This document shows positions 1 to 35,605 of a DNA stretch of 35,605 bases, piece by piece. The notes below the pieces were generated by a model, which ran no database searches, was not told the origin of the DNA, and worked only from the letters and a program-made list of their open reading frames with translations. Source of the stretch: Kineosporiaceae bacterium (GTDB lineage Bacteria; Actinomycetota; Actinomycetes; Actinomycetales; Kineosporiaceae); the NCBI GenBank assembly GCA_016794595.1, contig JAEUJN010000074.1, positions 1 through 35,605 of the forward strand. The letters are read 5' to 3'. The translations under genes were made by a program, and so were the position numbers. Position 1 is the stretch's first letter; the number at the start of each line of letters is the position of its first letter.

Positions 1-766
1 AGATCGCGGCCAGGCCGGTGTCGAGGTCGACGTACTCGGCCTGCTGGGTGTAGGCGGTGAAGTACTTCTCCACCAACGCGGAGACGAGTTGCTGGCGGAC
101 CTCGCTCGCCGGGGTGGCGGCACGGGCCTCGGCGTAGCGGATGGCGTCCCAGGTGCCGGCGCCGAGGACGGCAGCCCAGGGGTCGGCAGCTCCACTCGCC
201 TGGGCACCCGCCGTACCACCGTTGAGGCCGGCGAAGAAGGCCTCGTCACCGAGTTGGGCGCGCAGCCGCTCGGCGTCCTCCAGCAGGGCGTCGGACTTGT
301 GGACGGCGGGCAGCGGCGCACCGGGGTGCAGCTCGCCGAGCTGGCGGATGTAGCCCGAGAACAGTGCCTCTTCCATCGATCGGGCGCCGAGCAGGTGGAA
401 GGCCAGCGGCAGGATGCGACGGTCGGCGAGTTCCGGGTCATGCTTGGCGACCACCGGCTGCAGTTCGGGCTTGGCCCGGGCGGCGGCCTCCTGGCGCAGC
501 AGGGCGTGCAGCACGGCCATGAAGTGGGACTTGCCCGAGCCGAACGACCCGGTGAGGAACGCGCCACGGCTGGTGCCGGAGCCGACGCCCTCGGCGACCA
601 GCCCGAGCGCGTCGTCGAAGGCGCCTGCGAGGGCGTCGGTGACGACGTACTCGTCCAGGGTGCGGTGCACCGCGGCATCGCCGACGGAATCGGTCAGGCG
701 CAGCACGTAGTCCTCGGCGCCGGCGCGCTCAGGTATCGCGATGACGTCGCGGAGCAAGGTCGTCAT
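1..766 (-). CDS. pglY: PglY, BREX type 2 / Pgl P-loop ATPase (partial, C-terminus outside window)
   Basis: The ATG at 764-766 opens a frame that stays open to the left edge, giving 255 codons of the N-terminus. A Walker A motif (GSFGSGKS) lies at residues 73-80, after a conserved N-terminal region with a segment reading [10 protein letters not shown]. PglY proteins are large (about 1,200 residues) cytoplasmic ATPases that work with PglX, PglW and PglZ in phage growth limitation / BREX type 2, so roughly a fifth of the protein is visible. A GAGGAG ribosome binding site sits just upstream of the ATG. The gene follows pglX on the same strand after 46 bp and is probably co-transcribed with it. 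The identification rests on the P-loop context and the pglW-pglX-pglY order. pglZ is expected to the left but cannot be seen. Confidence 0.92.
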
Positions 767-812
767 GCGGTCTCCTCGCGGGGGTCGGTCGGTGTGGCGG
801 TGATCATCGCGA

Positions 813-3800
813 TCACGCCTTCGGACGGCGGCCGCGGCCGGTGGCGGGCGGGGTCCAGGCGCGCAAGGCGTCGAGGGTCATCCCGACCTGATGGGCGCGG
901 CGGTCGAGTTCGGCCTGAAGGAAGTCGGCCAGGTTGATCTGGTAGGTGGCATCGATCGTGTCGTGCCACTGCCGCACCCAGGGCTGCAGCTCGGCGAGTC
1001 CGGCGACCAGGGGTACCAGCCGGTCGTCGGCCCAGCCCTCCGCCTCGCGCTCGGCGATCACGGTGGCCAGGGCGAGCGACTGCTGGGCGTGGTCCCACCC
1101 GGCCCAGCCGAGCAGCGGGGTCGGGTCGGTCTCCCGACCACCGCCGGGGTAGGCGATGAAACGCTCCTTGGGGACGTCGAGCTTGCCACGGTTCTGCCAC
1201 CACGACTGCTTGCGGAAGTCGGCCGAGGTGTACTTGGGCGGGACCGGGATGGCGCCGACGTTCTCGCCCGCATCCTCGCGGCGCTGCAGCGCCCAGGTGT
1301 GCTCCCACGCCTCGCGTTTGCGCAGCCCCGGCTCCTTGAGCCGGTGTGCGGCGAGGAACGGGACGCTCTCGTCCTCCAGCAGCGTGGTCAGCACATCGGT
1401 GACCGATGCGTCCTTGCGGCCGTGCCACAGGTGCAGCACCGACACCAGGTCGGCGTCGTGGCTGACCGGGTCGGCGAGCTGGGCGACCGAGCGGACAGCG
1501 GGCCGGCCCTGGGCGTCAAACCAGAACCCCTTGTCCTCCAGGCGGTCCAGCAGCCACCCACGCAGGGCCTTCTCGACCCGCTTCTCCCACGGCTCGGTCG
1601 CCCACCGGCGCTTGTACTCGGGGCGCTCCAGCAGGTTGATGAACTTGTTCGACTCGATGAGATCCAGCCGACGCTGGGCCAGGTCGCGGTAGGCCTCCGG
1701 CCAGTGGGAGGGGATGTCGGTGATCGGTGTGGAGCCGTGCCTAGTGAACCAGGCGGTCGACTCTTCGTCCGCCGCGACCTTGCGGGCCAGAGCGATCTCA
1801 AAGGCGCGCTCGCCCAGGACCAGCCCCGGCACGTCGTCGCCCGGATACGTGACATCCTCGTCGACCAGCCCGTAGGAGCGGTAGACGTGCCAGTCCAACT
1901 CCTCCTGCTCGGCGATCATTCGAGCGTGAGCTTCACCGATCTCGGCACGTGCGCTGCTCAGGAGCCCCGCGGACGGGGCGGGTGCCTCAGGTGCATCCAG
2001 GGACTCGAACAGCGTCGCCGAGTTCCGGGCAGACGAATCGAGCAAGCGAGCGCGTTGCACGGGCAGATCCGCGGGGAGTGGGAACTCCTGCAAGGTAGTT
2101 CCGGTGAACTCATAGCGGTCGGACCAGGGCTGCTGCGAAACTCGCGCTCCAGAGTCGCCGACAGGGTCCCCGCCCTTGGGATAGCTGTTCTGCTTGAGCC
2201 AGAAGCAGGCCGTCGAAGAGTTCAGCACCCCGAGTAGCCCAAGGTGGTCGTCCTCCGTCGCCCCCTCCGGTAGCTGGATTACCGGAGCCGACTTGTTGAA
2301 CAGATACCCGCCATGGTCCAACACGAAGTGATTGTGTGTTGCCACAAATGCGAAGCCAAGCAGCTTTCCACTCCGATGCTTTGATGGCTGGAAGATTGCA
2401 TGGTCGAACCACCGCAGGTCACGCTCCGCCGCAGTCTTGCCGAAGTACAGCCGTGATTTGAGGCCTGAGCGATATGGCCAGAAGTGCTTCAACGCAGGTT
2501 CGGTCAGCTCAATTGGCTCACCAGACCACGTCATCGGCAAGATCGCCATTACGTTCGTGGAGAATATGAAGTCCCTGACCGACTCACCTTCAACAAATGC
2601 CTTGAGCAGGTTGTCGAATCGACGGCGGAAAGTTGATCTGTCTGGGACTAGGAACACTTCGTCGTCGCCGGTGATGTCCGAGAATCCAGCCTCAAGAATT
2701 GCAGAGGATAACGGCTCCTTACCTGCTTCGATGATCTGCAACAGCTCGATGGCCGCGCCCCCCGAGAGCGACCACGGATGCATCGCCAAGATTGTCCGGT
2801 CGAGGTCGACGACCGTCACCCATTCATCGTTCCATCCTGGAGCATCTACGTGCTCGATAATTGACGTCCAGACCTTTCCCTCCGACGCTATAGCAGGTCG
2901 ACCCGGCTCACCGCGGACCCCGAGAACCGCCCTGACACTGATACTTCTCGGTAGTTGCGGACGCCCGACAAGAACCACCGTCGGCGTGCCGTGCCCCGGG
3001 ATGTAGGCGCCAGAAGTGTCGACGACGAGTCGCAGGTCCTGTCTGCCGAGGAATTCCTCGATGATCTTCGAACCAAACTCGCGCTTCATGAATGCGTTCG
3101 AGGTGATCTGGCCGACCCAGCCCGAGCCATGGTCGCCAACTGCCGGCTTGGCGAGTTGGAAGAAGCGTTCCATGAAGGGGACCGTGAGTTGGTACTTGCG
3201 GTGACATGTGACGTAGCGAGCCCGATACGCCGCGTTGATCTTGGGATCTGGCGGGAGAATGTACGGCGGGTTGCCGACCACGACGTCATAGCTTCGCGGC
3301 TTCAGGATCGCCCGCAGCGCGCTGAGATCCTCACTGCTGTAGGCGAATCCACTCAGTCCTGCGTCGTGGCCAGCGTCTCCAAGATCGAGTTCGAGCTGGT
3401 CGGAGCCGTGGAGCAGGGAGTCCCCAGCGGCGAGATGGAAGGTGAACGCCGGGGCAGTCTCCAGAGAAGTGAGGCCGCACGCCCGCATCGCCGCGACGAG
3501 CAGCCGGAACCGGGCGATCGCAACGGCGAACGGGTTCAGGTCGACGCCGTGGATCGCGTCGAGTGCCTTCTGTACCCGGGCCTGCACCTCCATCCCCGGG
3601 GCGTGGGCGGCCCAGCGGTCGGTGAGCCGGGCGAACGCACCGAGCAGGAAATGCCCCGACCCGCAGGTCGGGTCGATCAGCCGGAAGCCTTCCAGGGGCC
3701 GTTCCCGCAGAGCGGGTTCCATCGTCCGGTCGAGGATGAACTCCTCGACGAACTCCGGGGTCTGCAGCAGCGCGAAGGTCTTCTTCGCGTAGTCGGACAG

Positions 3801-4382
3801 GTCCTGGTAGAGGTCGCCGAGGAACCGGGTGGACAGGCCCGGATCGGTGAAGTCCCAGACCAGCGCGCCGTCCGCGGTCCGCTCGCGCCACAGGCCGATC
3901 AGCGCCTTGGCCGCCTGCCCCGAGGGGGACACGGTCCACAGCGGCGAGTGCGCCTCGACCAGGTCGCGAGTGGCCCGAGTGGCGCGTAGGTGCTCGACCG
4001 CCCACAGCAGCCACTCCCGGTCGGTGTGCTCGGGATGCGCGCGGAAGTAGGCGAGTTCGGCGTCCAGCGCCTCCTGCCGGCGTTCGGCCGGGCCGGCGAG
4101 CCAGACGGGCCCGAGCAACCGGTTGTCCTCGCAGAATCGGACGAACACCGTCGTCAGCACCCACGCCACCGCGGCTTGGGTGACCCGGTCGTCGCGCCAC
4201 GCCTGCCACGACATCGCGGTACGCTCACGGCGGACCGCCTCGTGGTGCTCGCGGGCCCAGCGTTCCTTGACCCCGGGGTCAGCGACCACCGGGTCGGTGG
4301 ACTCCACCCGCTCGCGCAGATCGCCCTCCAAGTCGAGGACAACCCGCTTCAGCGCCGCGGTCAGAGCCTTCGCGTCGATCAC
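813..4382 (-). CDS. pglX: PglX, adenine-specific DNA methyltransferase of BREX type 2 / Pgl
   Basis: The product is 1189 residues, the normal size for PglX. The S-adenosylmethionine-binding motif (PTCGSGHF, around residue 240) is followed by the amino-methyltransferase catalytic motif NPPY around residue 370, the order of a gamma-type N6-adenine methyltransferase. Long N- and C-terminal helical regions flank the catalytic core, as in the family. I place the start at the GTG at 4380-4382 (protein begins [11 protein letters not shown]), because an in-frame start 57 codons upstream would lie wholly inside pglW and give non-family sequence. The pglW stop and this GTG are one base apart, and a GGAGG inside the end of pglW can serve as ribosome binding site, so translation is probably coupled. 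PglX modifies DNA in the Pgl/BREX system; the methylated site here cannot be read from sequence. Confidence 0.94.
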
Positions 4383-4383
4383 G

Positions 4384-7300
4384 TCACGCCTCCCGCGCCG
4401 CGGCGGCTGTCGCCGCGGCGTCCACCCACTCGGTGTCCAACGGCACGAACTGATTCGGGGCGGCCAACGGCACCGGCCGCCCGTCCAGGACCGCTCCCTG
4501 GTTGGCGCCGAGCTGCGGCACCAGCAACCACACCGCTCGCGCCCGCGACGCACTGAGGTCGGTCCATCGAGCCAGCAACCCCATCGCGTCGTAGCGGGCC
4601 AGCGGCGACGCCTCCACCACCACTACCGGTCCGCTGCCGCCGTCCTCGGCCAGGGCTGCGTCGATCGCCGCTTCAACCTGTGGCCAGGACCGACGGACGA
4701 GCTCGTGCAGGCCACGCCGTCCACGGCTCGACTCGGCCTCGGCGTCCGCCGCGCGGACCAGCTCCCACGGCAGCCCCGCCGCGGCCGACGCCGCGCGCAG
4801 CGCGTCGAGCAGCACCGCGGTGACGTCGACGACGCCTGCCCGGTAGCCACGCTGTGCCGCCTCCACGAACCGGTCGAGCCGGTCCGCGCGAACCCCGAGC
4901 GCGAGGAACGACCGGCTCGCGATCGACTGCTCCAGCCGCGCCCCCAGCGCGCCGGTGCTGCCGACAGGGGACGAGGGCAGCGCGTGACTGGTCGGCCGCC
5001 GCGACTCCAGACCCTCGGTCGCCGGCCCGGTCCGCGGCGCCCGGTACAGCCCGGTCCGCTCGTCGAACGTCAGCGCGAGGCCAGCCTCGGCGATCGCGGC
5101 GTCCAGCTCCGGCCGCAGCGGCAACTCGGGCACGGCCGGGAACCGCACCCGGACCCGCTGCCGGATCTCGTCGGGCGAGAGCTGCTGACCGCCCAGGTCG
5201 GCGAAGGTGAGCGCCAGCGCCGCCACCGGCGACAGATCACGGTGATGCAGCTCTCCTGCCCCCGATGCCGCCGCATGCGCCGAGGTTGCCGCGGCGAGCG
5301 TGGCTCGCCGCTGCGGCTCCGCCAACGCCGCCGGCACGTCCGGCAGCGGCGGCATCACCGCGGCCAGCCGGTCCCGCACCCGGCCGGCGGCGACCACCTC
5401 CCGGGACGCGTCGAGGGCGGCGACCAGCCGGTCCGCTTCGGCGGCCAGCGTGTCTGCGACATCGAACAGCGCCTGGTCCACAGCGAGCAGGGACACCTGC
5501 CCGCCACGGCGGCGCACCGACACCGCGGGCGACTCGTCGTCGTCCGCGCGGTGCTTGGCCCGGCGCCGGTCCAAGGCCAACCGGAGCAGGCCGCGAGCCA
5601 GCCGCGGGTCCGGGTGCTGCTCGGGTGCGAGCGCGGCCACCACCGCGGCGGTCAGCTCGGCAACCGCGGCCACCCCACCGAGCTCGGTGAGCCGAACGGA
5701 GACGGCCTGCTCCAGCCGGTCCAGCAGAGCCCGACTGGCGTCGTCCGCCGCCCACAGCTCCTGGAGAGTGCCGAGCAGCTGGGTGGCCCGGGCCCCGGTC
5801 ACCGGCTCGGCAAGGCCCGCCGCGAGCTGGGCGTGGGTGGCGAAGGCGTCCAGGTCGGTGCCGAGCCCGAGCATCAGCCGGGTGATCCCGGCGCGGGACG
5901 GCGACCGGGGGTTGACCACGGCAGCGAGCAGCAGCTCGGCGGCGTCCGTCGGTGTCGGCACCGCGCCGGGCAGCGGGGTCGGTGCGACGTCGCCGAGCCG
6001 AGCCCGCCACTGCTTCACCCGCGAGGTGATCTGCAGCCGGGTCGCGTTGGCGACCCCCGCCATCCGGGAGATCCGAACCTGGTCGACGGTGAGTAGCTCG
6101 CCGACGGTGCTCACCCCGTACGGCTCCAGCGCCGACAGCGCCCGCGCGGTCAGCCCGGAATCCCGCAACGGCGTGGTGAGGGTGGCCCGCGCCGCGAGGT
6201 CATCGTGGGCGTGATCCGGCTGGGTGGTGGCGTCCCCGGCGAAGGTGGCCAGCCAGGCCGAACGCAGCGCCTCCGCGGTGTGGTGGCGCTGCCGTGCGTC
6301 GCGGGCCAGCGCCGTGGTGAAGAACCCCGTCAAGTCGGCGGCGATCGCCGGATCGAACAGGTCAGCGGTGACCGTCGCCTCGTCGGTGATGGTGGCCGGG
6401 TCCGCCTGACCGTCACCGTAGGTCGGGGTGCGACCGGTGGCCATCTCGAACAGGACAACGGACGCCGCGTACCGCTCGGCTGCGGAGTCGTACCGGTCCC
6501 GGGTGCCGACCAGGAACGGGTCGAGGTAGGGCGGGGTGCCGGCGGCGGTCGCCGACGCGGCGGCGCGGGTGAGGGAGAAGTCGAACAGCACCAGGTGCTT
6601 GGTGCGGTCCCCGCGGCCCTCGCGTACCCCGAGGTTGGACGGCTTGATGTCGCGGTGGTCGACACCGGCCCGGTCGAGCAGCACCAGGGCGTCGAGGAGT
6701 TCGGTACCGAAGCGCTCCAACAGGTCCAGGGAGAGCCGGGTGCGGGTACGCATCACGTCGGTGAGGGTCTCGGCACCGGCGCTCTCCAGCAATAGCGCGC
6801 GCCGTCCGCCGACCACGATCGGACCCTCGACGAGCTTGACGATGCGTGGGGAGTCGAGGCGCCGCAGCACCTCGGCCTCCTCGTCCAGGCGGGTGGCGGC
6901 GTGGTCGTCCAGGGCGACCTTGAGCACCCGGTCGGCGTCCGGGCCGTCGGCGAGGGCGTCGCGGACCAGCAGGCCGACCGCCGTCGAGCCCTGGCCGAGG
7001 CGACGCAGCAGAGTGAACCGTCCGTCGAGAACGGTGCCGGTGGTGGCCTCCAGCGGGTCAGCGACGTCACCCTCCGCGATCTCTCGCTCGGCGGAGGCGA
7101 GCTGAGCGAGGAACTCGGTGACGTCCGAGGTGCGCTGCGCCGGAGACGGATGGGTGGCGCGCAGCACCAGCGACCGCAGGGTCGAGGAGACCTGTGGCAG
7201 CTCGATCGCCAGGTCGAGTCCCTGCTGCGCCTTCAGCCGTTCGCGGAAGGCGCCCCGGCTCGGGGCGGGTGGGCTGCCGGTGAGCAGGGAGAAGGCCAGG

Positions 7301-8595
7301 GCGCCCAGGCCGAACACGTCGAGGCGGACGCGGTCGGCGTCCGGCGTCCACGCGCCCTCGGGGGCGAGGAAGACATCGGCCATGCCCTCGTCGTCGTCCG
7401 GGGCGTCGGGGGCCAGGGAGGTGACCCCGGTGTGCGACCGTGGGCCCGGGGTGGTCTGGCCGGGTTCGGCGGTGACCCGTCCGGCGCTCTGCCAGTCACC
7501 GATGCGGACTTTGACGTCGTGCGCCATCCCGGTCAAGGCCCGCACCCGGACGGCGCGAGGGGTGAGGGCCCGATGGACGACCCGGTTGTTGTGGGCGTAC
7601 TGCAGGGCCTCACCGAGCTGGCGGATGATCGAGAGCTGGGTGGCCAGCGGGACGCCGTTGGTCTGCGCGGACAGCCACAGGTCGAGCCGCTGCCAGGCCG
7701 GATCATCGGGGTAGACCAGACCGACGCCGAGGTCGGACTCGACCAGGTCGCGGGGGCGGAGCAGGCCGTCGTGCTGCAGCCGGGACATGGTCCCGAACTC
7801 GTTCGTGGCGATCCGCAGGACCGCGGCGCGTTCCTGCTGGGTGGCCGACGGGGCGAGCACCTGAAACCGGATCCGGGCACGGTCGTGCTGGTCGACCCGG
7901 TGGGTCGCCGGCCAGTCCTGCCAGCCGTCGCCGGAGGCGATCGCCTCGCCGGTGATCAACCAGGAGCCGGCATCGCGCCGAGGGTGCCGCACCACGCCGA
8001 TCCGCTCCATCAGGATGGTCAGGATCTTCTCCTGACCGGGCCCGATCGGGCGATGCGAGGGCGGTTCGAGGACCAGGGCGGAAATCCCCGGCAGGTGGCT
8101 CTGTCGCTCGCGGCCGTCTGGCCCGTAAAGGTTGATCGCCGCCTGCTCGCCGAGCTCACAGGTGAAGTCGGGGGCGTGCAGGAACACGGACTCCTGGATG
8201 TACGGGAGCGCCTCGCGCTGCGGTGGGATGCGGGTCTTGGTCTCGGCGGCCCAGGCCTTGAGCTCGTCGTACAGCTTGGACTTGAGGTACTGGGCCTTGC
8301 GCCGGGCCAACAGCAACGGGGAGTCCTCCGGGGGGTGCCCCTCGCGACGCCACACATAGTCGTCCCCGCGCAGGACGCCGCGGTAGTGCTTGAGCTCGAT
8401 CAGGTGGAGCCGGTCACGGCCGAGCAGCAGCAGGTCGACCTCGTACCAGCGGCCCCTGGCGTCCCGGAACTCGAAGTTGGACCAGGCCCGGAACGGGGTC
8501 TCTTCGGGCATGATCGCGCGGACCAAGGCCAGGCCCTCGGCCTCGTGGGCGAACTGCGACTGGGTCACCTCGACCCAGCGCGAGTCCCGCACCAC
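4384..8595 (-). CDS. pglW: PglW, NERD-domain plus protein kinase of BREX type 2 / Pgl
   Basis: This 1403-residue protein begins with a nuclease-related NERD domain (YEVDLLLL then ELKHY, residues about 52-70). A first kinase-like domain follows, whose catalytic loop reads HRALTPRAV near residue 337. A second kinase domain has a glycine loop (GQGSTA, about 533), a VLKVA lysine, a catalytic loop HRDIKPSN (about 647) and DFS in place of DFG. The C-terminal half is helical and contains helix-hairpin-helix-like sequence. PglW is the serine/threonine kinase of the phage growth limitation system. I choose the GTG at 8595 because a GGGAGG lies 9 bases upstream and the sequence then runs VVRDSRWVEVTQSQF, like family N-termini; a second GTG at 8592 is possible. 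It is the first gene of the visible pglWXY operon. Confidence 0.94.
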   Translation of the reverse strand: MVRDSRWVEVTQSQFAHEAEGLALVRAIMPEETPFRAWSNFEFRDARGRWYEVDLLLLGRDRLHLIELKHYRGVLRGDDYVWRREGHPPEDSPLLLARRKAQYLKSKLYDELKAWAAETKTRIPPQREALPYIQESVFLHAPDFTCELGEQAAINLYGPDGRERQSHLPGISALVLEPPSHRPIGPGQEKILTILMERIGVVRHPRRDAGSWLITGEAIASGDGWQDWPATHRVDQHDRARIRFQVLAPSATQQERAAVLRIATNEFGTMSRLQHDGLLRPRDLVESDLGVGLVYPDDPAWQRLDLWLSAQTNGVPLATQLSIIRQLGEALQYAHNNRVVHRALTPRAVRVRALTGMAHDVKVRIGDWQSAGRVTAEPGQTTPGPRSHTGVTSLAPDAPDDDEGMADVFLAPEGAWTPDADRVRLDVFGLGALAFSLLTGSPPAPSRGAFRERLKAQQGLDLAIELPQVSSTLRSLVLRATHPSPAQRTSDVTEFLAQLASAEREIAEGDVADPLEATTGTVLDGRFTLLRRLGQGSTAVGLLVRDALADGPDADRVLKVALDDHAATRLDEEAEVLRRLDSPRIVKLVEGPIVVGGRRALLLESAGAETLTDVMRTRTRLSLDLLERFGTELLDALVLLDRAGVDHRDIKPSNLGVREGRGDRTKHLVLFDFSLTRAAASATAAGTPPYLDPFLVGTRDRYDSAAERYAASVVLFEMATGRTPTYGDGQADPATITDEATVTADLFDPAIAADLTGFFTTALARDARQRHHTAEALRSAWLATFAGDATTQPDHAHDDLAARATLTTPLRDSGLTARALSALEPYGVSTVGELLTVDQVRISRMAGVANATRLQITSRVKQWRARLGDVAPTPLPGAVPTPTDAAELLLAAVVNPRSPSRAGITRLMLGLGTDLDAFATHAQLAAGLAEPVTGARATQLLGTLQELWAADDASRALLDRLEQAVSVRLTELGGVAAVAELTAAVVAALAPEQHPDPRLARGLLRLALDRRRAKHRADDDESPAVSVRRRGGQVSLLAVDQALFDVADTLAAEADRLVAALDASREVVAAGRVRDRLAAVMPPLPDVPAALAEPQRRATLAAATSAHAAASGAGELHHRDLSPVAALALTFADLGGQQLSPDEIRQRVRVRFPAVPELPLRPELDAAIAEAGLALTFDERTGLYRAPRTGPATEGLESRRPTSHALPSSPVGSTGALGARLEQSIASRSFLALGVRADRLDRFVEAAQRGYRAGVVDVTAVLLDALRAASAAAGLPWELVRAADAEAESSRGRRGLHELVRRSWPQVEAAIDAALAEDGGSGPVVVVEASPLARYDAMGLLARWTDLSASRARAVWLLVPQLGANQGAVLDGRPVPLAAPNQFVPLDTEWVDAAATAAAAREA

Positions 8596-8785
8596 TCGCC
8601 GTTCCCTCCCACTCCGCCAGCGTCCTTGCCGCCCGCTCAACCCCCGGAGAGCCCATCCTGGCAGACACGCTGTGATCCGGTGCGCGCTTGAGGTGACGCT
8701 TCGCGGACCGACTGTTGATCATTGAGCCACACAACGGCCGGGCTCTACGGTTGTGCGATGGCCCCTGAGATCCCGGGGGTCGCCC
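8596..8785. promoter_or_regulatory. Intergenic region between divergent pglW and hypothetical gene
   Basis: This 190 bp gap separates pglW (minus) from the hypothetical gene at 8786 (plus), so it must hold the promoters for both. I see no convincing -35/-10 pair. An inverted repeat, CACAAC (8730-8735) with GTTGTG (8750-8755), separated by 14 bases, lies about 35 bp before the plus-strand gene and could be an operator or a chance hairpin. Confidence 0.4.
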
Positions 8786-9496
8786 ATGCGCAAGCACAGG
8801 CGTGACTGCGAAGAGCCGCCACGGGACAAGTCGACCTGTACATGTGAGTGCGACGGCGAGTTCCACGGCATTGCTGCGCCGTCGCAGGCCGACACGTCTC
8901 CGCCGCCTGACCCACCCCCGCCACCCGCGCCGCCAGCCAGCGACGACGACGGTGATGACGTCGGGCCCCAGCACCGGGAAGGCGCAGTCGTCGCATGGCT
9001 CGTGCTGAACTGGGACACGCCGTCCGGCATGCTCTCACAGGCCGCGGCCACGGCCATCGCCGATGAGGTGGACAAAGCCGTCGTCGACTCAGGCGACTCC
9101 TGGCGCATCCGAAGCAGGGTCCGCAGACGGCATGGGCTGTGCAGCCTGCTCGTCCTCGCGGTCGACGGACTCGCCCCGCTGGCCGAGGCCGACTCGCTCG
9201 TCGGCGACGCCGTCGCCGATCTGGTCGTTCCCGACACCCATGGCTTCGCCGATACCGTCATGTCGGAGGTCGTCTCACACGTGGTCGCGGAGTTGGTCTC
9301 GTCGGCCTTGGGCGGGCAGCTCGCCCGGGCCCAGGATGTGCTGCGGGCTCTCCGAATGCTGGCCGTAGCTGCCTGCCCCGCCCCTCGTCGTCACGTTGAG
9401 CTCTGGCGATCGTGCGCAGCACCGTTGGCCGAGGAGATGACTCATACGGCGGTGCGGTGGTGGATTCTGGAACGCTTCGCAGACGGAGGATCCTGA
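8786..9496 (+). CDS. Hypothetical protein with CxCxCxGxxHG motif
   Basis: The product is 236 residues from the ATG at 8786. The N-terminus has the cysteine/histidine pattern CTCECDGEFHG (residues 18-28), which recurs near the start of uncharacterised actinobacterial proteins and could bind a metal. A proline-rich and then acidic linker follows (about residues 37-60), and then a helical, alanine- and valine-rich domain ending in a WW-containing segment. No catalytic motif is visible. An upstream ATG at 8753 exists, but the cysteine motif and composition favour 8786; the ribosome binding site is weak (GGGGG). The gene is divergent from pglW and is not obviously part of the Pgl system. The plus-strand frame is preferred over the overlapping minus-strand frames because of the structured motif and amino-acid composition. 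Function unknown. Confidence 0.6.
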   Translation: MRKHRRDCEEPPRDKSTCTCECDGEFHGIAAPSQADTSPPPDPPPPPAPPASDDDGDDVGPQHREGAVVAWLVLNWDTPSGMLSQAAATAIADEVDKAVVDSGDSWRIRSRVRRRHGLCSLLVLAVDGLAPLAEADSLVGDAVADLVVPDTHGFADTVMSEVVSHVVAELVSSALGGQLARAQDVLRALRMLAVAACPAPRRHVELWRSCAAPLAEEMTHTAVRWWILERFADGGS

Positions 9497-9578
9497 ATGA
9501 CGGCTCTTCGTGCGGTTTCGCGAGGAGGCACCCGTGGACACTGGCACCAATGCGGGATGCCGGCCCGGGCGGGGCTTC

Positions 9579-9626
9579 AAGGCCGCGGTCTTCGGCAAGG
9601 ACCCGAACTGGGGCCGGGTGCTGGCC
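9579..9626 (+). pseudogene. argJ: argJ fragment (ornithine/glutamate N-acetyltransferase remnant)
   Basis: Sixteen codons read KAAVFGKDPNWGRVLA, which matches the conserved segment near the C-terminus of bifunctional ArgJ (normally followed by AVG...), the arginine-biosynthesis acetyltransferase. The match stops abruptly on both sides: the following residues (GPGAG...) are not ArgJ, and no other ArgJ block is seen nearby. The fragment sits in an open frame that could start at a GTG at 9534 behind GAGGAGG, but such a product would not be an enzyme. This is a gene remnant left by rearrangement, or a chimeric small ORF. The identification rests on one short but very characteristic motif. Confidence 0.6.
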
Positions 9627-9838
9627 GGGCCAGGCGCAGGGCATCGGTTGTCATGGGTGGCTCACAGCGCCGTCGGCGCTGACCCACCAGATCTCGATCC
9701 CGGCCGCCGCCAGCCACCGGTGCCCTCTGGCCTGGCGACGTGGTAGCCCCTGTGCATGTTGAGCTTGATGACGTCCAGCAGCGGCTGCGCGCGACACGTG
9801 CTCATGGGACGGATCAACAACAAGGACCTTGCTGGGAT

Positions 9839-9870
9839 CCCAACAGAGGCCGTTGAACGGCCAGATTGGG
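9839..9870 (-). terminator. Hairpin just downstream of the tRNA-Ala fragment
   Basis: On the minus strand CCCAA / GGCCG pairs with CGGCC / TTGGG around a TTCAA loop, with small internal bulges; the inner arms GGCCGTT and AACGGCC are perfectly complementary. It starts 12 bases after the 3' end of the tRNA fragment. That is where a tRNA terminator would lie, suggesting the original 3' flank of the tRNA gene is preserved. There is no clear U-tract, so termination is inferred from position and stability. Confidence 0.5.
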
Positions 9871-9882
9871 TCCTGCACTGGG

Positions 9883-9924
9883 TGGAGCTGAGGGGATTTG
9901 AACCCCTGGCCCCCTCGATGCGAA
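9883..9924 (-). repeat. 3' half of a tRNA-Ala(CGC) gene, probable integrase attachment site
   Basis: Read on the minus strand, this 42-base segment can be laid onto tRNA positions 32-73: anticodon loop TTCGCAT with anticodon CGC, anticodon-stem 3' strand CGAGG, variable loop GGGCC, T-stem AGGGG, T-loop TTCAAAT, T-stem CCCCT, acceptor 3' strand CAGCTCC and discriminator A. U70 would give the alanine-specific G3:U70 pair. The upstream bases that should form the 5' anticodon strand (CCTCG) do not pair, and no D-arm or 5' acceptor exists, so this is a half gene. CCA is not encoded. It lies 185 bp from the start of a tyrosine integrase, the usual place for an att site made by integration into a tRNA 3' half. 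The other junction, with an intact tRNA, must be outside the window. Confidence 0.75.
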
Positions 9925-10021
9925 ACGCGCAGATCGAGCCAACAGCGGGGTACCCTCGAAGTCAAACACGCAGGTCAGAGCCACTTTGTGGACTCTGGTG
10001 GAGCCTCGTGGAGTGCCGTGT

Positions 10022-10050
10022 CGGGACCGTTCACGGGACGGATCCGGGAC
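10022..10050 (+). repeat. Three short direct repeats before the integrase
   Basis: CGGGAC occurs at 10022, 10034 and 10045, the last two within an 11-bp tandem (CGGGACGGATC / CGGGACGGATG). They lie between the tRNA fragment and the integrase start, where integrase arm-type or excisionase sites often sit, so they may be protein-binding sites. Chance is not excluded for such short repeats in GC-rich DNA. Confidence 0.35.
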
Positions 10051-10109
10051 GGATGATCATGGCGGGTAGGGCGTGCCGAGGCGGCTCCGCATCGAGGAGG
10101 CGCTCCGTC

Positions 10110-11576
10110 ATGGGCGGACGACGACGCAAGCCAGGAAAGGTCAAGACCCGGCGGGACTACGCCGGCCGGATCGCGTACACCGCGCTGTACCTGCCGGGAC
10201 CGGATGAGGACTACCTCTCGGCCGGCACGTATGAGACCTACGAGGCGGCCGAGGCCGCCTGGATCGAGCAGGCCGAGGCGCTGCGCCGCGGCGTCCACGT
10301 CGACCCCCGCAAGTCCCGGACGCTGTTCCGGGACTTCGGGTTGTTGTGGATGGAGCTGTTCGTGGCCGACCGGGCGAACACCGCCCGCGGCTACGAGGAT
10401 GCGCTGCGGGTGCATCTGCTACCCACGTTCGGGCACCTGAGGCTGGCCGAGATCACCCCGGAGAAGGTGGCCCGGTGGATCGCCGACCTCGGGCGGCGCG
10501 GCTACCAGCCCAGCACCATCCGCACGTTGAAGGGGCAACTGTCGGGGATCCTCACCACCGCGGTCACCTGGCGGTATCTCTCCGTCCACCCCTGCGTCGG
10601 GATCAAGGCGCCACGGGAGAAGCCACCCCGGATCCGAGCCTTCGAACGCGGAGACGTCGACCGGCTGCTGGCGGGGTTGCCGGGTCCGGTCTCGACGATG
10701 CTGGTCTGGCTCACCGTGCACACCGGGCTGCGGTGGGGTGAGGTCAGCGAGTTACGCGGCCGCGACGTCGTGCTGATCGACCCCGATCAGTACGGCGACG
10801 ACGTGCCGGAGGACGTCGAACTGGTCTACCTGTCCGTGTGCAGGTCGGTCAGTGACGTCGGCGCCAAGCACGCCGACGGCGGTCGGTTCGTTGTCGAGGA
10901 CACCACCAAGGGTGGCCGGGACCGCCGCGTCGGACTCGACCCGCTCACCTCCACCAGACTGCTGGACTTCATCGACAAGCACGCCATCAGACCGGACGAC
11001 CTGCTGTTCGCGCTGTCCCGGCTCCAACCCGAGCTGGACCCGCTTCCCCACGCCGATCCGGTGGCGCTGGAGCCGGTTCCAGTCGACCTCGGTCGGACGG
11101 CACCGGACAAGCTCGGGCGGACCTACGCCCATGGCACCATGTCCGGCTACGGACCCGGACGATGCCGCTGCCCCTGGTGTCGCCGCGCGATCGCCGAGTA
11201 CCGGGCCAAGCGTCGAGCCGAAGGACTCGACCTGAAGGAACGACGACCGAACCGCAAGGGCCGCAATGTGACCGACCACTGCCCGCGGGACTACTTCCGC
11301 CGCAAGGCCTGGGCACCAGCCATCAGCGCGGCCGGGATCGTTGGGCGAGCGACATTTCATGACTTGCGGCATACGCACGCCACGTGGCTCGCGCGCGATG
11401 GGGTGAGCATCGAGATCCTGCGGGAGCGGCTCGGTCACCAGTCGCTGATCACCACCCAGCGGTACATCAGCGCCAGCAGCACCGTCGACACCACCGCCGC
11501 CCTGGCCATGGCCCGGCTCATGTCGAAGCCTGCTGGCCGTCCACGACGTCCAGGGGTCCTCCGCCCCGTCGGGTAG
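10110..11576 (+). CDS. Tyrosine site-specific recombinase (integrase)
   Basis: This 488-residue protein carries the tyrosine recombinase catalytic set: R208 in TGLRWGE, H417 and R420 in HDLRH, H443 in LGHQS and the nucleophile Y452. An N-terminal arm-binding region (AGTYETYEAAEAA) and an SAM-like core-binding domain (residues about 70-160) precede the catalytic domain. Between the first arginine and HxxR is a roughly 100-residue insertion with the motif GYGPGRCRCPWCRRA, a cysteine-rich element shared by many actinobacterial proteins and possibly metal-binding. I choose the ATG at 10110 because GGAGG lies 9 bases upstream; earlier in-frame starts run into the att region. It would integrate an element at the adjacent tRNA-Ala 3' end. 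All catalytic residues are present, so the enzyme may be active. Confidence 0.93.
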   Translation: MGGRRRKPGKVKTRRDYAGRIAYTALYLPGPDEDYLSAGTYETYEAAEAAWIEQAEALRRGVHVDPRKSRTLFRDFGLLWMELFVADRANTARGYEDALRVHLLPTFGHLRLAEITPEKVARWIADLGRRGYQPSTIRTLKGQLSGILTTAVTWRYLSVHPCVGIKAPREKPPRIRAFERGDVDRLLAGLPGPVSTMLVWLTVHTGLRWGEVSELRGRDVVLIDPDQYGDDVPEDVELVYLSVCRSVSDVGAKHADGGRFVVEDTTKGGRDRRVGLDPLTSTRLLDFIDKHAIRPDDLLFALSRLQPELDPLPHADPVALEPVPVDLGRTAPDKLGRTYAHGTMSGYGPGRCRCPWCRRAIAEYRAKRRAEGLDLKERRPNRKGRNVTDHCPRDYFRRKAWAPAISAAGIVGRATFHDLRHTHATWLARDGVSIEILRERLGHQSLITTQRYISASSTVDTTAALAMARLMSKPAGRPRRPGVLRPVG

Positions 11577-11587
11577 ATCGCAGAGAG

Positions 11588-11791
11588 TCACAGTTGGTCG
11601 AAGTACCTGCGGATCACATCGGCCATGAGCTTGCGCCGCTGGTCGAGAAACTCGAGATACGAGGCCGCGGTCACCTCGGCCAGACCCGCAGGGATGGCGT
11701 TCTCGGCCAGGTTGCGCTCGCGGTCTTCGCTATGGGTGATCTCGCCGAGCGTCAGTCGGTGGCTCTCGATCTGTTGCGCCATCTCGGCCAT
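11588..11791 (-). CDS. Short hypothetical protein, possible C-terminal gene remnant
   Basis: A 67-residue frame (MAEMAQQIESHRL ... RRYFDQL) is strongly helical and charged, with balanced composition rather than the arginine/proline-rich look of antisense frames, so it has probably been coding. The sequence resembles the helical tail of a longer protein: the in-frame region upstream runs only to a stop at 11849-11851 and is low-complexity, and no good ribosome binding site precedes the ATG. It may be the C-terminal end of a truncated gene or a small independent protein. I do not recognise the family. It converges on the integrase, with the two stops 11 bp apart. Confidence 0.4.
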   Translation of the reverse strand: MAEMAQQIESHRLTLGEITHSEDRERNLAENAIPAGLAEVTAASYLEFLDQRRKLMADVIRRYFDQL

Positions 11792-11826
11792 TGCAGCGGC
11801 CGGCTGCCTCTCGGACGACCTGTTTG

Positions 11827-12036
11827 GTGGAGGTCGCGCGGGCCTACCTCAGAGATGGCGTCAAGGGGCCAGGCCTGACCCGTCGCCTCGCCTCCATCTT
11901 CGACCGGCCCGAGGCCACAATCTCTGACTAGATCGCCGCCGCCCGGCACCGGCGGTTCCTATCGCCCGCAACGGCGGGGCGACGTGGCGCCGGCCCCGGG
12001 GCCTGCCTCACCCCCGAAGGGGCCGACCAGGGCTGA
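11827..12036 (+). pseudogene. Helix-turn-helix protein remnant with in-frame TAG
   Basis: Reading from 11827 gives VEVARAYLRDGVKGPGLTRRL, then a segment ending ATISD, a TAG at 11929-11931, and, in the same frame, IAAARHRRFLSPATAGRRG leading to LTPEGADQG and TGA at 12034. The whole follows the pattern of a common actinobacterial helix-turn-helix tail (a VAxxYL start, a recognition-helix region, an ARxxGxLxPxxxGRxG linker and a final LTPEA). The stop falls inside the helix-turn-helix, at a place where tryptophan or tyrosine would be tolerated, and the 5' part of the gene is absent. It is best read as a decayed C-terminal fragment. The family assignment is by pattern only. Confidence 0.45.
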
Positions 12037-12070
12037 GTGCGTGTGGCGACGTCCGGTACGGATGGGAATA

Positions 12071-13441
12071 TCACAAAGGGAGACCAGAGACTACGACGAT
12101 GGCAGCGAGGTGCTCTGCGGCCACGGACAGCGGAATGCGCTCCTGCTCAACCCGCCGGAAGCCAGCGCACACGGGCGCGGTCAGCATCGCGTAGAGCTCG
12201 GCCTCCGCCGACGTCAGGTGCGGCACATTGCGAGCGTCCCAGCGCACCGGCCGGCCCTTGGGGTCTTGGTTCGTCCCCCAGCGGCCCCACCGCCGGTAGG
12301 CGTCCACGTCCATGAGCATCGAGGCGGCCGGCACCCCCGCGGCGCGGAACCCGTCGAGGATCTCCAGACCGTCGGCGTCCATGTCGCCCCAGTAGACGAC
12401 GACCGGCGCCTGGACCAGCCACGGGACCGAGGCGATCGTGCTGCCGCCACGGCCGACACCCTCGACACTTACGCCGCCCGGCACCGGCGGGAAGTTGACG
12501 GCCGTGTCCTTGTTCTCGGAGATCAGGACGACGCGCGGGGTGTAGGCGGGCGCCATAACGTCGCCGACCGAGACGCAGTCGTGCCGCCGTCCTCCGCTGG
12601 CCAGGTGCCCCGGGTCTAGGTAGGTGAGGTTGACGCGCGGCGGGTGCGCCGGCGCCAGGCCCAGATCGTCACGTCCGGCCAGCAGCCGCACCAGGTGCTG
12701 GCGCGTGTTGAGCCACTTCGCGTGGAGCCCCTCGATCGGCACCTGCCGAGGCGTCAGCCGGGTCTGGACGACTCCGTCGAGACCTCCGCCGGCACCTCCG
12801 GCGAGACCGGTGGCCGGCACCTGGGCCGAGAACCACGCGGCGGCCCGGCACAGCAGCTCGAAGTCCAGGTCGCTGAAAGCATCCACCGCGCGCACCGCAC
12901 GCACCAGCGCGGGATAGAGCACCTGACCTGCTGGCTCGTTCGCGCCTACGGCATCAACCGCATCGACCGCGTCCCGCGCCGGATCCGCGCTGCTGGTCGC
13001 GTCACCCGGGGCCGGGGCAGGCTCGGCGAGCATGGAGGCCGGCGCTGTGAGCAGGTGCGGAAACTGGGCCGCTACCACGGCCGCACGCGCCCGGCCCTGG
13101 CGAAGCCGTGCCGGCCACGGCCCAGCGACGAGCTTCGCCGCGGTGTCGACGTCTGGCACGACGACGTGAGTGGGCAGCTGCTGGTCGGTCCCCGACACCC
13201 TCCGGCCGGCGTGGCGCACCTCGACGTCGTGCTCGGCCCCGTACCGGCGCCACTGTGCCGCCCACGCGACTACCTGGGGAAATGATGACGCAAGCGCCGT
13301 CGACGACGCCCGGCCCAGGGGGAACTCGTGCGGCCAGCCCGCCGAGTCAGGCGCGGGTGCGCCCTCAGCGACGACTGCCTGGGCCCACGTGCGTGCCAGG
13401 CGCCGCTCGACTTCGTCTAGGACCGCGGGGACCTGCTTCAA
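12071..13441 (-). CDS. jetD: JetD, TOPRIM-domain nuclease subunit of type I Wadjet
   Basis: This 456-residue protein ends in a TOPRIM domain with the acidic residues expected for metal binding: E309 in LISENKDT and the DxDxDG-like triad D353-M-D-A-D-G in YWGDMDADG. An N-terminal DUF3322-type region precedes it, split by an alanine/proline-rich stretch near residues 140-170. JetD is the plasmid-cleaving subunit of Wadjet, acting when the JetABC condensin-like complex has extruded a small circular DNA. The start is a TTG at 13441, 7 bases after the jetC stop, behind a weak GAGAG. It is the last gene of the four-gene operon. The catalytic acids are intact, so cleavage activity is expected. Confidence 0.93.
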   Translation of the reverse strand: MKQVPAVLDEVERRLARTWAQAVVAEGAPAPDSAGWPHEFPLGRASSTALASSFPQVVAWAAQWRRYGAEHDVEVRHAGRRVSGTDQQLPTHVVVPDVDTAAKLVAGPWPARLRQGRARAAVVAAQFPHLLTAPASMLAEPAPAPGDATSSADPARDAVDAVDAVGANEPAGQVLYPALVRAVRAVDAFSDLDFELLCRAAAWFSAQVPATGLAGGAGGGLDGVVQTRLTPRQVPIEGLHAKWLNTRQHLVRLLAGRDDLGLAPAHPPRVNLTYLDPGHLASGGRRHDCVSVGDVMAPAYTPRVVLISENKDTAVNFPPVPGGVSVEGVGRGGSTIASVPWLVQAPVVVYWGDMDADGLEILDGFRAAGVPAASMLMDVDAYRRWGRWGTNQDPKGRPVRWDARNVPHLTSAEAELYAMLTAPVCAGFRRVEQERIPLSVAAEHLAAIVVVSGLPL

Positions 13442-13448
13442 CGTACTC

Positions 13449-16400
13449 TCACCTGGCCACCCGCACGCCGAGCTTGTCCTCCAGCGCCATCATCGCTGCC
13501 TGCTCGTGGAAGGTTTGCGCGTCCGTGACCTCTGTGACGAACGAGTAGTGCAGCTTGGTGTTCTTAGTGACCATCAGCAAGTGGTCCATGTGCGGCTCGA
13601 GCGCTGAGACCTTGTCCGGCGGCGCTCCGACGATCAGCTGGAACCCCAACCCCTTCCAAGCGGCCACCGCCCGGCCCGCGAACTCGCTGTCGGACTTGAT
13701 GAAGCCCTCGTCGATCAGGACGGGAGCGAACCGGGGCCGGTCCCGCTGCTCGTCACCGAGCCGGAAGCGCAGCGCCGCGCCGATGATGAACGCGATCAGC
13801 TCCTGGCTCTCCCCGCCGCTCTTGCCGCCCAGCGACGAGTACACCGCCAGCGTCGAGCCGTCGAACTCGTCGTAGCGCTCAGCCGTCACACGCACGTGCA
13901 ATCGCACGTCCAGCAGCGGCACCCGGTCGGACACCTTGGGGTCGAACCGTGCGTCACCCGGCTTGCGCAGCCGCCCCATGAACGAGCGAAGCTGCTCGAA
14001 GCGCCGGCGCAGACCATCCTCGTCCAAGTCCTGCGTCGCGCCGGACGCGAGCTCGCGCAGGTCGCGTAGGAACTGGTGGACCGCCTCCGGGCGGGTGCTG
14101 TTCAGCACGATGCGCAATCGGTCACGGGTGGCGCTGAAGGGCAACGAGCCAAGGATCCGGTTGATCGGCTCCAAGCGGTCGCGGATGTCGCGGACGGCGG
14201 AGTCCATCGCGCCCGACAACGGCACCAGGTCCTCTCCCGACCACTTCATCAGCCGGTCGCGCCACGCCTCGCGCCGCTGCGCCAGGCCGGTACTGACGAT
14301 CTCGGCGAGGATCTCGGCGTACTCCTCGTAGGACGAGATGCCGGTCCCGCGGTTCGGATCAGGGAAGCGGGTCTGGTATAGCGCGAACGTGCGCTCCAGG
14401 TCGACGGCGGCCTGCTTGCGGGTTCGTTCGGCTTCCGCGACAGCCTTGGACAGGGTCTGGCGCATCTTCTGCAGGTTCTGACCGAACCGTGAGAGGTCGT
14501 CCGCGTCGTCGCCAGCGGCGTCGACGTAGTACCCGTTCAGCGTGGCGGCGTGCGCGTCGGCGTGCGCGACGAGCTCGTCGCCGCCTTCGCGCTCGAGCCG
14601 GTCGATCTCGTCGCCGACCTCGTCCTGCCGCCCGCACAGCTCGTCCCATTCGGTGTTGAGTCCTTTGTCGAGCTCCTGGGCCCGCCAGCAGTCCTGCTGT
14701 GCCTGCGTGACGGTCTCGTCTAGCTCGGTGATGCGCGCCTGCAGCGCCGAGAGGCGGTCGTCGGACTCCATGATCCGCCGGTGGCTGGCCTGCAGCTCGG
14801 CCAGGCGCGTTTCGGCGGAGTCGATGTCGATGTCGTCGAACGTCTCGTCCATCAGGGCCTCGTGCGCGCTGCGCAAGTCCCCGAGCCGCCTCTCGCGCTC
14901 ACCGATCGCGTTGCGTTCGGCGTCCAGCGCTCGCAGCGCCATCTCGACGTCGTCGAGCTCGGCGTCAATCTCGGCGAGCGCCTCGGTGTTGGAGAAGCCG
15001 ATGACCTTGCCGCTGTAGCCCTGCCCGTGCGCGCCTCGGCCGCCCTGGCGCGTCTGGCCGGCCAAGGTGATCTGGAGGGTGCGCCCGTCGAGCTGCTCGG
15101 CGGTCTCGACGCACGCCGCGTTGCGCGACGGCTCGGACACGTGCCGGCGGACCCAGCCGATGAACGGGCTGTCGTTCTTGAACAGCAGCTTGCTGGCAAC
15201 CTTGTCCGGGTCGGGGTCGGCGACGCCGTCTAGGCCAAGCGGGACGCTCTGGAAGTGCAGCCGACTGCTCAGCTGTTCCCCGTCGATTGCCCGGCTGAAC
15301 GCGGCGAAGTGCTGCTGCGGCACGAGCAGGGTCCGGGCGCTCGACGAGAGCACCGTCTCGATCGCGTGTCGCCAGCGACGCTGGTCGGGCGCGACGTCGA
15401 TGAGCTCGGCCAGGAACGACAGCTGGTCCAGACTCAGCCCTGCCGCCTGGGCCACTTGGACCCGCAACCGGTGCAGCATCTCCGGGACGCGGCCTTCACG
15501 CCCTTGTAGGGATGCGCGGTCGTCGAGCAAGGTCCGCTTGCGCTGCTCCAGGGGGTAGGAGCGCCGCCCGACGTCGTCGCGCTCTTGACGCAGGGCGGCG
15601 CTCCGGGCGTCCCTGTCGGCCAGGAACACGGCGGCGTCGGCCTGGGCCTGGGCGAACACGGGCGCCTGCCGCAGGTCGAGCTCCAGCACCCGGGCGCGGG
15701 CAGCGAGACGGTTGAAGCGGTCGGCGCGCTCCCGAACGACGCTCTCGGCCGTCGCGATCCGGGATGTGAGCTGCTCGAGTTCCTCCCCGCCGCTGGCGCG
15801 GTGCTCCTCTTTCGTGGCTTCCAGCTCCGCCCTGAGCGCGAGCAGCCTCTGCTCTGCCACACGCAGCGCGGCGGACGCCAGCGCGCGCCGCTCACGGTTG
15901 GCGTCGACGGCGCTGTCGAGCACCGTTCGTTCGCGCCGGGCGGCCCACAGCGTCAGCGGGCTCGGCCCCATCACGGTCAGGCCGAACGTGTCGATCTGCC
16001 TGATCTTCCTGCCGCTGTCCTCGTACGCCTTCCAGTACCCGGTGATCGGGTCGAGCAACTGCGCCTTCTCCTGGGCCGTGACCATGGCCCGGTAGGCATC
16101 CTCGAGGTCGTCGAAGTGCTCCAGGGCGCGGTCGGCGGCACTGAACGTCGCCGGCACCTCCAGCACCATTTCCCTGTACAGCTCGTCCGGCGTGCGGAAG
16201 TTGCCGCCGGCCTGGATTCGCGCCAGCAGCCGCAGAGCCATCGCGCCGTCCGCCTTATCGCCGATCCCCAGCCGCGTGAAGATCCTCGTGGCGAACTCGG
16301 TGTAGTTGTTGTGCGTGCCCAGCCCGGCGAAGGCCTCCTTGAGCGCCTTGGGCGCGAAGCGCTGGTCGGCGAAGCGGGCCAGATCGGCCACGTCGAGCAG

Positions 16401-16970
16401 GCCGTCGAAGGTCAGGAACCGCGGCACCAGGTCGCCCGCACGGGTCGCGGTAGCCGGGACGAAGTAGACGCGTGCGACTGTGAAGTGCTCACCGGCACCG
16501 CTGGCATACACGGCCGCGACCGCCCCCCACGTGGGCCCGTCCTGCCCGCGCAGCAGCTGCGCCTTCTCCTCCCCGAAGGAGTCCGAGGTGGTGTCAGTCT
16601 GCCCGCGCAGGTAGGACAGCAAGTTGCGCTGTTCCTCCGAGCGCGCGCGGCCGCCGACGGCGTCGTTCGACGCGCCGTTGAAGGGCGTGTCGTGACGCAT
16701 CATCAGCGCCAGGTACGCGTCGAGCAGGGTGCTCTTGCCTGAGCCGGACCCGCCAGTCATCAGGGTGGACTGCGGGTGGAACCGGACGGTGTGTGCGCCC
16801 TCGTAGCCGCCCCAGTTGACCAGCTGCAGCGACTCGATTCTCCACTGCGACGTCCCCGCCTCAGCCGCACCGGTCGCCGAGGTCGCCACCCGAGATGCTG
16901 GCGGTGCTGGTGACGGGGTTGCCGTTGGGGCAGGAAACAGCGCGAGCGCGTCGTACTCGGTCGTGGTCAT
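13449..16970 (-). CDS. jetC: JetC, SMC/MukB-like ATPase of type I Wadjet
   Basis: The product is 1173 residues with the split ABC-ATPase layout of SMC proteins. Walker A (GGSGSGKST) is at residues 73-81, a long coiled-coil arm occupies roughly residues 330-960 with a hinge-like middle near 500-640, and a C-terminal half-ATPase carries the signature motif GGKSGGESQ (1048-1056) and Walker B VLIDEG with D1087-E1088. The first 40 residues are a low-complexity extension. JetC is the motor of the Wadjet complex, which resembles the MukBEF condensin and extrudes DNA loops. The ATG overlaps the jetB stop in an ATGA, indicating translational coupling. All nucleotide-binding motifs are intact. Confidence 0.95.
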   Translation of the reverse strand: MTTTEYDALALFPAPTATPSPAPPASRVATSATGAAEAGTSQWRIESLQLVNWGGYEGAHTVRFHPQSTLMTGGSGSGKSTLLDAYLALMMRHDTPFNGASNDAVGGRARSEEQRNLLSYLRGQTDTTSDSFGEEKAQLLRGQDGPTWGAVAAVYASGAGEHFTVARVYFVPATATRAGDLVPRFLTFDGLLDVADLARFADQRFAPKALKEAFAGLGTHNNYTEFATRIFTRLGIGDKADGAMALRLLARIQAGGNFRTPDELYREMVLEVPATFSAADRALEHFDDLEDAYRAMVTAQEKAQLLDPITGYWKAYEDSGRKIRQIDTFGLTVMGPSPLTLWAARRERTVLDSAVDANRERRALASAALRVAEQRLLALRAELEATKEEHRASGGEELEQLTSRIATAESVVRERADRFNRLAARARVLELDLRQAPVFAQAQADAAVFLADRDARSAALRQERDDVGRRSYPLEQRKRTLLDDRASLQGREGRVPEMLHRLRVQVAQAAGLSLDQLSFLAELIDVAPDQRRWRHAIETVLSSSARTLLVPQQHFAAFSRAIDGEQLSSRLHFQSVPLGLDGVADPDPDKVASKLLFKNDSPFIGWVRRHVSEPSRNAACVETAEQLDGRTLQITLAGQTRQGGRGAHGQGYSGKVIGFSNTEALAEIDAELDDVEMALRALDAERNAIGERERRLGDLRSAHEALMDETFDDIDIDSAETRLAELQASHRRIMESDDRLSALQARITELDETVTQAQQDCWRAQELDKGLNTEWDELCGRQDEVGDEIDRLEREGGDELVAHADAHAATLNGYYVDAAGDDADDLSRFGQNLQKMRQTLSKAVAEAERTRKQAAVDLERTFALYQTRFPDPNRGTGISSYEEYAEILAEIVSTGLAQRREAWRDRLMKWSGEDLVPLSGAMDSAVRDIRDRLEPINRILGSLPFSATRDRLRIVLNSTRPEAVHQFLRDLRELASGATQDLDEDGLRRRFEQLRSFMGRLRKPGDARFDPKVSDRVPLLDVRLHVRVTAERYDEFDGSTLAVYSSLGGKSGGESQELIAFIIGAALRFRLGDEQRDRPRFAPVLIDEGFIKSDSEFAGRAVAAWKGLGFQLIVGAPPDKVSALEPHMDHLLMVTKNTKLHYSFVTEVTDAQTFHEQAAMMALEDKLGVRVAR

Positions 16971-17860
16971 GGTGTCGCCTCTCGTGCCGCGTGCTCGTCG
17001 CCTGCGCTGGCGGCTTCGGCGTCGCTTTGCTCTTCGTCGCTGTTGGCTTCGCTGCTTGTCTCTAGGCGGTCGGTGTCGCTGCTGTTCTCGGACTGTAACC
17101 AGCGCAGCAGCTCCCGCAGGCGTTCCAACGGCAGGATCACGTCGATGACCGGGCTGATCTCGTACCGTTCGGAACCCTTGGCCCCAAGGAGCAGGCCCGC
17201 GGAGACCAGGCTGTCGACGGCGTTTTCCGCACGGCGCCGGTCCCGGGCCCGGTCGGTGGCGTGGGCCGGGCGCAAGGACTCCACGTGGTCGAGCATCTCC
17301 ACGCGGTCAATGAACGCGCGCGGCGCACCGTTGGCCTCCTCTGCCCGCGAGCGGCGACGCAGATATACCAGCAGGACCGTCTCCTCCCGCGTCCAGGCGG
17401 TGTCGTACAGCAACGTCGGGTACCGGGCGCTGCCGTCAGCCGAGATCGGGAACTTGTAGGCGACCTCCTTATCCCGATGCAGGTGCAGGCCGAGGAACAT
17501 CTCGTTAAGGCGGGAGCGGACCACGACCGGGTTGAGCAGCAGTGCCTTCCACTCCCGCGGGTGCGTCGCACCGGTGATGAAGCGGTTCTTGAGCAGCGCG
17601 ACGAGCGCGCGGCGCTGGTCCAGAGTCAGGCGGCCCTCGTCGCCTTCCCAGAGGCTGACCCCGAGCGGCTCGTCCGGGTCTAGGTATTCGAGTGCGCGCG
17701 GGTCGAGGCCGTACGTCGCACCGGACGAGGCTGCTCCGAGGGGCGCCGCCCGCTCGTCGAGGTCGTCGACGTCATCTCCGACGTAGAGGTCATCGCCACC
17801 CTCGATGCCGTCAACGTCGCGGCCTGGCGTGGGCGCGATCAAGTCGTCGTTGGTGGTCAT
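16967..17860 (-). CDS. jetB: JetB, MukE-like subunit (DUF4194) of type I Wadjet
   Basis: This 297-residue protein has the winged-helix organisation of DUF4194: a core from about residue 60 to 250 with the segments LDQRRALVALLKNRFI and VLLVYLRRR, flanked by an acidic N-terminus and a serine/glutamate-rich tail (about 255-297). JetB is the MukE-like accessory protein that links the JetA kleisin to the JetC ATPase heads. Both ends overlap neighbours by 4 bases: its ATG overlaps the jetA TGA (17857-17860) and its TGA overlaps the jetC ATG (16967-16970). The assignment relies on the family pattern and the fixed jetA-B-C-D order. Confidence 0.92.
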   Translation of the reverse strand: MTTNDDLIAPTPGRDVDGIEGGDDLYVGDDVDDLDERAAPLGAASSGATYGLDPRALEYLDPDEPLGVSLWEGDEGRLTLDQRRALVALLKNRFITGATHPREWKALLLNPVVVRSRLNEMFLGLHLHRDKEVAYKFPISADGSARYPTLLYDTAWTREETVLLVYLRRRSRAEEANGAPRAFIDRVEMLDHVESLRPAHATDRARDRRRAENAVDSLVSAGLLLGAKGSERYEISPVIDVILPLERLRELLRWLQSENSSDTDRLETSSEANSDEEQSDAEAASAGDEHAAREATP

Positions 17861-19434
17861 CGGCCGCCCGTCCTTGCTGCGGAGTCGGTGGAGTCGTTGG
17901 TGTCGATCTGGGTGCCGTCGTCAGTGCGGGGCAGAGTCCGTACCTCGGGACCGGCTGCCTCGGCCGTAGCGGGAGAGCGTGTCGGTATCGCGGGGACGAC
18001 CAGGTCTCGGCGGGTGCCATCCGCCCGGACCGTCGCGAACGTCTCTACGCCCACGCGCTCGCCCAGGCCCGCGGCGTTGGTCGCCAGCTGCAGCAGCCCG
18101 AGGATCTCCACCGGGCGTCGCAGCGCCTCGTCCAAGGACGCGAACAGCTCCCCCAGCGTGGCCGCGGCCAGCTCATCGCAAGCGGCCGCGTCGAAGACTC
18201 TGCGCAGTTCCCGCATGGACGGGCCGCCCAGGGCACGCAGTTGCTCCAGCGTCGTGCTCTCCGGTCGCTGGTCGCTTACGTCGCGCAGCTGCTTGGGGGC
18301 GGCGTCGTCGCGCGGGTTGTAGAAGCGTTCCTTGAGGTGCTCGACGTCGACGCGCTCGGGCAGCAGCGGCAGCGTCACGTTCGCGCGCGGACCTGTCGCA
18401 TCCAGCCACTGCGTCAGCTCGGAGTCCAGCTGGCGAAGCGTCGCGTCCAGCTCACGGTCCCGGGCCGCGTTGTGGGTGGTGATGTACTCGCGCAACGTGC
18501 GCGTGACCCGGCTGCGCTGGTTGAGCACGCTCTCCATGCCACGCCGGATCAGCTGCTCTGTGCCGCGCAGGCTACTGCGGTCGGCGTCGGTGAGGATCTC
18601 CTCGGCCAACGGGTGGGCGAGCAGGTCAGCGAAGTGCTCGTGCAGCTGGCGCAGGCGCAGGTCATCACGCAGCAGCGCGAACGCGCCCTCGAACGCCCGG
18701 CCTTCTGCCGTCGCGGTCATCAGGGATTCGGCCCGCTCCAGGTAGGCGTCGACGACCTCGCCCGCCGGCCGCTCCTCCTGCCGGAACGAGGCGAGGATCT
18801 GCGTTCGCAAGGTCGCGAAGGCCTCCTCCACACGCAGGAAGTCCGCCGGGAGCGCGTCGACCAGGGAGAGCACCTCGGAGAAGCCTTCGAGCATGTAGTC
18901 CGGGGTCACGGTTTGCACGTCACCGCCGTCAAGAAGCCGGTCGTGCTCGGCGCGCAGGCGTTCGATCTCCGCTTCTAGGATGCTCATGCGGACCCACCGG
19001 TCGGGGTTGGCCTCGGCGTTGAAGCGGCGGACGGTGTCCAGGATGGTCGCGATCCGGTGCTCGCTGAGGCTGGCGCGTTCTCGCGTCATACCGGTCACCC
19101 AGCCGAGTGCGTCCTGCGCGTGCGAGGTCAAGGTGTACGTTTCCGCACCCGACTCGTCGACGGAGTACACCAACCACTGGTCACGCATCCATGCTTGACA
19201 CAGGTCGCGGCCAGAGCCTGCGGGCACCTCGGCGCCCGGGATGCCTCGCAGGTCGTCGAGGTAGCTGTCGACCTGGGCGTGCAGCCGAGCGGCAGGCACG
19301 GTGGTGACGTCGCGGGAGAACGCGCTGCGCAAGATCGTGACGACGACGCGGGCGTACTTGCGGTGCAGGAGCGTAAGGGTCGGCTGGTCGAACGCCAGGG
19401 ACACACGCGCCAGTTCCCCAGCGATCTCGGACAC
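17857..19434 (-). CDS. jetA: JetA, kleisin/MukF-like subunit (DUF3375) of type I Wadjet
   Basis: The protein is 525 residues and begins with the DUF3375 pattern (SLAFDQPTLTLLHRKYA, then VDSYLDDLR), followed by long helices and coiled-coil stretches (about 190-400) and a C-terminal winged-helix region. JetA bridges the JetC heads as the kleisin of the Wadjet condensin. The GTG at 19434 is chosen because GGGAGGG lies 5 bases upstream and the DUF3375 homology starts at once. This is the first gene of jetABCD, so the operon promoter should lie in the 570 bp to its right, which contain repeated GTCCGAC sites. The last 45 residues are low-complexity. Confidence 0.93.
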   Translation of the reverse strand: MSEIAGELARVSLAFDQPTLTLLHRKYARVVVTILRSAFSRDVTTVPAARLHAQVDSYLDDLRGIPGAEVPAGSGRDLCQAWMRDQWLVYSVDESGAETYTLTSHAQDALGWVTGMTRERASLSEHRIATILDTVRRFNAEANPDRWVRMSILEAEIERLRAEHDRLLDGGDVQTVTPDYMLEGFSEVLSLVDALPADFLRVEEAFATLRTQILASFRQEERPAGEVVDAYLERAESLMTATAEGRAFEGAFALLRDDLRLRQLHEHFADLLAHPLAEEILTDADRSSLRGTEQLIRRGMESVLNQRSRVTRTLREYITTHNAARDRELDATLRQLDSELTQWLDATGPRANVTLPLLPERVDVEHLKERFYNPRDDAAPKQLRDVSDQRPESTTLEQLRALGGPSMRELRRVFDAAACDELAAATLGELFASLDEALRRPVEILGLLQLATNAAGLGERVGVETFATVRADGTRRDLVVPAIPTRSPATAEAAGPEVRTLPRTDDGTQIDTNDSTDSAARTGGR

Positions 19435-19462
19435 GCCAACCCTCCCTCGTCAACCCCTGCCT

Positions 19463-19506
19463 TGTCCGACCGGTCCCGCAGTGGACCGTCCGAGCAACGT
19501 CGGACA
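19463..19506. promoter_or_regulatory. Inverted pair of TGTCCGAC / GTCGGACA sites near jetA start
   Basis: TGTCCGAC at 19463-19470 and its exact complement GTCGGACA at 19499-19506 form an 8-bp inverted repeat 29-72 bp before the jetA GTG. An additional GTCCGA at 19488-19493 makes a tighter palindrome (GTCCGA-N6-TCGGAC, 19488-19505). Placement close to the start suggests a repressor or regulator site for the Wadjet operon. This is inference from symmetry and position. Confidence 0.45.
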
Positions 19507-19751
19507 GGCGTCCGCCCGCGGCAACTGGTGCACCGGGTTGAACGCCTCCCCCAAGGTCAGGCTAGAGGGCAGGTCCGACAGAGCGACGATGGACGAGAAG
19601 TCAGCAGTCTTTGCTACTGAGACCCGGGACGCGCACAGCTCGCCCGCCGGCGCGGAGGGCTCCACAAGAACCTGCGATACACCCGTGTCGGTCAACCCCG
19701 ACCGCGCCAGCAACCCCACCTGTGGAGTTCCGCGAGACTTGCGGCGCGCAG

Positions 19752-19786
19752 TTGCACGAGCGCAAGCACAAGTTGCCCGAGCGCAA
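19752..19786. repeat. Two near-identical palindromes spaced 21 bp
   Basis: TTGCACGAGCGCAA (19752-19765) and TTGCCCGAGCGCAA (19773-19786) differ by one base, and each is an imperfect palindrome (TTGCnC / GCGCAA). Their starts are 21 bp apart, two helical turns, so both face the same side of the DNA, as expected for a cooperatively bound operator. They lie about 320 bp before jetA. Confidence 0.5.
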
Positions 19787-20004
19787 TTCGTCGGACACCC
19801 AGTTGCGTAATCATGACTGTCTATGCGGTGGGCCAGTTACCTCAGCGCAGAGCAGTTGGTAGCGCCGGCGACTGGGAGGCGCCATCGACCGTGCCCGTCA
19901 GGCCGTCGACGCCCTGCGCGGCTCGGGCGAGCTCGGCCACGCCCGGAGGACTGACCTGGGTCAGCTCACCTCGCGGTGCACCCGCGATCTTGCTGGGCGG
20001 AGGG

Positions 20005-23000
20005 TCAGTGTGTGCTGCGGGCGGCCCAGAGCTCGGCGAGGATGCGCTCGAGGCTGCACCGTCCCTCCTCCTCACGGGTGACAGCACCTGTGGCGATCAG
20101 CGCAGCAAGGGTCACGTCAGGCTGGCCGCTCGTCGCGGCAATAATCTCCTCGAACGCCTCGTCGGTCTCCCTATCGAGCAGACCGGGGCCGACCTCGACG
20201 AGTGCGGTGTAGCTCGGCTCGAGTACGCCGTGCGTGACGCCGGAAGTGTCGAGAAGCTCCTGACCGAGGTCTCCGTCGAGATGGGTGCGCAGTGTCGCGA
20301 GGGCTTCCGAGGTCCCGATGTTCGCCGTGCAAAGACGGGCGACGTAGTCGATGAGCATCGGCCATCCGCCGGTCTGGGCGAGCAACCGGTCGAGGTCTGC
20401 CGGGTCGGTGAACTGGCCGTGCTGCTCGTGGCTCCAGCGCTCCAGGCCGATCCGGTCCAGGCGCCGGCACGCGACGATGCTGTCGGCGGCCATCCGGCCA
20501 CGTCCGGGCTGGAGCAGCTCGAGCCAGATGTCAGCCTGCTCGACGCCGAGGTACAGCACCGCGGAACGGGTCACGCCGTCGCCGGGGAGCAGGTTCTGCG
20601 CCTCTTCGATCTCGACGAGGATCTGGTTGCCACGCACCGTGGTGATGTCGCTGTACACGACGCGGTGCTTGCCGCCGCGGTCGCCGGTCGTGAGCGCCTC
20701 GACGAACACGCTGTGCCGGCCCGGCTTGATGAGTTCGAACCGGCCGAACGTCTTGGCAGCCTTGACGAGCAGGTCACCGATCAGGTCGGCACCAGTCGCG
20801 CGAGACCCGAGGATGATTCGGAGCTGGTTTCGCTCGCCGATGACATCGCCGAGCTGAGACTCGGTGAGCGGTGCGACGCAGGCGTTGGCGAGCTGCTGGC
20901 GAGCCTCGCCAGCGACGTGCGGTCCGGGCACGGTCGCCTGGTCGGCCCAGACGAGCTTGGCGAGGATGTCCTCGCTCGTGCCCAACATCCGCCGGACGTT
21001 CGCGCTGCGCAGGGCCCAGTTGCGGCCCTCCTGGGCGAGGACACCGAGGGTGACCATCTCGATGAGTAGCGCACGGAAGTCGTCCTCGGTCGCGGATGCG
21101 AAGCCGGCCGACCACCAGTTCTCGCACTCCTCGCGCAGCTGCACGGTGCTCATCGCGAGGATCTTCGGCTTCTCGTCCGCGGCGAGGCCGAGAACACGGG
21201 CGACGACGCCGTACCGCGGGTCGAGGTCGAGAGTGAGCCGGAGCTTGCCCGAGACCTCAGCAACGAGCTCAGGGCTCTTCCAGACGTTCTCGAACTCGTC
21301 GTCGGTGATCGTCACGGGGAGCACCGTGAACTCGTCGCGCCTCTCGTACACGTGCTTGACGAGGTGCTGGCAGACGAGCTGGAGCAGGATCGGCTGGTAG
21401 TTGCAGTAGGCGAGGACACGCCACGCGATCTCGTCGAGCGCGATGCCGAGCGCCGCCATCGGCTCGGTGACGAGACGGAACGCCTCGGCGGGCGCGAGCG
21501 GACCGATCGGAGTTGGCTTGCCCAGGTGCGCGAACGGCTGGTTCGGCAGCGACGCGAACCGGGCGACCTCGTGCAGGCCGGCGAAGACCGGCTTGAACCG
21601 CTGCTGCGTGGTATTGCGCAGGTCCCGCAGCCGGGTCGTCTGCTTGAACCCGTCGGCGGCATCGTGATCGAAGAAGTTGTCGCACTCGTCGAACAGGACG
21701 AGCAGCCACTGCTCGGGGTTGGCTTCCAGCCACGCTTCGACGGCAGAAACGACAGCGCCGTACGCGTCGCGGCGGCTCTCGCGGCGGGGGGCGCGGATGC
21801 CCTTGCCCTCCAGTGCCGATCGCAGCAAGTCCCAGATCTCCTCGGCCTGCTGAGCGGGCTGGGTGGAGACAACCACGGCGATGCCGGTGCCGTTGTTGGT
21901 GTGCCGGCGTTGCGCGGCGCGCAGCAGGGCCGACTTGCCGAGCTGACGGCCGCCGTACACGAGGCTGGTGCCACCGCGGGACAGCAGACCGGACAACTCG
22001 GTGGCACGGCCGTAGAACATCTCGCTGGGGACGTTGCCCTCGGCCTGCGGCACGTAAGGGTTCGTGGTCGCGAAAGGCAGCAGGATCTGCATCGTGGTCG
22101 TGATCGACGCGTCCAGCTGGCTGGCCAGGAACGCGAGGGCGGCGTCGTCAAGGACGACGACGGGCTTGCCCGGCAAGCTCGCGGTCGCGTCGGCGAGCTT
22201 GCGTCGCGCGTCGGCGGACATCGTGCCGAACAGGCAGACGAAGACGGGCGCCTGGGTGTCGTCCTGCTTGACCCAGTTGAGGATCGTCTGTGGGGTCTGC
22301 GGGCCCCAGACGAGCAGCAGACGCAGACGTCCTTCCAGAAGGCTGCCAAACGCAGGAACGATCGCGTTCCCCGTCACGGTCACACCGGAAAGATCGACGA
22401 AGCGGCGGTCGCCGCGCACGTCACGGATTGCCGGCGGCGTCTGCGCCTCACGCTGCGCCTCGATACCGGCCAGGCGCAGCGCCCCGGCCAGATGCGTGAG
22501 CCCGACCTGGTAGCGCTGCTGGCTGACTGTCGCGGTGTGCCAGCTGTCGAGTGCATCCGCGGCGGCAGCGCGCCTCTCATCAGGGAGTCCGCTGTAGTCG
22601 CATCCGGCGGCGCGGTCCCCCGTGCGGACGGCCGTGATCACCTCCCGGCTGAGTCCATCCGGGAGGGAGGTGGGGCCGCCGGGGAAGAACTGGGTGAGCA
22701 GTTCGAGAGTGACAGGTGCGGGAAGGTCGAGCCCGGCCTCGACCGCCGCGAGGATCTCGTCCGCGCCGGCGAGGTCGCCGGCGTTGATGCGGTCCTGGAC
22801 TCGACGCTCCTCGTCGACGCTGACCCGACCGTCTTCGACGAGGCTCTGGAGCTTGGCGGCCAGCTCGGCGGCCGCCTCGGTCGCGAGGACCGGTAGCTCG
22901 AGCTCGATACGGGTGAGCTCGGCGGCGACAACGTTGAGGTCCTCGCGGGTGCTCGGGTCGGCCGCTTCGAGCGCGGCCGTGAGTCGGATCTGGTCGTCGT

Positions 23001-25896
23001 CGTTGAGGGCGCCGAGGCGGGTGGCTTGACTGATCCGGTCGGCGAGGCGTTTGGCGCGGTCATCGATTCCGGCACGGGCCGTGCCCAACAGCTCGTCGAG
23101 GCGCTGCGTCTGCTGCTGCAGTACCGCGGGGTTGCCGGTGGTGGCGACGGCGATCGCGTGTCGGGCGGTGCCGTAGTCGCCGGAGCCGATGCGGGCAGCG
23201 ATGACGTCGTCCCAGGTGCCGCCGAGCGCAGCGGCAAGAGCCTCGACGGTGAGGTTGTCCAGGTCGAGCGGCTGCAGGCGCGTGTTCAGTGCGATCTGCG
23301 GTGCGCGGAGAAGAGCGCGGCCGAGGACCTCGTGGACGCTGCAGCCCTCGCAGCTGCCGTTGGGCGCGCGGCCGGCGAGAAGGTGCTCGGCCAGGTCGAC
23401 GGCACCCTTGATGAGGACGACACCACTGTGGTGGTCGCCCCCGTCGGCGGTGAGCGCGGCGAGCTCGTCGGCGATCGACGCGGCCGACTCGGCGGCTGCC
23501 GTCTTGACGGCGACTAGGTCGGCCGGGAGGTGCCGGTCGCCGCTGTTCGCCTGCAGAGCGCGGGCGATGCGGACCCATGCGCGGACGGGGACGAGCGCGT
23601 CCTCGATCCAGTCGAGGACCTTGGCGCGGGCCTTGCCCTGGAGCGGACGGGCTGAGCTGCCGTTACCACGGATCTTCCGGTCGAGGTCGTCGACGAGACG
23701 CCGCACCCCGTTGGCAGCGTCGAGACTGGCAAGCGTTGCGTCGACGTCGTTGAGCTGGCGGCGGTCGTCGGCGACGACGGTGGTGAGCATCGCGCCGAGG
23801 GTGCCATGGGACGCGAACAGCTCGGTGCCCATGACGGTGGCCCGGGCGAGCAGTGCGGTGCGGGAGCGGTTCAGCTCGGCCTGCGCGTCGGCCTGGACCT
23901 GCCGCAGCTCGGAGGTGATGCTGCTGCTGTCGCGCAGAGCCCTGAGCTGGCCGCCGGCGAGAGCGCCTCGCTGGGCCGCGGTCGCGATCGTGTTGACCAG
24001 GGTCGACAGACCGATCTGGTCGGCCACGTGGACGGCGAGCAGCTCGAGGACGACTCCCGCGTCGGGGTTGCCCGTGACGAGGGTCGTGCGGATGGCGGCT
24101 GCAAGGGCGGCTAGGGCGGCGAGGCGGTCACGCCCGAGCTCGGCCGAGTCCAGGGCCTCTATGACTTCGACGGCGGCGCTTGCGACCTCGCCGGTGTCGC
24201 CGCGCAAGGTCTCGGCGATCGTCGCCGCCTTGAGCGTATCGGCGAGCGTCGTGTCACCCCCGGCGGTCGCGAGCCAGTACCCGAGGCCAGTGTCGTGCTC
24301 GTCGACAGCAGCGCGGATCAGGTGCCGCAGTGTGTTGTCCTCGTCGAGGTCACCGTCGAGGTCCCCCTCAGGCTCGTCATCGAGGTCCTCGCCGAGGCTG
24401 GTGCTGTTGGCGATAGGCGTCTGACTGGCGGAGTCCACTCGCGTGGTCGTGCCGGTCAGCTGCTCAGCCGGCGCCAGCTCGGACGGCACGTCGAAGACCG
24501 CGATGGCCGGCTCCTCGACGACCGCGATCACCGCGTCGATGACCGCGGGCTCCTCGAGCGGTGCAGGCGCAGGCGCGACGAGCGGGGCAGGCTCCGGAAC
24601 GGTAACGGGCTCGACGGCAGGCGGCCCAGCGGTCGCGAGGGGTGCGACGGCCGCGATGCTGGCCTGGCCGAGCATCAGGCCGAGCAGCAGCGGGGCGAGC
24701 TCGGCGGGCAGGAGTGGCCGGATCTTCGTGTCGAGAGCGCTGAGCTCAGCCAGGGACGCTCTGGTCGCCTGGGCGTCCGCGAGTCGGAGCAGACCCGTGA
24801 CGACGGAGTAGGCGATCTCGTCGCCGTCTTCCGCGGCGCCGCAGAGGTCGTTGAGCGGTCCTCGGCAACTGGCAAGCTCGTCGTTGAGGGTGATGCTGCG
24901 AAGGCGCTGCGTCTGCTGGCGGCGCGGGTCGAGGGACTCGGCCGCCTCGCGGTAGGCGGCGGCCAGGTCGCTGAGGGACGCCCCGTCTTCGGGCGCGGTG
25001 AGTCCAGCTGCCTCGGTGGTGCTGATCGTGAGCTGCTCGACGATCGTGTGCATAACCTGGACGTCGTTCATGGCGGCGGTGACGGCGGCGGTGTCGGGCA
25101 GGGTCTGCTGTTGCACCTGAGCGAGTGCGACCGCCAGGGCGTCGGCGGCAGCGGAGTAGGCGGCGGCTGCCATCGCGTGCGCGTCCGTGAAGTCGTCGCT
25201 GCCCTGGTCGTCGGATGACGTCATCTCGACGGGCGCGTGGCCGGCGGTCGCGTCAGCGGGGGTGACGGTGTCCCACGGCATCGCATCGAGGATGCGCGCG
25301 ATCTCCGCGCCGACGGCGGCTTGCCCGTGAGCCGGGTCCGTGCCCGGGAGGGGCCCTGTCCGCAGCCACGCGGCGAGGACGGCACCGGGGGCGATGTCGC
25401 GCAGGACGGCGACGAGACCCGCGGCGAGCAATCCGTCGGCGACGCCGCTGCTCGTGCGGAGCGTGTGAAGGCAGTCGGCGGCGAGGGTGAGGACGGTGCT
25501 TGCGTCAGTGTCGGAGTGCGCGAACTCGTTGACGGGGCCAGCGAGCACGTCGTACATCACGAAGCAGAGGGCGGAGGTGAGCTGCTCGTCCTTCCAGCGG
25601 CTCATCCGGGCGAGCGCGGACGCTCCGATGGTCTCCTCCATGCTGGCCGGCGGGCGGCGGGCTGCGGGGACCTTGAGGTCGGAGAGGAACCGGCCACGCT
25701 TCTGCGAGGGCAGGCGCCAGAGAACGTCGATGAACTCAGCACCGCTGACGGTGGTGAGCGGGTCGCGGAGCGGGTCGCCGAGCTTGCTCAGTGCGCCGTG
25801 GACGAGGTCGAGCTGCTCGCGCCAGGCGTCGTTGAGCGTGTGCCCCCAGGCGCCGTCGTTCTCGGTGTGGGCGCGACGGCGACGGCTGGACGACAA
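20005..25896 (-). CDS. Giant STAND-type P-loop NTPase, third gene of the candidate system
   Basis: This 1963-residue protein has one clear NTPase module near its C-terminal third: Walker A GGRQLGKS at 1315-1322, Walker B VLFDECDN with D1403-E1404, and helical sensor-like sequence to about 1560. That is the AAA/STAND style of signal-transducing ATPases. The first 1,290 residues are mostly alanine-rich helices, broken by a proline/acidic linker (about 400-515), and contain a CxxC pair (SCEGC, about 850). A second NTPase-like tail region with TGGWP lies near 1845. No nuclease, TIR or protease motif is recognised. The start is a TTG at 25896 with AAGGAG 6 bases upstream. It follows the 816-residue gene by 107 bp on the same strand. 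A sensor or regulatory role is inferred from the architecture; the specific function is unknown. Confidence 0.85.
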   Translation of the reverse strand: MSSSRRRRAHTENDGAWGHTLNDAWREQLDLVHGALSKLGDPLRDPLTTVSGAEFIDVLWRLPSQKRGRFLSDLKVPAARRPPASMEETIGASALARMSRWKDEQLTSALCFVMYDVLAGPVNEFAHSDTDASTVLTLAADCLHTLRTSSGVADGLLAAGLVAVLRDIAPGAVLAAWLRTGPLPGTDPAHGQAAVGAEIARILDAMPWDTVTPADATAGHAPVEMTSSDDQGSDDFTDAHAMAAAAYSAAADALAVALAQVQQQTLPDTAAVTAAMNDVQVMHTIVEQLTISTTEAAGLTAPEDGASLSDLAAAYREAAESLDPRRQQTQRLRSITLNDELASCRGPLNDLCGAAEDGDEIAYSVVTGLLRLADAQATRASLAELSALDTKIRPLLPAELAPLLLGLMLGQASIAAVAPLATAGPPAVEPVTVPEPAPLVAPAPAPLEEPAVIDAVIAVVEEPAIAVFDVPSELAPAEQLTGTTTRVDSASQTPIANSTSLGEDLDDEPEGDLDGDLDEDNTLRHLIRAAVDEHDTGLGYWLATAGGDTTLADTLKAATIAETLRGDTGEVASAAVEVIEALDSAELGRDRLAALAALAAAIRTTLVTGNPDAGVVLELLAVHVADQIGLSTLVNTIATAAQRGALAGGQLRALRDSSSITSELRQVQADAQAELNRSRTALLARATVMGTELFASHGTLGAMLTTVVADDRRQLNDVDATLASLDAANGVRRLVDDLDRKIRGNGSSARPLQGKARAKVLDWIEDALVPVRAWVRIARALQANSGDRHLPADLVAVKTAAAESAASIADELAALTADGGDHHSGVVLIKGAVDLAEHLLAGRAPNGSCEGCSVHEVLGRALLRAPQIALNTRLQPLDLDNLTVEALAAALGGTWDDVIAARIGSGDYGTARHAIAVATTGNPAVLQQQTQRLDELLGTARAGIDDRAKRLADRISQATRLGALNDDDQIRLTAALEAADPSTREDLNVVAAELTRIELELPVLATEAAAELAAKLQSLVEDGRVSVDEERRVQDRINAGDLAGADEILAAVEAGLDLPAPVTLELLTQFFPGGPTSLPDGLSREVITAVRTGDRAAGCDYSGLPDERRAAAADALDSWHTATVSQQRYQVGLTHLAGALRLAGIEAQREAQTPPAIRDVRGDRRFVDLSGVTVTGNAIVPAFGSLLEGRLRLLLVWGPQTPQTILNWVKQDDTQAPVFVCLFGTMSADARRKLADATASLPGKPVVVLDDAALAFLASQLDASITTTMQILLPFATTNPYVPQAEGNVPSEMFYGRATELSGLLSRGGTSLVYGGRQLGKSALLRAAQRRHTNNGTGIAVVVSTQPAQQAEEIWDLLRSALEGKGIRAPRRESRRDAYGAVVSAVEAWLEANPEQWLLVLFDECDNFFDHDAADGFKQTTRLRDLRNTTQQRFKPVFAGLHEVARFASLPNQPFAHLGKPTPIGPLAPAEAFRLVTEPMAALGIALDEIAWRVLAYCNYQPILLQLVCQHLVKHVYERRDEFTVLPVTITDDEFENVWKSPELVAEVSGKLRLTLDLDPRYGVVARVLGLAADEKPKILAMSTVQLREECENWWSAGFASATEDDFRALLIEMVTLGVLAQEGRNWALRSANVRRMLGTSEDILAKLVWADQATVPGPHVAGEARQQLANACVAPLTESQLGDVIGERNQLRIILGSRATGADLIGDLLVKAAKTFGRFELIKPGRHSVFVEALTTGDRGGKHRVVYSDITTVRGNQILVEIEEAQNLLPGDGVTRSAVLYLGVEQADIWLELLQPGRGRMAADSIVACRRLDRIGLERWSHEQHGQFTDPADLDRLLAQTGGWPMLIDYVARLCTANIGTSEALATLRTHLDGDLGQELLDTSGVTHGVLEPSYTALVEVGPGLLDRETDEAFEEIIAATSGQPDVTLAALIATGAVTREEEGRCSLERILAELWAARSTH

Positions 25897-26003
25897 GGGC
25901 GCTCCTTCGAGACTGGACGGGCTCTGTGCCCCAGTGTGCCGGTCACGTCGGACATCCTGAGGCTTCCGGCACGCCGTTGTCCGGTTCGTCGGGGCAGGTG
26001 CAG

Positions 26004-28454
26004 TCAGCCACGGATGGCACCGGAGCGCCAGCCTGGGTCGCGGCCGCGCTCGTGCGCCTCAACCCACGTCGTCCCCGGCCGCAGCACGCGCGGAAGGTGC
26101 GTCGGTCCGAGGCTGGCCCAGACCTGCGGCCACGCGGCGATCTTCTCGGGGCTGGCTGTCCAGCCCGGCGGCAGCTCGCGGATTGTGATCGGGACCTTGT
26201 GAGCGCGCCGCACGATGGAGCCGAAAACGTGCGGGAGGCGGTGCATTGGCGGGCTGCCTCCGGGCGGCCACCACAGGTACGTCGGGGGTCCTTCGATGAA
26301 CCCGGTGGCGACCGAGACGAGCTTCCTCTCACCGGGGATGCGCAGGAGCCGGCCACGAGCGGCGTGCGCATCGAGCATCCGGTGCGCCCGCCCGACGGCG
26401 TCCTTGGGAACGGCCAGTCCGGCGAACGCTGTCGCGACGAGCACCGGGGCGGTGAAGCTGCGGACGCCGCCTTCGCCGGGCTCGATGGTGCGCTCAGCGG
26501 TTCGGAGCAGCTGGGCGAGGAACGCCCGGTTGGCCGGGTCGGCAAGGTCTCGCTCTGCGTGCTCAAGGTGCGAGGTCGGGCCACCCATGCCGCAGTTGTC
26601 CTCGGCTGGTGCATTCGCGTCCCCGGTGCCTACGTCACCGGGAGCGTCGCCGTCGAGGGACACCCCGGTCGGAGTTGCCTCAGCGTGCTCGCCAGCCGCA
26701 GCTGCCTGGGTGGCGTCATCGGCTGGCGGCAGGCCCAGGTACGCGGCCAGAATCGTCAGGTCGGTCGCGTACTTGATCTCCTGCCCAGCGAACAGGACCG
26801 TTTCCCGGAGCTGCTCGCTGCTGACGTCGAGGATGCGGCCGCCGACCGTCCACGTCGCGTTGAGCAGCAGGCCCGGATAGAACGCGAGGGGCCAGGTGAT
26901 CCCGCGGAGCTGGCACGGGCTGGTGTGGGCGGTGACAGGCTCGTGGAACGTCTCGTCGTCATCGAGGTCATGCCCGGGGTGTCCAAGCCGGACAGCGAGC
27001 GGCGGGGGCGCCGCCGTGAGGTGTTCGTCGTGGACGGCGCTCGGGACGGATAGCGTGCCGTCGGTCAGGTGCCGAGTTCGCAGCGCGACGGTGTACGTGA
27101 GGTGGCTGGCGGTGATGTCGAGGTCGCCGAGCAGCCCGTCGCCACGCTCGCCCTCCTCCCCCTGCTCAGGCTCGGGGAGCGGCGGAGCGCCACCGCGGTC
27201 CTCCGGTTCTGCTGTGTCCTCCCCCGCCGTGACTTCGCCGGTGCCCGCAGGTGGCGCGGCCGGTTCGGCGGCCGAGGGCTCGACCTGCGGTTCGATGGCA
27301 GGAGCGACGACGACGTCGGCGGCGGTGTTCAGGCTCGCGGCGTACCCGAGACTGAGCGGGATCCGCGGGTCGCAGTCGTCACCGGGGTCGTCCTGGCCGG
27401 GACCGACAGCACGCCACACGCCAGCACCACGGCCGGGGTCGTCGAGGCGGAGCCGGGTGACGGTGCTGTCGCTGCCGCCGGTGAGAGCCCGGTCGGTCAG
27501 GGCGGCGTTGAGCTGGGTGAGGGCGGCGATGTACCGAGTGCGCTGGATCTGACGGTCGGCGCCGAGCGCACGCAGCGCCACACCGGCGGCGGTGTACCGC
27601 AGCCCGCGCCGCCGAACACGCACGGACGTACGGACGATGTCGTCGACGTCCTCGTTCTCCAGGGTTGGGTGTGCACCGGTAGGCACGAGGTGCTCACCGA
27701 CGACCGCGAGAGCCGGCTCGTTGGCGGCGAGAGCGAGCAGCGCGTGCAGGGACGCGGCGACCGCACGGGCGGTCAGGTCCGGGTCGGTGCTCTCGAGCGC
27801 GAGCGGGACGGGCCCGCCGCCGAGACGAGCTGGGTCGGCGGCGAGCCACTGGGCGTAGGCGCGAATCGGGTCGCCGGCAACCTCCTCGGCGAGCTCGGGG
27901 TCGTGCGGCGCGTTCGCGGCGACGAGGTGGCCGTGGGCGTCGAGGACCCCGCGACGCCCGAGACGGTCCAGGGCGCGCTGCGAGTCGGGGTCGACGGGGC
28001 CGAAGACGCCGGAGTCGAGCACGGCACGCAGACGAATGTTCTCGTCGTAGGGAGCCCCGCTGCGCGGCCCGGCGAGGTCCCCGTCGTCATCGCCAACAAG
28101 GTCGTCCGCTTCGACGTGCACGACCTCGACCCAGACGGGCGTCTCGGTCCAGAGCTTCGCGATCGTGCCGGTCGGCGTGCGTTCAAGCCGCTGCTGGTCG
28201 AGGGTGACGAGCTCGTCGACGTTCAGGAACGTCTCGGTGTACGAGCGGCGGGCCAGGTCCCAGCCGTAGTGCAGCGCGTTCCACGCCACGTTCACGTGCA
28301 TCGGGCCCCGGTCGTGCACGACCGCACTCAGGTAGTCGCGGACCTGCGCGCGCAGCTCAGGGTCGAGGTCGACGAGCGCTGCTGGGCCGTTGAGCAGCTC
28401 GGCAGGGAACAGCGGAGCATCCAGACGCGGCTGCCACAGGGCGGGTGCAGTCAC
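26004..28454 (-). CDS. Unrecognised 816-aa protein, second gene of the candidate system
   Basis: I do not recognise this family. The protein has three globular-looking blocks separated by two acidic, proline/alanine-rich linkers (about residues 385-437 and 575-621). Block one contains a winged-helix-like end (RRRGLRYTAAG, about 280-290). Block two has LRGITWPLAFYPGLLLNATW, and block three ends with a tryptophan-rich, basic tail. No catalytic motif, P-loop, membrane segment or signal peptide is visible. The GTG start at 28454 overlaps the TGA of the helicase gene (GTGA, 28451-28454), so the two are translationally coupled and probably made in fixed ratio. It may be an adaptor between the helicase fusion and the STAND NTPase, but this is inference from position alone. 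Confidence 0.8.
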   Translation of the reverse strand: MTAPALWQPRLDAPLFPAELLNGPAALVDLDPELRAQVRDYLSAVVHDRGPMHVNVAWNALHYGWDLARRSYTETFLNVDELVTLDQQRLERTPTGTIAKLWTETPVWVEVVHVEADDLVGDDDGDLAGPRSGAPYDENIRLRAVLDSGVFGPVDPDSQRALDRLGRRGVLDAHGHLVAANAPHDPELAEEVAGDPIRAYAQWLAADPARLGGGPVPLALESTDPDLTARAVAASLHALLALAANEPALAVVGEHLVPTGAHPTLENEDVDDIVRTSVRVRRRGLRYTAAGVALRALGADRQIQRTRYIAALTQLNAALTDRALTGGSDSTVTRLRLDDPGRGAGVWRAVGPGQDDPGDDCDPRIPLSLGYAASLNTAADVVVAPAIEPQVEPSAAEPAAPPAGTGEVTAGEDTAEPEDRGGAPPLPEPEQGEEGERGDGLLGDLDITASHLTYTVALRTRHLTDGTLSVPSAVHDEHLTAAPPPLAVRLGHPGHDLDDDETFHEPVTAHTSPCQLRGITWPLAFYPGLLLNATWTVGGRILDVSSEQLRETVLFAGQEIKYATDLTILAAYLGLPPADDATQAAAAGEHAEATPTGVSLDGDAPGDVGTGDANAPAEDNCGMGGPTSHLEHAERDLADPANRAFLAQLLRTAERTIEPGEGGVRSFTAPVLVATAFAGLAVPKDAVGRAHRMLDAHAARGRLLRIPGERKLVSVATGFIEGPPTYLWWPPGGSPPMHRLPHVFGSIVRRAHKVPITIRELPPGWTASPEKIAAWPQVWASLGPTHLPRVLRPGTTWVEAHERGRDPGWRSGAIRG

Positions 28455-31400
28455 GGGGTCGCCGCTCCCGCGTTGGCCGCGGCGGCAGCGGCGCGCGCTG
28501 CTGCCCGAGCTGCCTTGGCCGCTTCGACGTCAAGGTGCCGTTGCAGGCGGAAGACGCCGGTGCCGTCGTCGACGACGACCCCGCGGGCAGTAAGCCGGTC
28601 GAGACTGGCGGTGACGTCGTCGACCTTCAGGGCCGGGTCCGCGCCACGCAGGCGGTGGTACAGCAGCTGCGGCCACAGAGGGCGGCGCGTGCCAGACTTG
28701 AGGCTGAAGTAGGAGTCGCCGCCCTTGAGGACGAGCGCCATCATCCCGGCGCTCAGGCCACCCTTGAGGTCCCAGAGCAGGGTACGGACCTGCTCGTCGA
28801 GACGGGCGAGCCGATGCGGCGCGTCCCGCGCGATCCGCGGTCGAGGGCGCGGCGTGAGGACCGCATCGAGGAGGGCGGGGCGACGTTCCTTCCCACCGCC
28901 CAGGACACCCCAGCACGCCGAGCAGCGGCACACCGGTCCGGCCGCGCAGATGCCCGGGTCGGTCGTCGCCAGGTAGGAGGCGAACCCGGCGTTGAGGCAG
29001 CCCGTGGAGGCGAGGAAGCCGCGGAGGGCGGCGAGCTCGTCACGGGCGCGGCTGCGGTGAGCGCTGACCCGGCGGGTGTACCCAGCCGGCAGCACGGCCG
29101 CGGTCCCGGCGGGCACGGCGAGGCACGTGTGGGTGCGGCCACGGCACGGGGCCTGGCTGACGTCGAGCCAGCCGCGGTCGTGCATCGCGGCGAGCAGGTT
29201 CCACGTCGCGCCGGGGTCGTCCGCGAGCGCGGCCCAGTCAGGGTTGCTGCTCAGGGTCGCGTGCGCGTCGCCGATCGGGATGACGCCGCGGGGCTGACCG
29301 GCGGCGACGGCCAGAGCCGCGGCGACGAGCTGGGCGCTGTCGGGGTCGTCCGGGGTGCGTTCGCCAGTCAGGACAGCGACACGGATCGGATGGTCGCCGC
29401 GATCGTCGAGCACACCGTCGGCGGAGAGGGCGGCGACGGCACGCATCACGCCGGTCCGGTACGACTCGGCCGTCCCGGCACGACGTGCCTGAGTGGCGGA
29501 GACGGCACCGGTGTTGACGTCGTCGACGAGGCAGTCGGTAGCGAGCCGGTCGACGTCGAGGCCGAACGTGCCCCCACTCGGACCGGTGACGCTCACGGCG
29601 GTGCGCATCAGCCGGGTCCCGATGCGGTGCATCGTCGCGATGGACAGGCCGAGGTCGGCGAAGAACGCGACCGTCCGCAAGCTCCTGCCCGTGGCGAGGG
29701 TGATACCCGTCGCCGGCTCGCCGTCACGCCCGGCGCGGCCCAGCTGCTGGTAGAGCGCGGCAAGGTCGGTCGGCGGTGAGACGGCCGTGACGCACCGGAT
29801 GTCGGCGCGGTTCACGCCGAGACCGAACGCGCTCGTCGCAACGACGATCATGGGCGCGTACCCGTCCTCTTCCTGCGCTGGTGCTTCACGGAAGGTGAAC
29901 GCGACGCTCTGCTTCTCCGCCTCGCTCAGGCGGGAGTGGAACCGGAGGACGCGAGCGCTGCCGGTGTCACCGACGTACGCGCGAAGCGCGGCGGCGAGCG
30001 CGTCGACCTCACGGATGGTGAGGCAGTAGAGGATCGTGTGACCGTCGAGGTTGTCGACGATCCGCTCGACGAGACCGGCGAGGGCGATAGGGCCGCCGGC
30101 GCCGACGGCGAAAGTCCGCTTGTACAGGGCAAGGGTCGTGCGTAGCGGGTTCGCGGCGGCGTACGCGAACGTGTCCGGGTCGGTGTGGGACCGACCGGGA
30201 GGTACGCCGCTGCCGTCATCGCCGGCGGGCAGCGGCACGAGGCCGAACAGCCCGGCGCGCAGCCCGTCGAGGACGGACCGGGTCGCGGTCGCGGTGACGG
30301 CGGTGAGCGGCAGGCCGTAGTTAGTGCGCAGCCGCCGCAGGTACTGCTCGAGGCGTCGGAAGCTGGGGCGGAAGTCGTCGCCCCACTGCACGAACGTGTG
30401 GGCTTCGTCGACGGCGATGCGGGTGACGATGCCAGCCTTGACGGCCTGCTCGACGACTTCCTGCATCCGGCGCTGACAGAGGCGTTCGGGTGAGAGGTAC
30501 ACAAGCTTGATGCCGTGGTCGGCAGCGCCAGTGAGTTGGTCGGCGACCTCGGTCTTGCCGAGGCGGCTGACGGACTCGACCATCGGTGCGACGAGAGCGC
30601 GGACTGCCCCGCCGATGGTGCGGTTCAGCTCGAGGGCCTGGTCGGTCATCAGGGCGACGAGCGGGCTGATCACGAGCGTGACGCCCGGGGTGGCTAAGGC
30701 GGGGAGCTGGAACGTGTAGCTCTTGCCGAAGCCGGTCGGGAGTACGGCGAGGACGTCGTGGCCGCGGGCCGCAGCGTCGATGACTTTCTTCTGCTGGTCC
30801 TTGAGGACGAGCGGGGTGTCGCTCAGGTTGAGCAGGCCCCCGATCTCGGCGCTGCGGTTCACGATCGTCTCGGCGAGCGTGTCCAAGCTCGGATCGCTCG
30901 CGCGCAGTCCGGTCATCTCGGCCGGGGTGAGGGCCAGACGCCGGATCTTGCGGGTCTGGGGCAGGACGGTGTGCTCGTCGAGCGCATCGGGGGTCGTCAG
31001 CTGGGCCGCGCGGGCCGGGTACAAAGCGCCTTGGATGGCGAGGAAGTCCCAGATGCGCTGCCAGCCGTCGGCCATCGTGACGATGTTTCCGCCGCACGGC
31101 TCACCTGTGGTCGGGTCGGCAACGTGCAGGCCCGGTTCGAGGCTCTCGAGGAAGATGCGCCGGTACGTGCGACGCTGGCGGGTGTCGCCGGCGAGCTTGC
31201 GGTCGCTGATGACGATGACGCCGGTGTGGTCGTCGGACCGGACGAGGCGCCCGACGGCTTGGCGCAGGTCGACGGCGGCGAGCGGCAGGTAGTACGTCTC
31301 GGTCGCGATCAGGTCGGGGTCGTCAGCTCCTGCTTCAGCGGCGGCTGCGGCGATCGCGGCACGGCGAGCGGCGACGACGGGATCGTCGGCCGACGCGAAC

Positions 31401-34400
31401 GGGAGCTTGTTGATCCAAACGAGCTTGAGGCGCGCAGCGGGCTGGATGTCGACACCTGCCCAGAGGCCCTTGGTGCCGATAGTGATGCCACCGCGGGCGC
31501 TGAGGTACTCGGCAGCCCGGCGGTTCCCGAGCAGCCCAGCGGCGTGCACGGGCACCGCGGTGCGGCCGGTGGCGGCGGCATCGGCGACGAGGCTCTGGAC
31601 GAGCTGTTCGGCTATCGCTGCGGCGCTGTTGCGGGCGGTCGTCAGGACAAGCGCGCCGCCGGCGAGGGCGACCTGACCTGTGGCGGGGTCGATGGCGCCG
31701 GCCGGGTCGGGAACGGTGATCTCGCGGGCGAAGCCCGTGAGCTGGTGCGCGGTAGTCGCAACCGCGGCCTTGCTGTGCTCGGACCAGGACGGATAGTCGC
31801 TGAACGCGACGAGCCGGGCCTGACGGGCCAGGTCGAACGGTGTCGTGAGCGTGGCGGTCTTGAGGTCGTGCAGGCCGAGGCGGCGCTTGAGGTACTCCCA
31901 GCCTCCGGCGACGGTCAGGGTCGCGGAGGTGAGGAACGTGCGGGCGAAGACGCTGCGGAACCGCAGCCAGTCGTGGTCGATCTGCAGCTCGACCGGCGAT
32001 GACTGCACCGTGGCGGCGTACTCGCGCCAGCTCTCAGCCGGTGCATCGGCGCTCTCCTCGACGACGTACACGACCCGGTTGCCGAGCGCGATCAGCTGCG
32101 ACGCGATCTGCTGCGCCGGATCCGGCTCCGCGTCGTCCCCCACGTCGCCGTCCATCACGTCAGCCGCAACCCCGTCGACGTACAGCGTGTCGTCGCCGTT
32201 CTCGTCGGGGTCCTCGGCGGTGACATCACCAGCCTCGGTGTCCTCGGCGTCGAGCGCAACCGGGTCGGCGGCAGGGTCTGCGTCGTCGGCACCAGCCTGC
32301 TGGCCGCTGTCGGTCACGGCCACGGCGGCTGCGGGAGCGGGTGTGGCGGCAGTGACGCGGCCGCCGGTGGCGGCGGCGGGGGTGGTGTCTCCGAGGAGGC
32401 GCTTGGCGTGTTCGATGATCGTGCGTGCGGCCTCTTCGAGAGCTCTCAGGCGCATCGCGAGCATCTTCGTGCGTTCCTGCGCGTACCAGTCGAGCGCACG
32501 ACCGCCTGAGCTGCCGAGGTACGCCCAGAGGGCGGCGCTGAGCTCTCCGACGACGATTGCCGTCTGCCCGACGAGGTGAGCGACGGCCCGGGCGCGGTCC
32601 TCGCCGTGGTCGGCGCCGAACGGGGACGCGAGCGTCGCGACGCGACCGGGTCCGCTGCTGCCGAGCGGGCTGCTGGAGCGGACGTCGAGCAGGGTGCTGA
32701 TCGCCTTGGGGAGCTGCTCGGCGCTGCAGTGCATCCGGAGCGCGTCGACGCATTCGACGACACGGGCGTGCTCCGCTCCGGCACCCGGATGTGCCGCGAG
32801 CCAGCTGCTCGCGGTTTGTAGGCAGCCTTCGAGCTCGGCGAGGTCGACAGTGGGGGTGAGCGCGTCAGTGGCGGCGCCTTCGAGGGTGTGGGCCTCGTCG
32901 ATGAGCAGCAGCGTGTCCGGGCCTGTCGTCCCGAAGTCGTCCAGGTGGGACAGCAGCAGGGCGTGGTTGGCCAGGACGAGGCGGTGCCCGCCGAGGGCGT
33001 CGACGACGGTGTCGGTCAGCTCGGCGAGGCCGGGGGCGGTGGAGTACTCGCCCTGGCTCTGGCTCACCGTGCTCAGGTGCGACCCGAAGCGGTCAGGGAA
33101 GTACTCGCCGAGGAACACGGGCAGGTCGGCGCTGTCGACGCTGCGGGCCGACCACTGCTCCAGGGCCGTCGTCGCGTGATGGAGACGAAGGACGATGGTC
33201 GCGAGGAGTTCGCCGTATTCGGGGTGGTCGGCGTACCCGATCCGAGCGCCACGCCGCCGGCGCCGCCGGGTGTCGTCCGTTGCCGCCTGGCTCGTGTCGG
33301 CGAGCGCAGTGACGAGTGAGCGTAGCGAGAGGCGATTGCTAGCTCCCTTGACGACGTCGGCGAGGTCGAGCAGGCCGGGGACGGCATCACCGAGGCGGTA
33401 CACGTCCTTGGCGAGCTGTGCCTGTAGCTGGCGCGTATGCGTAGCGATGACGACGCGGTGGGCGGGGTCAGCGGCGAGATGGTCGAGGGCGACGGCGAGA
33501 ACGGCGAGGCTCTTGCCCGTGCCCGTCGAGGCTTCGATCGCTCCATCGCTGTCGGGCAGCCAGTCGTGCAGGAGCTCGGCCATCTGCTCCTGAGCCGGGC
33601 GCGGGGCGACCGTGCCAGGGCTCACGACCTGCGCGAGCCGATGCGGGCTTGTGCGGCCGCCCTTCTTCAGGTCCGGCGGGACGGTGAGCGTGCCGGTGCC
33701 GGGCAGCACGCCGCCGCTCGGGTCGCGGCGCAGCGGCAGGTGACCGAGCGCTTCGTTGAGCGCGTTCGCGGTCTGGGTGTCGTCAAGAGCGGACGCTGTG
33801 GGGGCGAGACCGCCGGCGGCGAGCTCGCGGATGAGCCGCCACGCGATGCTGCGGTTGGTGGTCGCGTCGAGCATGCCGCGCATCTGGCCAGGGAGCGCAG
33901 CGTGCGCTGCCGCTGCTGTGCGCAGAAGTCGGGCGGTGAGCTCGGCGTCGTGCGCAGCGTCGTGCCAGCTCAGGCCGGTGCGGTCAACACCCACTTCTTC
34001 GGCGAGCTCGGCGAGACGGTGGCTGCGCTTGGGGAATGGCCAGGTCGACAGCGCCAGGTAGTAGGCGTCAACCCGCACACCACTCGGATGGGAGAGGCCG
34101 ACGCGGTCGCTGGCGGCGTCGAGGAGGGGGAAGTCAACGCCGATGCCGTTGTACGCGACGAGGACGTCCGCGTCTGCGCAGTAGTCGCGGAAGCGTTCGA
34201 GGGCATCGGTCATCGGGATGCCGTCGGCTTCGACGCGGGCACGGGCGTGGGGGCTGCGGAGCTCAACGACCCAGTCGTCACTGGGCAGCGACACGTACTG
34301 GTCGAACGAGCCGCCAGTCGCCCAGGCAGTGTCGGCGGAGAGTTTGACGGCGCCGATCTGCCAGATGCGTGCGTCCCGGTACTCAGGGGCGTTGGGGTCT

Positions 34401-34723
34401 AGACGTACGACGCTCTCGACATCGACGACAACGGCGCGCAGCGGGCGGTCCTCGACCGCGACGAGGTCGTCGGGGTCCGGAGAGGTCGTGGTGCTTGGGT
34501 CGCTGCTGGTCTGGGGCGGGAGGGTGACAGCAGCGTCGACGATGTGGAGCAGCCCGGCCGCCGCGGCGGTCGTGATCTCAGCGGTGATGATCTCGGCGGG
34601 GACGAGCGGCATCTTCCGCTTGAGACGCGTCAGCAGCGTCGGCAGGGGCAGCGGGGTGTCGCTGCCGTCAAGCTCTGCTGCGACCGCCGTGAGGATCTGG
34701 CGGGTTCGGGGGCTCACGTCCAC
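28451..34723 (-). CDS. DEDDh exonuclease / DinG-like helicase / RecQ-like helicase fusion
   Basis: The 2090-residue protein joins three enzymes. Residues about 95-270 are a DEDDh 3'-5' exonuclease with D101 and E103 (DVES), D197 (NGIGVD), and H254 with D259. Residues about 370-1200 are a DinG/XPD-type helicase: Walker A ASTGTGKS to 405, DEAH 609-612, and a late QAVGRLVR motif; it has no cysteine between Walker A and DEAH, so no iron-sulphur cluster. Residues about 1310-1720 are a RecQ-like helicase: PTGFGKS 1329-1335, DEAH 1439-1442, TATAT, and QQLGRAGRDG 1659-1668. A cysteine-rich zinc-like patch (about 1905-1935) and a winged-helix-like tail follow. Exonuclease-DinG fusions occur in Gram-positive bacteria; adding RecQ in one chain is unusual. 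The start is GTG at 34723, with only a weak ribosome binding site. It is the first gene of the operon. All core catalytic residues appear intact. Confidence 0.92.
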   Translation of the reverse strand: MDVSPRTRQILTAVAAELDGSDTPLPLPTLLTRLKRKMPLVPAEIITAEITTAAAAGLLHIVDAAVTLPPQTSSDPSTTTSPDPDDLVAVEDRPLRAVVVDVESVVRLDPNAPEYRDARIWQIGAVKLSADTAWATGGSFDQYVSLPSDDWVVELRSPHARARVEADGIPMTDALERFRDYCADADVLVAYNGIGVDFPLLDAASDRVGLSHPSGVRVDAYYLALSTWPFPKRSHRLAELAEEVGVDRTGLSWHDAAHDAELTARLLRTAAAAHAALPGQMRGMLDATTNRSIAWRLIRELAAGGLAPTASALDDTQTANALNEALGHLPLRRDPSGGVLPGTGTLTVPPDLKKGGRTSPHRLAQVVSPGTVAPRPAQEQMAELLHDWLPDSDGAIEASTGTGKSLAVLAVALDHLAADPAHRVVIATHTRQLQAQLAKDVYRLGDAVPGLLDLADVVKGASNRLSLRSLVTALADTSQAATDDTRRRRRRGARIGYADHPEYGELLATIVLRLHHATTALEQWSARSVDSADLPVFLGEYFPDRFGSHLSTVSQSQGEYSTAPGLAELTDTVVDALGGHRLVLANHALLLSHLDDFGTTGPDTLLLIDEAHTLEGAATDALTPTVDLAELEGCLQTASSWLAAHPGAGAEHARVVECVDALRMHCSAEQLPKAISTLLDVRSSSPLGSSGPGRVATLASPFGADHGEDRARAVAHLVGQTAIVVGELSAALWAYLGSSGGRALDWYAQERTKMLAMRLRALEEAARTIIEHAKRLLGDTTPAAATGGRVTAATPAPAAAVAVTDSGQQAGADDADPAADPVALDAEDTEAGDVTAEDPDENGDDTLYVDGVAADVMDGDVGDDAEPDPAQQIASQLIALGNRVVYVVEESADAPAESWREYAATVQSSPVELQIDHDWLRFRSVFARTFLTSATLTVAGGWEYLKRRLGLHDLKTATLTTPFDLARQARLVAFSDYPSWSEHSKAAVATTAHQLTGFAREITVPDPAGAIDPATGQVALAGGALVLTTARNSAAAIAEQLVQSLVADAAATGRTAVPVHAAGLLGNRRAAEYLSARGGITIGTKGLWAGVDIQPAARLKLVWINKLPFASADDPVVAARRAAIAAAAAEAGADDPDLIATETYYLPLAAVDLRQAVGRLVRSDDHTGVIVISDRKLAGDTRQRRTYRRIFLESLEPGLHVADPTTGEPCGGNIVTMADGWQRIWDFLAIQGALYPARAAQLTTPDALDEHTVLPQTRKIRRLALTPAEMTGLRASDPSLDTLAETIVNRSAEIGGLLNLSDTPLVLKDQQKKVIDAAARGHDVLAVLPTGFGKSYTFQLPALATPGVTLVISPLVALMTDQALELNRTIGGAVRALVAPMVESVSRLGKTEVADQLTGAADHGIKLVYLSPERLCQRRMQEVVEQAVKAGIVTRIAVDEAHTFVQWGDDFRPSFRRLEQYLRRLRTNYGLPLTAVTATATRSVLDGLRAGLFGLVPLPAGDDGSGVPPGRSHTDPDTFAYAAANPLRTTLALYKRTFAVGAGGPIALAGLVERIVDNLDGHTILYCLTIREVDALAAALRAYVGDTGSARVLRFHSRLSEAEKQSVAFTFREAPAQEEDGYAPMIVVATSAFGLGVNRADIRCVTAVSPPTDLAALYQQLGRAGRDGEPATGITLATGRSLRTVAFFADLGLSIATMHRIGTRLMRTAVSVTGPSGGTFGLDVDRLATDCLVDDVNTGAVSATQARRAGTAESYRTGVMRAVAALSADGVLDDRGDHPIRVAVLTGERTPDDPDSAQLVAAALAVAAGQPRGVIPIGDAHATLSSNPDWAALADDPGATWNLLAAMHDRGWLDVSQAPCRGRTHTCLAVPAGTAAVLPAGYTRRVSAHRSRARDELAALRGFLASTGCLNAGFASYLATTDPGICAAGPVCRCSACWGVLGGGKERRPALLDAVLTPRPRPRIARDAPHRLARLDEQVRTLLWDLKGGLSAGMMALVLKGGDSYFSLKSGTRRPLWPQLLYHRLRGADPALKVDDVTASLDRLTARGVVVDDGTGVFRLQRHLDVEAAKAARAAARAAAAAANAGAATP

Positions 34724-34766
34724 GTTCTCGTCGCGGTCCTCTACTCGGGTAGCCGCGGCCGCGGCA

Positions 34767-34782
34767 TGTCACATCCTGTCAC
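34767..34782. promoter_or_regulatory. Two TGTCAC direct repeats 10 bp apart before the helicase gene
   Basis: TGTCAC occurs at 34767-34772 and 34777-34782, exactly one helical turn apart and 44-59 bp upstream of the helicase GTG. On the transcribed strand this reads GTGACA-GGAT-GTGACA. Direct repeats with this spacing and position often bind a regulator, but two hexamers are weak evidence. Confidence 0.3.
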
Positions 34783-35360
34783 CGGCGACCGACACTACGA
34801 GGCCATTCGCCAGTTGAAGGACGGATGCACAGCCCACCGCGAAGACCGCCCAGTGCCAGCAGCTGATCCCCATCGCCCCGACCAACAGCCGCGCGCACGC
34901 CGTTCTCGACCTCATGCACCTGCCGCACGTGTCTCCTGGCGGAAGGACCACGCCGTCGTCTCCGGGTTGGCCACGGCAAGGAGCGGGTAGCCGCACCTGA
35001 GACGCGGCGAATGGCCCGACTGACCCGCAAGTCTGGTTGGACAGGTGGTGGGGCCAGCTGACGCCGAGCTGCTCGAGCTGGCGCACCAGCGGCAGCCGGT
35101 CGCCGAAGTGCTCGCGCCGCCGTAGGACCAGCCGAGGGTCGCCAGCCTCACGCAGGCTGGCCCTTCGTCGAGGCCCGCCGGCCCGCTCGACCGCTGGGTG
35201 CGGAAGTCTCCGCTTGACCTCGGTCGGTTTGCACCGATGCGCGTCGCGCCGCATGTCCCTGGTGCCGTCAGACGCCACGTCATCCGCGCGCTGCCTGGTT
35301 GGCCCGACGCCCGGCTGTCCGGACGCTGTCCGGACGACGCGGCCGCGCTCGTTGGGATAA

Positions 35361-35476
35361 CTGCTACCCGCAAGTCGATCGGTGGTCAGGCCGATCTCGG
35401 ATTCGTAGCTGCCGTGTGCGAGGTAGTACGTGCCCGCCTCGGTGAGGGTCGCCGTCCACGTCTTGGTATGAGTCCC
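35361..35476 (-). pseudogene. Possible truncated gene next to the insertion sequence
   Basis: On the minus strand a frame reads HTKTWTATLTEAGTYYLAHG, then SYESEIGLTTDRLAG, with the look of a real protein (a winged-helix-type end, with TLTEAGTYYLAHG like the wing/terminus of such domains). Both the upstream and downstream continuations lose this character. The presumed 5' part would lie to the right, where the transposase leader begins, so insertion may have cut the gene. No family is recognised and the boundaries are approximate. Confidence 0.3.
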
Positions 35477-35587
35477 CTGGTGTGGTGGGGTTTGGGGTGA
35501 TGGACGGCGTGGCCTGCTGAGGCGGGGTGGCCATCGGCGGGATCTTCGGTGTGAACGACCAAGCACACACTGAAGAGGAGCCCACCG

Positions 35588-35605
35588 ATGGCCTTGTCCC
35601 AGTCT
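35588..35605 (+). CDS. Start of a transposase, probably IS256 family (partial)
   Basis: An ATG at 35588 behind GAGGAG (35575-35580) opens a frame reading MALSQS before the window ends. This is how many actinobacterial IS256-family transposases begin, and the tight ribosome binding site supports a real start. Only six codons are visible, so the family assignment rests on that N-terminus alone. The left end of the element should lie within about 150 bp upstream; I could not fix a terminal inverted repeat. Confidence 0.45.

Follow-up and report, generated by a model that had tools for sequence, protein, structure and literature searches.

A recurrent actinobacterial operon of an exonuclease-DinG-RecQ helicase fusion, a protein without recognised family and a giant STAND ATPase: a candidate accessory defence system

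The studied window, one entire contig of 35605 bp from a Kineosporiaceae bacterium, harbours three adjacent genes on the minus strand. P0001 (28451..34723) is an ORF of 2090 amino acids encoding an exonuclease-DinG-RecQ fusion, P0002 (26004..28454) encodes a protein of 816 amino acids and P0003 (20005..25896) encodes a giant STAND ATPase of 1963 amino acids. The first two genes overlap by 4 bp (GTGA), while P0003 starts with a TTG at position 25896, 107 bp past the stop of P0002, with AAGGAG at 25907-25902. The ORF coordinates agree with the original prediction of three same-strand genes with this overlap and this gap. The third-position GC of all three genes is 0.85-0.88, which together with the existence of homologues in identical order argues that the trio is not due to chance. 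A further ORF at 34769-35605 has a third-position GC of 0.76, below that of the trio, shows no family match in Pfam and may be non-coding. The Wadjet genes JetA-JetD (12071..19434, minus strand; Pfam DUF3375, DUF4194, SbcC_Walker_B and JetD_C) lie next to the trio as neighbours and are not members of the system. Beyond them we found PglX and PglW of BREX-2 (813-8640; NCBIfam) and a DUF6079 fragment (2-766), presumably PglY, so that the predicted setting of Wadjet on one side and Pgl/BREX-2 beyond is present.

In P0001, Pfam recognised the domains RNase_T (aa 97-266), Helicase_C_2 (1021-1184), DEAD (1309-1483) and Helicase_C (1556-1667), as anticipated for a nuclease and two helicases in one gene. 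The RNase T exonuclease domain (33926..34435, minus strand; E 3.2e-10), which we take to be of the DEDDh type from its motif, contains the residues D101, E103, D197, H254 and D259, and all five are kept in 10/10 genes covering this region. It is followed by a DinG-type SF2 helicase (~aa 361-1201; 31121..33643, minus strand; Pfam and NCBIfam), in which Walker A (GTGKS) and DEAH are kept and the stretch examined after the KG motif (aa 452-480) has no cysteine. A RecQ-type SF2 helicase (~aa 1306-1690; 29654..30808, minus strand; Pfam and NCBIfam) carries GFGKS, DEAH and QQLGRAGRD. The DinG-type and RecQ models of NCBIfam were matched with every score under its cut-off, and P0001 orthologues share 39.7-55% identity. 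The DinG and RecQ families have opposite helicase polarity.

The sole Pfam match of P0003 was AAA_22, below threshold. A structure model of aa 1279-1640 (20977..22062, minus strand; pLDDT 91.1, pTM 0.88) confidently predicts a STAND NTPase module, with Walker A GGRQLGKS and Walker B LLVLFDECD, and supports the earlier reading of a STAND-like NTPase of 1963 residues. Residues 264-639 of the model aligned to 2qen (Z 19.5, 320 residues aligned, rmsd 4.1), to the wheat G10 NLR (9h2l; Z 17.2) and to CED-4 (Z 16.2), which places the module with the NTPases that carry helical and winged-helix modules, such as NLR, CED-4 and archaeal STAND proteins. The C-terminal part (aa ~1665-1963; 20005..20904, minus strand) was modelled as an alpha/beta domain followed by helices. 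It matched the profile of a designed P-loop ATPase weakly (E 0.0092) and had no match among phage records; the alpha/beta domain is possibly a decayed second P-loop domain.

P0002 had no match in Pfam, PADLOC or NCBIfam and is indeed the one unrecognised gene. Its structure model is weak (pLDDT 62.9) and, when compared with PDB and BFVD by Foldseek, yielded no hit at E ≤0.001, and its profile found no sequence relative in PDB. A candidate winged-helix domain (aa ~640-732; 26259..26537, minus strand; VIA-align Z up to 8.0) aligned to Z-alpha 1qbj with Z 7.9 and rmsd 2.0 over 66 residues. P0002 may hold this winged helix and a B3-like barrel, readings that come from VIA-align Z values of 6.9-8.0 only and possibly reflect a common arrangement. 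No catalytic fold or motif was recognised by Pfam, Foldseek or VIA-align, and H, D, R and N residues are invariant in the family alignment. With P0002 as sole query, no plasmid match was obtained, no relative was confirmed in the 50 stretches of genome contigs checked, and 198 genomes returned the window's own copy and a weak stretch with two stops only; among viral contigs, 0/27 stretches encode a relative. In this analysis P0002 was seen in actinobacteria only. It represents a new family, probably a DNA-binding adaptor or a new effector.

The order P0001-P0002-giant was found in the window and in at least nine other actinobacterial loci, two of which share one block. Eight of these came from 80 loci retrieved with the core of the giant as query, among the matches listed, and one (G604) from a search with the helicase segment alone. 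The predicted co-occurrence of the trio thus holds in ten loci with conserved order, and the 4-bp overlap of P0001 and P0002, as called, is present in seven of them. The proposed three-gene operon is recurrent and not obligatory, as all three two-gene combinations were seen: P0002 with the giant (n=7), helicase with the giant (n=1) and helicase with P0002 (n=1, with another at a contig end). In one locus, G225, no giant adjoins P0001 and P0002, which counts against the trio as a defence unit. Moreover, three draft genomes (G495, G496 and G497) contain P0002 and the giant and no P0001 at E 1e-60, so that P0001, the supposed effector, would be dispensable in some versions. The helicase fusion is rare and patchy, being present in 3/296 genomes of the phylum and 2/394 of the class, with the window's genome counted in both. 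In the phylum sample the giant was found in six genomes, the fusion in three and both in two, a co-occurrence with a hypergeometric probability of 0.001 with the window's genome and 0.034 without it, on the assumption that both searches covered the identical 296 genomes. Neither infrequent co-occurrence of the homologues as a trio, nor mainly core-genome positions, nor a match of all three to a named system, the outcomes named beforehand as speaking against the prediction, appeared, and the distribution is patchy.

The giants related to P0003 form a multi-phylum family in which the operon partner varies, and at least 531 of 591 candidate stretches of genome contigs, among the matches listed, encode such relatives. 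The partner is a HEPN-like RNase, a metallo-beta-lactamase (MBL)/beta-CASP nuclease, a PLD-SNF2 protein, a pPIWI-RE protein or the exonuclease-DinG-RecQ helicase. R-x4-H is kept in 24/24 rows of the HEPN-like partners (two rows being one genome), and MBL/beta-CASP proteins and PLD-SNF2 helicases adjoin other related giants. In Azospirillum (L008) the giant homologue continues a reading frame bearing the end of a pPIWI-RE RNaseH domain. Among 94 labelled giants, 19 lack a recognised partner, some of these being cut or frame-broken. In a quick tree with SH-aLRT support only, from which G232, a duplicate of L041, was dropped, the giants accompanied by P0002 formed one clade (17 rows, SH-aLRT 96); the joins L006-G418 and L008-L108 in this tree are possibly long-branch artefacts. 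Kinship of P0002 with the MBL or HEPN-like partners was rejected by profile comparison (probability <1%), and those two are also mutually unrelated. The trio is a single branch within a broader family of operons in which a giant STAND protein is combined with interchangeable nuclease partners, and the pairing of related giants with other nucleases suggests that the switch is conserved and the effectors can be exchanged. The HEPN RNase is perhaps the oldest and widest effector form.

A defence-island context was observed for some copies and not for all. In Salinispora and Verrucosispora a block of ~25 kb with ~92% identity holds the trio, an integrase and an adjoining pair of pPIWI-RE genes, and an IetS homologue lies near the helicase-P0002 locus G494. 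When the flanks of other trios were searched by BLAST with the Wadjet and BREX-2 proteins of the window and the Wadjet proteins of G418, no match was obtained, which counts against the defence reading, although this search missed the divergent JetA of L036 as well. A PADLOC flank scan covered 10 proteins chosen from 115 listed and therefore is no enrichment test; 7/10 matched at E 0.001 and three did not. Only JetA (L036) and IetS (L137) gave strong, near-full-length matches, the other five being partial or weak. Wadjet is present in 42% of actinobacterial genomes (PMC10482375), and integrase matches number 13 in G418 and 35 in G604; with Wadjet this common and integrases this many, some neighbours possibly occur by chance.

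No named system fits all three genes: as the original prediction had held, PADLOC and NCBIfam profile searches returned no match of the whole trio, neither P0002 nor the giant is represented by a model in PADLOC 2023, and no description of the trio was found in the open-access literature searched. Shango, previously named as nearest relative, gave way to pPIWI-RE islands, ExoDinG helicases and STAND NTPases as the closest links. The three-gene islands of pPIWI-RE include a gene for a DinG-type helicase (Burroughs et al. 2013, PMC3702460). The window operon also encodes such a helicase (Pfam, NCBIfam), and the L008 frame and the Salinispora/Verrucosispora pPIWI-RE pair add to the likeness. However, the trio lacks pPIWI-RE, Z, Y and REase domains, adds RecQ and an exonuclease, and has a giant STAND protein in place of PIWI. 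P0001-P0003 had no match to the pPIWI-RE X, MID or RNaseH models of Pfam up to E 1, while L008 and L125 were matched by the same models. In ExoDinG helicases a DEDD-type exonuclease is fused N-terminally to DinG (review PMC11981726), and P0001 likewise has its exonuclease domain before the DinG helicase (Pfam), but it has an extra RecQ half and a tail and lies in an operon with the giant. It scored 162.2 bits against TIGR01407 (exonuclease/DinG; NCBIfam cut-off 547.7), and the word 'RecQ' does not occur in the main text of that review. P0001 also scored 65.6 bits against TIGR03117 (csf4, CasDinG of type IV CRISPR), below the cut-off of 400.

The STAND module links P0003 to Avs/AVAST, NLR and CED-4 proteins, and Avs3 (8dgc) was among its Foldseek matches (E 6.3e-05). 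P0003 differs in that its STAND module falls within the last 700 residues and its partners are encoded by separate genes. Avs/AVAST proteins combine an N-terminal effector and a C-terminal repeat sensor in a single chain; the modelled C-terminal end of P0003 is alpha/beta plus helices. No PADLOC family, Avs models included, matched P0003 up to E 0.1, and at a limit of E 0.01 none matched the giants L007 and L066. Shango, like the trio, groups an ATPase gene with one for a helicase, and the RecQ part of P0001 matched SngC (PADLOC, E 1.6e-15), with the DpdF and PsyrT models scoring higher; for the Shango components besides the helicase, P0002 and P0003 had no PADLOC match. The best PADLOC match of the RecQ half was the DpdF model (E 2.2e-62), but P0001 reached 161 bits against the NCBIfam DpdF cut-off of 550, and none of the Dpd models matched P0002 or P0003.

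The conserved order, the intact P0001 motifs, the STAND fold, the nuclease-paired related giants, the patchy distribution and the neighbouring defence genes together point to defence. We consider it reasonably likely that the trio is an undescribed accessory operon defending against phages or plasmids, in which the giant serves as switch and the helicase-exonuclease is the effector. P0003 would act as a STAND-type ATP switch, a role suggested by its confidently predicted fold, and would stay inactive until it or P0002 meets a signal of the invader. P0002 would most likely bind nucleic acid and couple recognition to P0001 and P0003. The DinG and RecQ motors of P0001, the putative effector, would then open R-loops or the DNA of the invader, and its DEDDh 3′-5′ exonuclease, whose catalytic residues are present, would degrade the exposed strand.

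Alternatively, the operon could act mainly in plasmid or element exclusion like Wadjet, acting on plasmid or conjugative DNA that enters the cell rather than on phages. Wadjet genes adjoin the window trio and the pairs at G418 and L036, Wadjet-like proteins occur in 5/93 giant loci (in L054 and L077 an SMC-type protein only, 29-34% identity), two Streptomyces plasmids carry P0002 with the giant, and the effector is by its domains a DNA helicase-exonuclease. Yet other copies lie by pPIWI-RE or near Iet genes, whose targets differ or may differ, and the HEPN-like partners of related giants, RNases by family, are ill-suited to the destruction of plasmid DNA. We regard this restriction as unlikely.

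A similarly low probability is given to P0002 as the effector, an enzyme of a new type, with P0001 as an accessory acquired by some lineages. The seven P0002-giant loci without an adjacent helicase have no conserved third gene, which is consistent with this idea, as are the single clade formed by all giants accompanied by P0002 and the invariant residues of P0002. However, the structural hints in P0002 are to DNA-binding folds only, a catalytic fold or motif was not recognised, and P0002 is located upstream of the giant, unlike the HEPN-like and MBL partners.

It is more doubtful still that the genes serve repair or replication of a carrier mobile element and have no immune role. The domains of P0001 (DinG, RecQ and RNase T) are of types known from repair, the trios of Salinispora/Verrucosispora and of Plantactinospora have integrases in their vicinity, and in G418 a distance of 99 bp separates an integrase from a tRNA-Cys, on the helicase side of the giant. 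An integrase-like ORF near the G604 trio was borderline (Pfam 26.8 bits, or 28.1 with neighbours; cut-off 27.1) and was not counted. On the other hand, giants elsewhere have HEPN-like and beta-CASP partners, typical of conflict systems, and to our knowledge STAND switches are rare in repair systems, which also counts against this explanation. That the genes are unrelated neighbours in one defence island is highly improbable: partial combinations do exist, but the conserved gene order of the ten loci, mostly with the 4-bp overlap, and the presence of P0002, the giant or both beside 13/13 helicase fusions examined (three of them, G225, G418 and G604, recovered from genome samples with the helicase segment as query) lead us to reject it.

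Returning to the defence reading, there is about an even chance that the trio belongs to a hitherto undescribed class of immune operons that spans phyla and uses an effector-swapping STAND chassis, mostly of 1900-2450 residues, with P0002 as a new recognition or effector protein. If true, evolution would have joined one giant ATP switch to at least five unrelated nucleic-acid enzymes, a bacterial parallel to the NLR proteins, in which one switch has many outputs. Many proteins that carry the annotation 'AAA family ATPase' or 'hypothetical protein' would thereby gain a role, and P0001 would represent a new DNA-unwinding and DNA-degrading machine with two helicases per chain.

The window is one complete contig (C87; 35,605 bp) of a 4.95 Mb assembly in 123 contigs. 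Gene content and relatives point to an actinobacterium. As the original prediction had described, three genes lie on its minus strand: P0001 (28451-34723), an exonuclease-DinG-RecQ fusion, P0002 (26004-28454), which has a GTGA overlap in common with P0001, and P0003 (20005-25896), a giant ATPase with a TTG start at 25896 preceded by AAGGAG. At 0.85-0.88, the third-position GC content of all three matches that of genuine genes in the genome. A scan of 19400-35605 revealed no sigma-70-type promoter or terminator patterns; where GC content is this high, such a scan says little. A phage-type integrase is located at 9756-11576, between BREX-2 and Wadjet, and the island may therefore hold an integrated element.

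An alignment search of genome contigs with the giant core listed at least 531 relatives in 591 candidate stretches, and the best 80 were examined. The co-occurrence proposed as a check in the original prediction was found: the helicase-P0002-giant order recurs in eight of these 80 (Lentzea, Kutzneria, Salinispora, two Streptomyces, Verrucosispora, Plantactinospora and Micromonospora) and in genome G604. Seven of the eight loci encode P0001 in one uninterrupted reading frame (1972-2063 aa); in the eighth, from the Streptomyces ipomoeae assembly, it is split over contigs. With starts as called, the P0001-P0002 overlap is 4 bp in the window, L029, L030, L032, L034, L040 and G604; taken from the first start, it is longer in L027, L031 and L039.

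When searching with the DinG-RecQ segment, we found matches in 3 of 296 genomes of the phylum (E 1e-40) and 2 of 394 of the class (E 1e-60), both including the window's own genome; the others were G225, G418 and G604, the last with the full trio. In G418 the giant immediately precedes the helicase, and no P0002 match adjoining the helicase was found. In G225, P0002 follows the helicase with a 4-bp overlap and no adjacent giant; a separate RNase_T and BRCT protein (L142:1212-2087) follows at the position expected for the giant. A further locus, in G494, has the helicase followed by P0002 where the contig ends. P0002 and giant without an adjacent helicase were found in L003, L004, L035, L036, L037, L038 and the broken L033. 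Among genomes with such pairs, G492, G495, G496 and G497 showed no helicase at E 1e-60, and G494 (carrying L035) has one on another contig; for L003 and L004 the search covered plasmid records only. No third gene was common to these pairs; the 74% match linking L003 with L036 is to a transposase-like ORF. Any two of helicase, P0002 and giant can thus be found together, but the commonest arrangement is the trio, which is a conserved operon.

P0001 matches RNase_T, Helicase_C_2, DEAD and Helicase_C in Pfam, and the RecQ and DinG families of NCBIfam were listed with scores under their cut-offs. The five DEDDh residues are retained in all ten genes spanning the RNase_T region, and Walker A and DEAH are present in both helicases in nearly all rows shown (DESH in one DinG row). 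In canonical DinG, the Fe-S cysteines begin in the stretch after the KG motif; in the same ten genes (15 rows), no cysteine was found there (window residues 452-480). The structure model of P0003 residues 1016-1963 (64 sequences; pLDDT 91.1, pTM 0.88) resembles two archaeal ATPases over model residues 264-625, 2qen (Z 19.5) and 2fna (Z 18.8); next come the plant NLR G10 (Z 17.2) and CED-4 (Z 16.2). These matches support the STAND identification made originally. The folds and motifs of P0001 and of the STAND module can be regarded as predicted with confidence or shown, as can the operon.

The P0002 family comprises 17 ORFs including the window's, two being fragments of one broken gene (L033), with two further members in G225 and G604. 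The weak P0002 model (13 sequences; mean pLDDT 62.9, pTM 0.44) resembles winged helices at residues 640-732 (Z up to 8.0) and Arabidopsis At1g16640 (1yel), which we take to be a B3-type DNA-binding domain, at residues 448-562 (Z 6.9, 94 aligned); both modelled likenesses are hints only. In L002 (genome G107), a weakly P0002-like stretch containing two TGA codons (31% over 107 aa) is perhaps a remnant.

We also inspected the genomic surroundings. The Salinispora and Verrucosispora loci have in common a block of ~25 kb (~92% identity) containing an integrase, a pPIWI-RE helicase, a pPIWI-RE protein and the trio. Outside this block, pieces upstream of it are 79-83% identical, and the 3.3 kb following it in Salinispora have no match. 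An integrase lies ~1 kb from the Plantactinospora trio, and G418 has another (Pfam E 4.8e-23), separated by 99 bp from a tRNA-Cys; since G418 has 13 integrase matches in total and G604 has 35, proximity by itself is weak evidence. The expected defence neighbours appeared in part: Wadjet-type genes (DUF2397, DUF2398, SbcC-like) beside the G418 giant, a JetA homologue in L036 (E 4.2e-280) and an IetS homologue at the G494 helicase-P0002 locus (E 4.4e-90), but BLAST-type searches of the other trios' flanks gave no homologue of the Wadjet proteins of the window or G418, nor of the window's BREX-2 proteins. Wadjet is also frequent in the phylum, being reported in 42% of its genomes (PMC10482375), so that some of this proximity may be chance. 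Of 93 giant loci, spanning 3.7-36 kb with a median of 21 kb, five encode Wadjet-like proteins. Wadjet-like genes lie ~3 kb downstream of another giant (L062:15754-21409), and one P0002-giant pair has a large protein nearby (L035:16288-19296) that partially matches a Lamassu LmuB-type model (E 3.7e-22).

In total, 94 giants were labelled by partner (G232 and L041 being one genome): MBL/beta-CASP-family (27), HEPN-like (24), helicase with P0002 (nine), P0002 only (seven), PLD-SNF2 (six), pPIWI-RE (one), helicase only (one) and none recognised (19). Three observations underlie the HEPN call: Pfam matches below threshold (E 0.017-0.03), a weak match to PD-T4-5 in PADLOC (E 0.0084) and the R-x4-H motif, present in all 24 rows; for the beta-CASP and PLD-SNF2 calls, one member each was examined and membership was extended by HMM or BLAST. 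In a quick tree, one clade of 17 rows (SH-aLRT 96) holds all P0002 giants, one row being a broken giant without recognised partner, and one of 37 rows (SH-aLRT 100) holds all MBL giants; HEPN giants are scattered over several places. On this tree the partner labels need 24 changes if 'none recognised' is treated as a label of its own, against a mean of 55.1 after shuffling, none of 200 shuffles being as low; without those 19 rows, seven changes suffice.

The HEPN-like companion (~365-500 aa, invariant R-x4-H) occurs in several phyla, mostly directly downstream of the giant (L005, L007, L041/G232, L059, L064, L073, L077, L080, L081, L083, L085-L087, L093, L095, L097, L098, L102, L105, G219 and G438); IMG/VR contigs L107 and L108 encode a giant with such a partner (332 and 422 aa). 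In Nocardia exalbida (L066:6203-20708), a giant, an MBL/beta-CASP protein, a DrmE_C-domain protein and a DrmA-like helicase lie in a row, with similar gene sizes in L067, L068, L078 and L106. In cyanobacterial L090:22-12421 and relatives, a PLD-SNF2 helicase and a WD40 protein precede a giant of ~2450 aa. In the Azospirillum pPIWI-RE island (L008:3688-17967), the RNaseH domain is spread over two ORFs, and the second, which holds its end, runs on in frame into the giant.

The best explanation, which we consider moderately probable, is that the trio is a defence operon in which the giant would act as an ATP-dependent switch, P0002 as a nucleic-acid-binding coupler and P0001 as the effector, unwinding and digesting invader DNA or R-loops. 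The effector role is suggested for P0001 because giants lacking it but having a recognised partner mostly adjoin other nucleases; this partner substitution would be its strongest argument. Its weakest point is the P0002-giant pair without recognised nuclease, in which P0002 itself may be the effector. The original observation stands, and its reading as an undescribed defence operon is supported with amendments: the trio is not obligatory, two-gene forms exist and the giant swaps partners. Its claim that the trio fits no named system agrees with our searches: P0002 had no family match in Pfam, PADLOC or NCBIfam, P0003 nothing above cut-off in Pfam and NCBIfam, and PADLOC 2.0.0 no model matching P0002 or the giants scanned (P0003, L007, L066). 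Four of five other giants exceed the generic AAA_22 cut-off of Pfam, and no other family passes. Searches of the open-access PMC literature listed no description of the trio or giant family, which may be described elsewhere. P0002 is a new protein family and the trio is of the STAND-plus-effector kind, and the evidence points to the giant as the centre of a broad modular family.
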